Source: an uncultured beta proteobacterium
Lineage (GTDB): Bacteria > Pseudomonadota > Gammaproteobacteria > Burkholderiales > Burkholderiaceae_C
Length of the DNA stretch: 64,000 bases
Assembly: GCA_903909815.1 (NCBI GenBank)
Contig: CAIVXG010000024.1
Coordinates: 1 to 64,000 of the forward strand
Direction of reading: 5' to 3'
Position 1 is the stretch's first letter. Each line of letters begins with the position of its first letter. Shown piece after piece: positions 1 to 64,000 of this stretch. The notes under the pieces were generated by a model. It was given only the letters and a program-made list of their open reading frames with translations. It did no database searches and had not been told where the DNA came from. A program made the translations under genes and the position numbers.

Positions 1-145
<145 letters not shown>

Positions 146-153
146 GACCTTGT

Positions 154-190
154 GGGTCAGACCAGGCGCTAAAGCGATGTGCTCTGACCC
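154..190 (+). promoter_or_regulatory. Hairpin in tuf-rpsJ spacer
   Basis: GGGTCAGA at 154-161 is exactly complementary to TCTGACCC at 183-190, giving an 8-bp stem with a 21-nt loop. There is no U-run after it, so it does not look like an intrinsic terminator. It lies 23 bases before the rpsJ ATG and could be an RNA processing or translation-control structure. The role is inferred only from position. Confidence 0.5.
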
Positions 191-213
191 CAACTGACTA
201 AAAAGGAAATACC

Positions 214-528
214 ATGGCTACCAAACAAAAAATTCGCATCCGCCTGAAGGCGTTTGACTACAAACTCATCGACCAATCGGCCGCTGAAATTGTGGATACC
301 GCCAAGCGCACCGGCGCCATCGTCAAGGGCCCCGTGCCGTTGCCCACGCGCATGAAGCGCTTCGACATCCTGCGTTCGCCGCACGTCAACAAGACCAGCC
401 GGGACCAGTTTGAAATCCGCACGCACCAGCGCCTGATGGATATCGTGGATCCGACCGACAAGACCGTGGATGCGCTCATGAAGCTGGACTTGCCAGCAGG
501 CGTGGACGTCGAAATCAAGTTGCAATAA
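214..528 (+). CDS. rpsJ: 30S ribosomal protein S10
   Basis: This 104-residue protein begins [20 protein letters not shown] and carries the S10 hallmarks KGPVPLPTR and [22 protein letters not shown]10 belongs to the head of the small subunit and is also the NusE component of antitermination complexes. The length matches the family. An AAGGAAAT ribosome-binding site lies just before the ATG. It is separated from rplC by 196 bases that contain a promoter, so rpsJ probably reads with tuf while rplC also has its own start of transcription. Confidence 0.98.
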
Positions 529-582
529 GCAACTGACGAGTCGCCGAAAGGCGGCCCGAAATCCCTGGGCGCTGGTCGGAAC

Positions 583-611
583 TTGCCGCAAGGCAAGGTT
601 CAGGCTATACT
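583..611 (+). promoter_or_regulatory. Sigma-70 type promoter upstream of rplC
   Basis: TTGCCG (583-588) and TATACT (606-611) are separated by exactly 17 bases, a good -35/-10 pair. Transcription would begin near 618, leaving a leader of roughly 107 nt before the rplC ATG at 725. Such a leader is where ribosomal protein autoregulation (for example by L4) acts in other proteobacteria; that role here is an inference. A small stem with a GAAA loop (542-553) lies just upstream. Confidence 0.65.
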
Positions 612-724
612 TCAGGGCTCTGCCCATTTTGCATCGCTGGATGGGTGGAGTTTTATTAACAGTCTTTCACGCAAAAACGCTGTGGCCAATTGAAGTCGCA
701 GCGGTGGAAGTTTTGGAGAACAAT

Positions 725-1405
725 ATGAGTCTGAGCAATCACTTAGGGTTGCTGGGGCGCAAGGTGGGCATGATGCGTCTGTTCACTGATGACGGGGACT
801 CAGTTCCTGTCACAGTGGTCGATGTGTCTAACAACCGTGTGACTCAGGTGAAAACCCAAGAGAACGATGGCTACGTCGCCTTGCAGGTGACGTTCGGTTC
901 GCGTAAAGCATCGCGCGTGACCAAGCCCATTGCCGGTCACCTTGCGAAAGCAGGCGTTGAAGCCGGTGAAATCATTCAAGAGTTTCGCATCGCCGCCGAC
1001 GTGGCAGCGCAGTACCAGGCGGGCGCAGTTGTGCCGGTTTCGGCTGTGTTCTCTGTCGGTCAAATCGTGGACGTGCAAGGCACGACCATCGGTAAAGGCT
1101 TTGCCGGAACGATCAAGCGTCACCACATGAAGTCGCAACGCGCGTCGCACGGTAACAGCCGTTCGCACAACGTTCCCGGCTCCATCGGCATGGCGCAGGA
1201 TCCGGGACGCGTGTTCCCGGGCAAGCGCATGACGGGCCATTTGGGCGACGACACCGTCACCACCCAGAACCTGTCTGTGGTTCGCGTCGATGAAGTGCGT
1301 CAACTTCTCATGATCAAGGGTGCGATTCCCGGTTCCGCTGGCGGTTTTGTGACCGTTCGCCCCGCCGTGAAAGCCAAACCCGCAGCAGCCAAAGGAGCGA
1401 ACTGA
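725..1405 (+). CDS. rplC: 50S ribosomal protein L3
   Basis: L3 binds 23S rRNA near the peptidyl-transferase centre and starts large-subunit assembly. The protein of 226 residues begins [20 protein letters not shown]. The conserved loop [14 protein letters not shown] and the segment [14 protein letters not shown], which contains the glutamine methylated in E. coli L3, are present. I chose the ATG at 725 because GGAG lies at the right distance and the conserved N-terminus starts there; the open frame upstream to 629 is non-conserved leader. Its stop overlaps the rplD start by one base. Confidence 0.97.
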
Positions 1406-2025
1406 TGCAGCTCGAACTCCTGAATGACCAAGGTCAAGCCGCTTCCAAATACGAAGCGCCGGAAACCGTGTTCGGTCGTGCATACAACGAAGACCTGGTG
1501 CACCAGGTCGTGGTGGCGTTCCAAGCGAACGCACGCCAAGGCACTCGCGCCCAGAAGGATCGCGAGCAGGTCAAGCACTCGACCAAGAAGCCTTTCAAGC
1601 AAAAGGGAACGGGCCGCGCCCGCGCCGGCATGACGTCTTCCCCGCTGTGGCGTGGGGGCGGTCGGATTTTCCCGAACATGCCTGACGAAAACTTCGCGCA
1701 AAAAATCAACAAGAAGATGTATCGCGCCGGTATGGCGTCGATCCTGTCCCAGTTGGCACGTGAAGGCCGTCTGGCCGTGGTCGATTCCATGAAGGTGGAC
1801 TCGCCCAAGACCAAGCCATTGGCTGCCAAGTTCAAGGCGATGAATCTTGCCTCGGTGCTGGTAATTGCCGATGAAGTCGACGAGAACTTGTACCTGGCCT
1901 CGCGCAACCTGGTCAACATCCTGGTGGTGGAGCCCCGTTACGCCGACCCGGTGTCGCTGGTGCACTACAAGAAGGTTCTGGTGACCAAGGCCGCCATGGA
2001 CCAACTCAAGGAGATGTTCGCATGA
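1405..2025 (+). CDS. rplD: 50S ribosomal protein L4
   Basis: The 206-residue product [11 protein letters not shown]... has the L4 core [10 protein letters not shown] and [13 protein letters not shown], the extended loop that lines the peptide exit tunnel. In E. coli L4 also represses its own operon. The start is coupled to rplC by a TGATG overlap and the end overlaps the rplW start by four bases (ATGA), so translation of the three genes is tightly linked. Length is normal for the family. Confidence 0.97.
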
Positions 2026-2351
2026 GCAACAACACCACCAAGACCAGCGGCTTCGACGAAGGCCGATTGATGCAGGTTCTGATTGCACCGATCGTGTCCG
2101 AAAAGGCGACCATGGTTGCTGAAAAGTCGAACGCAGTGACCTTCAAGGTGCTGCAGGACGCGACCAAACATGAAATCAAGGCTGCCGTGCAATTGATGTT
2201 CAAGGTAGAGGTCAAGGGCGTCTCCGTCGTCAACACCAAAGGCAAGACCAAGCGTTTTGGCAAATCCGTGGGCCGTCGCGACAATGTTCGCAAGGCCTAT
2301 GTGACGCTAAAACCAGGTCAAGAGCTGAACTTCGTTGGGGAGGCTGCTTAA
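2022..2351 (+). CDS. rplW: 50S ribosomal protein L23
   Basis: This 109-residue protein contains [20 protein letters not shown] and the basic loop [20 protein letters not shown] typical of L23, which sits at the tunnel exit and docks trigger factor and SRP. Its ATG overlaps the rplD stop and it is followed two bases later by rplB. Compared with E. coli L23 it has a slightly longer N-terminus ([15 protein letters not shown]), common in Burkholderiales. Confidence 0.97.
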
Positions 2352-2353
2352 TC

Positions 2354-3178
2354 ATGGCTGTCATCAAAATGAAACCAACTTCCCCAGGCCAGCGTGGCGT
2401 GGTGAAGATTTCCCGTGATCACCTGCACAAAGGTGAACCGTATGCGCCGTTGCTCGAACCCCAGTTCCAGCACGCGGGTCGCAACAACAACGGTCACATC
2501 ACGACGCGTCACAAGGGCGGTGGTCACAAGCACCATTACCGCGTGGTTGATTTCAAGCGCAACAAGGACGGTATTCCGGCCAAGGTTGAGCGCATCGAGT
2601 ACGACCCGAACCGTTCCGCGCACATCGCTCTGGTGTGTTATGCCGACGGCGAACGTCGCTACATCATTGCGCCGCGCGGTCTGGAAGTAGGCTCCTCCAT
2701 CATGAGCGGTGCTGAAGCGCCGATCCGTGTTGGCAATACGCTGCCGATCCGTAACATCCCCGTGGGCTCCATCGTTCACGGTGTTGAACTGCAAGTCGGC
2801 AAGGGTGCTCAGATCATTCGTTCGGCTGGCACGTCGGCGACGTTGCTAGCACGCGAAGGCAGCTACGCCCAGGTGCGTCTGCGCTCGGGCGAAGTGCGTA
2901 AGGTGCATATCGAATGCCGCGCGACCCTGGGTCAGGTGGCCAACGAAGAGCACAGCCTGCGTCAACTCGGCAAGGCCGGCGTGAAGCGCTGGATGGGTAT
3001 TCGTCCAACGGTTCGTGGCGTTGTCATGAACCCGGTGGATCACCCGCACGGCGGTGGCGAAGGCAAGACCGGTGAAGGCCGTCATCCAGTCGATCCTTGG
3101 GGTAATTTGACCAAGGGTTACCGTACCCGTAACAACAAGCGCACGCAGGTCATGATCGTGTCGCGTCGCAAGAAGTAA
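2354..3178 (+). CDS. rplB: 50S ribosomal protein L2
   Basis: The 274-residue product starts [19 protein letters not shown]. The C-terminal signature [16 protein letters not shown] contains the histidine region placed near the peptidyl-transferase centre. L2 is needed for subunit joining. Length equals that of the family. It lies between rplW (2-base gap) and rpsS (12-base gap) in the operon. Confidence 0.98.
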
Positions 3179-3190
3179 GGGGAAGGTTAA

Positions 3191-3469
3191 ATGACTCGCT
3201 CTCTCAAAAAAGGTCCCTTTGTCGACCATCACCTGGTAGCGAAGGCCGACAAGGCCGTCGCCACCAAAGACAAAAAGCCGATTAAGACTTGGTCGCGTCG
3301 CTCCATGGTTTTGCCCGATTTCATCGGTCTGACCATCGCGGTGCACAACGGCAAACAGCACGTGCCGGTCTATATCACCGATCAAATGGTTGGCCACAAG
3401 TTGGGGGAGTTCGCGCTCACCCGTACTTTCAAGGGTCATCCGGCGGACAAAAAAGTCCAAAAGAAATAA
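3191..3469 (+). CDS. rpsS: 30S ribosomal protein S19
   Basis: [15 protein letters not shown] at the N-terminus and [20 protein letters not shown] further on identify S19, a head protein that contacts S13 and the tRNA region. The 92-residue length is standard. A GGGGAAGG ribosome-binding site precedes the ATG. It is followed 10 bases later by rplV. Confidence 0.98.
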
Positions 3470-3479
3470 GGAGGTGACC

Positions 3480-3809
3480 ATGGAAACACGTGCAACCCTT
3501 CGTGGCGTTCGTTTGTCGGTCGACAAAGGCCGTCTGGTCGCGGATCTGATCCGTGGCAAAAAGGTGGACCAAGCCCTGAACATTTTGCAGTTCACGCAGA
3601 AAAAAGCTGCTGTGATCATCAAGAAGGTTCTGGAGTCGGCCATCGCCAACGCTGAGCACAATGACGGTGCCGACATCGACGAACTGAAGGTGAAAACCAT
3701 CTACGTCGAGCAAGGTGCCTCGCTCAAGCGCTTCACGGCCCGCGCAAAAGGTCGTGGCAACCAGATCAGAAAACCCACGTGCCATGTGTACGTGACGGTT
3801 GGTAACTGA
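3480..3809 (+). CDS. rplV: 50S ribosomal protein L22
   Basis: L22 lines the exit tunnel through a long beta-hairpin. The 109-residue protein starts [20 protein letters not shown] and has the hairpin segment [15 protein letters not shown]. The ATG at 3480 is supported by an almost perfect AAGGAGGTGACC Shine-Dalgarno sequence directly before it; the open frame further upstream lies inside rpsS. The rpsC ATG follows 16 bases after its stop. Confidence 0.97.
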
Positions 3810-3825
3810 AAGAGGCCAGGAAGAT

Positions 3826-4734
3826 ATGGGACAAAAAATCCACCCAACCGGCTTTCGCCTGTCGATCAGTCGCAACTGGTCTTCACGCTGGTATGCCAAC
3901 AACCGTGACTTCGCCGGCATGCTGGCCGAAGACATCAAGGTACGCGAGTACCTCAAGGCCAAGCTGAAAAATGCTTCCGTGTCGCGCGTTCTGATCGAGC
4001 GCCCCGCCAAGAATGCACGCATCACGATTTTCTCGGCACGCCCGGGTGTTGTGATCGGCAAAAAGGGCGAAGACATCGAAGCATTGAAGAAGGAACTCGG
4101 ACGTCAACTCGGCGTTCCAGTGGCCGTCAACATCGAAGAAGTGCGCAAGCCCGAAATCGATGCCAAGCTCATCGCCGACAGCATCACGCAGCAGCTCGAA
4201 AAGCGCATCATGTTCCGTCGGGCCATGAAGCGCGCCATGCAAAACGCCATGCGCCTGGGTGCCCTGGGCATCAAGATCATGTCGTCGGGTCGCTTGAACG
4301 GCATTGAAATCGCCCGTTGTGAGTGGTATCGCGAAGGTCGCGTGCCGCTTCACACCTTGCGCGCCGATATCGACTACGGCACCTCGGAAGCCAAGACCAC
4401 GTACGGCATCATCGGTGTCAAGGTCTGGGTCTACAAGGGCGACACGCTGGGTCGCAACGATCTGCCTGCCGCTGTTGAAGCCCGTCCGGAAGACGACCGC
4501 CGTCCACGCGGTCCGCGTCGCGACGACCGGGGCCCACGCCCGGCCGGTGGTGACCGTCCGCCCGCCCGCCCCGCTGTGCGCCGCCCCGTTGGCGTGGCCA
4601 CAGCTCCGGCTGATGGAAGCGACAAACCCGCTGAGGCACTTGGTGCTGACGCCCAAAAAACTACCGTTAAGCGCGTCCGCAAGGTAACCGCGCCTGACGC
4701 TGCACCCGCAGCGGCTGACGGTAAAGGAGAATAA
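3826..4734 (+). CDS. rpsC: 30S ribosomal protein S3 with long C-terminal tail
   Basis: S3 forms the mRNA entry side of the small subunit and has helicase activity there. The core (residues 1 to about 218) starts [20 protein letters not shown] and has the KH-type motif VVIGKKGED near 76-83. The protein is 302 residues, against 233 in E. coli; residues from about 219 onward are an Arg/Pro/Gly/Ala-rich low-complexity tail ([18 protein letters not shown]). Extended S3 tails are seen in Burkholderiales. The ATG at 3826 is chosen because the conserved N-terminus begins there. Confidence 0.96.
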
Positions 4735-4736
4735 CT

Positions 4737-5153
4737 ATGTTGCAACCCGCTCGTCGCAAATACCGCAAAGAGCAAAAAGGTCGGAACACCGGCATTGCGA
4801 CCCGAGGCAGCTCGGTCGCATTCGGTGACTTCGGCCTGAAGTGTACGGATCGTGGTCGTTTGACCGCGCGTCAGATCGAGGCTGCACGTCGCGCGATTTC
4901 GCGTCACGTGAAGCGCGGTGGACGCATCTGGATCCGCGTGTTCCCGGACAAGCCCATTTCCCAGAAGCCTGCGGAAGTCCGCATGGGTAATGGCAAGGGC
5001 AACCCCGAGTACTACGTGGCTGAAATCCAGCCCGGCAAGATCGTTTTTGAAATCGTGGGCGTGACCGAAGAGTTGGCGCGCGAGGCATTTCGTTTGGCCG
5101 CGGCCAAGCTGCCTTTGCGCACCACCTTCGTCAGCCGCATGGTTGGCCAGTAA
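4737..5153 (+). CDS. rplP: 50S ribosomal protein L16
   Basis: [20 protein letters not shown] at the N-terminus and [23 protein letters not shown] identify L16, a large-subunit protein near the A site; the arginine in the latter region is hydroxylated in some bacteria. The length of 138 residues is typical. Its ATG begins 2 bases after the rpsC stop, with GGAG within the end of rpsC. Confidence 0.98.
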
Positions 5154-5170
5154 TTCAGGAGAAACAAGAA

Positions 5171-5377
5171 ATGAAAGCTGCTGAACTGCGCCAAAAAGAC
5201 GTTGCCGGCCTGCAAACGGAAGTCAAAGCGCTGCAAAAAGCCCACTTTGGTCTGCGCATGCAAAAAGCCACGCAACAACTCAACAACACTTCGACGCTGC
5301 GCTCCACGCGCCGCGACATTGCTCGCGCCAAGACTATTCTTGTGCAGAAGCAAAGTGCTGCAACCCCCGCCAAATAA
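5171..5377 (+). CDS. rpmC: 50S ribosomal protein L29
   Basis: A 68-residue, two-helix protein starting [19 protein letters not shown], with the typical L29 segment [17 protein letters not shown]29 sits by the polypeptide exit and helps bind trigger factor and SRP. It has an AGGAGAAACAAG ribosome-binding region and lies between rplP and rpsQ as in nearly all bacteria. Confidence 0.96.
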
Positions 5378-5386
5378 GGAGCCCCC

Positions 5387-5656
5387 ATGACGGAAGCTAA
5401 AAAATCCCTCAAGCGCACCTTGGTTGGCAAGGTGGTCAGCGACAAGCGTGCCAAGACAGTCACGGTGCTGATCGAGCGTCGTGTCAAACACGAGCTTTAC
5501 GGCAAAATCGTCGGCAAGTCGAGCAAGTATCACGCCCATGACGAAAACGGCGAATACAAGCTGGGTGACACCATCGAAATTACCGAAAGCCGTCCGATCT
5601 CGAAGACCAAGAACTGGGTTGCAGTGCGCCTGGTGCAAAAGGCGATCGCAGTCTAA
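5387..5656 (+). CDS. rpsQ: 30S ribosomal protein S17
   Basis: [20 protein letters not shown] and the segment [18 protein letters not shown] identify S17, an OB-fold 16S rRNA binding protein. It is 89 residues, as expected. It is the last S10-operon gene in this block: the next gene in most bacteria would be rplN, but here a strong terminator follows within 31 bases and an unrelated peroxiredoxin comes next. Confidence 0.97.
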
Positions 5657-5687
5657 GCTTATTCTGAAGCGCGCTGCGCATCACACG

Positions 5688-5723
5688 AAAACGACCCACA
5701 ATGTGGGTCGTTTTCTTTTTTTT
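5688..5723 (+). terminator. Rho-independent terminator closing the S10 operon
   Basis: AAAACGACCCACA (5688-5700) pairs perfectly with TGTGGGTCGTTTT (5702-5714), a 13-bp inverted repeat around one base (about 11 bp once a small loop forms), followed by CTTTTTTTT. This is a strong intrinsic terminator 31 bases after rpsQ. Confidence 0.9.
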
Positions 5724-5729
5724 GGCGCC

Positions 5730-5805
5730 GACATAACTTGCATCCGCAAGTTGGTCTAGCTTTATCGTTTTAGCGTCGACATAACTTGCATTCGCAAGCT
5801 AGTCT
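5730..5805 (+). repeat. Two tandem 28-bp hairpin repeats
   Basis: The units 5730-5757 and 5778-5805 start 48 bases apart and match at 25 of 28 bases. Each begins GACATAACTTGCAT and contains a short stem, AACTTGC...GCAAGTT in the first and ACTTGC...GCAAGC in the second, ending in GGTCT or AGTCT. They lie between the S10 terminator and the peroxiredoxin start, with the second unit 28 bases before that ATG. They could be operator-like sites or small RNA hairpins; no known family was recognised. Confidence 0.6.
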
Positions 5806-5833
5806 TCACTGAAACTTCGTTTTGGAGATTTAT

Positions 5834-6343
5834 ATGATTAAAGTTGGTGACACCCTTCCCGCAGCCACCCTGATGGAGTACGTCGAAGTCGAAGGCGGCG
5901 GTTGCAGCATTGGCCCCAATCCCGTCGACGTGAGCAAGGCCACCGCAGGCAAGACGATTGCACTGTTCGCGCTGCCTGGCGCGTTCACTCCGACCTGTTC
6001 TGCCAAGCACGTGCCGGGTTACGTTGCACACTACGATGCCTTCAAGGCTGCAGGTGTGGACGAAATCTGGTGTATCAGCGTGAACGACGCGTTCGTCATG
6101 GGCGCCTGGGCACGCGATCAAAACACGGGTAGCAAGGTGCGCATGCTGGCGGACGGCAGCGCTGCATTCGCTCAGGCCACAGGACTGACGCTGGATCTGA
6201 CATCCAAGGGCATGGGTCTGCGCAGCAATCGCTACTCGATGCTGGTGAAGGACGGCAAGGTCGTGACGCTGAATATTGAAGGCCCCGGCAAATTTGAAGT
6301 CAGCGACGCTGACACGCTGCTGGCCCAGTCCAAGGCGGCCTGA
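5834..6343 (+). CDS. Prx5-type peroxiredoxin
   Basis: A 169-residue thiol peroxidase that reduces H2O2 and organic peroxides. The active-site segment LPGAFTPTCSAKHVPGY, with the peroxidatic cysteine at residue 55, and the downstream WCISVNDAFVMGAWAR are diagnostic of the AhpC/TSA Prx5 subgroup. There is no fused glutaredoxin domain. The ATG at 5834 is preceded by TTTTGGAGA. It is a single gene behind the tandem repeats at 5730-5805. Physiological reductant unknown from sequence. Confidence 0.92.
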   Translation: MIKVGDTLPAATLMEYVEVEGGGCSIGPNPVDVSKATAGKTIALFALPGAFTPTCSAKHVPGYVAHYDAFKAAGVDEIWCISVNDAFVMGAWARDQNTGSKVRMLADGSAAFAQATGLTLDLTSKGMGLRSNRYSMLVKDGKVVTLNIEGPGKFEVSDADTLLAQSKAA

Positions 6344-6398
6344 CGGCAAGGCTTGGGCCGTACTGCGACCCGAGCCTTCGCCAACGTAACAGACTGTT

Positions 6399-6905
6399 TC
6401 AGGCGGGATCGCGGTCCCGCTTGAGATAGTGAACGCCCGGCAGGGGATTGTGATAGTAAGCCGGGATCTCCCCGAAGCCCAAATCCGCGTAGATTGAACG
6501 CGCTGCTTTCATCTCGTCCAGGGTGTCCAGGACCACGCTGTCGTAGCCAATGTGCCAAGCCGCATCCAGAACCGTTTGAGCCAGCTCACGGCCGAGATTT
6601 CGTCCGCGATACGCCGGACGCACATAAAGCCGCTTCATCTCCGCCGTGTTGCGCACGTCGACACCGTCAACACCGTGCAATGGGCGCAAGCCACAGCAAC
6701 CGGCCAGTTCCCCGCCCACCAGGGCCAGCCGCAGTGCGCCTCGCGGCGCGGCGTATTCTCCAGGGAGTTGCTCCAATTCCAAGTCAAAGTCCTGAAACGC
6801 CAGGTCAATGCCGAGCCCGGTCACATATTCGCGGAAAATCTGGCGCACCAAAGACATTTGAAGCGGACCCTTGGGTGCCACCAGATCGCAGCGGGAAGTA
6901 GTCAC
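6399..6905 (-). CDS. GNAT family N-acetyltransferase
   Basis: The 168-residue product has the GNAT fold signatures: the acetyl-CoA loop in MKRLYVRPAYRGRNLGRELA (near 90-109) and the C-terminal ARSIYADLGFGEIPAYYHNP. The substrate cannot be told from sequence; this subfamily is generally annotated as small-molecule acetyltransferases. The start is a GTG at 6903-6905 with no clear ribosome-binding site; an ATG at codon 17 is an alternative, but the family N-terminus argues for the GTG. It is divergent from the PIN-domain gene. Confidence 0.85.
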   Translation of the reverse strand: MTTSRCDLVAPKGPLQMSLVRQIFREYVTGLGIDLAFQDFDLELEQLPGEYAAPRGALRLALVGGELAGCCGLRPLHGVDGVDVRNTAEMKRLYVRPAYRGRNLGRELAQTVLDAAWHIGYDSVVLDTLDEMKAARSIYADLGFGEIPAYYHNPLPGVHYLKRDRDPA

Positions 6906-6955
6906 TGTATTTTTTAGAAAAATTCGAACAGCGCCAGTTTATCCTCTGCCCCACC

Positions 6956-7414
6956 ATGCATGATCCCGCTGAACATCCGTTGAGAGCGCAACCTGTGGCG
7001 CGGGGACTGGTGCTTGATACCAATGTGGTGCTGGACCTGTTCGTATTCCTTGACCCGCGCGCGCAAGCCGTCGCAGCGGCTTCGCTTTCGCCGGCGTGGA
7101 GGTGGATCGCCAGCCGGCCCATGCGGGATGAACTGGAGCGAGTACTCACCTATGTGCACATCCTGACTCACATGAATAGCAGCGGCATAAGGGCAGACCA
7201 CGTACTGGCGCAATACGATGCACGCACCCATTCGGCGCTCTGCGCGCCGCGCTGCAGCGCCATTTGTAAAGACCCGGACGACCAGATTTTCATTGATATG
7301 GCCGTGCAGCACGGAACCGTTCTGGTCAGCAAGGACAAGGCCGTACTGGCATTGAAAAGAAAACTGGCGGGCCTGGGCGTGCACGCTCTCAGTGCGCACG
7401 AGTTCACCATTTAG
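6956..7414 (+). CDS. PIN-domain putative ribonuclease
   Basis: The 152-residue product has the PIN-fold acidic residues: LVLDTNVVLDLF near residues 19-30, MRDELERVL in the middle, and CKDPDDQIFIDMAVQ, followed by LVSKDKAVL near 125-133. PIN proteins are Mg-dependent RNases, often VapC-like toxins, but no antitoxin-sized gene is adjacent, so this looks like the stand-alone PIN_3 type. Transcribed away from the GNAT gene and converging on rsmI with a 19-base gap. Confidence 0.82.
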   Translation: MHDPAEHPLRAQPVARGLVLDTNVVLDLFVFLDPRAQAVAAASLSPAWRWIASRPMRDELERVLTYVHILTHMNSSGIRADHVLAQYDARTHSALCAPRCSAICKDPDDQIFIDMAVQHGTVLVSKDKAVLALKRKLAGLGVHALSAHEFTI

Positions 7415-7433
7415 CGGACCGGCCTGGCCGCCT

Positions 7434-8345
7434 TCAGTCGACCTCACACTTGAGTGACAGCGCCAACTCGTACAGCTTGTTGCGCGAACTGCCGCTTAAC
7501 TGCGCCGCCAGCTTGACCGCCGTCTTCACCGGCAGTTCGGCCAGCAGCAGTTTCAATATGCGCAAGTCGTCGCCTGCGTCCACTCCGAGCGCCTGGGGAT
7601 GCAGCACCAGCACAAACTCACCCCGCTGGCGTTGTGGCTGCTCACGCAGCCAGTCACCCAAGGTCTGAGCCGGTACGGTCGCCACCTCCTCGAACTGCTT
7701 GCTGAGCTCTCGCGCCACCGTCACCGCTCGGGTGCCCAGCGTGGCCAATGATTTGGCCAGAGCCTCAATCCGGTGTGGCGCCTCCAGCAGCACCACGGTG
7801 CGCGGCTCCATCGCCCATGCAGCCACTGTAGCGTCGCGCTCCATCGCCTTGACGGGAGGGAACCCGGCGAAGACAAAACCCTCTTCATGCACAATGCCGG
7901 CCACGCTCAATGCCGTCGTTACACTGCTGGCACCCGGCAGCGGCACCACCTTTAAACCCGCGGCCACCGCAGCGGCAACCAGGCGTGCGCCGGGGTCGCT
8001 GACCCCAGGGGTGCCGGCGTCGCTGACGTAGGCGACGCGCTGGCCCGAACGCAGGCGCTGCAGCACCGTCTCGCAGGCCTGAGCCTCGTTGTGTTGGTGC
8101 ACAGCCAACAACTGCGCGCCGCTCTTTTCGATGCCGTAGGCGCGCAGCAGTGGCTGGGTGTGGCGTGTATCTTCGCAGGCGATGCTGTCGGCTAGCTGCA
8201 GCACATGCAGTGCGCGCAGCGTGATGTCGGCAAGGTTGCCAATCGGTGTCGCCACCACGTACAGTGTGCACGGCGGATAATGCTGCGCAGCCGCGGCCTC
8301 GTGGGCTGACTTCAGCGCATTCGCAAACGAAGCATTCAATGGCAT
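7434..8345 (-). CDS. rsmI: 16S rRNA (cytidine(1402)-2'-O)-methyltransferase
   Basis: RsmI methylates the ribose of C1402 in 16S rRNA using S-adenosylmethionine. The 303-residue protein has the tetrapyrrole-methylase fold motifs YVVATPIGNLADITLRAL (near 28) and YVSDAGTPGVSDPGARLV, and ends in the helical region SSRNKLYELALSL. The ATG at 8343-8345 lies inside the opposing yraN start region: the two divergent genes overlap by 7 bases. About 25 residues precede the conserved core, so a slightly later start is possible. Confidence 0.93.
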   Translation of the reverse strand: MPLNASFANALKSAHEAAAAQHYPPCTLYVVATPIGNLADITLRALHVLQLADSIACEDTRHTQPLLRAYGIEKSGAQLLAVHQHNEAQACETVLQRLRSGQRVAYVSDAGTPGVSDPGARLVAAAVAAGLKVVPLPGASSVTTALSVAGIVHEEGFVFAGFPPVKAMERDATVAAWAMEPRTVVLLEAPHRIEALAKSLATLGTRAVTVARELSKQFEEVATVPAQTLGDWLREQPQRQRGEFVLVLHPQALGVDAGDDLRILKLLLAELPVKTAVKLAAQLSGSSRNKLYELALSLKCEVD

Positions 8346-8746
8346 TTCTCACAAAGAAATTATCTGCTTCGGCAGCACCGGCGCTCAGCAGCAGCAAGGG
8401 CCAAGGTGATGCAGCCGAAGACCAAGCCTTGCAGCACCTGCAACAGCAGGGTTTGACGCTGCTACAGCGCAATTATCGGACACCGGGACGTGGCGGTGGC
8501 GAAATTGACCTCATCATGGGCGAACCCGATGGCACCCTGGTATTTGTCGAGGTACGCCTGCGTGGCAGTGCGTCGCACGGTGGCGCCACCGCCAGCGTCA
8601 GCGTCACCAAGCAGCGGCGCATCATTTTTGCCGCGCGCCACTACCTGATGCGGCGTTCGGGCGCGCCTCCACCCTGCCGTTTTGATGTCGTGGCAGTGCA
8701 GGCGGGGCAGATCCAGTGGCTACGCGCAGCGTTCGATGCAACCTGA
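8339..8746 (+). CDS. YraN family endonuclease-like protein
   Basis: The 135-residue product carries the UPF0102 pattern [34 protein letters not shown] and LVFVEVRLR, a PD-(D/E)XK nuclease-like core. Function is not firmly established in the family. The ATG at 8339 overlaps the start of divergent rsmI by 7 bases; no better downstream ATG exists before the conserved region. Gene order rsmI | yraN - SIS - BON mirrors the E. coli yraL-yraM-yraN-diaA-yraP region, without yraM(lpoA). Confidence 0.88.
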
Positions 8747-8786
8747 AAACATTTCCTTGCACGCGGGCCGGGTATCATCCCACCCC

Positions 8787-9386
8787 ATGTTAGAACTACG
8801 TATTCAACAACACTTCATCGACAGCGCCGATCTGAAATACCAGTCGGCGCAGAGTTTGAGCAAGCCCATTGCCGCCGCAGTGCAGGCTATGCTGGCCTGC
8901 GTTACCAGCGGGGGCAAGGTCTTGGCCTGTGGCAATGGCGGCTCGGCCGCAGACGCGCAACACTTTGCGGCCGAGTTTGTCGGACGATTTGAGCGCGAGC
9001 GGCCCGAACTCGGCGCCATCGCCTTGACCACCGACTCTTCCATCCTCACAGCGGTGGCCAACGACTACGGCTACAACGTTGTGTTTTCCAGGCAAGTCCG
9101 CGCACTGGGCCTGCCAGGGGACGTGCTCCTGGCCATCTCCACCAGCGGCAACTCCGCCAGCATCCTGGCCGCTGTAGACGCTGCCCACGAGCGCGACATG
9201 ACGGTGGTTGCGCTTACCGGAAAAGGCGGTGGAAAAATGGCACAGGCGCTGCGTGAAACCGATGTCCACATCTGTGTGCCCCATGAACGCACCGCGCGCA
9301 TCCAGGAAGTGCACCTGCTGGTCGTGCATTGCCTGTGCGACGGAGTCGATACCCAGTTGCTTGGAGAACAGGAAAGTCCCAAATGA
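8787..9386 (+). CDS. SIS-domain protein (DiaA / phosphoheptose isomerase family)
   Basis: The 199-residue protein has a sugar-isomerase (SIS) domain with [21 protein letters not shown] near 51-71, [17 protein letters not shown], and the C-terminal [13 protein letters not shown]. The family includes GmhA, which makes the heptose precursor of LPS, and DiaA, which binds DnaA. Context next to yraN and the BON lipoprotein matches E. coli diaA; the residues QEVHLLVVH also fit GmhA. I leave the symbol open. The ATG at 8787 starts the conserved N-terminus; the end overlaps the next gene by 4 bases. Confidence 0.87.
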
Positions 9387-10033
9387 AATCAGATAAACGA
9401 TCGTGGATAGTCGCAACCCTGGCTCTGGCCAGTTTGAGTTCCTCGCTCAGTGGCTGCGCGCCGTTGTTGGTCGGCGGGGCGATGGTGGGCGGATCAATGA
9501 TGGCGATAGACCGGCGCACCTCGGGAACGCAGGTGGAGGATGAAGGCATCGAGTTGCGCGGCGCGCTGCGCCTGCACGACGCCTTTGGCGATCGTGGTCA
9601 CCTCAACATCACCAGCTACAACCGCCAGGTTCTGCTCACCGGGGAAGTGCCGACAGACAAGGACCGGCAGCTGGCCGAACAGGTCATGGCGAAGGTGGAG
9701 AATGTGCGCGGCATGGTGAACGAGTTGGCAGTGGCTGGCAACTCGTCTTTGACGCAGAGGTCGTCAGACGCGATCACCACGGGCCGGGTCAAAGCGGCCT
9801 TCGTGGATGCCAAGGGATTGAGCGTCAATGCGTTCAAGGTCGTGACGGAACGCGGCACCACCTACCTGATGGGTCGGGTGACCCAAGCGGAAGCGAGCCG
9901 GGCCACCGAGCTCGCCCGCAGCACCAGCGGTGTGCAAAAGGTGGTGCGTATGTTTGAATACCTCAACGACCAAGAACTTCGCAACCTGCTGGTGAAGCCA
10001 GCAACCTTTGGCGCCGCCGCAACTGCTCCCTGA
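9383..10033 (+). CDS. dolP: Outer-membrane lipoprotein with two BON domains (DolP/YraP-like)
   Basis: The 216-residue product has a lipoprotein signal peptide ending in LSGC (lipidated Cys at residue 25), then a glycine-rich stretch and two BON domains (about 55-120 and 130-200; [15 protein letters not shown] and [17 protein letters not shown]). DolP-type proteins act in outer-membrane integrity and support the BAM complex. Translation is coupled to the SIS gene by an ATGA overlap. The symbol rests on domain layout and synteny. Confidence 0.87.
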
Positions 10034-10048
10034 ACTCCGAATGAAGCC

Positions 10049-10963
10049 TTAGCGCAGGCGTTTGATCAGGCTGGAAGTGTCCCAGCGCTGGCCGCCCATG
10101 CCCTGCACATCGGCATAGAACTGATCAACCAGCGCGGTCACCGGCAGGCGCGCGCCGTTGCGGCGACCCTCTTCGAGCACCAACCCCAGATCCTTGCGCA
10201 TCCAGTCCACCGCGAAACCGAAATTGAACTGGTCCGCTACCATGGTCTTGCCACGGTTGTCCAGTTGCCAGCTTTGCGCCGCGCCCTTGCCGATCACGTC
10301 CAGCACCTGGTTCATGTCCAGCCCAGCCTTCTGGCCAAAGGCGATGGCTTCGCTCAATCCCTGCACCAGACCGGCGATGCAGATTTGGTTCACCATCTTG
10401 GCGAGTTGTCCGGCGCCGCTCTCGCCCAGCAGGGCGAAGGCCCGTGAGAACGCCATCGCCACCGGTCGGGCCGCATCGAAGGCTGCTTGTTCGCCGCCGC
10501 ACATCACGGTAAGCATGCCGTTTTGCGCCCCGGCCTGGCCGCCCGACACGGGGGCGTCCACAAAGTGAAGTCCCCGCGCCATTGCCTGGACATGCAACTC
10601 GCGCGCCACGCTGGCCGAGGCGGTGGTATGGTCCACGAAGGTCGCGCCTTTCTTCATTCCGGCAAATGCCCCCGTCGCCCCCAGCGTGACGGAGCGCAGG
10701 TCGTCGTCATTGCCGACACAGCAAAACACAATGTCCGCGTTTTGCGCGGCCAAAAACGGTGTGGCGGCCTGGGCCGGGGCGGCGCTGTCGGAAAACTCGG
10801 CACACCAGGCCGTCGATTTTTCGGCGCTGCGGTTGTAGACCGTGACCCGGTGCCCGGCACGTGCCAGATGCCCCGCCATGGGATAGCCCATGACACCCAG
10901 TCCGAGAAATGACAGGTTTGCTGGGGCGATGGTCTCGTAAGTCTTTGCGTTGATGTTGGACAT
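10049..10963 (-). CDS. NAD(P)-dependent beta-hydroxyacid dehydrogenase
   Basis: A 304-residue member of the 3-hydroxyisobutyrate dehydrogenase / tartronate semialdehyde reductase family. The Rossmann motif FLGLGVMGYPMAGHLARAG lies near residues 19-37, the substrate loop FVDAPVSGGQAGA at about 135, and the catalytic lysine in GQLAKMVNQ near 187. Exact substrate (3-hydroxyisobutyrate, 2-hydroxy-3-oxopropionate or another) cannot be decided. It stands alone between the BON lipoprotein gene and pilU. Confidence 0.88.
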   Translation of the reverse strand: MSNINAKTYETIAPANLSFLGLGVMGYPMAGHLARAGHRVTVYNRSAEKSTAWCAEFSDSAAPAQAATPFLAAQNADIVFCCVGNDDDLRSVTLGATGAFAGMKKGATFVDHTTASASVARELHVQAMARGLHFVDAPVSGGQAGAQNGMLTVMCGGEQAAFDAARPVAMAFSRAFALLGESGAGQLAKMVNQICIAGLVQGLSEAIAFGQKAGLDMNQVLDVIGKGAAQSWQLDNRGKTMVADQFNFGFAVDWMRKDLGLVLEEGRRNGARLPVTALVDQFYADVQGMGGQRWDTSSLIKRLR

Positions 10964-11049
10964 GATGCGGGAAGTAGTGATGGAAGGGATTGTGAAAAGA
11001 AAGCAGGATGCTTGGTGCGCGCCGAGCGAGGCCGATATTTTTGCGCAGT

Positions 11050-12186
11050 CTAAATGATGGACATATGTTCCGTGCCAGCGGAGAAATCCTGCGTCTTGGC
11101 GCGGCGACTGCTGAGCTTGATCTGCAAACGCAGATCATTGACCGAATCCGCGTTTCGCAACGCGTCTTCGTAGGTGATGATGTTGCTCTCGAAGGCGTCA
11201 AACAGCGACTGATCGAAGGTTTGCATGCCCAGGTTGCGACTCTTCTTCATGACCTCCTTGATCTCGCTGACCTCGCCCTTGGAGATCAGATCGCTGATCA
11301 GTGGCGTGTTCAGCAAGATCTCGACCGCCGCAGTGCGGCCCTTGCTATTCTGCTTGGGGATCAGGCGTTGCGACACCATGGCCCTCAGGTTCAACGACAG
11401 GTCCGTGAGCAATTGGGAGCGCTTGTCTTCGGGGAAGAAATTGATGATGCGATCCAGCGCCTGGTTCGCGCTGTTGGCGTGCAATGTCGCCATGCACAGG
11501 TGCCCGGTTTCCGAAAAAGCCACGGCATGTTCCATTGTTACTCGGTCGCGCAACTCGCCCATCAGGATCACGTCGGGCGCCTGGCGCAAGGTGTTCTTGA
11601 GCGCCGCCTCCCAGCTTTCCGTATCCAGGCCGACTTCGCGTTGCGTGATCACGCAGTTTTTGTGCGGATGAACAAACTCGACCGGATCCTCGATCGTGAT
11701 GATGTGACCAAAGGAGTTCTCATTGCGCCAATCCACCATCGCCGCGAGGGATGTGGATTTGCCCGATCCGGTCGACCCCACCATGATGCACAGGCCGCGC
11801 TTGGTCATGGCGATTTCCTTGAGCACCTGAGGCAAGCCCATGCCATCGATCGTGGGCGGCATGCCAGGAATCACCCGCATCACCATGCCCACCTTGCCCT
11901 GCTGAATGAAGGCGTTCACGCGAAAACGCCCGATGCCGGGCGGGGAGATCGCGAAATTACACTCCATCGTGCGTTCGAACTCTGCGGTCTGTCGGTCGTT
12001 CATGACCGCACGCGCCAAAGCCAGGGTGTGGCCGGCATTCAATGCCTGAGGCGAAACCTTGGTGATCTTCCCATCGACCTTGATCGCCGGCGGAAAGTCC
12101 GCCGTGATGAAGAGATCGCTGCCGTCGCGGCTGTGGAGCAGTTTCAGCAGATCATTGACGAATACACTGGCCTGATCACGTTCCAT
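11050..12186 (-). CDS. pilU: Type IV pilus retraction ATPase PilU
   Basis: A 378-residue secretion-superfamily ATPase at the cytoplasmic base of the type IV pilus. It shows Walker A GSTGSGKSTS, the Asp box and the Walker B region PDVILMGELRD, followed by the His box ETGHLCMATLHANSAN. The longer C-terminus relative to PilT (SSRRAKTQDFSAGTEHM) and its position downstream of pilT identify it as PilU, the PilT-dependent accessory retraction motor. Confidence 0.93.
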   Translation of the reverse strand: MERDQASVFVNDLLKLLHSRDGSDLFITADFPPAIKVDGKITKVSPQALNAGHTLALARAVMNDRQTAEFERTMECNFAISPPGIGRFRVNAFIQQGKVGMVMRVIPGMPPTIDGMGLPQVLKEIAMTKRGLCIMVGSTGSGKSTSLAAMVDWRNENSFGHIITIEDPVEFVHPHKNCVITQREVGLDTESWEAALKNTLRQAPDVILMGELRDRVTMEHAVAFSETGHLCMATLHANSANQALDRIINFFPEDKRSQLLTDLSLNLRAMVSQRLIPKQNSKGRTAAVEILLNTPLISDLISKGEVSEIKEVMKKSRNLGMQTFDQSLFDAFESNIITYEDALRNADSVNDLRLQIKLSSRRAKTQDFSAGTEHMSII

Positions 12187-12291
12187 GAAAGATGCCCCTT
12201 AATGTAAAAAGCCCGAAACTTCTCGGCCTTGGGTGTTGCGCGTTCCAAATCACGCCAGTCAACTGGCTTTGGAGCCCCGTTGCAGAAGCCA

Positions 12292-13335
12292 TCAGCCCGG
12301 GAAATTATCAGGAATTTTGGCTTTGCCACGTGCTTCGGCGGCGGTGATGATGTTGCGCCTGACCAGGTCCATCAGGTTCTGATCCAGCGTCTGCATGCCC
12401 ACACTGCTTCCGGTCTGAATCGACGAATACATCTGGGCCACCTTGGCCTCGCGAATCAGGTTGCGAATGGCGCTCGTGCCCAGCATGATCTCGTGCGCTG
12501 CCACGCGGCCCTGCCCGTCCTTGGTCTTGCAAAGGGTCTGCGAAATCACAGCCTGCAGCGATTCGGACAGCATGGCGCGAATCATTTCCTTTTCTTCGGA
12601 AGGAAACACATCGATGATGCGGTCGATGGTCTTGGCGGCGCTGGAGGTGTGCAGCGTGCCGAACACGAGGTGCCCGGTTTCGGCTGCCGTCATGGCCAGT
12701 CGGATGGTCTCCAGATCGCGCATTTCGCCCACCAGGATGGCATCCGGATCCTCCCGCAAGGCGGACTTCAGCGCCGCGGCAAAACTCAGGGTATGCGGCC
12801 CCACCTCGCGCTGATTGATCAGACATTTCTTCGATTCGTGCACGAACTCGATCGGATCTTCCACGGTCAGGATGTGGCCGTATTCTGTTTCGTTGAGAAA
12901 GTTGACCATGGCTGCCAGGGTGGTCGACTTGCCCGAACCTGTGGGGCCCGTCACCAGCACCATACCGCGGGGTTTAAGGGCCAGTTCGCCGAAAATTCTC
13001 GGCGCGTTGAGCTGCTCCAGCGTGAGAATTTTGGAGGGAATGGTACGCAGCACCGCGCCGGAGCCGCGGTTATGGTTGAAGGCATTCACGCGAAATCGGG
13101 CTAGACCTTCGATTTCGAAGGAAAAATCCACCTCCAGGAACTCTTCATAGTTCTTGCGTTGCGTGTCGTTCATGATGTCGTAGATCATGGACTGAACGGT
13201 CTTGTGGTCCAGTGGATCGACGTTGATGCGCCGCACGTCGCCGTGGACGCGAATCATGGGCGGCAGCCCCGCCGACAGGTGCAAGTCCGATGCCTTGTTC
13301 TTGACGCTGAAAGCCAGCAGTTGAGTAATATCCAC
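12292..13335 (-). CDS. pilT: Type IV pilus retraction ATPase PilT
   Basis: The 347-residue hexameric motor retracts type IV pili for twitching motility and DNA uptake. It has ITQLLAFSVKNKASDLHLSAG at the N-terminus, Walker A TGPTGSGKSTTLAAM, Walker B DAILVGEMRD, and the AIRNLIREAK segment required for retraction. I use the GTG at 13333-13335 because PilT proteins begin MDITQLL there; an upstream ATG (13380) would add 15 non-conserved residues and run into yggS. pilU follows after 105 bases. Confidence 0.93.
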   Translation of the reverse strand: MDITQLLAFSVKNKASDLHLSAGLPPMIRVHGDVRRINVDPLDHKTVQSMIYDIMNDTQRKNYEEFLEVDFSFEIEGLARFRVNAFNHNRGSGAVLRTIPSKILTLEQLNAPRIFGELALKPRGMVLVTGPTGSGKSTTLAAMVNFLNETEYGHILTVEDPIEFVHESKKCLINQREVGPHTLSFAAALKSALREDPDAILVGEMRDLETIRLAMTAAETGHLVFGTLHTSSAAKTIDRIIDVFPSEEKEMIRAMLSESLQAVISQTLCKTKDGQGRVAAHEIMLGTSAIRNLIREAKVAQMYSSIQTGSSVGMQTLDQNLMDLVRRNIITAAEARGKAKIPDNFPG

Positions 13336-13369
13336 CCCGTATCCCCAAGTTTGTTCGACTGAAGCAATT

Positions 13370-14068
13370 ATGACCATCATTGGCGAGAATCTGGCGCGCG
13401 TTCACAAACGCATCGTCGCGGCATGCCACACCGCCGGACGCGATCCAAGCGAGGTCAGCTTGCTGGCCGTTTCCAAGTCCATGGCCGCACAGGCCGTGGC
13501 CAAGGCGCTGGCCGCCGGCCAACAGGCTTTTGGTGAGAACTACATTCAAGAGGCGCTGGTCAAGATTGCGGCGCTGTCGCAGCTGAATATCGAATGGCAC
13601 TGCATCGGCCCGATTCAAAGCAACAAGACCCGTCTCGTGGCCGAGAATTTTGACTGGGTGCAAAGTATCGACCGGCTCAAGATCGCGCAGCGTTTGAGCG
13701 AGCAGCGGCCGCTCCATCTTGCGCCCTTGCAGGTGTGCATCCAGGTCAATATCGACGGCGGCGCCAGCAAGGCCGGCGTGATGCCCGAGGAGGCACTGGT
13801 GCTGGCCCGCCAGATCGCCGCTTTGCCGCAACTGCGGCTGCGTGGCCTGATGACGATCCCCGAGCCTGCCCCCGACTTTGACAGCGCCTGCTCCGTCCAC
13901 CTGAAAACACGGACGCTTTTCAATGCGCTGCGTCGCGACGGCTTGCCGCTGGACACGCTCTCCATGGGCATGTCGGACGACCTGGAAGCAGCGATCCACT
14001 GCGGCAGCACCCTGGTGCGCGTGGGCAGCGCGATATTCGGGCCGCGCCCCCGCGCCCTGCACCTTTGA
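13370..14068 (+). CDS. YggS/PLPBP family pyridoxal-phosphate homeostasis protein
   Basis: The 232-residue single-domain PLP protein has the cofactor lysine in LLAVSKSM (about residue 36), the family signature FGENYIQEALVK, and WHCIGPIQSNKTR. Members bind PLP without known enzymatic activity and keep vitamin B6 and amino-acid pools balanced. It starts 34 bases from divergent pilT, a conserved neighbourhood in beta- and gammaproteobacteria. Confidence 0.93.
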   Translation: MTIIGENLARVHKRIVAACHTAGRDPSEVSLLAVSKSMAAQAVAKALAAGQQAFGENYIQEALVKIAALSQLNIEWHCIGPIQSNKTRLVAENFDWVQSIDRLKIAQRLSEQRPLHLAPLQVCIQVNIDGGASKAGVMPEEALVLARQIAALPQLRLRGLMTIPEPAPDFDSACSVHLKTRTLFNALRRDGLPLDTLSMGMSDDLEAAIHCGSTLVRVGSAIFGPRPRALHL

Positions 14069-14262
14069 GCCATCACTTCGCAGCCATGACAGCTTGGGCC
14101 ATAATCGCGCCAGTTGTCGCCTCGAACCTTCCCAGACTGAACCTTTTCGCGCCGAATGCGACGCGGCTATTGCAGGATCCATCCTAGGAGGGCGTTGCGA
14201 CGCCACATCATGCCGATCCGACGAAAGATGGCTGGTGCTTACCTCACTTGGGCGAGCACAGC

Positions 14263-15282
14263 ATGAATTACTCTGAGTCCAGAGAACAAAGCGCCGAGAT
14301 CTTGCGCACCGTGCTGGGACATATGGGGCAACACGATGCCGCCTTCAATCCCGTGAGTTTCGCGGTTTGGTACGAGCACGTGGCGGGCATCAATCCGGGT
14401 TTGGCGCAGGCCTTGAATCCGTTGCTGCAAGCCGGGACACGGCTGACTGATGCCACGGTTTTGCAGCTTTTTCGCGCTCATGTTGCACCTGTTGAGCAGC
14501 AAACGATTGAAGACATCGGCGGCAGGTTCTCCCAAACCATGGTGGGATTGGCCGAGTCTGCGTCGCGCACCGGGGCCGACGCTGGAAGGTATGGCGACCA
14601 GCTCGACGGTCTGGAGCAGGCGCTCAGAGCCGGTGGTGTCGAAAGCCTGTCGCCGCAATTGAACCGGGCGCTGGAGGACACCGTCGGCATGCGCAGTTCC
14701 GCTCAGGCCTTGCAGCAGCAGGTGGTCACCAGTAGAGCGGAGATTGAGCAATTGCAGGGGGAACTGGGGCGCGTGCGCCACGAAGCCTTGCTGGACCCAC
14801 TGACGCATGTGCTCAATCGTCGAGGATTTGACCAGCAACTGGCCTCCATGCTGGCGCAGGTTCCGCAGGCGGGCCGCACCCACTGCCTGATCATGTTCGA
14901 TATCGACCACTTCAAAAAGATCAATGATAGCCATGGCCACGTCGTGGGGGACCGCGTCATTCAGGCCTTGGGTGAGGTGCTGCGTGCCAGTGTCGCCGCA
15001 CCAAGCTGCTCGGTGGCACGTTATGGCGGCGAAGAATTCGCGGTCCTGATTCCACAGAGCACGCCCGGCCAAGGCGTGGCGCTGGCCGAGGTGGTGCGTC
15101 AGCGCACCAAGGCCATGAAAATTCGTAACCGCAAGACCCAGGACGTTTTGCTCACGGTTACCGTGTCCGCGGGAGTGGCCGGCATGAGATCGGGCGACGA
15201 TGGTCTCAGTCTGATCGCCCGAGCTGACGCTGCCCTGTACCAGAGTAAACAGGAAGGTCGGGATCGCGTCAGTTGCGCCTGA
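14263..15282 (+). CDS. Diguanylate cyclase (GGDEF)
   Basis: A 339-residue protein that should make cyclic di-GMP. The C-terminal GGDEF domain (about 170-335) contains DPLTHVLNRRGFDQ, FDIDHFKKINDSHGH and the active-site loop GGEEF at 255-259, an active variant. An inhibitory RxxD site five residues before the loop is not apparent. The N-terminal 165 residues are helical with no recognised sensor domain and no transmembrane segment. The ATG at 14263 is used; an upstream TTG exists. The 194-base upstream gap holds a small hairpin (14191-14204) and nothing else obvious. Confidence 0.9.
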   Translation: MNYSESREQSAEILRTVLGHMGQHDAAFNPVSFAVWYEHVAGINPGLAQALNPLLQAGTRLTDATVLQLFRAHVAPVEQQTIEDIGGRFSQTMVGLAESASRTGADAGRYGDQLDGLEQALRAGGVESLSPQLNRALEDTVGMRSSAQALQQQVVTSRAEIEQLQGELGRVRHEALLDPLTHVLNRRGFDQQLASMLAQVPQAGRTHCLIMFDIDHFKKINDSHGHVVGDRVIQALGEVLRASVAAPSCSVARYGGEEFAVLIPQSTPGQGVALAEVVRQRTKAMKIRNRKTQDVLLTVTVSAGVAGMRSGDDGLSLIARADAALYQSKQEGRDRVSCA

Positions 15283-15363
15283 ACTGCGCCTCGTTCATCG
15301 CGCGCATCCCCACGCCAGGCAGGCGTGCCCCAACGCGGCTTGCGCGGTGCCGAAGGCGAGGTG

Positions 15364-15390
15364 TTTACCCAAACTTTACCGTGTGTAAAG
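15364..15390 (+). promoter_or_regulatory. Candidate response-regulator binding site
   Basis: TTTACC occurs at 15364-15369 and again at 15375-15380, spaced 11 bases start to start, the half-site spacing typical for OmpR-family regulators. The second copy also forms the inverted repeat CTTTAC (15374-15379) / GTAAAG (15385-15390). It lies about 63 bases before the response-regulator ATG, which suggests autoregulation. Confidence 0.45.
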
Positions 15391-15452
15391 CCCGGCATCA
15401 CCTCGGTATTGCACGATCATGGCTGGCAAGAATGAAGGGATAAACTTTGCCC

Positions 15453-16166
15453 ATGAAGCAACACCTCTTGATGATCGAAGACGACACGCGGCTGGCTGGC
15501 ATGGTGGGTGACTACCTGGAGCAATCCGGCTTTGGATTCTCACATGCTGCGAATGCGCACTCTGGCCTGAACCAGTTGCAGGGGCAGGCCGTCACTGTCC
15601 CCGATCTGGTGATCCTCGATTTGATGCTGCCGGACATGGACGGACTCGAAGTCTGCCGACGTATCCGCTCGCTTCCCGGCGCCATGGCCCAAATTCCGGT
15701 GCTGATGCTCACGGCCAAGGGTGACGCCATGGACCGCATCGTGGGCCTGGAAATGGGTGCCGACGACTATCTCCCCAAACCGTTTGAGCCGCGCGAACTG
15801 CTGGCACGCATTCGGGCGGTTCTGCGCCGGCGCTCGCCCGAGCTCGCCCACGCAGGGCAATTGCTGCGCTTCGGCTCGCTGGAGATCGACCGCGATGCCC
15901 GCAGCGTGAGCGTTGGCGGCGTCGCCTGCGATCTGACCGCCTACCAGTTCGACCTGCTGCTGGTGTTGGCGGAACGCTCGGGGCGCGTCCTTTCCCGCGA
16001 CCAGATCATGGAGGCGGTGCGCGGACGCGAGCTGGAAGCCTTTGACCGCTCAATCGACGTGCACATGGGGCGCATTCGCTCGGCCATCGAGGTCGATGCC
16101 AAGAATCCCAGGCGCATCTTGACGGTGCGTGGCGTGGGCTACGTCTTTGCCAAACAGCAGGATTGA
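15453..16166 (+). CDS. OmpR-family response regulator (RstA-like)
   Basis: The 237-residue protein has a receiver domain with the acidic pair EDD at 9-11 and the phosphorylated Asp at 56 in LVILDLMLPDMDG, Lys in LMLTAKGD, and a winged-helix DNA-binding domain (about 140-235) with LTAYQFDLLLVLAERSGRVL and the ending RTVRGVGYVF-type TVRGVGYVFA. The ATG at 15453 follows a weak ribosome-binding site. It is followed after one base by the sensor kinase gene. Signal unknown. Confidence 0.92.
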   Translation: MKQHLLMIEDDTRLAGMVGDYLEQSGFGFSHAANAHSGLNQLQGQAVTVPDLVILDLMLPDMDGLEVCRRIRSLPGAMAQIPVLMLTAKGDAMDRIVGLEMGADDYLPKPFEPRELLARIRAVLRRRSPELAHAGQLLRFGSLEIDRDARSVSVGGVACDLTAYQFDLLLVLAERSGRVLSRDQIMEAVRGRELEAFDRSIDVHMGRIRSAIEVDAKNPRRILTVRGVGYVFAKQQD

Positions 16167-16167
16167 C

Positions 16168-17466
16168 GTGTTCACGAACGACATTCGGCCCCAGTCATGG
16201 ACGGCACGGTTGTGGAACCGACTGTACGTGCGCATCTGGCTCGGTGTGGTGCTGGCGGTGGCGGTATTGACCCTGCTGGTAGGCTGGGTCTGGCGCATGA
16301 CTGCGGAGCCACCCTTGCGCGAAGTGGTGGTGCGAAACGATGTCGGGCAGGTGGTGGGCGCCGGTTTGCCGCGCCGCCAGCACAATCCGGCGAGCAAGAC
16401 CCTGCCGGGCGATGAAGCCCCCGTCCGTGGTGATCCGGAGGAAGCCGGTGCCAACGGCAGCCCGAACGGCCCCGGTCCCGAGTTCACGGTGCGCATGCAG
16501 GACGGCCAGACCTTGCACGTGCACCTGCCACGGCCAATTCGCTCGCCCTGGAGTCGCCTGCCGCTGGGGTTCTTCTGGTCACTCGCCGTGGTAGGGGTCG
16601 CGGTGGCGTTGGCCACCTACCCGATCGTGCGCAAGCTCACGCGCCGTCTGGAGTTGCTGCAAAGAGGTGTGGAGGATTGGGGTGCGGGAGACCTGTCGGT
16701 GCGCGTCCCGGTGCGTGGACACGATGAGGTGGCGTTCCTGGCCGACCGCTTCAATCATTCCGCACAGCGCATCGAAACCCTGGTGGCGCAGCAACAGGCC
16801 TTGCTGCAGGCACAAAAATCCCTGCTTGCCAACGCCTCGCATGAACTGCGTTCGCCGCTGGCGCGCATCCGCATGGGGCTGGAATTGATGGGCAACAGCG
16901 CTTCGCCCCGCACTCGCGACGAGATTTCACGCAACATCACGGAACTCGATCAGCTGGTGGAAGAGATCTTGCTGGCCAGTCGCCTGGATGCACAGGAAGC
17001 CGACATGGGAACCGTCGAATCGGTGGACCTGACCGGACTGGTGGCCGAGGAATGCGCCCGCGTGGGCGCGGTCCTCGAGGTTCAAGCCGAGGTCGGCGGC
17101 CAGGGATCGGTGATCGTGGTCGACGGTGTGGCGCGCCTGTTGCGCCGCCTGGTGCGCAATCTGCTGGAAAACGCGCGCCGCTACAGCGATGGCGAAATCG
17201 CGGTGCTGCTGCGTCCTTACGGTGCGCGCGCGTTGCTCAGTGTGTGCGACCGTGGGCCGGGGGTTCCTGCGGCACTGCGCGAGCGTATCTTCGAGCCGTT
17301 CTATCGACTCCCTGGCGCCAGCGAGCGCGACGGTGGCGTCGGTCTGGGCCTGGCCCTGGTGAAGGCGATCGCAGCACGGCACGACGGAGTCGTGCGCTGC
17401 GAAGATCGTGACGGTGGCGGCGCCTGCTTTGTCGTGGAATTGCCGCTGGCTCACGCACCGCAGTGA
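16168..17466 (+). CDS. Sensor histidine kinase
   Basis: A 432-residue inner-membrane kinase paired with the upstream regulator. It has TM1 (about 22-44, LGVVLAVAVLTLLVGWVW), a periplasmic loop of about 90 residues rich in Pro/Gly, TM2 (about 132-152), a HAMP linker, the phosphoacceptor His at 225 in NASHELRSPLARIR, and an ATPase domain with N box NLLENARRYS and G boxes DRGPGVP and GVGLGLALVK. I use the GTG at 16168, one base after the preceding stop; another GTG at 16129 would overlap the regulator by 38 bases. Confidence 0.9.
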   Translation: MFTNDIRPQSWTARLWNRLYVRIWLGVVLAVAVLTLLVGWVWRMTAEPPLREVVVRNDVGQVVGAGLPRRQHNPASKTLPGDEAPVRGDPEEAGANGSPNGPGPEFTVRMQDGQTLHVHLPRPIRSPWSRLPLGFFWSLAVVGVAVALATYPIVRKLTRRLELLQRGVEDWGAGDLSVRVPVRGHDEVAFLADRFNHSAQRIETLVAQQQALLQAQKSLLANASHELRSPLARIRMGLELMGNSASPRTRDEISRNITELDQLVEEILLASRLDAQEADMGTVESVDLTGLVAEECARVGAVLEVQAEVGGQGSVIVVDGVARLLRRLVRNLLENARRYSDGEIAVLLRPYGARALLSVCDRGPGVPAALRERIFEPFYRLPGASERDGGVGLGLALVKAIAARHDGVVRCEDRDGGGACFVVELPLAHAPQ

Positions 17467-17493
17467 CAAGCGCCAGCGAGCCCCACAGGGCGG

Positions 17494-18687
17494 CTATTGC
17501 TTGCGCTGCACAAACAGGTTGCGCTTGGCATCTTCCGGATAGGCGAAAGTCACGGCGGCATTCTTGACCATGCCCATGACCAGCATGTTCGAGGTCACCG
17601 CGTCCTTGTCCTGCAGGCTGAACGGTCTTTCGTAGGTTGCCACCACGCCGTAGTAGGTGCGGGTCATGTTCTCCAGCGCAGCCTTCAAGGTGGGGCCGGT
17701 GAGTTTGCCGTCGTGAATGCCAAACAGCGAATACATCAGCAGATAGGTGGCGTCATAACCCTGGGCTGCGGCCATGGGTACCGGGATCTTGCTCACCTTG
17801 TACTTGCGCGCATAGGCCGTCAGAAACGCGGCGCGGCGCTCGTTGCTGGGTTCGGCAATGAAGGTCTGAGCCATCAAGGCCCCTTCGGCTGCCCCTTTGG
17901 CGCCGTCGATGAAAAATGGGAACGACAGGGTCCATGGGCCGACCTGGGGCACTTTCCAGTTCAGTTCCTTGCGGCCCTTGGCGATCACCGCATTTTCCGG
18001 CCCCACGGTGTAGCTGAACACGACATTGGCGCCTGCGGCGCGCGCTCCCTGCAAGGAGGCCGTCAAATCTTTCACACCCGTATCAAAGCGCGCCACGTAC
18101 ACCGCCTTTAGTTTCTTCGCGCCCAGCGCTGCTTCGACGTCCTTCAGTCCGGCCTCGCCATAGCCGGTGGTATCGGCAAAGATGGCGACCCGGTCCCAGC
18201 CACGTTTCACAATGTATTCCACCACAAACGGGGCCTGAATGCCATCCTTGGCGGAGTTGCGAAAGATGTAGCTTTGCGCGGCCGGGTATTTGCTGGTCAA
18301 AGGCGTGCCGGTGGCGCACGGGATGACGAGCGGGATCTGATTCTTTTGGAACACGTCCAGCGCTTTGGCGGCGACGCCGGTGTTGCAAAACCCGATGGTG
18401 GCCAGAACCTTTTCAGCCACCAACTCCTCCGAGCGTTTCAGACCCACATCCGGATTGCCGATGTCGTCCTTGATCACCAACTCGATCGGGCGCCCCAGGT
18501 AGCCGCCGACCGCATTGATTTCATCCACGGCGTGCTTGACGCCATTGAGCATGGGCGTGCCAAAGTCCGCGGACGGGCCGGTAAAAGGCCCGATGAGGCC
18601 GATGCGCAGGGGGGGTTGCTGCGCCACCGCGAAGCCCGAGATCACCAGGACCAGACCCGCCGCCAAACACTGAATTCGAGGATGCAT
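17494..18687 (-). CDS. Branched-chain amino-acid type ABC substrate-binding protein
   Basis: A 397-residue periplasmic binding protein of the LivK family. Residues 1-22 form a Sec signal peptide ending AVA-Q, and the mature part begins PPLRIGLIGPFTGPSADFG with the Venus-flytrap fold (YIFRNSAKDGIQAPFV, IFADTTGYGEAG). No permease or ATPase genes are adjacent, so it is an orphan binding protein whose ligand (amino acid, aromatic acid or other) is unknown. Confidence 0.88.
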   Translation of the reverse strand: MHPRIQCLAAGLVLVISGFAVAQQPPLRIGLIGPFTGPSADFGTPMLNGVKHAVDEINAVGGYLGRPIELVIKDDIGNPDVGLKRSEELVAEKVLATIGFCNTGVAAKALDVFQKNQIPLVIPCATGTPLTSKYPAAQSYIFRNSAKDGIQAPFVVEYIVKRGWDRVAIFADTTGYGEAGLKDVEAALGAKKLKAVYVARFDTGVKDLTASLQGARAAGANVVFSYTVGPENAVIAKGRKELNWKVPQVGPWTLSFPFFIDGAKGAAEGALMAQTFIAEPSNERRAAFLTAYARKYKVSKIPVPMAAAQGYDATYLLMYSLFGIHDGKLTGPTLKAALENMTRTYYGVVATYERPFSLQDKDAVTSNMLVMGMVKNAAVTFAYPEDAKRNLFVQRKQ

Positions 18688-18784
18688 GAATAACTCCTTA
18701 GCGCACCATTAAGCGCAGGTAGCGATGCGGTCGCCAGCGGGATTTCCCCTAACTTTCACGCCGGGTGCGGGGCGTCGTGCGGTC

Positions 18785-19804
18785 CTACAGGCACTCCAGA
18801 ACACGCGCAACCGTGATGTCCTTCAGGCAGCGCAGATGTGCGGGCCCCGCTGGCAAGGGGCAGTTGCGCTCAAAGCAGGGGGCGCATTCCAGCGGCGGCT
18901 GGTACACAGCATCTTGTTTGAGCCACAGCACCTGCGCCTTGTCGTTCAGTGGTGGCGTGTGCAAGGGGCTGGAGGAGCCGAAGATGGCGACCTGCGCCAC
19001 GCCCAGGCTGGCGGCCACGTGCATCAGGCCGGAGTCGTTGCTCACCATGTCGGCGGCGCCGGCGATCAGGCACAGCGCCTGATCCAGCGTTGTCTTACCA
19101 GCCAGATTCATGCAGTGGCCGGCGCGCATCTGATTCGCACTGGCGGCAATCTCGTCACACAGCGCCGCCTCCTTGCCCGACCCCAGCAATACGACGCGAC
19201 GATCCAGGCGTTGTGCCAGTTCAGCGTAGTGCGATGTCGGCCAGCACTTGGCCGGTCCGAACTCCGCGCCCGGCGCAAACACGGTGTAAGCAATGCCGTC
19301 CAAGCCCAGCGTCTGCAGCGTGGTGGCGATGCGCTCGGCGGGAAGTTGCAGTTGCGGGCGGTCCGCCAGCACATCGGCGTCGCCGCTGAGCGCCGAATAA
19401 AAAGCCACCATGGGCGGGCGCTTGTCCTTCGGAGGATTTTTCAGCCGGTGCGTCAGCAAGCCGATGCGCGCCTCGCCCAGATAGCCTACGCGTTTTGGAA
19501 TGCCCGCGAGCAGGGGCAATAGCGCACTCTTCAGGGAATTGGGCAACACGTAGGCCGTGTCAAACCGGCCCAGCAATTGGGCCGCGAGGGCTCTCCTGGC
19601 CTTGAACTGCAGGCCACCATGGGCAAAAGGAAATTCGATCACTTCGGCCACCGCAGGCATGGCGCGGTACACCGGCGCCACCCAGGGCAGCGCGCCCACC
19701 GTGAGCCGCTCGCCGCGCGTGTGCAATCGCCGCAACAGTGGCTCGGTCATCACCGCGTCGCCAATCCACTGCGGCGCGACGATGAGCGAGTTAGTGATGG
19801 CCAC
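18785..19804 (-). CDS. waaF: Lipopolysaccharide heptosyltransferase II
   Basis: The 339-residue GT9 family enzyme adds the second heptose to the LPS inner core from ADP-heptose. It has the N-terminal LIVAPQWIGDAVMTEPLLRRL, the ADP-heptose binding FAPGAEFGPAKCWPTSHYAELA, and SNDSGLMHVAASLGV near the C-terminus. The start is a GTG at 19802-19804, inside the last codons of the upstream zinc-finger gene (14-base overlap). Transcribed as ilvE - zinc finger - waaF. Confidence 0.92.
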   Translation of the reverse strand: MAITNSLIVAPQWIGDAVMTEPLLRRLHTRGERLTVGALPWVAPVYRAMPAVAEVIEFPFAHGGLQFKARRALAAQLLGRFDTAYVLPNSLKSALLPLLAGIPKRVGYLGEARIGLLTHRLKNPPKDKRPPMVAFYSALSGDADVLADRPQLQLPAERIATTLQTLGLDGIAYTVFAPGAEFGPAKCWPTSHYAELAQRLDRRVVLLGSGKEAALCDEIAASANQMRAGHCMNLAGKTTLDQALCLIAGAADMVSNDSGLMHVAASLGVAQVAIFGSSSPLHTPPLNDKAQVLWLKQDAVYQPPLECAPCFERNCPLPAGPAHLRCLKDITVARVLECL

Positions 19805-19997
19805 CGAAGTGTTCGCCGTCCTTGAGCTGGTACACCGTGCCGCAATAGGGACACTTCGCCTGTCCGGTGTGCGCCACGTCCAGATAGACCTTGGGGTGGC
19901 TGTTCCACAGCTTCATGTCGGCCTGAGCACTGGGGCAGAACACGCCGCCCTGGGCGTTGAGCTCTTTGGCCAGCAGTTGGATGTTGGGGTTTTTCAT
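19791..19997 (-). CDS. Small zinc-finger (CHCC) protein
   Basis: A 68-residue protein with a zinc-binding pattern: GGVFCPSAQADMKLWNSHPKVYL, then KCPYCGTVYQL. This is the zf-CHCC family related to the complex I subunit NDUFS6; the bacterial role is not established. It lies between ilvE (4-base overlap) and waaF (14-base overlap), an arrangement common in Burkholderiales. Confidence 0.9.
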   Translation of the reverse strand: MKNPNIQLLAKELNAQGGVFCPSAQADMKLWNSHPKVYLDVAHTGQAKCPYCGTVYQLKDGEHFGGHH

Positions 19998-20938
19998 GGG
20001 GATACCTTCGTGAGCCAGTGAGCGTATTTTGGGTTGCGGCCGTTGACGATGTCAAAGAACGCGCTTTGAATTTTTTCGGTGATGGGGCCGCGCGAGCCGC
20101 TGCCCAACTCGATGCGGTCGAGTTCGCGAATGGGGGTCACTTCGGCGGCGGTGCCGGTGAAGAAGGCCTCGTCGCAGATATAGACCTCGTCGCGCGTGAT
20201 GCGCTTTTGCACCACTTCCAGCCCCAGGTCCTGGCAGATGTGAAACACCGTGTTGCGCGTGATGCCGTTAAGCGCGCCGGCCGACAGATCCGGCGTGTAC
20301 ACGACGCCGCCCTTCACCACGAACAGGTTCTCGCCCGCGCCTTCGGAGACGAAGCCGGAGGAGTCCAGTAGCATCGCTTCGTCGTAGCCCTCGTCCGTCA
20401 CCTCCATGTTCGCCAGGATGGAGTTGGTGTAGTTGCTCACCGCCTTGGCCTGCGTCATGGTGATGTTGACGTGGTGCCGGGTGTAGCTGGAGATCTTCAC
20501 GCGGATGCCGCGCTGCATGCCTTCCTCGCCCAGGTAAGCGCCCCAGGGCCAGGCTGCGACCATCAGGTGAATGGTGTTGCCCTTGGGTGACACGCCCAGC
20601 TTCTTGTCGCCGATCCATGTGAGCGGGCGCAGATAGCAGGATTCGAGTTGGTTCTCGCGCACCACGGCCTTTTGCGCTTCGTTCACTTCTTCCTTGGTGA
20701 ACGGCAGCTTCATGCGCAGGATCTTGGCGCTGTTGAAGAGCCGATCCGTGTGGTCCTGTAGCCGGAAGATGGCCGTGCCGTTGACGGTGTTGTAGGCGCG
20801 CACGCCCTCAAACGCGCCGCAGCCGTAGTGCAGCGTGTGCGTCAGTACATGAATCTTGGCATCGCGCCATTCGACCATCTGGCCGTCCATCCAGATCTTG
20901 CCGTCGCGGTCGGACATGGAGGGGGGTAAAGTACTCAT
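19994..20938 (-). CDS. ilvE: Branched-chain amino-acid aminotransferase
   Basis: A 314-residue fold-type IV PLP enzyme that transaminates the 2-oxo acids of Leu, Ile and Val. Recognisable segments are KIWMDGQMVEWRDAKIHVL, TLHYGCGAFEGVRAY, the PLP-lysine region TMTQAKAVSNYTNSIL, DEAMLLDSSGFVSEGAGENLF, and FFTGTAAEVTPI. The ATG at 20938 is preceded by AAGGAAACACG. First gene of the ilvE - zinc finger - waaF run. Confidence 0.94.
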   Translation of the reverse strand: MSTLPPSMSDRDGKIWMDGQMVEWRDAKIHVLTHTLHYGCGAFEGVRAYNTVNGTAIFRLQDHTDRLFNSAKILRMKLPFTKEEVNEAQKAVVRENQLESCYLRPLTWIGDKKLGVSPKGNTIHLMVAAWPWGAYLGEEGMQRGIRVKISSYTRHHVNITMTQAKAVSNYTNSILANMEVTDEGYDEAMLLDSSGFVSEGAGENLFVVKGGVVYTPDLSAGALNGITRNTVFHICQDLGLEVVQKRITRDEVYICDEAFFTGTAAEVTPIRELDRIELGSGSRGPITEKIQSAFFDIVNGRNPKYAHWLTKVSP

Positions 20939-21062
20939 CGTGTTTCCTTGAAGTCGTATCCCTCTCGTGCGCCAGAGGGTCAGGTGGGGCTGCGTGCAGC
21001 CGAAAGAGCGATTTTACGAGCGCCGCGGTGCGCTCGACCTAGAGCTTAAACTTTGCGCTTTC

Positions 21063-22163
21063 ATGACGCTGTGCCTTGATTCCTTCAGACGCTGGTGCTT
21101 GAGCGCGTTCGCGCTGTGCGCGCTGGGTGGCTGCGCCGACGCCGGCTACTTGTTGCAGGCGCTGCAAGGCCACCTGCAGGTGCTGCAGGCCGCCAAACCG
21201 CTGGAGCAGTGGCTGGATGACGAACGCACGCCTGCGGCGCTCCAGCAGCGCTTGCTTCTGGCGCAGCGCCTGCGCGCCTTTGCGGTGTCGGACCTGGGCC
21301 TGCCGGACAACGCCAGCTACCACCGCTACGCCGACCTGCAGCGCAGCGCCGTGGTCTGGAACGTGGTGGCCGCGCCCGCCTATTCGCTCACGCTCAAGAC
21401 ATGGTGCTTTCCGATCGCCGGCTGTATTGGTTACAAGGGCTATTTCGACGAAGATCAGGCGCGTGCCGAATCCCAGCGGCTGCAAGCGCAGGGATGGGAG
21501 GTCAGCGTCTACGGCGTGCCCGCCTACTCCACGCTGGGCTGGATGAACTGGGCTGGTGGCGACCCGCTGCTCAACACCTTCATTCGCTATCCTGAAGGCG
21601 AATTGGCGCGCATGATATTTCATGAATTGGCGCACCAACTGCTTTACGTGCAGGACGACACGGTCTTCAACGAGTCCTTTGCCACGGCTGTGGAACACCT
21701 GGGCGCGCAGCGCTGGTTGACGGCGAGGGGATCGCCCGAGGCGCAGCGGGAATACGCCGAACTCGACACAAGGCGCCAGCAATTCCGCGCGCTGGCGCGC
21801 ACCACCCGCCAGGCGCTGGAAATCCTTTATGGGGGCACGGGCGTTGCAGCACAGGATGAAGCGCAAAGAACCGAACTCAAGCAGCGCGCTCTGCAGGATT
21901 TCCGCGAACACTACGCGCGGCTCAAGCCGAATTGGGGCGGCTACGCGGGCTACGACGCCTGGGTGGCGAAGGCCAACAATGCCTCCTTTGGCGCGCTCGC
22001 CGCATACGATGAACTGGTGCCCGGTTTTGAGGCGCTGTTCAGGGCCAATGGCCAGGACTGGCCCGGGTTTTATGATGCGGTGCGACGGCTTGCGCGACTG
22101 CCCAAGCAAGAACGCACGCAAACCCTGAAACAACTCACATCACCGGAGGCCGCACGTGGCTGA
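21063..22163 (+). CDS. Predicted zinc aminopeptidase lipoprotein
   Basis: The 366-residue product belongs to the COG4324 predicted aminopeptidase family. A lipoprotein signal ends in LGGC (Cys 24), and the zinc-protease motif HELAH lies at residues 187-191, with a downstream NESFATAVEHLG carrying a likely third ligand. It would act at the envelope on peptides; substrates are unknown. I chose the ATG at 21063 because the signal peptide begins there. The next gene starts inside its end (8-base overlap). Confidence 0.86.
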   Translation: MTLCLDSFRRWCLSAFALCALGGCADAGYLLQALQGHLQVLQAAKPLEQWLDDERTPAALQQRLLLAQRLRAFAVSDLGLPDNASYHRYADLQRSAVVWNVVAAPAYSLTLKTWCFPIAGCIGYKGYFDEDQARAESQRLQAQGWEVSVYGVPAYSTLGWMNWAGGDPLLNTFIRYPEGELARMIFHELAHQLLYVQDDTVFNESFATAVEHLGAQRWLTARGSPEAQREYAELDTRRQQFRALARTTRQALEILYGGTGVAAQDEAQRTELKQRALQDFREHYARLKPNWGGYAGYDAWVAKANNASFGALAAYDELVPGFEALFRANGQDWPGFYDAVRRLARLPKQERTQTLKQLTSPEAARG

Positions 22164-22479
22164 TATCCAGATTCAACGCAAGCACGGCCTGGGCCTGCCC
22201 AAGGCCAGAAAGATCGCCTTTCGCTGGGCCGAACAGGTCGAAGAAGAGTTCGACATGGTGTGCACCTACGAGGAAGGCGCGACCGTGGATGAGGTCTGTT
22301 TCACACGCTCGGGTGTGAACGGCACGCTCAAGGTCACGCACGAGCATTTCGAACTCGACGCCAAGCTGGGCTTCCTGCTTGGCGCCTTCAAGGACCGCAT
22401 CGAGGGAGAAATTGTGAAGAACCTGGACGACCTGCTGGCCGAGAAGCCGGCATCCAAGGCGAAGACGAAGAAAAAATGA
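22156..22479 (+). CDS. Polyhydroxyalkanoic acid system family protein
   Basis: A 107-residue protein matching the PHA-granule-region family by its pattern ADIQIQRKHGLGLPKARKIA, FDMVCTYEEGATVDEVCF and LGFLLGAFKDRIEGEI. Members occur near polyhydroxyalkanoate genes; the molecular role is unknown. It starts with GTG at 22156 after CCGGAGG and ends in a Lys-rich tail. Both ends overlap neighbours, so it is co-translated with the aminopeptidase and CoA-transferase genes. Confidence 0.82.
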   Translation: MADIQIQRKHGLGLPKARKIAFRWAEQVEEEFDMVCTYEEGATVDEVCFTRSGVNGTLKVTHEHFELDAKLGFLLGAFKDRIEGEIVKNLDDLLAEKPASKAKTKKK

Positions 22480-23699
22480 GCGCGCAAGCCGCCGGGCCGC
22501 TGGCGGGCCTGAAAGTGATCGAGCTCGGCCAGCTCATCGCCGGCCCGTTCGCAGCCAAGACCCTGGCCGATTTTGGCGCCGAGGTCATCAAGATCGAGGC
22601 GCCCGGCAGCGGCGACCCACTGCGCAAATGGCGCCTGATCAAGGACGGCACCTCGGTCTGGTGGCAGGTGCAGTCGCGCAACAAGCGCTCGCTGGCGCTC
22701 GACCTCAGACAGCCGCAGGCGCAAGACATCGTGCGCCAACTCGCCACTGAAGCAGACGTGCTGATCGAGAACTTTCGCCCTGGCGCGATGGAGGGCTGGG
22801 GTCTGGGTCCCGACGCACTGGCGGCGCTGAACCCGGGCCTTGTCATGCTGCGCATCAGCGGCTATGGCCAGACCGGGCCGTACCGGGACCGCCCCGGCTT
22901 TGGCGTGGTGGCCGAGGCCATGGGCGGCCTGCGCCATCTCACGGGCGAGCCAGGCCGGGCGCCAGTGCGCGTGGGGGTGAGCATCGGCGACACGCTGGCG
23001 GCGCTGCACGGCGTGATCGGCATCCTGCTGGCGCTGCAGCACCGCCACGCCAGCGTCAGCAAAGAGGCGCCCAAGGGCCGGGGCCAGGTGATCGACGTGG
23101 CCCTGTACGAGGCGGTGTTCAACTGCATGGAAAGCCTGCTGCCCGAATACAGCGCCTTTGGTGCCGTGCGCGGACCGGCCGGCTCGGCCCTGCCCGGTAT
23201 CGCACCCACCAACGCCTACCTCTGCGCCGATGGCGGCTATGCGCTGATCGCGGGTAACGGCGACAGCATCTTCAAGCGGCTGATGGTATGCATCGGACGG
23301 TCAGACCTGGCCGACGATCCCGCGCTGGCTGGCAACACCGGCCGCGTGGCGCGCGTGCAGGAGTTGGATGCGGCCATCGGTGATTGGACACGGACGCGGA
23401 CCGTGCAGGCGGTGCTGCTCGCCTTGGAAGCGGCGTCCGTGCCGGCCGGGAAAATCTACACCGTGGCCGACATCGCTGCCGATCCGCACTACGCCGCTCG
23501 CGGCATGCTGCAACAGGTGACAATGAGCGATGGCACCATCATGCTGGTGCCCGGTTTCGTGCCGAAGCTCAGCCTCACACCGGCCAGCCACCGACGCCAG
23601 GCGCCCGCGCTCGGTCAGGACACCGATGCGGTGTTGCGCGAAGTGGGCCTGTCGGAGGAACAGATCACCCAGCTGCACGCCCGCGGTGTGGTGGGCTGA
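22476..23699 (+). CDS. Class III CoA-transferase (CaiB/BaiF family)
   Basis: A 407-residue formyl-CoA transferase-like enzyme that moves CoA between organic acids. The N-terminal KVIELGQLIAGPFAAKTLADFGAEVIKIE, with the family catalytic Asp region in the GLGPDALAALNPGLV-to-SGYGQTGPYRDRPGFG section, identifies the family. Substrate is not predictable. Its ATG overlaps the previous stop (ATGA), so it ends the three-gene run from 21063. Confidence 0.9.
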   Translation: MSAQAAGPLAGLKVIELGQLIAGPFAAKTLADFGAEVIKIEAPGSGDPLRKWRLIKDGTSVWWQVQSRNKRSLALDLRQPQAQDIVRQLATEADVLIENFRPGAMEGWGLGPDALAALNPGLVMLRISGYGQTGPYRDRPGFGVVAEAMGGLRHLTGEPGRAPVRVGVSIGDTLAALHGVIGILLALQHRHASVSKEAPKGRGQVIDVALYEAVFNCMESLLPEYSAFGAVRGPAGSALPGIAPTNAYLCADGGYALIAGNGDSIFKRLMVCIGRSDLADDPALAGNTGRVARVQELDAAIGDWTRTRTVQAVLLALEAASVPAGKIYTVADIAADPHYAARGMLQQVTMSDGTIMLVPGFVPKLSLTPASHRRQAPALGQDTDAVLREVGLSEEQITQLHARGVVG

Positions 23700-23743
23700 T
23701 CCGGGAAGCTGCTGGGATTTCAGCCATGTGTGACAGCCTCGTT

Positions 23744-23827
23744 CGTCATTGTGAGCGTAGCGAAGCAATCCATGCCTGTTGTCCAGCCACCATGGATTGC
23801 CACGTCGCTACGCTCCTCGCAATGACG
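23744..23827. repeat. Dispersed-type hairpin repeat
   Basis: The left arm CGTCATTGTGAGCGTAGCGA-AGCAATCCATG (23744-23774) and the right arm CATGGATTGCCACGTCGCT-ACGCTCCTCGCAATGACG (23791-23827) are imperfect reverse complements around a 16-base centre. The CGTCATTGCGAG...GCAATCCA pattern is a familiar dispersed intergenic palindrome in betaproteobacteria. It lies in the gap between convergent CoA-transferase and ACBP genes and could also act as a bidirectional terminator. Confidence 0.75.
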
Positions 23828-23872
23828 TGGCAGGGCGCAAGCCGCTAGGGTGAGTTTCGAAAGAAATGAAGC

Positions 23873-24127
23873 TCAGCTGAGCGACTCGACCAGGTCGATG
23901 TACTGCTGCATCGCATCGGTGCTGTCGGTGCCCTTGAGGCCGTTCCACGCGTCCCATTTGGCGCGCCCCACCATGTCGCCAAAGCCGGGCTTCTTCTCGC
24001 TGTTGTCGCCCGTGCTGCCCTGCTTGTACAGCGCGTAGAGCTTGAGCAGCGTGGCGTTGTCGGGGCGCTCGCTCAGGGTTTTGGATTGGGCTGCGGCAGC
24101 TTCGAATTTCGCTTTCAGGTCGGCCAT
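23873..24127 (-). CDS. Acyl-CoA-binding protein
   Basis: An 84-residue four-helix ACBP that binds medium- and long-chain acyl-CoA in the cytosol. The signature LLKLYALYKQGSTGDNSEKK...KPGFGDMVGRAKWDAWNGLKG is nearly canonical. The ATG at 24127 is chosen because the family N-terminus (MADLKAKFEAAA) begins there and GGAG precedes it. Rare in bacteria generally but recurrent in Burkholderiales; it lies beside the WS/DGAT gene, divergent from it. Confidence 0.92.
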   Translation of the reverse strand: MADLKAKFEAAAAQSKTLSERPDNATLLKLYALYKQGSTGDNSEKKPGFGDMVGRAKWDAWNGLKGTDSTDAMQQYIDLVESLS

Positions 24128-24152
24128 GAAGTTCTCCTTGGTAGAAATTTTT

Positions 24153-24170
24153 GGGGACAGGTCTGTCCCC
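24153..24170. promoter_or_regulatory. Perfect palindrome upstream of the ACBP gene
   Basis: GGGGACAG (24153-24160), two bases, CTGTCCCC (24163-24170). It lies 26 bases upstream of the ACBP ATG and 80 bases upstream of the WS/DGAT ATG on the other strand. It may be an operator for the divergent pair or a short dispersed palindrome. Confidence 0.5.
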
Positions 24171-24249
24171 CACTGATTGAGGGTTTGTTCCCAGTATCTT
24201 AAGCCGTGGCTTGCCTGCAAAATACGGGCTCTTGATTGAAGGAAATTCC

Positions 24250-25848
24250 ATGGTCACCCGCATCCAGGCACAGCAAGTCGTATCCCAAGCCGGCCGCGAG
24301 CTCGCATCCCGTGTGGGACCGGTCGCCAAGCGCGCCCGTAAAACTGCGCGCAAGAGCGTGCAACAGGCGGCAGCTGCCATGCCCCAGGCCGTAACGAATG
24401 CGGTCTCCGGCGCCCTGGGGCTGGGTGGCGAGCGCATGAGCAAGGTCGACACCGCCTGGTTGCGCATGGACTCCGACTCGAATCTGATGATGATCGTGGG
24501 CGTGTGGATCCTCAAGCCCGGCATCAAGATGGCTCCGCTGCGCGAGCGCTTGAGCGAGCGGCTGCTGAAGTACCGCCGCTTCACGCAGCGCACGGTGCAA
24601 GGTGCGGGCGGCGCCTCCTGGATCGATCACACCGAGTTCGAGATTGACCGCCACATCGTGCTCGAGCGGCTGCCCAGGACGCCCAAGGGCCAGGAACAGA
24701 TCGCGCTGCAGGACCGCCTGGCCGAGCTCACGATGCAGCCCCTGGATGCCGCTCACCCGCTGTGGCAGTTCCATCTGGTGGAGGACTATCAGGGCGGCTC
24801 GGCCATGATCATGCGCATCCACCACTGCATTGCCGACGGCATTGCTCTGATCTCGGTCGTGATGTCGCTCATGGACGGCGGCGCGCCCCCGCCCGAGCGC
24901 ACCCTGCCCAAGGCGAAGCGCTCCGGGATGGAAGGCGCCGAGGACTGGATCACCGACACCCTGATCAAACCGCTGACCGATGTCGCGGTGCGCGCCATGG
25001 ACGTGGCCGGGGACAGGGCGGCCCAATCCCTGGGATTGATCGGCGACCCGCAAAAAGGCGTGAGCGGCTCCATGGACATGGCCAAGTTGGCGTACCAGGT
25101 GGTGAGCGACCTGGCCGCGCTGGCGCTCATGCCCGACGACTCCAAGACGCGACTCAAGGGACAACCGGGAAAACAAAAACGTGTGGCCTGGTGCCAGCCG
25201 ATTCCGCTGGAAGAAGTCAAGGCGGTGGGCAAGGCGTTGCACTGCTCCATCAACGACGTGCTGCTGAGTTGCGTGGCGGGGGCCATCGGTGAATACCTCA
25301 AGTCCAAGGGCGACGACGTCGCGAATCAGGAGATTCGCGCCATGGTGCCGGTGAACCTGCGGCCCATGGATCAGGCCTACAAGCTGGGCAACCGTTTCGG
25401 CCTGGCGCCGCTGGTGCTGCCCATCGGCATAGCCAACCCGGTGGAGCGTGTGTACGAAGTGCGCCGGCGCATGGGCGAACTCAAAGGCTCGATGCAGCCG
25501 CTCTTGACCTTTGGCTTGCTGGCCGTGGCGGGGCTGCTGATCAAACCGGCGCAGGACGCCATGCTCAATCTGTTCTCAAAGAAAACCACGGCCGTGATGA
25601 CGAATGTGCCGGGGCCGGCGAAGAAGATGACACTGTGCGGCTCCACGCTGGAGCAAAGCCTGTTCTGGGTGCCGCAGTCGGGCTCGGTCGGCCTGGGCGT
25701 GTCTATCCTGAGCTACGGCGGCGGCGTGCAGTTTGGCGTCATCACCGACAGCACACTGTGCCCCGAACCGCAAGCCATCATCGACGCCTTCGAGCCCGAG
25801 TTTGCCAAGCTCGCGATGGTGACTTTGATGCTCCCTTGGGGAGAGTGA
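24250..25848 (+). CDS. Wax ester synthase / diacylglycerol acyltransferase
   Basis: A 532-residue acyltransferase that joins acyl-CoA to fatty alcohols or diacylglycerol to form storage lipid. The catalytic HHxxxDG motif is HHCIADG at 191-197. Later family segments are INDVLLSCVAGAIGEYL, MVPVNLRP, LGNRFGLAPLVLPI and VMTNVPGP. Residues 1 to about 62 are an Ala/Arg/Lys-rich helical extension before the usual N-terminus (MSKVDTAWLRMDSDSN). The ATG at 24250 is preceded by AAGGAAATTCC. It faces purT across a 1-base gap. Confidence 0.9.
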   Translation: MVTRIQAQQVVSQAGRELASRVGPVAKRARKTARKSVQQAAAAMPQAVTNAVSGALGLGGERMSKVDTAWLRMDSDSNLMMIVGVWILKPGIKMAPLRERLSERLLKYRRFTQRTVQGAGGASWIDHTEFEIDRHIVLERLPRTPKGQEQIALQDRLAELTMQPLDAAHPLWQFHLVEDYQGGSAMIMRIHHCIADGIALISVVMSLMDGGAPPPERTLPKAKRSGMEGAEDWITDTLIKPLTDVAVRAMDVAGDRAAQSLGLIGDPQKGVSGSMDMAKLAYQVVSDLAALALMPDDSKTRLKGQPGKQKRVAWCQPIPLEEVKAVGKALHCSINDVLLSCVAGAIGEYLKSKGDDVANQEIRAMVPVNLRPMDQAYKLGNRFGLAPLVLPIGIANPVERVYEVRRRMGELKGSMQPLLTFGLLAVAGLLIKPAQDAMLNLFSKKTTAVMTNVPGPAKKMTLCGSTLEQSLFWVPQSGSVGLGVSILSYGGGVQFGVITDSTLCPEPQAIIDAFEPEFAKLAMVTLMLPWGE

Positions 25849-25849
25849 A

Positions 25850-27091
25850 TCACGCCACTCGCGGTTTGACCTTGGACGCCGCCAGCTTGGCGTTGACGCG
25901 CGCCACCTCCAGGTCGGCATCGAACGCCAGCGCCACGCCCATGCGGCGTTTCACGAAGCTCTCGGGCTTGCCGAACAGGCGGATGTCGGTGTTGGGCACG
26001 CGCAGTGCTTCGGCCACGCCGTCGAACACGATGCCCTTGGCCTCCACGCCGCCGTAGATCACGGCGCTGGCGCCGGGGCTTTTGAGTGCGGTGTTCACCG
26101 GCAGGCCCAGGATGGCGCGGGCGTGCAGCTCGAACTCGTTCTGCCATTGCGTCGTCATGGTCACCATGCCGGTGTCGTGCGGGCGCGGGCTCACTTCGCT
26201 GAACCAGACCTGATCGCCCTTGACGAACAGTTCCACGCCGAACAGACCCAGGCCCACGCTGGCGCCCTGGGTGGAGTCGCCGTCCAGACCCTGGCCCAGG
26301 TTGTCGGTCACGGTCTTGGCGATGCGCTGTGCGCGCTCCAGCGCCGCCGGATGCATGGGCTGCGGCTGCCAGCTCTCGACGTAGTCGCCGTTGACCTGCA
26401 CGTGGCCGATAGGCGCGCAAAAATGCGTTTCCACCGAGCCGTCGGCGCCGATAGCGCGCACCGTGAGCAGGGTGATTTCGTAGTCGAAGTCGATGAAGCC
26501 TTCGACGATGACCCGGCCGTGGCTCACGCGCCCGCCGGCCATGGCGTAGTCCCAGGCCTTTATCACGTCGGCGGGCCCGTCGATCCTGCTTTGGCCCTTG
26601 CCCGAACTGCTCATCACCGGTTTCACGATGCAGGGGTAGCCGATGCCTGCGTCGATCGCCGCCTGCAATTCGGCCAGCGAGTCGCAAAATTGGTAGGGAC
26701 TGGTGGGCAGGCTCAATGTTTCAGCCGCGAGACGGCGTATGCCTTCGCGGTCCATGGTCAGGCGCGCGGCCCGCGCCGTGGGGATGACGCGCACCGTGCC
26801 CGCCGCCTCCAGCTGCTGCAGCATGGGCGTGGCGATGGCCTCGATCTCGGGCACCACCAGGTGCGGCCTTTCGGCCTCGATCAGTGCCTTGAGCTGGGCC
26901 GGGTCGCTCATGGTGATGGTGCGTGCATGGTGCGCCACCTGCTGCCCCGGTGCGTTCTGGTAGCGGTCCACGGCGATGGTTTCCACGCCCAGACGTTGCA
27001 AGGCGATCAGCACTTCCTTGCCGAGTTCGCCGCTGCCCAGCAGCATGACTTTGGTGGCCTGGGGCGAGAGCGGAGTGCCGAGTGTTTTCAT
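25850..27091 (-). CDS. purT: Formate-dependent phosphoribosylglycinamide formyltransferase
   Basis: The 413-residue ATP-grasp enzyme formylates GAR with formate and ATP in purine synthesis. It has [22 protein letters not shown] at the N-terminus, [22 protein letters not shown] and [12 protein letters not shown]. The start at 27091 is preferred because the family begins there; an open frame further upstream lies within psd. It overlaps the psd stop by four bases and is translated after psd. Confidence 0.93.
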
Positions 27092-27960
27092 GATCGTGAG
27101 GTTTGAAGTGAAGAGGAAGAAAGCGTGCCCATGGCCTCGCCCAGGCGCACCGCTTGTGCCGGTGCCCAAGCGGGATTGAACTGCAGCGCGCCTTGGGGGA
27201 ACAGCATCACCACGGTCGAGCCCAGCAGGAAGCGGCCCATTTCCTGCCCCTGGTCGAGCGTGATTGGTTGTCCGTCGTAGCGCCATTCGCGCACCACGCC
27301 TGGACGCGTCGCATTCACCACGCCGTGCCAGACCGTGGCCATGCTGCCCACGATGGTCGCGCCCACCAACGCCAGCACGAAGGGGCCGTGCTTGGATTCA
27401 AAGACGCAGACCACGCGCTCGTTGCGCGCGAACAGACCTGGGACGCCGCGCGCTGTGGTCGGGTTCACCGAGAACAGCTCTCCCGGCACGTGGATCATGC
27501 GCGTCAGGCGTGCCGGCAGCGGCATGTGGATGCGGTGGTAATCGCGCGGGCTCAGGTAGATCGTGGCAAAGCTTCCGCCCTGGAACTGCGCAGCGAGTTG
27601 GGTATCGCCCCCGACCAGCGCCGTGGTGGAGTAATGGTGTCCCTTGGCCTGGAAGATCTGGTCGTGCTCGATCGCGCCGAACTGGCTGATGGCGCCGTCC
27701 ACCGGGCAGACGAAATCGGCTTGCGCCAAAGGCCTTGCGCCCTCGCGCAGCGCGCGCGTGAAGAAGTCGTTGAAGCTGGCATAGCTGGCGATGTCGGGGT
27801 TGGCCGCTTCGCTCATGTTGACGCCGTAGCGGGCGACGAATTTGCGGATCGCGGCGGTGGTGAAACGCCCGGCCTGGGCGTTGGCAAATTTGCCCGCCAC
27901 AATGGTGAGGGCCCTCTTGGGCAACAGATACTGCGGCAGCACTGCGAGGCGATCGGACAT
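27088..27960 (-). CDS. psd: Phosphatidylserine decarboxylase proenzyme
   Basis: A 290-residue inner-membrane pyruvoyl enzyme making phosphatidylethanolamine. The self-cleavage motif LGST is at 246-249, Ser 248 becoming the pyruvoyl group. Other family segments are [29 protein letters not shown] and [11 protein letters not shown]. The ATG at 27960 starts the conserved protein. purT follows with a 4-base overlap. The 119-base upstream gap contains only short GC-rich repeats. Confidence 0.94.
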
Positions 27961-28079
27961 GGACGCTACCGGATAAAGGAGGAACCGGCGATTATAAATT
28001 TTTGGCCTGCGTCCTTGGGGCGGTGTTCTGATCGGCTCCCTCGCCCGCGTCGCGGGCAAGGGTTGGGGTGAGGGGAAAT

Positions 28080-29699
28080 CTACGCCGCGGCGTTGATGCG
28101 CTTCACGCCAGCGACAAAGCGCGACAGGGTTTGCGAGAGCACGCCGCGCGGGATCGTGATGTCGATGAGCTGGAAGCGACCGCGCGTGGCATAGGCCTTG
28201 GCCAGTGCAGTCTGCAGTTCGGCGCGGGTGTTGACGCGCACGCCGTCGCCGTTCATGCCGGGCGCCATCTCGGCAAAGCCCCATCGGTCCAGGTTGTTGA
28301 ACGAGGACTCGCTCTGGAAGGTGCGCAGCATCTCCCAGCTGGCATTGTTGAACACCAGCACGATCGGGTCCCAGCCGTAGCGCAGGCAATTGCCCAGCTC
28401 CCAGCCCGTCATCTGGAAGGCGCCGTCGCCCACCAGGATCAAGGGGCGCTCGCCCGTGGCCGCCTGCACACCCAGACCCGCGGGCACGCCAAAGCCCATG
28501 GTGGCGTAGTAGCCGGGCGCCACCAGCGCGGTCTGGCTCATGTCCATGGCGGTGAAGAAGCAGTCGCCCATGTCGCTGGCGATGGGCATGGTGCCGTGCA
28601 GCGCCATCAGGTCGTTCACGGCGGTGGCAATGTCGGTGGGCGTGATGCTGTCGCTGTCCGCCACGAGGCCGTGGGGGAACTGTTGCGGCGGCACGGTGAA
28701 GGTCTGGCTGCTGTCCGGCACGCGTTCCAGCAGCCGGTCTACCAGCGCGGCCAGGGGGAGCTGCGCGTAGCAGTGGTAGCCCATGGTCACCTGGCCATTG
28801 AGCGCCTGTATCGTCTTGCGCAGGTCGATCTTTTGCGCCGATACGCCAAAGTTGGTGTCGCACAAGATCACGCCCAGCAGGAACAAGCCGTCCGAGTTTT
28901 CGACCCGCGCCGTGATCTCCGGCAGGCCGGCCACGCCCATGTAGGTGCCCAGCAGGGTATCGGTTTGGGTGAGCAGGCCACGCCCCATCAGGCTCGTGAC
29001 CACGGGCAGGCTCAGGCGGCGCGAGAGTTCGGCCACCCGGTCTTCGAGACCGAAGCGGCGCACCTCCACGCCCGCCATCAGCACCGGGGCCTTGGCCTGT
29101 TGCAGGCGCTCCAGGATTTCGCTCACACAGGCATCGAGCGCGTCCTGATCCACTGCTGACGCGGCCTCGGCCACGACCGGCGCGCAGGGCACGGCCACCA
29201 TGTCGCGCGGAATCTCGATGTACACGGGCTGCGACAGGCGCAGGCAACTCGCCAGCACGCGTGCAATCTCGCCCGGTGCCGTCTTCGCATCCACCAGTCG
29301 CGTCTGGTCGCAGGTGATCTCCTTGTAGATCTGGAACTGCGAATCCAGCGTCTTGGCCTGATGGTGCAGCAGCAGCCCCGAGTGCGACTCGCCCTGCCCC
29401 GGGCCACCCGAAAGCACCACCAGGGGTGATTTCTCGGCAAAGGCTGCGGCCACCGAGTTCACCATGTTGAGCGCGCCCGCACCATAGGTCACGGCGGCCA
29501 CGCCCAGCCCGCCGCCGATGCGCCCGGCAGCGTCCGCAGCAAAGCCCACGCCGGGTTCGTGCGACAGCGTATAGAGGGGCATGATCTGCGACTCTTCAAT
29601 GATGCGGAAGTAGGGCAGCGCAAAGTCGCCGGGAATGCCAAAGATCTGGCGCGCGCCATGCGATTTGAGGGCGTGGAGGAGGGATTCGGTAAGGTTCAT
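28080..29699 (-). CDS. Thiamine-diphosphate 2-oxoacid decarboxylase (indolepyruvate/phenylpyruvate type)
   Basis: A 539-residue ThDP enzyme. The N-terminal PYR domain carries the catalytic Glu in LYTLSHEPGVGFAADAAGR, and the C-terminal PP domain has the cofactor motif GDGAFQMTGWELGNCLRYGW followed by the NN pair. Similar enzymes decarboxylate indolepyruvate or phenylpyruvate to the aldehydes; the specific substrate is inferred from general similarity only. Stand-alone gene. Confidence 0.85.
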   Translation of the reverse strand: MNLTESLLHALKSHGARQIFGIPGDFALPYFRIIEESQIMPLYTLSHEPGVGFAADAAGRIGGGLGVAAVTYGAGALNMVNSVAAAFAEKSPLVVLSGGPGQGESHSGLLLHHQAKTLDSQFQIYKEITCDQTRLVDAKTAPGEIARVLASCLRLSQPVYIEIPRDMVAVPCAPVVAEAASAVDQDALDACVSEILERLQQAKAPVLMAGVEVRRFGLEDRVAELSRRLSLPVVTSLMGRGLLTQTDTLLGTYMGVAGLPEITARVENSDGLFLLGVILCDTNFGVSAQKIDLRKTIQALNGQVTMGYHCYAQLPLAALVDRLLERVPDSSQTFTVPPQQFPHGLVADSDSITPTDIATAVNDLMALHGTMPIASDMGDCFFTAMDMSQTALVAPGYYATMGFGVPAGLGVQAATGERPLILVGDGAFQMTGWELGNCLRYGWDPIVLVFNNASWEMLRTFQSESSFNNLDRWGFAEMAPGMNGDGVRVNTRAELQTALAKAYATRGRFQLIDITIPRGVLSQTLSRFVAGVKRINAAA

Positions 29700-29720
29700 G
29701 GGGGGAGTTTATGCGTGCTT

Positions 29721-29861
29721 TCGGGTCTTGCGCCGGACGGCGCGCTTTGGCGGGATGTCGTCCCGGCTTTGGCAACTTTCTTTTGGCGACGCAAAAGAAA
29801 GTTACTGCGTGGTCGGGCGCACATCCCGACACAAGAGCGCGCAAATCGGCGCAAGACCCGA
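29721..29861. repeat. 141-bp nested palindrome (MITE/REP-like)
   Basis: The outer arms TCGGGTCTTGCGCCG (29721-29735) and CGGCGCAAGACCCGA (29847-29861) are perfect reverse complements. Inside are weaker matching arms (GGCGGGATGT near 29749 with ACATCCCG near 29821), and the centre is an 11-bp hairpin AACTTTCTTTT / AAAAGAAAGTT at 29774-29803. The AACTTTCTTTT hairpin is a frequent intergenic motif in Comamonadaceae. No coding sequence or transposase is inside, so it resembles a miniature inverted-repeat element. Confidence 0.75.
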
Positions 29862-29865
29862 CAAC

Positions 29866-29928
29866 TCAATCGTTTGCAGCCTTGATCATGTCCGCCGCCT
29901 TCTCCGCAATCATGATCACCGAGGCGTT
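29866..29928 (-). pseudogene. 3' remnant of a second GMC oxidoreductase gene
   Basis: Read on the minus strand this encodes [20 protein letters not shown] and a stop. It matches the C-terminal end of the intact GMC oxidoreductase at 33853-35445 ([20 protein letters not shown], stop) at 18 of 20 residues, with about 80% DNA identity. Upstream (29929 onward) the similarity ends abruptly. This is therefore the surviving tail of a deleted paralogue about 4 kb from the intact gene. Confidence 0.75.
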
Positions 29929-29990
29929 CAGGGTAGATCACTCAGATCTTGGAATCCCCATGCACTACACAAAGCTGCATCATGTATTCC

Positions 29991-30311
29991 ATGAAAGACA
30001 CAAATGCCACTATTCCCTTGGAAATCCGGGACCAACTGCGCGAGCTGGGGCTGCGCTTGCGTGCGGCCCGGACGCGCAGAAAACTGCGACAGGCGGACTT
30101 GGCCCCTGTCCCGTACGGCGATTGTGGCTGTCGGGCGCGGCGAGTCCACGACGGGCCTGGGAACCTACCTGCGCGTACTGAGGGCCATGGGCTTGAACCG
30201 CGAGTCTGACCTGGTGCTGATCCGGGCTTGGACCGCGACGGTCTGGCGCTGGAGTTGTCGGCGCAGACCAAGCGTGTGGGTGTGGCCAGAAGGGCTTCAA
30301 ATGACTTCTGA
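29991..30311 (+). pseudogene. HipB-like XRE antitoxin/regulator, frameshifted
   Basis: The frame from ATG 29991 gives MKDTNATIPLEIRDQLRELG, LRAARTRRKLRQADLA, the start of a helix-turn-helix regulator. It breaks near 30105, where recognition-helix residues continue in the +1 frame (SRTAIVAVGRGESTTGLGTY, LRVLRAMGLNRESDLV). A further one-base loss near 30215 returns the reading to the first frame (ADPGLDRDGLALELSAQTKR), ending at a TGA at 30309-30311. The pieces form one HTH protein in three frames, so it is a broken gene. The hipA remnant starts inside its end. Confidence 0.82.
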
Positions 30312-30995
30312 GGCTTCAAAAATCTACCTGCCAGGCGATGCCGATCCGACGGTTTGCGGTGTTTTTCAGCATGCCGCAAGCGACGCAAACCAGGGGGTCG
30401 GGAGCTTCTCCTACGGCAAGAGCTACCTGGGCAACTCGGACGCTGTGGCGATTGACCCCAAGGCGCTGCCACTGAACCCACGCGAGTACCGCACCACGGG
30501 CCTGCGCGGCGTCTTTGGTGCGCTCAATGACGCCATGCCGGATGACTGGGGCCGCTACGTGATCGACCGCACGCAGGGCGAACAGGATTTCCCGATCGGC
30601 TACATGCTGCGCACCGTGGACGACGCCATCGGTAATCTGGCGTTTTCGGCGTCGCCCAGCGTGCCGCCGCCACACTGCACGCCTATCGGCATCGAGTTGC
30701 TGGCCGACGCACGCGAAATCATCCTTGGCCTGGAAAAGGGCCGCGCCTGCATGGCACCCGGCTGCACGTCCACGCCATGACCCTGGGCGGCGCAGAGTCA
30801 GTCGCGAGCCGACAGAACTTGCTGGCCGACTGCGCGTCATTCGGTCTTAGCGAGAGCCAGGCTGGCAGCAGCATCGACGAGACGGTGGTACGGGTGCAGG
30901 CCAACTGGCGGCAGTGCCTGGCGGACCAAGGTTTGGGTGTGGCAGCGGTTGACCGATTGCGATCATGCTTTTCGGGAATTGAAGGTTCGCAATAA
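30301..30995 (+). pseudogene. HipA-like toxin kinase, internally deleted
   Basis: The 5' part (30301 to about 30760) encodes the HipA N-terminal subdomain: IYLPGDADPTVCGVFQHA, FSYGKSYLGNSDAVAIDP, LRGVFGALNDAMPDDWGRYV, GYMLRTVDDAIGNLAFSAS and LLADAREIILGLEKG. In another frame from about 30762 to the stop at 30993-30995 comes the HipA C-terminus: AMTLGGAESVASRQNLLADC, ASFGLSESQA, IDETVVRVQANW. The Ser/Thr kinase core in between (roughly 200 residues in intact HipA) is missing, so the toxin cannot be active. The following 212 bases to 31207 show no gene. Confidence 0.82.
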
Positions 30996-31207
30996 GGAAC
31001 AACGGCGAATCCGCTGGCTCAGGCGCATTTCTGGTTGGAAATACGTGGCCCCGTCAGGCACTTACCTCATTGGTTAGGGCTCGGACTTTCAATGCCTTTC
31101 CCCTGGGTGCGACAATGTGACGTATTCGAGCCGCTCGCAGCCAGGTCGCGATCATGACCGCTGACCCGCCGCCTCTGTCTTTACGACCCTCCAATTGGGG
31201 ACTTGTC

Positions 31208-31657
31208 ATGATTTCCGATGCCGAAAACAAGATCTACGCCAGGCTGACCGAACTGGAAAGCGAGGTCGTGACGCTGCGTGACGGCTACCTGGTCGTGAAC
31301 AGGCGCTATTCGCAGGCGCTGCTGTCCATGAAGACATTGACAAACTCGACGCTGGAGGCCGCGCTGCGCGCGGCGGCGGCGGCCGAGAAATCGTCCCTGG
31401 CCTGCAAAAATGCCGCCCAGGCGGCCCAGGCCGCAGCGGCGGTGCCGGTGATCGAAGCCGCAGAGGCCGCGGCCGAAGCCGCCGGACTGGCGGCCTTGGC
31501 AGCAGTTGAAGCAGCGGCCGCGTTTCAGGCCGAAGAGACGGCGGTGCAGGCATCGAGCGAAGCGGCGTCAGCCACCGCCCGCGCCACCGCCGCCGCGGCG
31601 GCAGCCACCAAATTGGCCTTGGAGGCCGCAGCCTTCGCCAGGGCGCTGAGAACCTAG
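31208..31657 (+). CDS. Ala/Glu-rich coiled-coil protein, unknown function
   Basis: The 149-residue product starts MISDAENKIYARLTELESEV, a likely coiled coil with polar heptads, and from about residue 55 becomes almost entirely Ala with spaced Glu, Lys and Thr (EAAEAAAEAAGLAALAAVEA), a continuous helix. No family recognised, no signal peptide. It ends 9 bases before the PAS-GGDEF-EAL gene, so the two are probably co-transcribed. An in-frame ATG at 31154 would add 18 residues; I prefer 31208, which follows GGGG. Confidence 0.65.
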   Translation: MISDAENKIYARLTELESEVVTLRDGYLVVNRRYSQALLSMKTLTNSTLEAALRAAAAAEKSSLACKNAAQAAQAAAAVPVIEAAEAAAEAAGLAALAAVEAAAAFQAEETAVQASSEAASATARATAAAAAATKLALEAAAFARALRT

Positions 31658-31666
31658 CGCCGTGCC

Positions 31667-33811
31667 ATGACCCCTATCCCTGGCCCAGAACCTGCCATGG
31701 ACGCCCCCATCGACCCAGCGCACGGGGGGCGCGACATGGATCTCACGCGTGCGGCCGAAAAACTCGGCGCACTGGAAGATGAGATCCACCACCTGTACGA
31801 GCACGTGCCCTTTGGCAGCCACGCGCTGGATGCACAAGGCGTGTATCTGGACATCAATTCGCTGGAGCTGTCCTGGCTCGGATACAGCCGCCAAGAGATT
31901 GTCGGAAAGAGAAAGCTCACCGACTTCCTGACGCCGGCGAGTCGCCTGATGCTGCTCAGACACCTGCCCGCGCCGGGTCTGAACAACGTGATTGCCGACC
32001 TGGAACTGGAGTTGCTGCGCCGCGACGGAACGAGCATGCCGATCGCGCTCAACTCGGTGGGGTTTGCCGATGCGGCAGGCAAGCTGCTCAAGCGCCGAGC
32101 AGTCGTTTTTGACCTGCGCGAAAAGCGGCAAAACAAGATCCACCAACTGGTTGCTGCCCAGGCGTTCGAGGGCTTGAGTGGCACCTATATCACCGACAGC
32201 CAGCAAGTCATTCAGCAGGTCAATCACGCCTTCATCGAACTGACCGGCTACAGCGCGCAGGAGGCCGTGGGCCAGACACCGCGCCTGCTCAGTTCGGGCC
32301 AGCATGACACGGCGTTCTACCAGGCCATGTGGTCCGCGCTGAATAAATACGGCCGCTGGCAGGGCGAGATCTGCAACAGGCGCAAGGACGGGAGCGCCAT
32401 CACGCTGTGGCTGAGCGTCTCGGCCGTTCTTGACGCGGCGGGCGCCGTCACCAATTACATAGGCAGCTTTTTCGACATCACGGCCACCAAGGCGGCCGAG
32501 GCCGAATTGCTTCAGTTGGCGTACTTTGACCCGCTCACCCGCCTCCCCAACCGCCGCCTGCTGCTGGACCGCTTGACCCAGGCGCAGGCTGTTGCCAAGC
32601 GCAGCGGACTCTGCGGCGCCGTTCTGTTCGTGGATCTGGATCATTTCAAGGCGATCAACGACACCCGAGGCCATGAGGCCGGAGACCGCGTGCTGGTCGA
32701 GACGGCGCGGCGCTTGCGCGCGGCCGTGCGGGCCGGCGACAGCGTGGCGCGTTTGGGGGGAGATGAGTTTGTCGTGCTGCTGGAGGGCCTGGACGAGAAA
32801 GCCCTGGAGTCCGCGGCCCAAGCTGAAATCGTCGCCAAGAAAATTCTTGAGTCACTGGCTCAGTCCTATCAGCTCGACGATATCGAGTTTCATTGCAGCG
32901 CCAGCATCGGCATTGAGCTGTTTGCGGATGCCACCTCAGCCGTGGATCTGATCCAGCATGCCGATCTGGCCATGTACCAGTCCAAAGCGGGAGGGCGCAA
33001 CCGGGTGCGGTTTTTCGACTCGAGCATGCAGACCCAGGTGCTGGGGCGTGCCGCGCTGGACCACGATTTGCGCCACGCGCTGGAGCTGCAGCAGTTTCAG
33101 CTCTTCTTCCAGCCCCAGGTCAACCTGCAGGGTCAGATCGTGGCGGCCGAGGCGCTGCTGCGCTGGCATCATCCCAAGCGCGGACTGGTGGCGCCAGGGG
33201 AGTTCATTGCCCTGGCCGAGGAAACCGAGCTGATCGTGCCGATCGGGCTTTGGGTGCTGGAAACGGCCTGCGCCCAGCTCAAGGACTGGGAGGGCCAAGC
33301 GCGCACCCGCCATATGCGTCTGGCGGTGAACGTCAGTGCATGCCAGTACCGGCAAGACGGCTTTGCGGTGAGCGTGCAGAAGGTGCTCAGCGCGAGCGGC
33401 ATCGACCCGGCCAAGCTGGTGCTGGAGGTCACCGAGAGCATGATGCTGGACGTGCCCGACGCCATCGCCAAAATGAATGCGCTCAAGGCATTGGGTGTGA
33501 GTTTTTCCATGGACGACTTTGGCACCGGCTACTCTTCGCTGGTCAGCCTCATACAGCTGCCGTTGAGCGAGCTCAAGATCGACCAGTCTTTTGTGGGTCA
33601 GCTCGGAGCGGACGCCTCGGTTGGCGTGATCGTGCGCGCCACCATCGCCATGGGCCACGCGCTGGGCCTGGAAGTCGTGGCCGAAGGTGTGGAGACACAG
33701 GCGCAGCGCGAGCTGCTGGTGAAGAAGGGCTGCCAGCGCTTTCAGGGCTATCTTTTCAGCCGGCCCGTGCCGATTGAGGCGTTTGAAGCGCTGTTGCCGC
33801 AGGCGCAGTAG
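31667..33811 (+). CDS. PAS-PAS-GGDEF-EAL cyclic di-GMP protein
   Basis: The 714-residue soluble protein has two PAS sensor domains (about 40-150 and 160-280; second with SAQEAVGQTPRLLSSGQHD), a GGDEF domain with the active-site loop GGDEF at 364-368, and an EAL phosphodiesterase domain with EAL at 495-497 and downstream acidic segments DDFGTGYSSL and KIDQSFV. Both active sites look intact, so it could make or break c-di-GMP; in such tandem proteins one activity usually dominates. No membrane segment is seen. Confidence 0.92.
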   Translation: MTPIPGPEPAMDAPIDPAHGGRDMDLTRAAEKLGALEDEIHHLYEHVPFGSHALDAQGVYLDINSLELSWLGYSRQEIVGKRKLTDFLTPASRLMLLRHLPAPGLNNVIADLELELLRRDGTSMPIALNSVGFADAAGKLLKRRAVVFDLREKRQNKIHQLVAAQAFEGLSGTYITDSQQVIQQVNHAFIELTGYSAQEAVGQTPRLLSSGQHDTAFYQAMWSALNKYGRWQGEICNRRKDGSAITLWLSVSAVLDAAGAVTNYIGSFFDITATKAAEAELLQLAYFDPLTRLPNRRLLLDRLTQAQAVAKRSGLCGAVLFVDLDHFKAINDTRGHEAGDRVLVETARRLRAAVRAGDSVARLGGDEFVVLLEGLDEKALESAAQAEIVAKKILESLAQSYQLDDIEFHCSASIGIELFADATSAVDLIQHADLAMYQSKAGGRNRVRFFDSSMQTQVLGRAALDHDLRHALELQQFQLFFQPQVNLQGQIVAAEALLRWHHPKRGLVAPGEFIALAEETELIVPIGLWVLETACAQLKDWEGQARTRHMRLAVNVSACQYRQDGFAVSVQKVLSASGIDPAKLVLEVTESMMLDVPDAIAKMNALKALGVSFSMDDFGTGYSSLVSLIQLPLSELKIDQSFVGQLGADASVGVIVRATIAMGHALGLEVVAEGVETQAQRELLVKKGCQRFQGYLFSRPVPIEAFEALLPQAQ

Positions 33812-33852
33812 CTGCGGCGCGCCCAGCACGCCCTCCGCGCAAGAGCGGCAAC

Positions 33853-35445
33853 CTAGCTGTTGGCTGCCTTGATCATGTCCGCCGCCTTCTCGGCGATCAT
33901 GATCACCGGGGCATTGGTATTGCCAGCCACGACGCTGGGCATGATGGAAGCATCCACCACGCGCAGGCCTTCGATGCCGTGCACGCGCAACTGCGCATCC
34001 ACCACGTCCATCGGGCCGCTGCCCATGCGGCAAGTTCCCACCGGGTGGTACACGGTGTCTGCGTGGTCGCGGATGAACTGCTCGATCTGCGCGTCGGTCT
34101 GCACCTTGGCAAAGGCCTTGGATTCGCGCCCGCCAAAGCTGGCCAGCGCCGGTTGCGACAGGATCTGGCGCGCGGCCTTGAAGCCACGGATCAGGCACTC
34201 CATGTCGTCTCTGTTGCCCAGGAAGTTGGGGTCGATCAGCGGTGCCGCCACCGGGTCCTTGCTCGCCAGCTTGACGCTGCCGCGGCTTGACGGTCGCAGG
34301 ATGCAGACGTGACAGGAATAGCCGTGGCCGAACACGGGCTTGCGCCCATGGTCGATCAGTTTGCCAATGACGAAGTGGAACTGCAGATCCGGCGCTTTCT
34401 GGTCGGGCGCACTTTTCACGAAGCCGCCGGCCTCGGCAAAATTGGTGGTGAGCATGCCGCTGCGGCGGCTGCGCCACTCGAAAATCCCCTTGATTGCACG
34501 CCAGGCGCCGGCCAGCGACACGCCGAACAAATCGGTTGCCTGCGGCACGTTCACGACCAGCACCACGTCCACGTGGTCGTGCAGGTTCTGTCCCACGCCG
34601 GGCAGATCGTGCAGCGTGGCGATGCCGGTTTGCACCAGATGCGCATGCGGCCCTATCCCTGAGAGCATGAGCAACTGCGGCGACTGAAAGGCGCCCGCGC
34701 TCAGCAGCACTTCGCGGCGGCACTTGATCTGCTTGTGCTGGCCGTCTTGAAGATACTCCACGCCCGCGGCGCGCTTCTTGTCCAGCAGGATGCGCGTGGT
34801 GTGGGCGCCGGTGATGACGTGCAGATTGGGACGGGCCAGAATCGGCGTCAGGTAGGCCTTGGCGGCGCTGTAGCGCTCGCCGTTCTTGTGCGTGACCTGG
34901 TATATGCCAACGCCTTCTTGCTGCGGCCCGTTGAAGTCGCGGTTTTCGACGTAGCCCGCCTGCACCCCGGCCTTGACAAAGATCGGACCGAAGCGATTCG
35001 GGCTGCGCGGGTCCATCACGTTGAGCGGGCCGCCGCTACCGTGCAGGGCGTCTGCACCCCGTTCGTTGTGTTCGCTCTTCTTGAAATACGGCAGAACCTC
35101 ATCAAAGCTCCAGCCGGCGTTGCCCTCGGCGGCCCACGCATCGTAGTCGCTGGCGTGACCTCGGATGTAGACCATGGCGTTGATGGAACTGGATCCGCCC
35201 AGCACCATGCCGCGCGGCTGATAACCGCTGCGCCCGTTCAGCCCCGGTTGCGGCACGGTCTCAAACGCCCAGTTCGCCTGCCCTGTCTGCGCCAGCACGG
35301 CCAGACCCGCGGGGCAGTGGATCAAGACGCTTTTATCGGCGGGACCCGCCTCCAGCAGCACCACCTTGACCGAAGGGTCCTCACTCAGCCTTGCCGCGAG
35401 TACGCAGCCCGCCGAGCCGCCGCCGATGATGATGTAGTCCTGCAT
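33853..35445 (-). CDS. GMC family FAD-dependent oxidoreductase (choline dehydrogenase-like)
   Basis: The 530-residue flavoenzyme has the FAD-binding [20 protein letters not shown] at the N-terminus, GMC signature 1 around [20 protein letters not shown], signature 2 [16 protein letters not shown], and the catalytic C-terminal region [13 protein letters not shown] with His. Substrates are primary alcohols in this family; which one is unknown. Stand-alone here, with a 3' copy of its end at 29866-29928. Confidence 0.9.
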
Positions 35446-35588
35446 GGTGTGTCTCCGACGCGCTTGATCTCAAATGATGAACCGTGGCGGACCATACTTC
35501 AATCTCGGCGTCAAACCAATAGCCTTGGCGACAGCGGCGCCACTTTAAGGAGGGTCCCCTATGCGCTCGGTGCGGCGACAATGGCCGC

Positions 35589-36632
35589 ATGTCCGCGCCC
35601 TCACCTTCCACCGCTCACCCCTACGAACAACTCAGCCCGGACGTGGTGCTGGACGCGCTGGCCAGCGTCGGCCTGTACGGCGACGGCCGGTTGCTGGCGC
35701 TGAGTTCGTACGAGAACCGCGTCTATCAGATTCCGCTGGAGGAGCCGGTCAGCGGCCACGATGTGGTGGTCGCCAAGTTCTACCGACCGGGGCGCTGGAG
35801 CGATGCCCAGATTTTGGAGGAGCATGCTTTTGCGCAGGAGTTGATGGCGGTTGAGATCCCGGTGATCGGACCGCTCGCGCTGCGGGGCGCGACGTTGCAC
35901 CATTTTGACGACTTCGCGTTTTCGGTGAGCCCACGGCGCGGCGGGCGTCCGCCCGAACTTGAAGACTTTGAGGTGCTGGAGTGGATTGGGCGCTTCCTTG
36001 CGCGCATCCACAGCGTGGGTGCGGCGCGACCCTTTATCACCCGGCCCGCGCTGGATTTGCAAAGCTTTGGCACCGAATCCCATGACTGGCTGCTGCGCCA
36101 CGACAAGGTTCCGCTGGACGTGCAGTCGACCTGGGAGCGCGCTTGCCGCGATGCGCTGGAGCTGATCGCAAAAGGCCCCTTGTGCCAGAGCGTTGCAGAA
36201 CGCCCCATGCTTTGCATCCGGTTGCACGGCGACTGTCACCCCGGCAATATTCTCTGGACCCCGGTGGACGCGCCCAACAGCGCCGGGCCGGGCCCGCACT
36301 TCGTGGACCTGGACGATGCCCGCACCGGGCCCGCGGTGCAGGACCTGTGGATGCTGCTCAGCGGCGAGCGGCCGCAGCGCACACAACAATTGTCGGCGCT
36401 GATCGAAGGCTACGAGCAGTTTCGCACTTTCGACCGGCGCGAACTGGCGCTGATCGAGCCGCTGCGCACGCTGCGCCTGATCCACTACAGCGCCTGGCTG
36501 GCGCGGCGTTTTGACGACCCCATCTTCCCGATCAACTTCCCGTGGTTTGGCAGTTCGGACTACTGGAAAGGGCAGGTGCAGATGCTGCAGGATCAATGCG
36601 AGGCCATGCAGGAGGAGCCGCTGTACGCCTGA
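35589..36632 (+). CDS. srkA: Stress response kinase SrkA (YihE/RdoA)
   Basis: A 347-residue aminoglycoside-phosphotransferase-fold Ser/Thr kinase. The N-lobe has LLALSSYENRVYQIPLE, the catalytic loop is LHGDCHPGNILW and the metal-binding segment FVDLDDARTGPAVQDLWMLL. SrkA kinases counter programmed death under stress in E. coli. The length is close to E. coli SrkA (328). It is convergent with the ArsR gene. Confidence 0.9.
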   Translation: MSAPSPSTAHPYEQLSPDVVLDALASVGLYGDGRLLALSSYENRVYQIPLEEPVSGHDVVVAKFYRPGRWSDAQILEEHAFAQELMAVEIPVIGPLALRGATLHHFDDFAFSVSPRRGGRPPELEDFEVLEWIGRFLARIHSVGAARPFITRPALDLQSFGTESHDWLLRHDKVPLDVQSTWERACRDALELIAKGPLCQSVAERPMLCIRLHGDCHPGNILWTPVDAPNSAGPGPHFVDLDDARTGPAVQDLWMLLSGERPQRTQQLSALIEGYEQFRTFDRRELALIEPLRTLRLIHYSAWLARRFDDPIFPINFPWFGSSDYWKGQVQMLQDQCEAMQEEPLYA

Positions 36633-36671
36633 CTTTTCCGCTGAGTCACGGGGCTTGCGTTGGCTACGGCG

Positions 36672-37010
36672 TCATTTGTGGCGCTGGAAAGCGCGTCGGC
36701 TTTTGGCAGCGCGTTCAAACTGGCCTGCGATATTGCCGCAGACCAAGTCGCACAGTGCGTACACCGACTCATCCGCGATGCTGTAGTAGACGCTGGTGCC
36801 GCGGCTTTCGCGCGCCAGAAATCCGTGCTTGGTCAACATCGCCAGATGGCGCGAAACGTTCGCCGCCGTGAAGCCGCACAGCTGCGCCAGTTCTCCCACA
36901 TTGCGCTCCTTGCCGCGCAGCAAATTCAGGATGCGCAAACGCGTGGGTTCCGACAGGACCTGGAAATAGCCGGCAACTTCTTGCAGCGCCTCTGGCGGCA
37001 TGTTTTTCAT
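36672..37010 (-). CDS. ArsR-family winged-helix regulator
   Basis: The 112-residue product has the SmtB/ArsR core YFQVLSEPTRLRILNLLRGK, LAQLCGFTAANVSRHLAMLT and the wing ESRGTSVYYSIADE. The metal box ELCVCDL of arsenic sensors is absent; cysteines occur at LAQLCGF and ALCDLVCGN, so the signal may be redox or a metal or neither. The ATG at 37010 has AAGGA at suitable distance; a TTG nine bases earlier is less likely. It is divergent from the hoxV operon with a palindrome in between. Confidence 0.86.
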   Translation of the reverse strand: MKNMPPEALQEVAGYFQVLSEPTRLRILNLLRGKERNVGELAQLCGFTAANVSRHLAMLTKHGFLARESRGTSVYYSIADESVYALCDLVCGNIAGQFERAAKSRRAFQRHK

Positions 37011-37013
37011 GGA

Positions 37014-37029
37014 AGGCAATCCTTTGCGC
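37014..37029 (+). promoter_or_regulatory. Weaker sigma-54 (-24/-12) candidate for the hoxV-hoxBCJ operon
   Basis: AGGCAATTCCTTTGCG has the required GG-N10-GC spacing (GG 37015-37016, GC 37027-37028) and three deviations from TGGCACG-N4-TTGCW. It would start transcription near 37039, 200 bases before the hoxV ATG. It overlaps the arsR translation start on the other strand. I rate it well below the two sites at 58.7-58.9 kb. Confidence 0.35.
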
Positions 37030-37051
37030 GCGTCGCGGTCGTGGTATTTTC

Positions 37052-37076
37052 ATGGGCGACATTTTTTCGCCCATGA
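37052..37076. promoter_or_regulatory. 9-bp perfect palindrome between arsR-type gene and hoxV
   Basis: CATGGGCGA (37052-37060), a 7-base spacer CATTTTT, TCGCCCATG (37068-37076). It lies 42 bases upstream of the ArsR-family ATG and about 160 bases upstream of hoxV. Position and symmetry fit an operator for the ArsR protein; it could equally form an RNA hairpin in a hoxV leader. Confidence 0.5.
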
Positions 37077-37238
37077 TGGCATCTCGGCATTCGCAGGCCA
37101 AGTGTACGGCTTGCATCGTTAGCTATTTGGTTGGGTTCTTTCAAAATTCATGACGGCACTCGACGCAGCGGCTTAGTCCAAAGGGCCAACTACACTCCTG
37201 CAGTCGGCCTCTTCCCTGGACCCTGAGCGTCTGCCCAC

Positions 37239-38408
37239 ATGAACACCACCGTCAAATCCTGGGATCTTCTGCGTGGACAGTACCAGTTGCTGCCCGGTGC
37301 GCAGCCCGCCATTGCGGGCCAGCGCCCGGTACTGGGCGCCGGACGCCTGGGCCATTTGCTGTGCGGCCAACGTGGCGCCCAGGTCAGCCGCACCCTGACC
37401 AGCGTGTTCACCCTGTGTGCTCATGCCCATCGCCGCGCCGCCGAGATGGCGCTGGATTGCGCGCAGCAGGGGCTGCCACCCACTCCTCAACCGGCGCCGC
37501 TGCACCTGCTGGAGACGGCCCGCGACCACCTGCGCAGCATCGCTCTGGACTGGCCGCAGCGGCTGCCCGAATGCGTCCCCGCAATCCATACTTTGGAATG
37601 GCTACGCGGCTGTCCTTTGTCACTGGTGGCGAAACCGGCCGGTGTCGATGCCGCGAGCGCGCCGGACGTGCTCGAACGACTGCGCGCCTGGCTGGAAGAG
37701 CGCGTGCTGCACGAACCCGTTTCGGACTGGCTGACAGCGCATCGTGACCCCGATGCGCTGGCTCGCTGGTGCAGCGTTCAGGCGCCCGGTCTTTTGCCGG
37801 CACGCTGCCTGGCGCACGGGCATGCCTTGGCGCAGGGCCTGACGCCGCCCATGCGCAGCCTGGACCTGCTGGACGCGGACCCGGCCCGGCAGAGTGCTCA
37901 TCTGAGCGAACTGGCGCAGCAACTGGCGCACGAGACCGAGTTCGCGCAGCGACCCACATGGCGTGGCGCCTGCGCCGAGACCGGCCCCTGGACGCGGCTG
38001 CGACATCGGGGCAGGCAGATGGAGCACAGCGCCTGGACCCGATTCAGCGCACGCTGGCTGGAACTGGTGGAGATCGCCGCTGCACCCAACGCGGCTGAAC
38101 GGCAGGGCGCGCCGCTGCTGTCCTGTGGCGCGTTGCCGCTGGCGCAGGGACAGGCTCTGGCCTGGTGTGAGATGGCACGTGGCCTGCTGCTGCATTGGGT
38201 GCAGCTGGACGCGCAGGGGGCCGTGCTGGACTACCGTGTGCTGGCACCGACGGAGTGGAACTTCCATCCCGACGGGGCGCTGGCCCGGGCCGTTTCGGCC
38301 TTGTCACCTGGCGCGACCGCGGCGGCACAAACCTTGGCTGCGGCCTTCGATCCCTGCGTTGCCTGCACGGTGCAGCCCCATGCCGCGGGCGCGAGCGACG
38401 GCACCTGA
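37239..38408 (+). CDS. hoxV: HupK/HoxV, large-subunit-like hydrogenase maturation protein
   Basis: The 389-residue product is a degenerate relative of [NiFe]-hydrogenase large subunits that in Ralstonia and Rhizobium helps assemble the Fe(CN)2CO centre as a scaffold. It keeps the C-terminal FDPCVACTV, like the large-subunit DPCxxC motif, while the N-terminal RxCGxC motif is replaced by FTLCAHAHRRA. It is placed directly before the regulatory hydrogenase genes rather than among uptake-hydrogenase accessory genes. The name follows similarity and context. Confidence 0.82.
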   Translation: MNTTVKSWDLLRGQYQLLPGAQPAIAGQRPVLGAGRLGHLLCGQRGAQVSRTLTSVFTLCAHAHRRAAEMALDCAQQGLPPTPQPAPLHLLETARDHLRSIALDWPQRLPECVPAIHTLEWLRGCPLSLVAKPAGVDAASAPDVLERLRAWLEERVLHEPVSDWLTAHRDPDALARWCSVQAPGLLPARCLAHGHALAQGLTPPMRSLDLLDADPARQSAHLSELAQQLAHETEFAQRPTWRGACAETGPWTRLRHRGRQMEHSAWTRFSARWLELVEIAAAPNAAERQGAPLLSCGALPLAQGQALAWCEMARGLLLHWVQLDAQGAVLDYRVLAPTEWNFHPDGALARAVSALSPGATAAAQTLAAAFDPCVACTVQPHAAGASDGT

Positions 38409-38511
38409 AGTCATTTGCTCGAAGGTCCCTCGCAGTGTGGATTTTCGACTTCGATCCCAGTTACCATGGCGCGTGGCCGCCTCGGCCGCGGCGTTGCCGA
38501 AGGGAGATGCG

Positions 38512-39513
38512 ATGACGTTGAGTGTGTTGTGGCTGCAGGCCGGTGGTTGCGGGGGCTGCAGCATGTCGCTGCTGAACGCCGATACCCCCGACTTCTGCGG
38601 CCTGCTGCGCAACAATGGCGTCGACTTGCTGTGGCATCCCGCGCTCTCCCTGGATGAAGGTCCGGGTTTGTCCGGGCTGCTGCAGGACTGCCTGTCGGGG
38701 CGGGTGCGCCTGGACGCGTTGTGCATCGAAGGCGCGCTGCTGCGCGGCCCCCAGGGCAGCGGACGCTTTCACATTCTGGCTGGCACAGGGGTTTCCATGA
38801 TCGAATGGGTGCGCCGCCTGTGCGCCGTGGCCACGCATGTGCTGGCCGTTGGCAGTTGTGCGGCCTGGGGCGGCGTCGCCGCCACCGCAAGCAATGCCAC
38901 CGAGGCCTGCGGCCTGCAGTACGAGGACGAGCGCCTGGGCGGCCTGCTGGGGGCGGAGTTTCGCGCCCAGGGCGGCCTGCCGGTGATCAACATCGCCGGC
39001 TGCCCCACGCACCCGGGCTGGGTCACCGATACGCTCATGGCGCTGGCCGCCGGCGCCTTCACCCAGGACGATCTGGACCCGCTGGGCCGCCCCCGTTTCT
39101 ATTCGGATCGCCTGGTGCACCATGGCTGCACCCGCAACGAGTATTACGAATACAAGGCCAGCGCATCCAAGCCCTCGGACCTGGGTTGCACCATGGAAAA
39201 CATGGGCTGCAAGGGCACGCAGGCGCACGCCGACTGCAACACGCGCCTGTGGAACGGCGAAGGCTCGTGCACGCGCGCGGGCTTCGCCTGCATCAGCTGC
39301 ACCGAGCCCGGATTCCAGAACCCGGGACATGCGTTTCACATCACGCCCAAGCTCGCCGGCATCCCCGTCGGTCTGCCCACCGACATGCCCAAGGCCTGGT
39401 TTGTGGCGCTGGCTTCTCTCTCCAAAAGTGCGACCCCCAAACGTGTGAAGAAGAACGCCGCCAGCGACCACGTGGTGGTGCCGCCCGTGCCGCGCAAGAC
39501 CGGACTGAGATAG
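38512..39513 (+). CDS. hoxB: Regulatory [NiFe]-hydrogenase small subunit
   Basis: A 333-residue H2-sensor small subunit (HoxB/HupU). It has no Tat signal: the protein starts MTLSVLWLQAGGCGGCSMSL with the proximal-cluster cysteines at once, followed by AVGSCAAWGG, NIAGCPTHPGW and the distal and medial cluster cysteines in HHGCTRNEYYEY, CTMENMGCKG and CTRAGFACISCTEPGF. It carries electrons in the cytoplasmic sensor. The ATG at 38512 follows GAAGGGAGATGCG. hoxC follows 2 bases after its stop. Confidence 0.93.
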   Translation: MTLSVLWLQAGGCGGCSMSLLNADTPDFCGLLRNNGVDLLWHPALSLDEGPGLSGLLQDCLSGRVRLDALCIEGALLRGPQGSGRFHILAGTGVSMIEWVRRLCAVATHVLAVGSCAAWGGVAATASNATEACGLQYEDERLGGLLGAEFRAQGGLPVINIAGCPTHPGWVTDTLMALAAGAFTQDDLDPLGRPRFYSDRLVHHGCTRNEYYEYKASASKPSDLGCTMENMGCKGTQAHADCNTRLWNGEGSCTRAGFACISCTEPGFQNPGHAFHITPKLAGIPVGLPTDMPKAWFVALASLSKSATPKRVKKNAASDHVVVPPVPRKTGLR

Positions 39514-39515
39514 CC

Positions 39516-41003
39516 ATGACACGACTGATCCTGGGGCCGTTCAACCGCGTCGAAGGCGACCTCGAAGTCCAGTTGGAGGTGGCCGGTGGCCGGGTGCTGG
39601 AGGCGCGTGTGAACGCCCCCATGTACCGCGGCTTCGAAGGCATGCTGAACGGGCGCGACCCCATGGACGCGCTCACCATCGCACCGCGCATCTGCGGCAT
39701 CTGTTCGGTCTCGCAGTCGGTCGCGGCAGCGCGCGCCCTGGCCGACGCCTCGGGTGTGGTGCTGCCGCCCAACGGACAGCACGCCATCAACCTGATGCTA
39801 GCCTGCGAAAACCTGGCCGACCATCTGACGCATTTCTATGTGTTCTTCATGCCGGACTTCACGCGCAGCGTCTACTCCGCGCGCTCCTGGCACGCGCAGG
39901 TGCAGCGCCGTTTTGCGCCCGTGGTGGGCGGGGCCAGCACCAGCGGCGAGCACAACCGTGCGGCGCTGGCGGCGCGCGCGCGCTGGCTGGAATTGATGGG
40001 CACTCTGGGCGGCAAGTGGCCGCATTCCGGCGCCGTGCTGCCCGGAGGCACGTCCCGCGCGCTCGAAGCCGCAGAGAAGATCCGCTTGCTGGCGCGCTTG
40101 CGCGAAATGCGCTCCTTTCTGGAGCGCACGCTGTACGGCAGCGCGCTGGAAGAGGTGGCAGCGCTTGACAGTCTGATCGCACTGGAGGCCTGGAAGACGC
40201 GTTCCCAGGGCAGCGATCTGGCCCTGTTCCTGGACATCGCCGCCGATGCCGACCTGATGCGCCTCGGTGCAGGACCGGGGCGCTACCTCAGCTACGGCGC
40301 CTACGCCCAGAGCGACGGCTCGCATGCGCTGGCGCCAGGTGTGTGGGACGCGCAGCTGCAGCAAAGCCGGGCGCTGGACACGGGTCAGATCACGGAAGAC
40401 ATGCGCCACGCCTGGCTGTCCGAAGGCGCTGGGGGCACGGCGCTGCACCCGCTGTCGGGCATCACCCAACCCGAGCCCGACAAGGCCGGTGCCTACACCT
40501 GGAACAAGGCGCCACGGCTGGCGGGCAAGGTGATCGAGACCGGTGCCATCGCACGCCAGCTGGTCTCGGGCCAGCCCATGATCCGCGCCGCTTGCGCCGA
40601 GCATGGCGGCAGCGTCTACACCCGGGTGCTGGCGCGTCTGGTGGAACTGGCCCGCATCCTGCCGCTGATGGAGCAGTGGCTTCTCGCCTTGCAGCCGGGC
40701 GAGCCGTTTCACCAGGTTCAGTCCTTGCCGGAACAGGCCCAGGGCATCGGTCTGACCGAGGCCGCGCGCGGCGCGCTGGGCCACTGGCTGCGCATCGAGC
40801 ACGGCCGCATTGCCCACTACCAGATCGTCGCGCCCACGAGCTGGAATTTCTCGCCGCGCGACGCTGCCGGCACGCCGGGCGCGCTCGAAGCCGCACTCGT
40901 GGGCGCGCCGCTGGACGCGACGACCGAAGGGCCGGGCGCGAGCGTGGCGGTGCAGCACATCGTGCGCTCCTTTGATCCGTGCATGGTCTGCACGGTGCAT
41001 TGA
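39516..41003 (+). CDS. hoxC: Regulatory [NiFe]-hydrogenase large subunit
   Basis: A 495-residue active-site subunit of the H2 sensor (HoxC/HupV). Nickel ligands are in RICGICSVSQ (Cys 60 and 63) and DPCMVC (Cys 489 and 492). The protein ends at TVH immediately after the second motif: there is no C-terminal peptide to be cleaved by a maturation protease, which is diagnostic for regulatory hydrogenases. The SVSQ in place of SVTH is also typical of this class. The ATG at 39516 is taken because the family N-terminus (MTRLILGPFNRVEGDLEV) begins there. Confidence 0.95.
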   Translation: MTRLILGPFNRVEGDLEVQLEVAGGRVLEARVNAPMYRGFEGMLNGRDPMDALTIAPRICGICSVSQSVAAARALADASGVVLPPNGQHAINLMLACENLADHLTHFYVFFMPDFTRSVYSARSWHAQVQRRFAPVVGGASTSGEHNRAALAARARWLELMGTLGGKWPHSGAVLPGGTSRALEAAEKIRLLARLREMRSFLERTLYGSALEEVAALDSLIALEAWKTRSQGSDLALFLDIAADADLMRLGAGPGRYLSYGAYAQSDGSHALAPGVWDAQLQQSRALDTGQITEDMRHAWLSEGAGGTALHPLSGITQPEPDKAGAYTWNKAPRLAGKVIETGAIARQLVSGQPMIRAACAEHGGSVYTRVLARLVELARILPLMEQWLLALQPGEPFHQVQSLPEQAQGIGLTEAARGALGHWLRIEHGRIAHYQIVAPTSWNFSPRDAAGTPGALEAALVGAPLDATTEGPGASVAVQHIVRSFDPCMVCTVH

Positions 41004-41019
41004 ACACGGCTTGCAGACC

Positions 41020-42369
41020 ATGCCGGTGCCACCACCCTCGCCGTTGCAGCACCTGAGCGTCGACGCCCTCGACGGCGTGGACGAAGCGACCTGGCTGGAC
41101 GTGATCCAGAAAATGGACGAGGTCTACTCCAAGCTCGTTACCGATGAGATCGAGCTGGAGGAAAAGAACGCGCAGCTGGAGCAGTCGCAGCAGTTCATCT
41201 TCAGCCTGCTCTCGGCCATGAGCGACGTGCTGATCGCCTGCAGTCAGGACGGTCTGATCGAGGAGACGAATGCGGCGCTGTGCGAGCTCGTGGGTCGCAG
41301 CGAGGAGTCACTCAAGGGCACGCCGGTGCTGGCCCTGCTGGCGGACGACGCGAGCGTGAAACGCTGGCATCTGGCAATGTATCACTCCTCCTCGCGCGAG
41401 GGCACGGTGGTGGAAATCAACCTGCGTGGCGCCGACGGGTTGGTGGTCGCGGTCGATCTGAACTGCACGCCCCGGCGCAACAGCGCCGGGCGCCAGGTGG
41501 GCCGCGTGTTGGTGGGGCGACCGCTGGGCGAACTCAAGCGCGCCTACCAGCAGTTGCGCGAGGCGCACGAGGCGCTAAAGCAGGCGCAGCAGCAGCTGTT
41601 GCATTCGGAAAAGATGGCGTCACTGGGCCGCTTGGTGGCGGGCGTGGCGCACGAACTCAACAACCCCATCAGTTTCGTGCTGGGCAACGTGCACGTGCTG
41701 CAACGCTATGGCGCACGCCTGAGCCGCTACCTGGAAGCGGTGCATCAGCTGGAACTGCCGCCCGAGCTCAAGGCGCTGCGTAGTGAATTTCGTATTGACC
41801 ATGTCGTGAAAGATCTGCCGTCGCTGATGGACGGCACGATCGAAGGCGCGCAGCGCACGGCCGACATCGTGAGCGGCCTCAAGCGCTTCTCGGCGGTGGT
41901 GCGCGAGGAGGTCGCGTCGGTCGAACTCAACGCGGTGGTGGAGCGCGCCTGCCACTGGGTGAAGAAGGGCACGGCGCCCGGTTTTGAAATTCACTGGTCA
42001 CGCAGCGCGGATTGCTTCGTCAGCGGCAACGCCGGACAATTGCTGCAGGTACTGATGAACCTGATCCAGAATGCCTTCGACGCCGCCGTCACGGGCGGCA
42101 CCAATTCACCGCAATTGCGGATCACACTGGAGCGCGACGACAGTGGCGTTCGCCTGCACTTTGCCGACAACGGCCCAGGCATTGCGCCCGAGCATGTGTC
42201 GCGCCTGTTTGACCCGTTTTTCACGACCAAGCCCGTGGGCAAGGGCACGGGCTTGGGCCTGTCCATTAGCTACGGCATCGTCGAGCAGCATGGCGGCCAG
42301 CTCAGTGCGGAAAATTTGCCGCAGGGCGGAGCCCAGTTCACGCTGAGTCTGCCGCTGATGACGGGCTAG
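41020..42369 (+). CDS. hoxJ: H2-sensing histidine kinase HoxJ
   Basis: A 449-residue soluble kinase that forms a complex with HoxBC. An N-terminal coiled region and PAS domain (about 60-180; FIFSLLSAMSDVLIACSQDG) precede the HisKA helix with His 211 in GRLVAGVAHELNNPISF, then an ATPase domain with N box LMNLIQNAFDA, G1 FADNGPGIAP, and G2 GKGTGLGLSISYGIV. In Ralstonia eutropha H16 HoxJ is reported inactive by a point change in the ATP-binding region; here the G2 box looks intact. Its stop overlaps the convergent hoxA stop by four bases. Confidence 0.92.
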   Translation: MPVPPPSPLQHLSVDALDGVDEATWLDVIQKMDEVYSKLVTDEIELEEKNAQLEQSQQFIFSLLSAMSDVLIACSQDGLIEETNAALCELVGRSEESLKGTPVLALLADDASVKRWHLAMYHSSSREGTVVEINLRGADGLVVAVDLNCTPRRNSAGRQVGRVLVGRPLGELKRAYQQLREAHEALKQAQQQLLHSEKMASLGRLVAGVAHELNNPISFVLGNVHVLQRYGARLSRYLEAVHQLELPPELKALRSEFRIDHVVKDLPSLMDGTIEGAQRTADIVSGLKRFSAVVREEVASVELNAVVERACHWVKKGTAPGFEIHWSRSADCFVSGNAGQLLQVLMNLIQNAFDAAVTGGTNSPQLRITLERDDSGVRLHFADNGPGIAPEHVSRLFDPFFTTKPVGKGTGLGLSISYGIVEQHGGQLSAENLPQGGAQFTLSLPLMTG

Positions 42370-43793
42370 CTCGCGTCACCGCCCAGCCCCAGCCGTATGA
42401 GCTTCATGCGCAACCCGACCCGGGTCAAACCGAGTTCGTCCGCGACATGGGTCTTGTTGCCGTGGTGGCGCGCCATGGCCGCACGCAGCAGTTGCGCCTC
42501 AACCCGCTCCAACTGGTGTTTCAGCAGAGAAGAGTCCTCGCCAGCGCTGTCGCCGGCTACAGCGCTGGCGTGTGGTGGCTGCCGCACACGCGGCGACAGC
42601 AGCTCGGCCGCCAGGGTCGGCCCGTCGCCCAGCGCGAGCGCACGCCGAACCTCGTTCTGCAGCTCGCGCACATTGCCCGGCCAGGCGTGACCCTCAAGGC
42701 AGTGCATGGCCTGATCCGACATCTGGCGCCCCTTGAGCGCCGACTTGCTGAGCATCTCGCGCACGATAGGTGCAATGTCCTGCGGCCGCTCGCGCAGCGC
42801 CGGCAGATACAGGGTGATGCCGGCAACGCGGTAGTACAGGTCTTCACGAAAGCGTCCGCTCGCGACGTCGGCCTCCAGATCGCGGTTCGTAGCCGCGATG
42901 ATGCGCACGTCCACTGCTACCGGGCGCGGGCTGCCTACGGGCCGCACCTCGCCCTCCTGCAGCACGCGCAGCAGCTTGACCTGAAAGGCGGCCGAGGTCT
43001 CGCCGATTTCATCCAGAAACAGCGTGCCGCCATCGGCCTGCTGGAACAGACCGATGCGGGATTCGATAGCGCCGGTGAAGGCGCCGCGCTTATGACCGAA
43101 GAGCTCGCTTTCGAGCAAGGTGTCGGGCATGGCGCCGCAGTTCTCCACCACGAACGGCTGCTCCGCACGCGCGCTGGCGTAATGAATGGCGCGCGCCAGC
43201 AATTCCTTGCCGGTGCCCGACTCGCCCGTGATCAACACCGGCAGGTCGTGCGGGGCAATCTTTTCGGCCAGTGCGCAGACCGCGTTCAGGGGGCTGTCGC
43301 TGGCACGTGTGAGCCGGTCGAATCCGGCTTGCGCCTTGGCCTTGAGTCGCAGGTTCGCCACGCGCAGCGCCAAGTGCTCGGGACTGGCGCGCAGCTCCAG
43401 TGTCAGGCGCTGGTTCTCCTGCTGCAAGCGCCACAGCTCGGCCGCGCTTTGCAGGGTCAGCAGCAGCTGATCCGGATGCCACGGTTTGAGCAGGTACTGC
43501 CAGATGCCCGCTTCGTTGATGCCGGCGATGATGTCCTGCGCCTCGGTGTAGCCCGACAGGATCAGCCGCACCGTATCCGGCCAGCGCGCACGCACGCCGC
43601 GCAAGAACTCCACGCCCGAGCTGCCCGGCATGCGCTGGTCCGACACCACGATCTGCACGACCTCGCGCTCCATCACCGCCAGCCCTTCCTCGGCCGAGAC
43701 GGCGGTGAAGACGCTGAAGTGGTCGTCCAGCGTGCGTCGAAGCGTCTCCAGCGAGCGCTGCTCGTCGTCCACCACCAGCACCGACAATGGCAT
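42366..43793 (-). CDS. hoxA: NtrC-family response regulator HoxA
   Basis: A 475-residue sigma-54 activator of hydrogenase genes. The receiver domain has VVDDEQ (7-12) and Asp 52 in SDQRMPG; the AAA+ domain has Walker [12 protein letters not shown], the sigma-54 contact loop GAFTGA and Walker [12 protein letters not shown]; the C-terminus has the Fis-type [21 protein letters not shown]. In Ralstonia the unphosphorylated form activates. I use the ATG at 43793; the upstream open frame is not conserved. It lies at the end of the hyp run, 196 bases after hypX, so it may be partly controlled by the operon it activates. Confidence 0.93.
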
Positions 43794-43989
43794 GCGCGTG
43801 CTCAAGTCAGCCCCCACGCTCGGCTCTTCCCCGGCATTGGTGGCAGCCGATGACGCTTGTACTCGCTGGACAGGCCGAAGCCGGAGGCAACGGCTCCTCG
43901 TCCCGTCCCTACTTGCGAAGGCAGGTAGGGAGCCGCGAGCCTCAGCCCCGAGGGGGCGCCGGCTTGCTTGAATCGGCTCGGCGCGACGC

Positions 43990-45702
43990 TCATGGCACAA
44001 CCCAGCCCAGCTCGCGATGGCGTGCCAGATGGCGCGGCGTCCAGGAGGCCGGCGACTTGCGCACGAAGTGGTGGCGCGCCACGTGGTAGCTCGGATCGAA
44101 GCCGTAGAAGTTTCGGCGCATCTGCGCCAGCTCTTCTTCGCGGTACGTGGCCAGCGGCTTGGCCGCTTCATCGCGTGCGCGCGTTTCGCGTTTGGCGGTG
44201 ATGCGTTCGTTCCAATCGACATGATCCGCAAGCTGTGCCGTGCGCTGCGCCACTTCATGCCGAAATTTCTGGACGTCGCCCGGAACACAGGCATCGCTGA
44301 AACCGATCTCCAGCGCGCGCTGGGCCGTCAAGGGCTGGCGATCGCGCATGATGGCCTTGGCTGCGTCCTCACCCAGGCGCCGAGGCAGGGAGTAGGTCCA
44401 GTATTCCGAGCCGTACAGGTTGCCCATGTTCTTGTAGTGCGGGTTCAGCATCACCGCCGCGCGCGCCCACACCTGGTCGGCGGCGCGCGCCAGAAAGCAA
44501 CCGCCGGCCCCGGTGTTGCCGCCCAGGGCCGCCACTGTGATCTGGTTTTCGGTGGTGAGGAGTTCCAGCGTCAGGTCGTTCATGGCGTTGATGTTGCGCC
44601 AGGATTCGTCGGCTGCGGAGCCGCCGCTCAGGCTCGCGGCTTCGATCACGTTCAGGTGGATGCCGTTGCACCAGAAATCACCACCGCCCATGAGCACCAG
44701 CACGCGCACGGGGCGCAGTTTGGCCCAGGCCAGTGCCGCCTGTAATCGCGCGCATTGTGGGGTTGACATAGCGCCGTTGTAGCACTCGAAATGCAAAAAA
44801 CCCACTGCGCCATCTTCTTCGTAGGCGATGTCCTGCCAGGTCGCGGCGTCACTGCGCCACCAGCTGTGCATTGGCGCCTGCGGCAACGCCGCCGCTTCAG
44901 CCTCGAAGGCCAGCGTGGCCGGCAGCTTGATGCCGTCAGGACGCTTGACGTGCCCGATCCAGACCGCGCCGTCGACGGTGGCGCGCAGCAACGCGGTCTC
45001 GCGCCGCGCGATCACCGCGCCCGGCGCGCCGCGCAAGACGCCTTCAGGCCAGGCGTCAAACAGATGGCAGGGCTGTTCGAACAGGCTGTCTGCCACACCG
45101 GGAAAACCGTCGGCCGCGCGGATCTTGCGCAGCACGGTGGCGCTGTCGTCGCGCTGCCAATCCAGGCTGCGGTCCGGCTGCTTCATCAGCGGGCGCAATC
45201 GTCCCAGCACGTCGGTCAAGTTCGCCAGCGCCTGTGGCAGGAACTCGCCCGACTCGAAACGCTGCACCGCCTGTAGCACCGCGGTGGTCGCCGCTTGCGT
45301 CACTTCGTTGCGATACACGCTCGACTTTTTCGTCAACGGCATGGGGAAACTCGCGCTCGCCCAGACCGGCCCCGCGTCCATTTCGGCCTCGGCTTGCAGC
45401 ACCGTCACGCCCCACTCCGATGCGCCCTCCTGGATTGCCCAGTCCAGCGCAGAGGGGCCTCGGTCGCCAACAACGCCGGGGTGCACGATCAGACAGACGT
45501 GGCGCGACCAGACCGACTCAGGGATGGTGCGGCGCAGATAGGGCGCGACGATGAGGTGAGGGCGAAACAGAGCCACGGCTTCATCGGTGACGGAATCTGC
45601 GATGTCGAACTCGATCGAGATTTCGTGCCCGCGCTGCGACAACTCGGCGCCCAGCCGCTGGGTCAGGCTGTTGAAGGCGTGGGTGAGCAGCAGAATCCGC
45701 AT
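43990..45702 (-). CDS. hypX: HypX, CO-ligand synthesising hydrogenase maturase
   Basis: A 570-residue two-domain protein. The N-terminal half resembles formyl-THF hydrolase/transferase (MRILLLTHAFNSLTQRLGAE, HPGVVGDRGPSALDWAIQEG), the C-terminal half an enoyl-CoA hydratase/crotonase (LMGGGDFWCNGIHLNVIEAA, LGGNTGAGGCFLARAADQVW). HypX (HoxX) makes the active-site CO from formyl-THF under aerobic conditions. It starts 2 bases after hypE stops. Its presence argues that hydrogenase is assembled in air. Confidence 0.93.
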   Translation of the reverse strand: MRILLLTHAFNSLTQRLGAELSQRGHEISIEFDIADSVTDEAVALFRPHLIVAPYLRRTIPESVWSRHVCLIVHPGVVGDRGPSALDWAIQEGASEWGVTVLQAEAEMDAGPVWASASFPMPLTKKSSVYRNEVTQAATTAVLQAVQRFESGEFLPQALANLTDVLGRLRPLMKQPDRSLDWQRDDSATVLRKIRAADGFPGVADSLFEQPCHLFDAWPEGVLRGAPGAVIARRETALLRATVDGAVWIGHVKRPDGIKLPATLAFEAEAAALPQAPMHSWWRSDAATWQDIAYEEDGAVGFLHFECYNGAMSTPQCARLQAALAWAKLRPVRVLVLMGGGDFWCNGIHLNVIEAASLSGGSAADESWRNINAMNDLTLELLTTENQITVAALGGNTGAGGCFLARAADQVWARAAVMLNPHYKNMGNLYGSEYWTYSLPRRLGEDAAKAIMRDRQPLTAQRALEIGFSDACVPGDVQKFRHEVAQRTAQLADHVDWNERITAKRETRARDEAAKPLATYREEELAQMRRNFYGFDPSYHVARHHFVRKSPASWTPRHLARHRELGWVVP

Positions 45703-45704
45703 GG

Positions 45705-46769
45705 CTAGCAGATGCGCGGCAACTGGTCACCCGCCAGCCAGTCGACGATGCGCCGGCCGCCAAAAGCCGTTGTGAGCTGCACGAAGTGGTGCGTGTCGGC
45801 GATCACTTCGCCGATGACGGCAGCCTCGATCCCGAGCGGATGGGCGCGCATCGCCGCCAGCAGCGCCGCGGCATCGACGGCGGCGCAGACGGCAATCAGC
45901 TTGCCCTCGTTCGCGACGTTGAGCGGGTCCAGGCCCAGCAGTTCGCAGGCGGCTGCCACCACCGGCTTCACGGGGATCGCCTTCTCCTGCAGCATCATGC
46001 CGACACCGGACTGTCCGGCGATTTCGTTGAGCGTGGCCGCCAGCCCGCCGCGCGTCGGATCGCGCAGGCAGCGGATGTCGGCGTGTGTGGCGAGCATGGC
46101 TGAAATCAAGCCGTTGAGCGCGGCCGTGTCGGAAACAATGGGTGCGTCAAAGCTCAGGTTCTCGCGCTGGCTCATGATGGCCACACCGTGGTCGCCCATG
46201 GAACCCGAGACCAACACCACATCGCCCGGACGTGCCCGCGCGCCGCCGAATTCGATGCCCTCGGGCAGGACACCGACGGCGGTGGTGGTGATGAAGACGC
46301 CGTCGCCCTTGCCGCGTTCCACCACCTTGGTGTCGCCCGTCACCACCGGTACGCCCGCGGCCTTGGCCGCACCGGCCATCGATTCGACGATGCGTGCCAG
46401 ATCGCTCAAGGGCAATCCCTCTTCCAGGATGAAGCCTGCTGCCAGGTACAGTGGCGTGGCGCCCATCACCGCGACATCGTTTACCGTGCCGTGTACCGAG
46501 AGGCAACCGATGTCACCGCCGGGAAAGAACAGCGGCGACACCACGTGGCTGTCGGTGGACATCACCAAGCGCGCCGGCTTGCCGTCGAGCACCGGCGCGG
46601 GCAGCACGGCGCCGTCGTTGCCCTGGCCCAGGTACTCGTTGCCCAGGTGCTTGGCAAACAATTCGGAGATGAGTTGCACCATGGCGCGCCCACCGGAGCC
46701 ATGCGTCAGATCGACGCGGCCGTGTTTCAGGTCGAGCGCGCGCACGTAACCTCTTTTGACTTCAACCAT
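45705..46769 (-). CDS. hypE: Hydrogenase maturation protein HypE
   Basis: HypE dehydrates a carbamoyl group, received from HypF on its C-terminal cysteine, to the thiocyanate that supplies active-site cyanide. The 354-residue product ends in LPRIC, the required terminal Cys, and has the ATP-binding segments DLTHGSGGRAMVQLI, VVTGDTKVVERGKGDGVFI and DPTRGGLAATLNEIA. The ATG at 46769 is coupled to the hypD stop by a TGATG overlap. Confidence 0.96.
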   Translation of the reverse strand: MVEVKRGYVRALDLKHGRVDLTHGSGGRAMVQLISELFAKHLGNEYLGQGNDGAVLPAPVLDGKPARLVMSTDSHVVSPLFFPGGDIGCLSVHGTVNDVAVMGATPLYLAAGFILEEGLPLSDLARIVESMAGAAKAAGVPVVTGDTKVVERGKGDGVFITTTAVGVLPEGIEFGGARARPGDVVLVSGSMGDHGVAIMSQRENLSFDAPIVSDTAALNGLISAMLATHADIRCLRDPTRGGLAATLNEIAGQSGVGMMLQEKAIPVKPVVAAACELLGLDPLNVANEGKLIAVCAAVDAAALLAAMRAHPLGIEAAVIGEVIADTHHFVQLTTAFGGRRIVDWLAGDQLPRIC

Positions 46770-47896
46770 CAGTTCATGTCCTTGTAGCGCCCGTAACTGT
46801 AATGCGCGGCGCACGCGCCTTCACTGCTGACCATGCACGACCCCACGGGGTTTTCGGGCGTGCAGACGGTGCCGAAGATCTTGCAGTCCTGCGGGCGCTT
46901 CACGCCGCGCAAAATCGCGCCGCATTCGCAGGCCTTGTTGTCCGGCACGGTCTTGTAGTTGATCTCGAAGCGACGTTCGGCGTCGAAAGCGGCGTATTTC
47001 TCGCGCAGCTTGAGCGCCGAATACGGCACGATTCCAAGCCCGCGCCACTCGAAGTCGCTACGCAACTCAAACACCTCGGCCACGCGGTCCTGCGCCTTGA
47101 GGTTGCCGTCGCGCGTGACGGCGCGCGCGAACTCGTTTTCCACCACGGCTCGGCCCTCGTTCACCTGGCGCACCAGCATCAAAATCGCCTGCATCACGTC
47201 CAAGGGCTCGAAGCCCGCGATCACCACGGGCTTTCTGTATTCCTCGGCGAAGAATTCATAGGGTCGGCTGCCTATCACCGTGGACACGTGGGCCGGACCG
47301 ATGAAGCCGTCGATCGGCACCGTGCCCCACTGGCGTACTTCGGGTGACTCCAGGATATGGCTGATGGCCGCGGGCGTGAGCACGTGGCAGGACAGCACGC
47401 TGAAATTCTGCAACCGCTCCAGGCTGGCCTGCTGCACCGCCAGTGCAGTGGGCGGGGTCGTGGTCTCGAAGCCGATCGCCAAGAACACCACTTCGCGCTG
47501 CGGGTTGTCGCGCGCGATCTGCAGCGCATCCAGCGTCGAATACACCATGCGGATGTCGCCGCCGCGCGCCTTGGCCCTTAACAGCGACAAGCCATCGCTG
47601 GCGGGAACGCGCAGCGTGTCGCCGTAGCTGCACAGGATCACGCCGTGCTCCAGCGCGAGTCGGATCGCCATGTCGATGCGTCCGATCGGCAGCACGCACA
47701 CCGGGCAACCGGGACCGTGCACCATGGTGACGTTGGCGGGGAGCAAATCGCTCAGACCGTAGCGCGAGATCGCGTGCGTATGGCCGCCGCAGAACTCCAT
47801 GAAACTGTAGTTGCGCCCCGGCTGCACCAGCGCGTCGATCTTGTCGGCAATCGTCCGGGCGACTTCGCCGTTGCGGAATTCATCTATGTATTTCAA
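46769..47896 (-). CDS. hypD: Hydrogenase maturation protein HypD
   Basis: The iron-sulfur scaffold on which Fe(CN)2CO is built with HypC. The 375-residue protein has FMEFCGGHTHAISRYG with the essential Cys, GPGCPVCVLP, GFETTTPPTA, and C-terminal [4Fe-4S] cysteines in NKACECGAILRGVKRPQDCK and GSCMVSSEGACAAHY. The start is TTG at 47894-47896, overlapping the hypC stop (TTGA); the next ATG would cut conserved residues. Confidence 0.95.
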   Translation of the reverse strand: MKYIDEFRNGEVARTIADKIDALVQPGRNYSFMEFCGGHTHAISRYGLSDLLPANVTMVHGPGCPVCVLPIGRIDMAIRLALEHGVILCSYGDTLRVPASDGLSLLRAKARGGDIRMVYSTLDALQIARDNPQREVVFLAIGFETTTPPTALAVQQASLERLQNFSVLSCHVLTPAAISHILESPEVRQWGTVPIDGFIGPAHVSTVIGSRPYEFFAEEYRKPVVIAGFEPLDVMQAILMLVRQVNEGRAVVENEFARAVTRDGNLKAQDRVAEVFELRSDFEWRGLGIVPYSALKLREKYAAFDAERRFEINYKTVPDNKACECGAILRGVKRPQDCKIFGTVCTPENPVGSCMVSSEGACAAHYSYGRYKDMN

Positions 47897-48135
47897 GAAG
47901 CCACCTGCAGCGCATCCTGCATCTGCGTAAACAGCGTCAGGGTCTTTGCAGCCTCTTCCGGGTCAAGCCGGGACAGCGCGTAACCCACATGCAGGATGAC
48001 GTAGTCGCCGACCTGAACGCCGTCGAGCAGCGCGAGTGAAATTTCCTTCTTCACGCCGCCCAGGTCGACGATGGCGAAATCGCCCGCAGGGCCGATGCCG
48101 ACTTCTATGACTCTGACCGGAAGTGCAAGACACAT
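47893..48135 (-). CDS. hypC: Hydrogenase maturation chaperone HypC
   Basis: An 80-residue OB-fold chaperone starting MCLALPVRVIEV; Cys 2 is the functional residue that binds iron and contacts HypD and the large-subunit precursor. The family pattern VGDYVILHVGYALSRLDPEEA is present. One base separates it from the hypF stop. A second family member (hupF) at 52739-52993 probably serves hybC specifically. Confidence 0.96.
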   Translation of the reverse strand: MCLALPVRVIEVGIGPAGDFAIVDLGGVKKEISLALLDGVQVGDYVILHVGYALSRLDPEEAAKTLTLFTQMQDALQVAS

Positions 48136-48136
48136 G

Positions 48137-50443
48137 TCAACGCTCCAAAGAATTCATCGCCACCCAGGCCTGCCCCAGCGCAAGCCCTGCGTCGCCGGGA
48201 CAGAGCCGCTGTGGCGCCAGCACATTGAGGCCCTGGGCTTCCAGGCTCTGGCGTAGCTTAAGCGAAAGCAGAGAGTTCAGGAAGCAGCCTCCGCCCCAGG
48301 CCAGCGTGCGTAAGTCCTGCTGCTGCGCCGCCTGAGTTACCCACTCGCGCAGGGCCGCCACGAGCGTGGCGTGAAAGCGCGCCGCAGCCTCGTCCACGTT
48401 GGACGCGCGGTCCAGCGACGCGAGCAGGGGCAACAGGTCGAGCCGTCCATCGCCGTCGATTGACCAAGCGTTCTCCAGCGGGAGCGGCCAGCCGTGCGAC
48501 TCGATGTGACGCGTGGCGGCCTGCTCCAGAAACATCGCCGCCTGCGCTTCGTACTTCATGTGCGTGCTGAGATCCAGCAGACCGGCGGCGGCGTCGAACA
48601 CGCGGCCCAAGCTGGAACTGCGCGGGCAGTTCAACTGACGCTCCAGCATGGCGGCGACGGTGTCGGCGCCTCTGGCCTGAAAGCGCGCGCCGATCTCCCC
48701 GTTGCGACCCAACTCATGCAGCACCGACGCCGCCATGCGCCAGGGCTCGCGCGCGGCCTTGTCGCCACCGGGCAGGGCCAGCGGTCGCAGATGGCCCTGG
48801 CGGGTGGCCAGGGGGCCATCCAGGCGCAGCAACTCCCCGCCCCAGGCTTTGCCATCAGAGCCCAGTCCGACGCCGTCCAGCGCCAGCCCCAGCACCGGGC
48901 CAAGGTGCCCATGCTCGGCGCAAGTGGCGGCGATGTGGGCGTGGTGGTGCTGCACCGCGATGGTGGGCAGGCCATGGCGCGCAGCAAAGGCGATGGCCGC
49001 GCGCGTGCTGTGGTCGTCGGGATGCAAGTCGTGTGCCACCAGGTCGGGCTTGACCTCCAGCAGTTCCAGCAGGCGCTGCACCGTCTCGTCCTGAAACGCA
49101 CAGGTGGCGGCGTTGTCCAGATCGCCGATGTGTGGCGACAGGAAAGCCTCGTCGCCACGCGTGACGCAGACCGCGTTTTTCAGGTGTGCGCCGAAGGCCA
49201 GCACCGAGGGTCCGCTGCGTGCCAGTGCGATCGCGACGGGCGCATAGCCGCGGCTGCGCCGGATGAATTGGAACCCGTCGCCCGAGCGCCGCAGCACCGA
49301 GTCGTCACAGCGCGCGACCACGTCACGATCGTGGTCCAGATAGGCATCGGCAATGCCGGCGAGCCGCTCCCGCGCTTCCAGGCCGCCGCGCACGATGGGC
49401 TCGCCGCCCGGGTTGGCGCTGGTCATCACCAGCAGCAGTTTCTGCGGTTCTGCCAGCCAGGCCGTGCCGCCCGGTCTCCCGGCGGCTTCATGGAACAGCA
49501 GGAAATGCATGGGTGTGGTCGGCAGCAGCGCGCCAAGCCAGATCAGGCCGGGCGCCACGCCGGCGAGAGCCGCTTCGGCGCCGGGCTGTCTTCGCAGCAG
49601 CACCACCGGGCGCTCGCGCCCCTCAAGCAGAGCGCGCTCGGAGTCGTCAACCTGTGCGTACGGCACCAGGCTGTTGGCGTTGGCGCTCATCACGGCCAAC
49701 GGCTTTTCCTCTCGGTTCTTGCGGGCACGCAAACGCGCCACGGCGTCCGCGTTGCGCGCGTCGCAGGCCAGATGAAAGCCACCCAGTCCCTTGATGGCGA
49801 CGATGGCGCCGGCTTGCAGCAGGGCGAGCGTGGCAGCGAAGGGATCTCCGGGGATGTTCTGGCCCCGCGCATCGAGCAGTTCGAGTTGCGGTCCGCAGAC
49901 CGGGCAGCAGGTGGTTTCAGCGTGAAAGCGCCGGTCGGCGGGGTTGCGGTACTCGCGCTCGCAATTCGGGCACAGCGCAAAGGACGCCAGGCTGGTCTGC
50001 GGTCGGTCATAGGGCAGGGCGCGCGTCACGGTGTAGCGCGGGCCGCAGTGGGTGCAGGTGATGAAGGCATGGCGCCAGCGCCGATCGGGCGGACTAAACA
50101 ACTCGGCCAGGCAGTCGGGACAGGTGGCCACGTCCGGACCGATGGCGGTGCTGGAGCGGCCCTTGACGCTGTCCCTGATGATGAATGCGGTCAGCGTTTC
50201 GGGCTCTGCCTGCTGCGCCTGAACCGAGTCCACCCGCGCCAGCGCCGGTGCATCGCTGCGCAGGCGTTGTACCAGCGCGTCCATCTGAGCGGCATCCCCC
50301 TGCGCGAAAATCTCCACGCCGTGCGCATCGTTGCGCACCCAGCCCGCGAGTTCAAGTTGCTGCGCCAAGCGCCAGACGAAGGGCCGAAAGCCTACGCCCT
50401 GGACGATGCCTGTGACCCGGATGCGACGCGCGACGGGGGTCAA
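48137..50443 (-). CDS. hypF: Carbamoyltransferase HypF
   Basis: HypF uses carbamoyl phosphate and ATP to transfer a carbamoyl group to HypE. The 768-residue protein contains an acylphosphatase domain ([20 protein letters not shown]), two zinc-finger pairs (CPDC...CTHC and CPNC...CCPVC, about 105-185), a YrdC-like domain (about 195-390) and a Kae1-like domain with [14 protein letters not shown]. The start is a TTG at 50441-50443, which overlaps the hypB stop as TTGA; family members start at this point and no ATG or GTG is nearby. Confidence 0.94.
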
Positions 50444-51375
50444 GTCGCAGGCCGCTGCAACTGCGCTTCCAGTTGCGCAATGCGCGCCTTGAGCGTGTCC
50501 ACCGTGTGCTGCTTGGCCGAGCGCGCGCTGGCCAAGCCGTCGCGCAGGAAGGTCAACCACTCGTCCATGCCCGCGCCGCTGGTGGCGCTCACCTGGAGCA
50601 CTCGGATATGGGGATTGACGCGCCGCGCATAGGCAATGGCCGCGTCCACGTCGTAATCCAGATGCGGCAGCAGGTCGACCTTGTTCAGCAGCATCAAGCT
50701 GGCAGCGCGAAACATGTCGGGGTACTTGATGGGTTTGTCTTCGCCTTCGGTGACCGACAGGATCACCACTTTGTGCGCCTCGCCCAGGTCGAAGGCTGCG
50801 GGGCACACCAGATTGCCGACGTTTTCGATCATCAGCAGAGAGTCTTCTGGCAGGGTCAGTTGCTCCATGGCGTGTGCCACCATGTGCGCGTCCAGGTGGC
50901 AGCCCTTGCCCGTGTTGATCTGGATCGCAGGCGCGCCGGTGGCTCGGATGCGCTGCGCGTCCTGGCTGGTCTGTTGATCGCCCTCGATCACAGCAATGGC
51001 CTGGCCCTTGAGCAGCGTGATGGTCTTGCACAGCAGCGTGGTCTTGCCCGAGCCCGGGCTGGACACCAGGTTCAGCGCAAAGATGCCGTGCTCGGCGAGG
51101 GCCTGGCGGTTCTTGTGCGCGTAGGCGTTGTTCTTGGCCAGGATGTCCTGCTCAATCTGCACCATGCGATTCGGCGTCAGGCCCGGTGCGTGGGAATGCG
51201 TCGGCGCATGGCTGTGATCGTGATCATGGTCATGGTCATGCGGATGGGCGTGCTCCCCATGCTCATGGTCGTGTGCATGGCGGTGGCGCGTTCCGTCTGC
51301 ATGCACGTGCTCGTGCTCGGCGTTTGCACCGTCAATCGTCACTTCACCGGGGCCGCAGCCGCATGTCGTACACAT
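50440..51375 (-). CDS. hypB: Nickel-inserting GTPase HypB
   Basis: A 311-residue GTPase delivering nickel to the large subunit with HypA. The N-terminus [11 protein letters not shown] is the high-affinity Ni site (CxxCGC). A His-rich stretch from about residue 20 to 66, with many HDH and HSH repeats, is a nickel-storage region. The G domain begins near 107 with [13 protein letters not shown], and the Cys-His metal site is in [11 protein letters not shown]. Its stop overlaps hypF. Confidence 0.96.
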
Positions 51376-51405
51376 TCATTGCTCCAACTTGTTCGTATCA
51401 TTTGA

Positions 51406-51446
51406 GGACAGAGCAAAACTCGCTTCGCGTAGTTCTTGGTCTGTCC
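51406..51446 (-). other. Hairpin in the hypA-hypB spacer
   Basis: GGACAGA (51406-51412) and TCTGTCC (51440-51446) can pair around a loop that contains a second short stem (CGCTTCGCG). It occupies most of the 80-base gap between hypA and hypB, the second-largest gap in the hybO-hypX run. There is no U-run, so it is not a terminator; it may be a processing or stability element. Confidence 0.4.
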
Positions 51447-51455
51447 CGCAATCTC

Positions 51456-51797
51456 TCAGGATACTTCCAGTTCCTTCACTCGCATCTCGGTCCCGCCCGT
51501 GACCTGCAGCTGAAAACCGCCGCACTGCGGGCACTCGCCAAAAACCTCGCTCATGGCGACCGTCTGCGCGCAGGCCATGCACCATCCCGTCCCCGGCAGC
51601 GCGATGATTTCCAGCCGAGCACCAGCGGCCACGCTGTCCCGCGTCACGGCGTCAAAGCAGAACTTCATGGCCTCGACTTCGACACCGGAGAGTTGGCCGA
51701 TTTCCAGCCACACGGCGACCACCTTGTCGAATTTCTGCTCGCGCGCCGAATCCTCGATCAGTTGCAGCACGCCTTCGGCCAATGACATTTCGTGCAT
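51456..51797 (-). CDS. hypA: Nickel metallochaperone HypA
   Basis: A 113-residue protein that brings nickel to hydrogenase with HypB. It begins MHEMSLAEGVLQ, His 2 being the nickel ligand, and has a structural zinc site in WCMACAQT and CPQCGG. The ATG at 51797 is used because His must follow the initiator Met; an upstream ATG adds 10 unrelated residues. The hemerythrin gene ends 10 bases before it. Confidence 0.95.
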   Translation of the reverse strand: MHEMSLAEGVLQLIEDSAREQKFDKVVAVWLEIGQLSGVEVEAMKFCFDAVTRDSVAAGARLEIIALPGTGWCMACAQTVAMSEVFGECPQCGGFQLQVTGGTEMRVKELEVS

Positions 51798-51807
51798 GGG
51801 AAATACG

Positions 51808-52203
51808 CTATTGCCCGCTGCGCACAAAGGCGGCGAAACGCGTGTCGCGCGTGGCGATGTGCTGGCCGATGAAGGTCAGTGCACTTTGCGCCTTGCCCGC
51901 CACCAGGGACGATCGGCCTGCGGCATGGTCGGCGGCGATGGCGCTCAACGCTTCGAGCATCTGCTGGTGATCTTCCACATGGTCTTCGTAGTCGTCGTAG
52001 CTCTTGAGCCGCATCAACAGCTCTTCCGACATGAAATGCGCTTCGCTGTAGGCGCTCAACTGCTCCAGGATCTCGCTCACCGCGGCGGCGTCGCGCTGTT
52101 CCTGCACCGCTTGACACAGCGCCTGCAGCAGGCCGAGCTGGACTTCGTGCTCGCGGTCGGTCTGGGCGTTGGAATCGGCGTTGAATTCAGAAATGTTCGA
52201 CAT
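51808..52203 (-). CDS. Hemerythrin-like diiron protein in the hydrogenase operon
   Basis: A 131-residue, probably four-helix protein with all seven hemerythrin ligands: His 19, His 56, Glu 60 (HFMSE), His 75 and His 79 (HVEDH), His 115 and Asp 120 (HIATRD). Such proteins bind O2 reversibly at a diiron site, or sense O2, NO or iron. No signal peptide, so it is cytoplasmic. It lies between hybE (32-base gap) and hypA (10-base gap) on the same strand, so it is almost certainly co-transcribed with the hydrogenase genes. A role in O2 scavenging or protection of maturation is inference. Confidence 0.88.
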   Translation of the reverse strand: MSNISEFNADSNAQTDREHEVQLGLLQALCQAVQEQRDAAAVSEILEQLSAYSEAHFMSEELLMRLKSYDDYEDHVEDHQQMLEALSAIAADHAAGRSSLVAGKAQSALTFIGQHIATRDTRFAAFVRSGQ

Positions 52204-52235
52204 GGTGGTTTTCCGCTGCTGTTACTGCGTCAATG

Positions 52236-52742
52236 TCATCCGGGCGTGGAACGCTTCAGGGAGAAGAATCCGCGCCGCGACAAGTTGGGCAAATCTGGGG
52301 TCTCTTTCGCCGCAGCGACGCCGGGCGCGGGCTGCGGCGGCGTCAGCAAGCCGCTGATGGACGCGCGCGCCGTCAGGCTGGCCTCGGATTGCGTGGTGAA
52401 TTTCCCCATCGGCGAAAACAGCGAACAGCTCTGGTACTCGCCCAGTTCTTCTTCAGCGCCGCCGAGAAAGGCAAAGTCTCCCGCGGGAAAGTGCACAAAG
52501 CGGCGCTTGTTCTCGCCGGTGGAAACCCAGTTCTCGGCGCTGCCGGGGATGAGCAGCAGGCTCATGCACCAGGGCGTGACGACGATACCCAACCAATGCC
52601 CCTGCCAGCGCTGAAAATCCACGGCCTCGACCGACAACGCCGGGTTCAGGATCGGCACATCGACCATGTGGTCACGTTGGATGCGAAAGAACGCCCGCTC
52701 TACCGCGTCCGTGGGGTCGATGCGGTGAATTCGACAACTCAT
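52236..52742 (-). CDS. hybE: [NiFe]-hydrogenase assembly chaperone HybE/HupJ
   Basis: The 168-residue protein matches the HybE/HupJ/HoxT family: VPILNPALSVEAVDFQRWQG, LGIVVTPWCMSLLLIPGS, SCSLFSPMGKF. In E. coli HybE delivers the Hyd-2 precursor to Tat export and folding. It has a C-terminal extension of about 45 residues beyond the core. The ATG overlaps the hupF stop by four bases. Confidence 0.9.
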   Translation of the reverse strand: MSCRIHRIDPTDAVERAFFRIQRDHMVDVPILNPALSVEAVDFQRWQGHWLGIVVTPWCMSLLLIPGSAENWVSTGENKRRFVHFPAGDFAFLGGAEEELGEYQSCSLFSPMGKFTTQSEASLTARASISGLLTPPQPAPGVAAAKETPDLPNLSRRGFFSLKRSTPG

Positions 52743-52993
52743 GCGGCTTCGCCCCAGTTGCGATCCTGTGCGCCCTGCGCCATCAGCTCCTGCATCAGCG
52801 CCAGCGCCTCCTCGGCGCGCGCCACCTCGACGCGCTCGAAGGCAAAGCCGCCGGCCTGTATCAGCAGGTAGTCGCCCACGGCAACTTCTTCGTCCAGCAG
52901 CAGCAGGCTGACCTCGCGCGTCTGCCCAAAACACTCGGTGAGCGCCGTGCCGTCACGCACTTCAATCACACGCGAAGGCGCTGCCATGCACAT
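52739..52993 (-). CDS. hupF: HypC-family chaperone HupF/HybG/HoxL
   Basis: An 84-residue HypC paralogue starting MCMAAPSRVIEV with the functional Cys 2 and VGDYLLIQAGGFAFERV. Members encoded beside uptake-hydrogenase genes (HupF, HybG, HoxL) serve that large subunit. It starts one base after the hupD stop and overlaps hybE. The CMAAPS start differs from HypC's CLALPV, consistent with the HupF branch. Confidence 0.9.
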   Translation of the reverse strand: MCMAAPSRVIEVRDGTALTECFGQTREVSLLLLDEEVAVGDYLLIQAGGFAFERVEVARAEEALALMQELMAQGAQDRNWGEAA

Positions 52994-52994
52994 G

Positions 52995-53486
52995 TCAAGC
53001 CACCGCCAGCGCCAAGGCTTGCAACACGTAGCCACGCGCCAGGAGTTCGGCTGCCGCCATTTCGGCCAGCACCGGCACCTGCTCGGCCACGGTGGGTGTC
53101 ATCTCCATGCCCAGCTCCAGCGTGATCGGCTCCACGCCCAGCACGATGATCTCCTTGGGCATGGTGTCGAGCAACTCCAGGCTGGCGAGCACATCGGGCA
53201 AGGCGATCTGGTGCGGCGAAAGCTTGTGGCGAAAGAAGACTGGAATCTCGTCGCCCGCTATCTTCACCACGGTGCCCGGGGCGGCACCGGTCTTGACGAC
53301 GTCGATGACGATCAGGAAGTCCAGGTTTGACAGGTCCTCGATCATCTCCATGCCCGAGGTGCCGCCGTCGATGACGAGCACATCGTCAGGCATGCGGTAG
53401 GCCTGCTCCAGCGCCTCGACAGCGCGCACGCCCGCCGCTTCGTCGCTCAGGATGGTATTGCCGATACCTAGAACCACTGCACGCAT
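52995..53486 (-). CDS. hupD: Hydrogenase maturation endopeptidase (HybD/HupD/HoxM)
   Basis: A 163-residue protease that removes the C-terminal peptide of the large subunit after nickel insertion. The start AVVLGIGNTILSDEAAGVRA and the nickel-sensing residues Glu 16, Asp 62 and His 92 match the family set. Its target here is HybC, which has a 15-residue tail; HoxC has none. It lies downstream of the hybC terminator. Confidence 0.93.
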   Translation of the reverse strand: MRAVVLGIGNTILSDEAAGVRAVEALEQAYRMPDDVLVIDGGTSGMEMIEDLSNLDFLIVIDVVKTGAAPGTVVKIAGDEIPVFFRHKLSPHQIALPDVLASLELLDTMPKEIIVLGVEPITLELGMEMTPTVAEQVPVLAEMAAAELLARGYVLQALALAVA

Positions 53487-53502
53487 AGTTGCTCTGCCTC
53501 AC

Positions 53503-53535
53503 AAAATAAAAGAGGGCCGACATCGGTCGACCCTC
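53503..53535 (-). terminator. Intrinsic terminator between hybC and hupD
   Basis: On the minus strand GAGGGTCGAC, loop CGAT, GTCGGCCCTC is followed by TTTTATTTT. The 10-bp stem has one G-U pair. It lies 22 bases after the hybC stop and 17 bases before the hupD ATG, inside an otherwise continuous operon. It probably makes the accessory genes less abundant than the structural genes. Confidence 0.8.
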
Positions 53536-53556
53536 GCATGGTAACTCCGCTTCTTG

Positions 53557-55263
53557 TCAAACTGCACGCACTGAGATGGCGGTGTCGTTTTCCTTGTCCG
53601 TCAAATGGATGGCGCAGGCGATGCAGGGGTCAAAGGAATGGATGGTGCGCAGCACTTCCAGCGGCTTCTCGGCGTCGGCGATGGGTGTTCCCATGAGCGA
53701 GGCTTCGTAGGGTCCGGGCTCGTCCTTCTCGTTGCGCGGGCACGCGTTCCAGGTGGAGGGCACGACGCACTGGTAGTTCTTGATCTTGCCGTTGTCGATG
53801 ACGACCCAATGCGAGAGCGCGCCGCGCGGGGCCTCGTGAAAGCCCACGCCCATGACCTCGTCCTTGGGAAAAACGGGCTTGTTGAAGGTGGTGAGGTCGC
53901 CCTTGCCCATGTTGGTGAGCAAGGCGGTCCACTGCTCGCTCAGCAGATCGACGTTGACGCAGCAGGTGATGGCGCGCGCGGCGTGGCGACCGATGGTCGA
54001 GTGCATCGCGTCCAGACCGATCTTGGTCTTGGCCAGAGCCGACACCGTGTCCAGCGCGGCCGTAGCGTACGTCGTCGTGGCCGCGTGCCCCGCGGCCAGG
54101 CCGTTGAGCACCCGCGCCAGCGGCCCCACCTGCGCGACCTTGCCGTAGAACGTGGGCGACTTCATCCATGAGTACTTTGCGTCGTCCTTGAAGTCGGTGT
54201 AATTGGGCGTGGTCTCGCCCTTGTAAGGGTGCAGGGAACCGGTCTTTTCGTAGTTGTACCAGCTGTGTTTGACCGACTCTTCCACGCCCTTTTGCCAGTA
54301 CTCGTCGTTGAACGAACTGATGGGTTTGCGCGATGCCAGATTGCCACCTTCGATGAAACCGCCGGGAAAGGCGAACTGCGTGCCCTTGGTATCGAGCGGA
54401 ATGTCGGGCACCGACAGGTAGTTGGTGACGCCCTTGCCGATTTGCGTCCACTCGGGATAAAACGCGCCCACGGCGGCGACGTCGATCAGGTACACGTTCT
54501 TCACGAAGTCGGAGAGTTCGTCGATCCAGCCCTTGATCGCCATCAGGCGCTCGACCGTGAGCACGGCCTGCGAGTCGGTGGCCAGGGGGTTGGCGACGCC
54601 GCCCACGGCCACGTTCTGGATGTGCGGCGTCTTCGAGCCCAGGATGGAGACGATCTTGTTGGCCTTGCGCTGCACTTCGAGCGCCTGCAGATAATGCGCC
54701 ACGGCCAGCAGGTTCACCTCGGGCGAAAGCTTCATGGCCGGATGGCCCCAATAGCCGTTGGTGAAGATGCCCAGTTGCCCGCCGTTGACGAAATGCTTGA
54801 GGCGTTCGTGTACGCGGCGCATCTCGTGCTTGCTGTTCAGATGCCAGCTGGAGAGGCTCTCACCCAGGATGGCGGTCTTGTCGGGGTCGGCCTTGAGCGC
54901 CGAAGTCACGTCCACCCAATCGAGCGCCGACAGGTGATAGAAATGCACGATGAAGTCGTGCACCGAGTGCGCCAGGATGATGAGGTTGCGGATGTACTGC
55001 GCGTTCAGCGGGATCTCCATCTTGAGCGCGTTTTCCACGGCGCGCACCGAGGTGATGGCGTGCACCGTGGTGCACACGCCGCAGATGCGCTGCGTGATGG
55101 CCCAGGCGTCGCGCGGATCGCGCCCGAGCAGGATGAGTTCGACGCCGCGCCACATTTGGCCTGACGACCAGGCTTTTTGCACGTGGCCGTTGTCGACATC
55201 GACGTCAATACGCAGATGGCCTTCGATGCGGGTGATCGGATCGATCGTGATGCGTTTGGACAT
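53557..55263 (-). CDS. hybC: Hyd-2-type [NiFe]-hydrogenase large subunit
   Basis: A 568-residue subunit close in length to E. coli HybC (567). The nickel ligands are Cys 61 and 64 in RICGVCTTVHA and Cys 547 and 550 in DPCIACAIH. The 15 residues after His 553 (LTDKENDTAISVRAV) form the peptide removed during maturation. The N-terminus MSKRITIDPITRIEGHLRID is canonical. It oxidises H2 at the periplasmic face with HybO. Operon order hybO-hybA-hybB-hybC matches Hyd-2. Confidence 0.95.
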   Translation of the reverse strand: MSKRITIDPITRIEGHLRIDVDVDNGHVQKAWSSGQMWRGVELILLGRDPRDAWAITQRICGVCTTVHAITSVRAVENALKMEIPLNAQYIRNLIILAHSVHDFIVHFYHLSALDWVDVTSALKADPDKTAILGESLSSWHLNSKHEMRRVHERLKHFVNGGQLGIFTNGYWGHPAMKLSPEVNLLAVAHYLQALEVQRKANKIVSILGSKTPHIQNVAVGGVANPLATDSQAVLTVERLMAIKGWIDELSDFVKNVYLIDVAAVGAFYPEWTQIGKGVTNYLSVPDIPLDTKGTQFAFPGGFIEGGNLASRKPISSFNDEYWQKGVEESVKHSWYNYEKTGSLHPYKGETTPNYTDFKDDAKYSWMKSPTFYGKVAQVGPLARVLNGLAAGHAATTTYATAALDTVSALAKTKIGLDAMHSTIGRHAARAITCCVNVDLLSEQWTALLTNMGKGDLTTFNKPVFPKDEVMGVGFHEAPRGALSHWVVIDNGKIKNYQCVVPSTWNACPRNEKDEPGPYEASLMGTPIADAEKPLEVLRTIHSFDPCIACAIHLTDKENDTAISVRAV

Positions 55264-55281
55264 TTTTGTCTTCCTCTTTGC

Positions 55282-56448
55282 TTAAGTGGCCAGCTTGGCG
55301 CCTTCCCGCGGCAGAACGGGGAAACGGCGCGTGATGATGATGTATCCGAGGACCTCCACCGAGAACATCCCCAGCGTCACCATGACTTCGGTGAAAGACG
55401 GGAAATAGCTCCAGCCGGATCCGGTGAAATGCTGGTAGCCGATCAGGAAGCCGTTCAGGCGCAGCAGGCTGCCGCCCAGCATGATGGCCAGCCCCGCCAG
55501 AAACAGCCGCGCCGGGTTGCGCCGCGCCACGACGTTGCCGATGAGAAAGAACGGGGCGACGAAGCAGAGGTTTTCCACCCAGAACGACAGCGCCACCAAA
55601 CTGGGTGTGAAGGCTGCGCCAAGAGCGCCGCGGATCAACAGATCGGCGAAGCGCACGACCAAGTAGACCGCCAGCACACCGAGCATGATTTTCGACATCG
55701 GATTGAGCAAATGCATTTCGATGCTGCGCCGGTAGCTCGCCGCTGCCACGCAGGATTCGAACAGCACCACGCCGTAGCCGATGATGATGGCCGTGAGCAA
55801 ATAGATCAGCGGCACGGCGGGCGTCTGCCACAGCGGATTCACCTGGGCGCCCATCACCACCAGCATGGTTCCCAGTGACGACTGGTGCATCATGGGCAGC
55901 AGGATGCCCAAGGCGATGAAGAAGAAGATCGCCTTGTTGAGCTTCTTCTTGATGTCGTTCAAGCCCAGTTTTTCCAGGAACACCGGCGCGAACTCGACCC
56001 ACATCACCAGGATGTAGACGGTCACGCACACCGCGACTTCCAGCATCACCGAATTCGGGTTGGCGTAACTGGGCCAGAAGATGTGCCAGAAGTTCCACCA
56101 GCGACCCAAGTCGAAGAAGATGCCGCCGCCGGCCAGCGTGTAGCCGAACAGGCTGGCCAGCAAGGCCGGTCGCACCAGCGGGTGGTACTCGCCCTTGTTG
56201 AAGATGTAGACCAGCATTGCCACGGAGAAGCCGCCGCAGGCCAGGGCCGAGCCGATCATCACGTCGACCACGACCCAGATGCCCCAGGAGTAGCCATCGT
56301 TCACGTTGGTGACTGCGCCCAGGCCGAAGACAAAGCGCACCAACAGTATGGACGCCATGATGGCAATGAGCACGCCGCACACCAGGGTGGCGGCGTTGAG
56401 CAGGCTGCCACCGACGGGGGTGGGCGCTGCGTGTTGCGGCTGGCTCAT
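55282..56448 (-). CDS. hybB: HybB, integral membrane quinone-reactive subunit
   Basis: A 388-residue NrfD/PsrC-family membrane protein with about ten hydrophobic segments (for example LVCGVLIAIMASILLVRFVF and YLLTAIIIGYGVVLFESCVA). HybB passes electrons between HybA and the quinone pool and can translocate protons in E. coli. It replaces the cytochrome b (HoxZ/HupC) of O2-tolerant uptake enzymes, which is not seen in the window. The ATG overlaps the hybA stop (ATGA). Confidence 0.93.
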   Translation of the reverse strand: MSQPQHAAPTPVGGSLLNAATLVCGVLIAIMASILLVRFVFGLGAVTNVNDGYSWGIWVVVDVMIGSALACGGFSVAMLVYIFNKGEYHPLVRPALLASLFGYTLAGGGIFFDLGRWWNFWHIFWPSYANPNSVMLEVAVCVTVYILVMWVEFAPVFLEKLGLNDIKKKLNKAIFFFIALGILLPMMHQSSLGTMLVVMGAQVNPLWQTPAVPLIYLLTAIIIGYGVVLFESCVAAASYRRSIEMHLLNPMSKIMLGVLAVYLVVRFADLLIRGALGAAFTPSLVALSFWVENLCFVAPFFLIGNVVARRNPARLFLAGLAIMLGGSLLRLNGFLIGYQHFTGSGWSYFPSFTEVMVTLGMFSVEVLGYIIITRRFPVLPREGAKLAT

Positions 56449-57440
56449 GATTTTTTCTCCCCTGACTCATGGCCAGATGCGTCCTCGTCCTCGTGCACGT
56501 TGCGCTTGGCGATGAAGCCCAGCACGCCCAGCACCGCGATCGGCATCACCATGCCGCCGTAGAGTGAATGCTGGATCGACTCGGACAGGGCAGCCGACGC
56601 GTCGGGTTTGAGGTCAGGCATGCCCACCTTGGCGAAGGTCACACCCGAGAGCTTGAGCACCTGGGTGCCGCCGTATTCATGCTCGCCGTACACGTGCTGC
56701 AAGTACTTGCCCACGGGGGCCTCGTAGCTCTGGTCGGGGCCGCCGATCTTGCCTCTCGGATACCGCGTCTGGTCTCCGGGCTTGAGTGCGATGCGGCGCT
56801 TGGCCTCGAGCAGCAGGTCGGCGGTGCGACCGTAAAGCGTGGCGCCCGTGGGACAGACTTCGGCGCAGGCAGAATAGTGACCGTCCTTGGTGCGGTGGCG
56901 GCACAGTTCGCACTTGCCGATCTTGCCGGTGGGCGAGTCGTATTGATATTTTGGAATGCCGAACGGGCAGGCTACGACGCAGTAGCGGCAGCCCACGCAG
57001 ATGTCGGGGTCGTATCCCACGACGCCGGTAACCGGATCCTTGGTCATGGCGGACACCGGGCAGGCCGAGACGCAGGACGGATCGGCGCAGTGCATGCAAG
57101 AGGTCTTCATGAAGGCGTAGCCGTTGACTTCGGCGTCCTTCGTTTCCATCGTGCCGTTGCGGTACATCTTTATCAGGTTGAAAGTGTGTCCTGAGGTGTC
57201 CAGCGGCGTGTCCCATAAATGGTCTTCCGTGGAAAACTCGGGCGGGTTGTCGTTGGCCACCTTGCACGCCGCCACACAGGCCTTGCAGCCAATGCACAGC
57301 GTGGCGTCGTAGAGCAGACCGAGCGCTTCGGGGGGCCGGGTATGCGTGTCCCGGGCACAGGCCGGGGGCGCAACGACCGCAGCGGTGACCGCAGCGCCGC
57401 CTGCGACCACGCCCTTGAGGAATCCGCGACGGGTGTCCAT
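56445..57440 (-). CDS. hybA: HybA, four-cluster ferredoxin subunit
   Basis: A 331-residue periplasmic electron carrier. It has a Tat signal (DTRRGFLKGVVAGGAAV), then four [4Fe-4S] motifs: CIGCKACVAACK, CMHCADPSCVSACP, CVGCRYCVVACP and CELC...CAEVCPTGA. A C-terminal transmembrane helix (GMVMPIAVLGVLGFIAKRN) anchors it. The ATG at 57440 starts the Tat signal and begins 2 bases after the hybO stop. Confidence 0.94.
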   Translation of the reverse strand: MDTRRGFLKGVVAGGAAVTAAVVAPPACARDTHTRPPEALGLLYDATLCIGCKACVAACKVANDNPPEFSTEDHLWDTPLDTSGHTFNLIKMYRNGTMETKDAEVNGYAFMKTSCMHCADPSCVSACPVSAMTKDPVTGVVGYDPDICVGCRYCVVACPFGIPKYQYDSPTGKIGKCELCRHRTKDGHYSACAEVCPTGATLYGRTADLLLEAKRRIALKPGDQTRYPRGKIGGPDQSYEAPVGKYLQHVYGEHEYGGTQVLKLSGVTFAKVGMPDLKPDASAALSESIQHSLYGGMVMPIAVLGVLGFIAKRNVHEDEDASGHESGEKKS

Positions 57441-57442
57441 GC

Positions 57443-58624
57443 TTACACCTTGGCCTGGTCTTTGGCCTGGCCGTCTGCTTGGGCAGCTTGGGCCTCCTGC
57501 GCCGCGTGCGACAGCCCCAGGTTGCGCGTGAGCATCACCGCTGCGCCTGCCGCCGCTCCAGCCAATGCGGCGAGTGCCGCCGCCGACGCGAAAGAAGCAC
57601 CCTTGCCCTGCTCCTCCACGATGCGTGCGTACTGCAGGGGTGGCGCCACATTGAGCATCTTGGCCACTTGGTGGATGGGTTTGGTGAATCCCACGCCCTT
57701 CTCGGTGCATCCGATGCAGGGGTGTCCGCAGCCCACAGGCCAGTTGTTCTCGCCCGCGTCGCCAAAACCCAGTGTGGAGCAGTTGCCGTAGGTCTCCGGA
57801 CCCTTGCAGCCCAGCTTGTACAGGCAATATCCCTGCCGGTGTCCGGCGTCGCCAAACTCCATGGCAAAGCGGCCCGCGTCAAAGTGTGCGCGGCGCTCGC
57901 AGTTTTCGTGGATCAGGCGTGAGTAGGCGAACTTGGGGCGCCCCAGTTTGTCCACGTCGGGCAACTTGCCAAAGGTCAGAAAGTGCACGACCGTGGCCAG
58001 GAAGTTGTATGGGTTGGGCGGGCAACCGGGGATCGTCACCACCGGCTTGCCCAGTACCTCGGCCACGCTCGAAGCACCGGTGGGGTTGGGGCCAGTGGAA
58101 GGCATGCCGCCCCAGGAAGCGCAGGAGCCGATGGCGATCACGGCGGCCGCGTCAGCCGCGCATTCCTTCACCAGGTCGACGGCGGTGTGGCCGCCGATTT
58201 TGCAGAAGATGCCGTTGTCCTTGACCGGAATCGCGCCTTCGACCACCAGGACGTACTTGCCCTTGTTGGCCGTCATTGCGTCCTTGCGCGCGGCCTCGGC
58301 CTGGTGCCCGGCGGCGGCCATCAGGGTCTCGTGGTAGTCAAGCGAAATCACGTCCAGGATCAGCTTTTCCAGCGTCGGATGCTCGGCTCGCAACAGCGAC
58401 TCGGTGCACCCCGTGCATTCCTGGAAATGCAGCCAGATGACCGATGGCCGTTTGGCCGATTCGATGGCCTTGGCAACCGCCGCCTCCGAACCCGATGGCA
58501 GGCCCATGGTCACTGCCAAGGTGGCACAAAACTGCAAATAGTCGCGCCTCGACATATCGAGACGTCGCTCCACATCGCTCAAGGTCTTGCGGCCCAGGTC
58601 GAAGATTTCATTGAGATTGCCCAT
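57443..58624 (-). CDS. hybO: Hyd-2-type [NiFe]-hydrogenase small subunit
   Basis: The 393-residue subunit has a Tat motif MSRRDYLQF at 24-32, three Fe-S cluster sites and a C-terminal membrane anchor (about 345-365). The proximal cluster motif is ECTGCTES (Cys 70 and 73) and GSCASWGG: the two extra cysteines of the O2-tolerant [4Fe-3S] cluster are replaced by glycines, so this enzyme has the standard O2-sensitive arrangement. It is first in a 15-kb run and has a sigma-54 promoter upstream. Confidence 0.95.
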   Translation of the reverse strand: MGNLNEIFDLGRKTLSDVERRLDMSRRDYLQFCATLAVTMGLPSGSEAAVAKAIESAKRPSVIWLHFQECTGCTESLLRAEHPTLEKLILDVISLDYHETLMAAAGHQAEAARKDAMTANKGKYVLVVEGAIPVKDNGIFCKIGGHTAVDLVKECAADAAAVIAIGSCASWGGMPSTGPNPTGASSVAEVLGKPVVTIPGCPPNPYNFLATVVHFLTFGKLPDVDKLGRPKFAYSRLIHENCERRAHFDAGRFAMEFGDAGHRQGYCLYKLGCKGPETYGNCSTLGFGDAGENNWPVGCGHPCIGCTEKGVGFTKPIHQVAKMLNVAPPLQYARIVEEQGKGASFASAAALAALAGAAAGAAVMLTRNLGLSHAAQEAQAAQADGQAKDQAKV

Positions 58625-58643
58625 GTCGTTTGTCCCCCATGAG

Positions 58644-58664
58644 TCGGGTCACATTCGGACCCGA
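58644..58664 (-). promoter_or_regulatory. Inverted repeat in the hybO 5' leader
   Basis: TCGGGTC (58644-58650), seven bases, GACCCGA (58658-58664). It falls between the predicted transcription start (about 58667) and the hybO ATG, so it would form a stem at the 5' end of the transcript or bind a regulator. It ends about 20 bases before the start codon. Confidence 0.5.
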
Positions 58665-58677
58665 TTGAGAGCTCATA

Positions 58678-58693
58678 AGCAAATTGCGCGCCA
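58678..58693 (-). promoter_or_regulatory. Sigma-54 promoter of the hybO operon
   Basis: On the minus strand TGGCGCGCAATTTGCT matches TGGCACG-N4-TTGCW with one change and has exact GG-N10-GC spacing. Transcription would begin near 58667, about 43 bases before the hybO ATG. HoxA is a sigma-54 activator encoded in the same cluster, which supports the reading. Confidence 0.85.
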
Positions 58694-58871
58694 CACTGGT
58701 GCAGCCCCCTTTCTCACGGAGAACCCCGCAGAGCCACTCTCTTGGAGAGGGTAAATTTATGCAGAAGTGGTTACCTTGTAATCAATTTACTAACCAGTCA
58801 TTGGTGCCGGCTAGTGGTTGGCGCTTTCGTTCGCAGCCCGGTTTCAGTGCTGTCGGGTCAGGTCGGGTAGC
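58694..58871. promoter_or_regulatory. Shared control region between divergent sigma-54 promoters
   Basis: This 178-bp stretch in the 355-bp hybO-hupE gap holds no credible gene. It has an AT-rich core (about 58750-58795) with an inverted repeat GGTTA (58769-58773) / TAACC (58791-58795) and a near-match to the IHF consensus (AATCAATTTACTA from 58780). Sigma-54 systems need an upstream activator site and often IHF bending; one HoxA site here could serve both promoters. The sites themselves are inferred. Confidence 0.45.
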
Positions 58872-58887
58872 AGGCACGGATTTTGCA
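58872..58887 (+). promoter_or_regulatory. Sigma-54 promoter of hupE
   Basis: AGGCACGGATTTTGCA matches TGGCACG-N4-TTGCW with one change at the first base and exact GG-N10-GC spacing (GG 58873-58874, GC 58885-58886). Transcription would begin near 58898, about 82 bases before the hupE ATG. It is divergent from the hybO promoter. Confidence 0.82.
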
Positions 58888-58979
58888 ACTGCGAACCGGC
58901 ATGCCAAAAGTGGCAAACTGAAGCCGCGCAGCAATGCGCATGCAATGAAATAGTCATCGAACCTAACTCAGGAGCATCC

Positions 58980-59582
58980 ATGAAACCCTCGTCCTACAAA
59001 TCCCTGCGCATGGTTGGCATGGGCTGCTTGGCACTGGCTGCGGGAGCGGCTCAGGCCCACACCGGTCACGGGACTTCGGGTGTCATGGAAGGCTTGGCCC
59101 ATCCCTTTGGCACGGATCATTTGCTGGCCATGGTGGCGGTGGGGGTCTGGTCGGTCAGCGCGCTTCCTGAAACCAAGGCCTGGTGGGGGCCTGCCACTTT
59201 CATGCTGTCGCTGATTGTGAGCGCCGCGCTGGGCGCGATCGGCGTCACCATTCCCTTCCTCGAACACATGAGCGCGCTGAGCGTGGCCTTGTTCGGCGTC
59301 ATGTTGATCTTTTCCCGGCAAAAGACGCCGACCGCCCTGGGGCTTGGCATGATCGCCCTGGCAGCGTCGTTTCACGGCCTGGCACACGGAGCCGAAGCCC
59401 CCGCTTCGGGATTCATGGCTTACGCCGTCGGCTTTCTTGTGACCTCCGCATCCCTGCACTTTGGCGGGATGCTGGCCGGTTTGAGCATCCGGCGCCATCT
59501 GGCACGCCAGGCCGCCTGGGCGCTCACCGGCCTGGGTGGCGCTTGCGGTGCGGCCGGGCTGTACCTGTTCAGTCAGGTGTAG
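58980..59582 (+). CDS. hupE: HupE/UreJ family nickel permease
   Basis: A 200-residue membrane protein. Residues 1-26 form a signal peptide ending in AQA before HTGHG. The mature N-terminus carries the family motif HPFGTDHLLAM, a likely metal-binding segment, and about six hydrophobic segments follow. HupE proteins bring Ni2+ into the cell for hydrogenase. The ATG at 58980 follows AGGAGCATCC. It is driven by its own sigma-54 site and shares the control region with hybO. Confidence 0.92.
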   Translation: MKPSSYKSLRMVGMGCLALAAGAAQAHTGHGTSGVMEGLAHPFGTDHLLAMVAVGVWSVSALPETKAWWGPATFMLSLIVSAALGAIGVTIPFLEHMSALSVALFGVMLIFSRQKTPTALGLGMIALAASFHGLAHGAEAPASGFMAYAVGFLVTSASLHFGGMLAGLSIRRHLARQAAWALTGLGGACGAAGLYLFSQV

Positions 59583-59615
59583 TCGAGTTGATGCCGGGAA
59601 ACCCATGTCGGCCTT

Positions 59616-60149
59616 TCAGGCCTCCTCGCCAAGTACAAGCCGCTCTTGAGCTTCGTAGCGATAGGCCGGGATCACCAGATTCGCCGGTGCCGGACCGACT
59701 TTGAAGACGCGTCCGGCGAGGTCGTAACGCGAGGCGTGGCAGGGACAAAGAAAGCCGTCGGAGCCTCTCAGCGCCGGCGCGCAGCCCTGGTGCGTGCAGA
59801 GCCCGATGGCGACAAAGATTTCCGGACGCAGCGAGCGATGGCGATTGCGGCAGGCGCTGGGTTGCAAGGAGTCATTCGAGTCGGGGTCCGTCAGCACCGC
59901 CTCCAACGCTGCCAACGCGCCGATCTCGGCAGCAGTGCGACGCAATAGCCAGACCGGCAAGCCCTGCCATTCAAGCGTCAGCAGCTTGCCGCTAGGCAAC
60001 TGGCCCAGGTCAAAGGCCAGCGGCGATCCATGCGGGTAGGCCTGCTGGGCGCAACTCCGAGTGAGTACCACCGAAGCACCGCATGTCAGCGCCGTCGCTC
60101 CGGCGGCCAACACCATGCGGCGGCGTTGCTTATTGCTTGTCTGGTTCAT
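59616..60149 (-). CDS. Rieske [2Fe-2S] protein, PetA-like, exported
   Basis: A 177-residue protein with an N-terminal Tat-like signal/anchor (KQRRRMVLAAGATALTCGA) and a Rieske domain with ligands in CTHQGC and CPCHASRYD. Segments such as LEWQGLPVWLLRRT, DPDSNDSLQPSACRNRHRSL resemble the bc1 complex iron-sulfur subunit. No cytochrome b or c1 gene is adjacent, so it is an orphan. It lies between hupE (convergent) and hoxF (divergent). A role in hydrogen-derived electron transfer is possible but only inferred from position. Confidence 0.87.
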   Translation of the reverse strand: MNQTSNKQRRRMVLAAGATALTCGASVVLTRSCAQQAYPHGSPLAFDLGQLPSGKLLTLEWQGLPVWLLRRTAAEIGALAALEAVLTDPDSNDSLQPSACRNRHRSLRPEIFVAIGLCTHQGCAPALRGSDGFLCPCHASRYDLAGRVFKVGPAPANLVIPAYRYEAQERLVLGEEA

Positions 60150-60264
60150 GGCGACTCCCCTGCTCAATCGTGGCTTCAAGGCACAGGATTGATTTACAGC
60201 AAGTTCCGTGCACAGTCCCACACTAGACTTTAAGGGCAAGTTTGCACCGACTCGACCCTGTTCC

Positions 60265-62076
60265 ATGACCCCCCGCTGCCTGACCCCAATCGTTTCAACG
60301 TGCGACACTGGGTCGGTCGTTGCAGGCTATGGCGCCCAGCCCCAGGCCTTGCTGCAGATTTTGCGCGAGCTTCAGGCTCAGCGCGGTTGGCTGTCCCCAG
60401 AAACGCTAGGTGGGGTGGCCGGGGCGCTGGGTTTGACACTGGCGCAGGTGCAGGGCGTGGCGGGCTTTTACCGTTTCCTGCACACGCAGCCTGTGGGCGC
60501 GTACCGCGTGCTGTTCAGCGACAACGTGAGTGACCGTCTGCTCGGCAGTGAGGCGCTTTTGGCCGACCTGTGCCGTCGCCTGGGGGTCACTCCGGGACGG
60601 CTCAGCGGCGACGGTCTGGTGAGTGTGGACCGGACCTCGTGCACAGGACTGTGCGACCAGGGCCCGGCCCTGCTCATCAACCACCATCAGGTCGTGACGC
60701 AACTGAACGCCGAGCGCGTGGCGCAAATGGCTGAGTTGATGCGCGCGCGCGCGCCGATGCCACAATGGCCACCGGAGTGGTTCGAGGTGCAGGACAACAT
60801 CCGCCGCGCCGAGTTGCTTCTGCGTGAGCCTGGCGCGCCGGGCGCGGCGCTCGCGGCGGCGCTGGCGCGCGGGCCGCAAGCGATGTTGGCGGAGATGAAG
60901 CGCTCCAATTTGCGGGGCCGAGGCGGCGCGGGCTTTGCCACCGGACTCAAATGGGAACTTTGCCGCCAGGCGGCAGGGGCCGAGCGCGTGGTGGTGTGCA
61001 ACGCCGACGAGGGCGAGCCCGGCACGTTCAAGGACCGGGTGCTGCTCAGGCGCCATGCGCACGACCTGTTCGAAGGCATGAGTATCGCGGCCTTCGTTCT
61101 GGGCGCTCGTCAAGGTTTCGCCTATCTGCGCGGCGAGTACCGGTTCCTGCTGGAACATTTGCAATCCGTGCTGCAACAGCGCCGCGACGCCGGCCTGCTG
61201 GGTCAGACCATCCTGGGGCGCGCGGGTTTCGATTTCGACATCGCGATTCACGTCGGCGCCGGTGCCTACGTTTGCGGAGAAGAGTCGGCCCTGATCGAGT
61301 CACTCGAAGGCAAACGCGGCACGCCGCGCATCCGCCCGCCGTTTCCGGTCGAGCATGGCTATCTGGGCCATCCCACCGTCGTCAACAACGTCGAGACCTT
61401 CTGCGCCGCCATCCACATCGCGTTGCACGGAGGAGAATGGTGGGCCGCGATCGGCACGCCCCAATCTACCGGCACCAAGATCCATTCGGTGTCTGGCGAC
61501 TGCGCGCGCCCAGGCGTGTACGAATACCCGTTCGGCACCCGCATCGCCCACATGCTGGATGACTGTGGTGCGCGCCATACGCAGGCGGTGCAGGTGGGCG
61601 GGCCCTCGGGCATGTGCCTGTCGCCCTACGAGTTCGGGCGTCGCATCGCTTTCGAAGACGTGCCCACCGCGGGCGCCTTCATGGTGTTCGACCGCAGCCG
61701 CGACATGTTCGAGGTGGCGCGGGGCTTTTCGCACTTCTTCGCGCACGAGAGCTGCGGCTTTTGCACGCCCTGTCGGGTCGGAACGGCTCTGGTGGCCAAA
61801 CGCATGGACAAGCTGGCGTCGGGTCAGGGTTCGCGCTACGACATCGACGTGCTGTTCGAACTCGACAAGCTCATGCACACGACCACGCATTGCGGCCTGG
61901 GGGCCTCGGCCTGCAACGTGTTGCGCGACACCATCCTGAAGTTCCGGCCAGCCTACGAACAGCGTTTGCAGTCGCTGTACTTCGAGCCCGGCTTCGACCT
62001 CGACGCCGAACTGTCCATGGCGCGGCTCATGACCGGACGCGACGACGCAGCCGCGCATCTGGAGAACTGGACGTGA
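60265..62076 (+). CDS. hoxF: NAD-reducing hydrogenase diaphorase subunit HoxF
   Basis: A 603-residue cytoplasmic NADH/FMN subunit, like Ralstonia HoxF in length. The N-terminal NuoE/HoxE-like domain (about 15-165) keeps only CTGLC of the usual four [2Fe-2S] cysteines. The NuoF-like part has GRGGAGFATGLKWEL (NADH), CNADEGEPGTFKDR (FMN), GAYVCGEESALIESLEG and the [4Fe-4S] site SCGFCTPCRVG plus a later Cys in THCGLG. The ATG at 60265 is chosen; an upstream GTG at 60208 is possible. No clear promoter was found upstream. Confidence 0.93.
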   Translation: MTPRCLTPIVSTCDTGSVVAGYGAQPQALLQILRELQAQRGWLSPETLGGVAGALGLTLAQVQGVAGFYRFLHTQPVGAYRVLFSDNVSDRLLGSEALLADLCRRLGVTPGRLSGDGLVSVDRTSCTGLCDQGPALLINHHQVVTQLNAERVAQMAELMRARAPMPQWPPEWFEVQDNIRRAELLLREPGAPGAALAAALARGPQAMLAEMKRSNLRGRGGAGFATGLKWELCRQAAGAERVVVCNADEGEPGTFKDRVLLRRHAHDLFEGMSIAAFVLGARQGFAYLRGEYRFLLEHLQSVLQQRRDAGLLGQTILGRAGFDFDIAIHVGAGAYVCGEESALIESLEGKRGTPRIRPPFPVEHGYLGHPTVVNNVETFCAAIHIALHGGEWWAAIGTPQSTGTKIHSVSGDCARPGVYEYPFGTRIAHMLDDCGARHTQAVQVGGPSGMCLSPYEFGRRIAFEDVPTAGAFMVFDRSRDMFEVARGFSHFFAHESCGFCTPCRVGTALVAKRMDKLASGQGSRYDIDVLFELDKLMHTTTHCGLGASACNVLRDTILKFRPAYEQRLQSLYFEPGFDLDAELSMARLMTGRDDAAAHLENWT

Positions 62077-62795
62077 GTCAAACCACGCCCATGACGGAGC
62101 GCTTTACGCTGGATGGGCAGGAACTGCTGTTCGCGCCCGGCGACAGCATCCTGCAGGCGGCGAGCCGCGCCGGGCGCTACATCCCGCACCTGTGCTGGCA
62201 TCCCGAGTTTTCCGCGCATGGTTCATGCCGTTTGTGCACCGTGAAGGTCCATGGCCACGCGAGCGCTGCCTGCACCACGCACGCCGCCCCAGGGCTGGAG
62301 GTAGAGAGCAATACCGAAGAACTGAACGCACATCGCCTGACGCTGCTGCAGATGCTGTTTATCGAAGGCAATCACTTCTGCCCGAGCTGCGAGAAAAGCG
62401 GCAACTGCCTGCTCCAGGCCACGGCCTACGAGATCGGCATGGTGGGGCCGCACTTCGAGGAGCTTTATCCTGACCGTCCCGTGGACGCGAGTCACCCCTA
62501 CATCCTGCTGGACTTGAATCGCTGCATCCTGTGTGAGCTGTGCGTTCGCGCCAGCCGCGATGTCGACGGCAAGAACGTCTTTGCCATCGGCGGCCAGGGC
62601 ATCGCCACTCACCTGCTGGTGAACAGCGCGAGCGGACGCCTGATCGACACGGACATGGCGCTGGCTGACCGCGCTGCAGGCATCTGCCCCGTGGGCGCGA
62701 TCCTGCCCAAACGCCAGGGATTCATGATTCCGATCGGGCAGCGGCGCTTTGACAAGTACTCCGTCTCGGAACTGGTGCGGGGGGAGAAGGAGTGA
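62073..62795 (+). CDS. hoxU: NAD-reducing hydrogenase diaphorase subunit HoxU
   Basis: A 240-residue electron-transfer subunit (234 if begun at the ATG 62091). It has a [2Fe-2S] site (LCWHPEFSAHGSCRLCTVKV, then AACTT), a His/Cys [4Fe-4S] site (EGNHFCPSCEKSGNC) and a further cluster in CILCELCVR with a late Cys in AGICPVG. I prefer the GTG at 62073 because it overlaps the hoxF stop (GTGA) and has GGAG upstream. It connects HoxF with HoxY. Confidence 0.92.
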   Translation: MSQTTPMTERFTLDGQELLFAPGDSILQAASRAGRYIPHLCWHPEFSAHGSCRLCTVKVHGHASAACTTHAAPGLEVESNTEELNAHRLTLLQMLFIEGNHFCPSCEKSGNCLLQATAYEIGMVGPHFEELYPDRPVDASHPYILLDLNRCILCELCVRASRDVDGKNVFAIGGQGIATHLLVNSASGRLIDTDMALADRAAGICPVGAILPKRQGFMIPIGQRRFDKYSVSELVRGEKE

Positions 62796-63352
62796 ATCAG
62801 CCGCTACAGCACTCGCGCAAGCTCATGTTGGCCACGGTGTCACTGGCCGGGTGCTTTGGTTGCCACATGTCGTTCCTGGACATCGACGAGCGCCTGCTGG
62901 AGTTGCTGGACCACGTCAGCCTGGGACGCTCGCCGCTGACCGACATCAAGGTGGTGGGTTTCTGCGACATCGGTCTGATCGAAGGCGGTCTGTGCAATGC
63001 CGAAAACGTGATGGTGCTGCGCGAGTTTCGGGCACATTGCAAGACACTGGTGGCGGTGGGTGCCTGCGCCATCAATGGTGGGTTGCCGGCGCAGCGCAAC
63101 CATCTGGACCTGGGCGTGCTGCTGCGCGAGGTCTACCGCAGTCGAGCGGGTCTGTCCGCGGGCAGCCGCATTCCCAACGACCCCGAGTTGCCACTGCCGC
63201 TGAACAGGGTGCATCCTATCCACGAGGTGGTGCACGTGGACTACTTCCTGCCCGGTTGCCCGCCCTCGGCCGACGCGTTTTTGAGCTTCCTCACCGACCT
63301 GATGCAAGGGCGCACGCCGCATCTGGGCCATGGCCTGATCCACTACGACTGA
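62792..63352 (+). CDS. hoxY: NAD-reducing hydrogenase small subunit HoxY
   Basis: A 186-residue small subunit of the soluble bidirectional-type (group 3d) hydrogenase. It has only the proximal-cluster motif SLAGCFGCHMSFLDID, VAVGACAINGG and FLPGCPPSAD, and no Tat signal, as expected for the cytoplasmic enzyme. The start is a GTG overlapping the hoxU stop. hoxH follows after two bases. Confidence 0.94.
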   Translation: MNQPLQHSRKLMLATVSLAGCFGCHMSFLDIDERLLELLDHVSLGRSPLTDIKVVGFCDIGLIEGGLCNAENVMVLREFRAHCKTLVAVGACAINGGLPAQRNHLDLGVLLREVYRSRAGLSAGSRIPNDPELPLPLNRVHPIHEVVHVDYFLPGCPPSADAFLSFLTDLMQGRTPHLGHGLIHYD

Positions 63353-63354
63353 AC

Positions 63355-64000
63355 ATGAACCCATCGCTTGAAACCGCCGCCGCGCCGCAGGGCCTGCGCC
63401 GCGTGGCCATCGATCCGGTCTCACGGGTTGAAGGCCATGGCAAGGTCACGATCTTGCTGGACGCGCAAAACCATGTGCAACAGGTGCGGCTGCACATCGT
63501 CGAGTTCCGCGGCTTTGAGAAATTCATCGAGGGCCGACCGTTCTGGGAGGTGCCGGTGATGGTGCAGCGCCTGTGCGGCATCTGCCCGGTGTCGCACCAT
63601 CTGGCGGCCTCCAAGGCCTTCGATCGGGTGCTGGGCACGCCCACCGTCACGCCATCTGCTGAAAAGATGCGCCGGCTCATGCACTACGGCCAGGTGATGC
63701 AGTCGCACGCCCTGCACTTCTTCTACCTCGCCTCGCCCGATCTGCTGTTCGGCTTCGACTCTGAGGTGAACCGGCGCAACATCGTGGGCGTGGCGCAGGC
63801 GCATCCCGAGATCGCGCGCAAAGGCATCCTGCTGCGCAAGTTCGGCCAGGAGGTGATCCGCGCCACGGCCGGCAAGCGCGTGCACGGCACGGGCTCGGTG
63901 CCCGGCGGCGTGAACAAGCACCTTAGCCTCGAAGACCGTGCTCTGCTGCAGCGCGACGTGGCGCAAATGCTGGCTTGGGCGCAAGACGCTGTGGCCATTG
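63355..64000 (+). CDS. hoxH: NAD-reducing hydrogenase large subunit HoxH (partial)
   Basis: The first 215 residues of the active-site subunit; the gene runs off the window. The nickel motif RLCGICPVSHH (Cys 74 and 77) and the N-terminal VAIDPVSRVEGHGKVTI identify HoxH. With HoxFUY it oxidises H2 to reduce NAD+ in the cytoplasm. The C-terminal DPCxxC motif and any hoxW or hoxI gene lie beyond the window. Confidence 0.95.
   Translation, partial: MNPSLETAAAPQGLRRVAIDPVSRVEGHGKVTILLDAQNHVQQVRLHIVEFRGFEKFIEGRPFWEVPVMVQRLCGICPVSHHLAASKAFDRVLGTPTVTPSAEKMRRLMHYGQVMQSHALHFFYLASPDLLFGFDSEVNRRNIVGVAQAHPEIARKGILLRKFGQEVIRATAGKRVHGTGSVPGGVNKHLSLEDRALLQRDVAQMLAWAQDAVAI

Follow-up and report, generated by a model that had tools for sequence, protein, structure and literature searches.

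In Campylobacter jejuni, the hemerythrins HerA and HerB protect O2-labile iron-sulfur enzymes, and the available text of PMC4257069 describes HerA as preventing O2 damage to these enzymes and not promoting their repair, gives two-hybrid evidence of contact, and states the authors' view that O2 storage cannot outrun diffusion. It is this described function as guards of O2-labile Fe-S enzymes, not sequence, that likens HerA and HerB to the role proposed for the hemerythrin examined here (Hr), whereas their clients are Por and Oor and not a hydrogenase. In hydrogenase assembly, the rubredoxin HoxR/HupI adjoins HupJ, a HybE relative (PMC2907700, Table 5), and PMC4257681 describes it as essential for the aerobic assembly of the MBH. 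Like Hr, a predicted iron protein, HoxR/HupI is small and iron-bearing, adjoining a HybE-family gene, and it serves assembly in air; unlike Hr, it is of the rubredoxin-type Fe(Cys)4 kind instead of diiron, serves the MBH, and lies before rather than behind the HybE relative. For the ancillary factors HupF/HupK (HoxL/HoxV), a shielding of cofactor assembly against O2 has been proposed (PMC12134894), and in this they resemble Hr as proposed here, but they are HypC-like and large-subunit-like proteins and not hemerythrins. The aids to aerobic assembly HoxR, HupF/HupK and HypX are described, in the accessible portions of this literature, for O2-tolerant or aerobically made enzymes, HypX making CO from N10-formyl-THF via formyl-CoA (PMC12134894).

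Among hemerythrins, McHr of Methylococcus and DcrH-Hr of Desulfovibrio have the fold and ligands of Hr but differ in their roles (O2 delivery and chemotactic sensing, respectively) and in sequence (19-24% identity), DcrH-Hr carrying a leucine where Hr has Gln22. Hemerythrin and hydrogenase genes have been mentioned together in other settings: in a methanotroph, hox and hemerythrin genes are both induced by O2 starvation (reported in PMC6222125), and hemerythrin cargo and [NiFe] hydrogenase occur in different encapsulin families (PMC8346489). Methanotroph hemerythrin genes also adjoin aa3 oxidase genes (PMC12810054). PMC4919030 mentions neither hydrogenase nor operon, and the Dechloromonas Hyd-2 cluster, as presented in PMC2907700, runs from hybE to hypC with no hemerythrin, resembling the Hr-free clusters of this analysis. 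No description of a hemerythrin within a hydrogenase operon was found in the available text of the open-access literature searched.

The hydrogenase operon and its hemerythrin

The window, that is, the whole stretch of 64,000 nucleotides analyzed here, carries the following genes on its minus strand, given in gene order:

57443..58624, minus strand: hybO, small subunit, by family search; proximal motif CTGCTE; twin-arginine leader RRDYLQ, read by eye
56445..57440, minus strand: hybA, iron-sulfur subunit, by family search; twin-arginine N-terminus, read by eye
55282..56448, minus strand: hybB, membrane subunit, by family search
53557..55263, minus strand: hybC, Hyd-2-type large subunit, by family search
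52995..53486, minus strand: hybD, maturation protease, by family search
52739..52993, minus strand: hybG, hypC-like chaperone between hybD and hybE, named from its translation; conserved in relatives
52236..52742, minus strand: hybE, hydrogenase assembly chaperone, by family search; constant upstream neighbor of Hr
51808..52203, minus strand: Hr, hemerythrin, 131 aa; ligands His19, His56, Glu60, His75, His79, His115 and Asp120, with Gln22 at ligand +3
51456..51797, minus strand: hypA, nickel metallochaperone, by family search; 10 bases after Hr
50440..51375, minus strand: hypB, by family search
48137..50440, minus strand: presumably hypF (approximate start), from its translation; conserved in relatives
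47893..48135, minus strand: presumably hypC, from its translation; conserved in relatives
46769..47896, minus strand: presumably hypD, from its translation; conserved in relatives
45705..46769, minus strand: presumably hypE, from its translation; conserved in relatives
43990..45702, minus strand: what we take to be hypX, with formyltransferase-like and enoyl-CoA hydratase-like domains
42366..43793, minus strand: what we take to be a hoxA-like response regulator, from its translation; conserved in relatives

The membrane and iron-sulfur subunits exceed the cut-offs of their models (HybB, NF008133, 526.5 with a cut-off of 450; HybA, NF008134, 475.5 with a cut-off of 263), and the Hyd-2 models are the best match for HybC (890.2, cut-off 969) and HybO (520.2, cut-off 659), yet at scores below their cut-offs. 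We assign hybO-hybA-hybB-hybC as a Hyd-2-type (HybOABC) operon. The open frame taken as hypX retrieves only general formyltransferase and enoyl-CoA hydratase matches, all below the curated cut-off. Two hypC-like genes are present on the minus strand, one in the hyb part (52739-52993) and one in the hyp part (47893-48135).

The coordinates, strand and start of the 131-residue frame were confirmed, as was its position on one strand between hybE and hypA, with 32 bases from the hybE stop to the Hr start and 10 bases from the Hr stop to the hypA ATG (51797). The promoter consensus scan over 51300-53600 found none, which is weak evidence. Two terminator-like sites were found on the minus strand, a stronger one of 10 pairs at 53512-53535 and one of 6 pairs inside hybG at 52848-52867, and the scan gave none between hybE and hypA. 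Hr is probably co-transcribed with the operon.

Hr exceeds the cut-offs of the Pfam Hemerythrin model PF01814 (39.4 bits, cut-off 25.3) and of NCBIfam TIGR02481 (63.4, cut-off 51.75), and scores 70 bits, below the cut-off of 84, against the narrower 'bacteriohemerythrin' model NF033749. Its diiron ligand pattern, H, HxxxE, HxxxH and HxxxxD, follows the canonical order, and all seven residues of the predicted site are indeed present and invariant in 28/28 rows of the alignment of the family (A1), which comprises 28 of 31 rows, L021, L029 and L030 being omitted as near or exact copies; L002-L004 duplicate L021, L022 and L026 and are excluded from counts. The stretch around His56, EAHFMSEELLMR, is wholly invariant among the aligned rows, beyond what the ligands need. 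The AlphaFold2 model is a confident four-helix bundle (mean pLDDT 93.4), for which Foldseek returned hemerythrins at all of ranks 1-8, at 19-24% identity, with a best E of 2.2e-3 and none at E 0.001. VIA-align gave a Z of 16.3 for DcrH-Hr (2avk) and 15.3 for 4xpx; because designed bundles tie at 16.1, the fold supports membership of the hemerythrin family without proving it. By sequence, the closest solved structure is the DcrH hemerythrin domain, followed by the weaker matches methemerythrin 1i4y and bacteriohemerythrin 4xpx. Hr, with neither an output domain nor a leader seen in its 131 residues, is a single-domain hemerythrin with a putative diiron site and predicted O2 binding; it would be expected to contain iron and to carry out O2 chemistry. 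The genome of the window holds 11 Pfam hemerythrin matches, 10 of them over the cut-off.

In sipunculid hemerythrin, the O2 pocket involves Leu28, Phe55 and Ile102. Residue 22 of Hr, three after the ligand His19, presumably corresponds to the leucine that lines this pocket, and Hr lacks the hydrophobic leucine expected there, while the other pocket-type residues, F57 and I116, are retained in the 28 rows of the family. Gln22 is found in 28/28 rows of A1 and in six more family members (L021, L029, L030, L062, L063 and L146), or 34/34 in total, whereas all 27 of the order's other hemerythrins read at this position have leucine, as does DcrH-Hr. The residue-22 pattern failed to match L031, L033 and L036 and gave a wrong reading for L042; for these four, Gln22 was taken from A1. 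The distant matches of the first survey, in which some genes are repeated, comprise 0/16 with glutamine, 12 with leucine, and one each with Phe, Ala, Gly and Ile. Elsewhere in the window's genome, ten further hemerythrin loci show one glutamine, two leucines and one phenylalanine at ligand +3, six being unmatched by the pattern; because of this one glutamine (L057), the residue is not wholly private to the Hr family. L057, on contig 5 of the same genome (G000), is a 204-aa open frame. A polar residue at position 22 would be expected to alter O2 reactivity, and Hr may not bind O2 reversibly. What is new at the level of the family is that these hemerythrins form a subfamily with its own genomic partner, hybE, and with Gln22 as a diagnostic pocket change.

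Conservation and evolution of the hemerythrin locus

To find relatives, GTDB species genomes were scanned with the Hr protein alone, which yielded 30 loci in other species at 52-98% identity to Hr of the window, with record titles naming Rhodocyclales, Rhodocyclaceae, Sulfuritalea, Accumulibacter, Propionivibrio, Rhodoferax, Comamonadaceae, Burkholderiales or just betaproteobacteria. The search for hemerythrin genes in hyb operons of other genomes, which the original prediction had proposed, thus revealed a conserved neighborhood: Hr lies directly behind hybE on the same strand in 27/30 relatives, with gaps of -41 to 336 bases, and the remaining three are two unlinked Accumulibacter copies (L028 and L035) and one locus cut by a contig end. 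The next gene is hypA, within 3-39 bases, in 21/30 loci; elsewhere, a second hydrogenase lies between Hr and hypA (L023, L037) or follows Hr without hypA being reached (L033, L036), the contig ends (L034), no hyp gene occurs within the 3.7 kb examined (L039), or hoxA comes directly after Hr (L042). Hr keeps its place beside hybE even in loci where hypA has been displaced or is missing; hybE is therefore the constant partner, and hypA was rejected as the true one. The description of a gene embedded in the maturation operon holds in that Hr is operonic, but its place is better given as behind hybE.

No Hr relatives were found on plasmids (tblastn at 1e-10). Beyond the order, among the best 10-15 candidates per genome at E 1e-20, the only family member other than Hr of the window to emerge from 274 genomes of the class was a distant one (G551, 100.7 bits); its contig carries no hydrogenase genes, and HybE and HybC-like genes occur elsewhere in that genome. 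The corresponding scan of 299 genomes of the phylum gave only the window. A scan for rubredoxin-like motifs behind Hr in six loci gave matches in four, all within hybA or another frame. In other lineages of the order, the place of Hr is filled by an ORF of 367-478 codons that appears HupK-like by eye, located between hybE and hypA in L124, L125 and L126 and between hybG and hypA in L129.

The Hr tree separates the 31 family rows from 25 other hemerythrins of the order (100/100), with the Accumulibacter copies among the operonic ones and the copies of genomes G306 and G162 outside them (88/93, on an unstarred branch, both being long rows); L029, L030 and L146 were omitted, and L067 and L084 were dropped for want of a signature match. 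In the HybC tree built before the same-genus genome G003 (L147) was added, a single branch (91/84) sets the 25 Hr-linked rows apart from the rest, with one change of label. With G003 included, its HybC nests beside the window's group, inside the Hr-bearing rows (99/93), and two changes are then needed to explain the Hr label, carried by 25 Hr-linked rows, where shuffled labels average 15.4. The rise from one change to two led to the rejection of a single unbroken Hr-bearing clade. The HybC trees left out L031, L036, L044, L050 and L140, with fewer than 280 readable residues, together with L141, L142, L144 and G380 (weak HybB match).

The operon of G003 has a HybC 95% identical to that of the window and keeps the gene order through hypX and hoxA, with hybE followed after 11 bases by hypA, leaving no room for Hr; the first survey matched this genome only once, at a distant hemerythrin located elsewhere (E 8.4e-6). 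Since this operon lacks Hr while its HybC is nested among Hr-bearing ones, Hr is optional and the operon can persist after Hr is lost, and the simplest account would be one entry into the operon with one later loss.

The Hr family is under purifying selection. Comparison of the window with its 92%-identical relative gives a dN/dS of 0.088 for Hr, alongside 0.090 for hypA, 0.118 for hybE and 0.024 for hybC, and 12 comparisons, several with saturated dS, give 0.088-0.281 for Hr. That 27/30 relatives, each found independently, repeat the placement of Hr directly after hybE, and that dN/dS is 0.088, puts the arrangement beyond chance. Hr distances correlate with those of seven neighbors (r 0.52-0.82, both Accumulibacter loci left out), most strongly with HybE (0.82), a correlation that shared history alone could produce.

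Association with Hyd-2-type hydrogenases

Hydrogenase genes are present in every Hr genome checked. HybB was found in 9/9 Hr genomes tested, a set chosen from the 30 for odd context or cut contigs and including both Accumulibacter genomes, although in that of L035 it appears only as two sub-cut-off pieces on different contigs; it is also present in three same-genus Hr genomes (G001, G002 and G004). The Accumulibacter genomes, in which Hr is unlinked, carry a more distant Hyd-2 type (HybC 73-74%). In Accumulibacter L035, a long CxxCH-rich, TPR-like gene lies directly upstream of Hr on the same strand; a gene of this kind is also upstream on the same strand in L028, where an opposite-strand ORF intervenes.

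Across 399 genomes of the order, the Hr family, defined by a threshold of at least 142 bits with the next match at 78, occurs in three among the best 10-15 candidates per genome (the window, G306 and G162). HybB occurs in 21 of the 399, including all three Hr-family genomes. With the window set aside, both Hr genomes fall among the 20 HybB genomes of 398 (p = 0.0024, a rough value since the genomes are related). The other 18 of the 21 HybB genomes lack the Hr family among the best 10-15 candidates per genome. Hr and hydrogenase are on separate contigs in G306; in G162, a distance of about 1.8 kb separates Hr, which stands on its own, from hybO, and the ORF that Hr faces is HupK-like by eye.

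The claim that the enzyme is of the Hyd-2 type with an O2-sensitive cluster motif was borne out, the motif being the ordinary and not the six-cysteine one: the small-subunit proximal motif CTGC[ST]E is found in 19/19 readable Hr-linked operons. The same motif occurs in 20/20 readable clusters without operonic Hr (L141 and L142, with only pieces of HybO, are excluded from the counts), so that it fails to explain which clusters carry Hr, and the proximal cluster type was rejected as a discriminator. In L023, L033, L036 and L037, second small subunits carry CTCCSE, which we take to be the six-cysteine, O2-tolerant type. As the CTCCSE hydrogenase comes after the Hyd-2 genes and Hr in these four loci, both enzyme types may share one maturation set.

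Proposed role and competing explanations

We judge it an evenly poised proposal that Hr is an optional, dedicated guard of O2-sensitive Hyd-2 assembly, acting through local O2 or peroxide chemistry in the manner of HerA and HoxR. Hr would be a cytoplasmic accessory factor whose service is confined to one group of Hyd-2-type hydrogenases. Encoded alongside the HybE chaperone, it would protect the O2-sensitive steps, namely cofactor insertion into pre-HybC and the iron-sulfur clusters of pre-HybO, in cells that produce the enzyme under low but non-zero O2. Because HybO and HybA carry twin-arginine leaders and Hr has none, any encounter between Hr and the enzyme would be confined to the cytoplasm, ahead of export, and Hr would presumably act during assembly. 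It may work near HybE/HybC assembly, possibly in contact with HybE, with a diiron site that binds O2 or peroxide and probably reduces it. Such action is placed locally because of the HerA precedent and of HoxR/HupI standing beside the HybE relative HupJ, and it would be local or turning-over rather than a bulk O2 store: the simple O2 buffering once suggested is weakened by diffusion outrunning storage, as argued in the available text of PMC4257069, and by the glutamine at the pocket position. The further claim of a new class of maturation factor, a diiron hemerythrin with an invariant glutamine that would consume O2 or peroxide as the partner of HybE in micro-oxic Hyd-2 assembly, is tentative and on balance doubtful.

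It is unlikely, in our view, that Hr is instead a diiron peroxidase or a detoxifier of NO or peroxide, co-expressed with the hydrogenase and without part in assembly, Gln22 having made a carrier into a reactive enzyme perhaps supplied with electrons from H2. The contrast at residue 22 between the Hr family (glutamine, 34/34) and the hemerythrins of the order (leucine, 27/27) would fit such an enzyme, and parallels exist in the H2-driven reduction of H2O2 described for a hydrogenase-rubrerythrin chimera with a hemerythrin-like diiron site (PMC11926857), in HerA, which seemingly protects against H2O2 too (PMC4257069), and in hemerythrin-like genes of an acidobacterium reported to cluster with nitrate and NO reductase (PMC8787282). 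However, no partner reductase was recognized in the operon, Hr is positioned behind a chaperone gene, and the chimera holds both sites in one protein, whereas the mature hydrogenase here is exported. That Hr might be an O2 or redox sensor informing the maturation machinery or HoxA is suggested by its closest solved relative, the sensor domain DcrH-Hr, and by hoxA being next after Hr in L042; this appears distinctly unlikely for a protein of 131 aa without an output domain, and no regulator adjoins Hr in the other family loci compared.

A role as iron donor or store for Fe(CN)2CO or Fe-S assembly, to which the location among metal-insertion genes and the repair role reported for the diiron protein YtfE (as cited in PMC4257069) lend some color, is very unlikely, given that none of the seven ligands of a stable site varies and that HerA does not aid repair (PMC4257069). 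The loss of Hr from a same-genus operon (G003) and the abundance of hemerythrins, with 11 Pfam matches in the window's genome and 10 over the cut-off, are what a neutral hitch-hiker with no role in hydrogenase biology would predict; we nevertheless hold this to be highly improbable, given the same place in 27/30 relatives, the dN/dS of 0.088-0.281 in 12 comparisons (several with saturated dS), and the co-occurrence with Hyd-2 even where Hr is unlinked. Least credible of all, to the point of being scarcely tenable, is the earlier suggestion that Hr supplies O2 for HypX chemistry. Hr and hypX do share one operon, but HypX uses formyl-THF and CoA in a reaction described without O2 in the available text of PMC12134894 and PMC6802093, and four clusters have hypX with no Hr beside it (L127, L130, L135 and L147), for which reason a link of Hr to hypX was rejected.

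If the proposed guarding of Hyd-2 assembly is true, the association of a hemerythrin with a standard, O2-sensitive-type Hyd-2 would offer a further route to building such enzymes near O2, informing how H2 is used at oxic-anoxic boundaries and aiding the production of hydrogenases in aerobic hosts. One genus with and without Hr in the same operon offers a ready-made natural comparison. The stronger terminator-like site of the minus strand, at 53512-53535 between hybC and hybD, consists of a 10-pair hairpin followed by a T-rich tail, and may act as a partial terminator, reducing expression of hybDGE-Hr relative to hybOABC.
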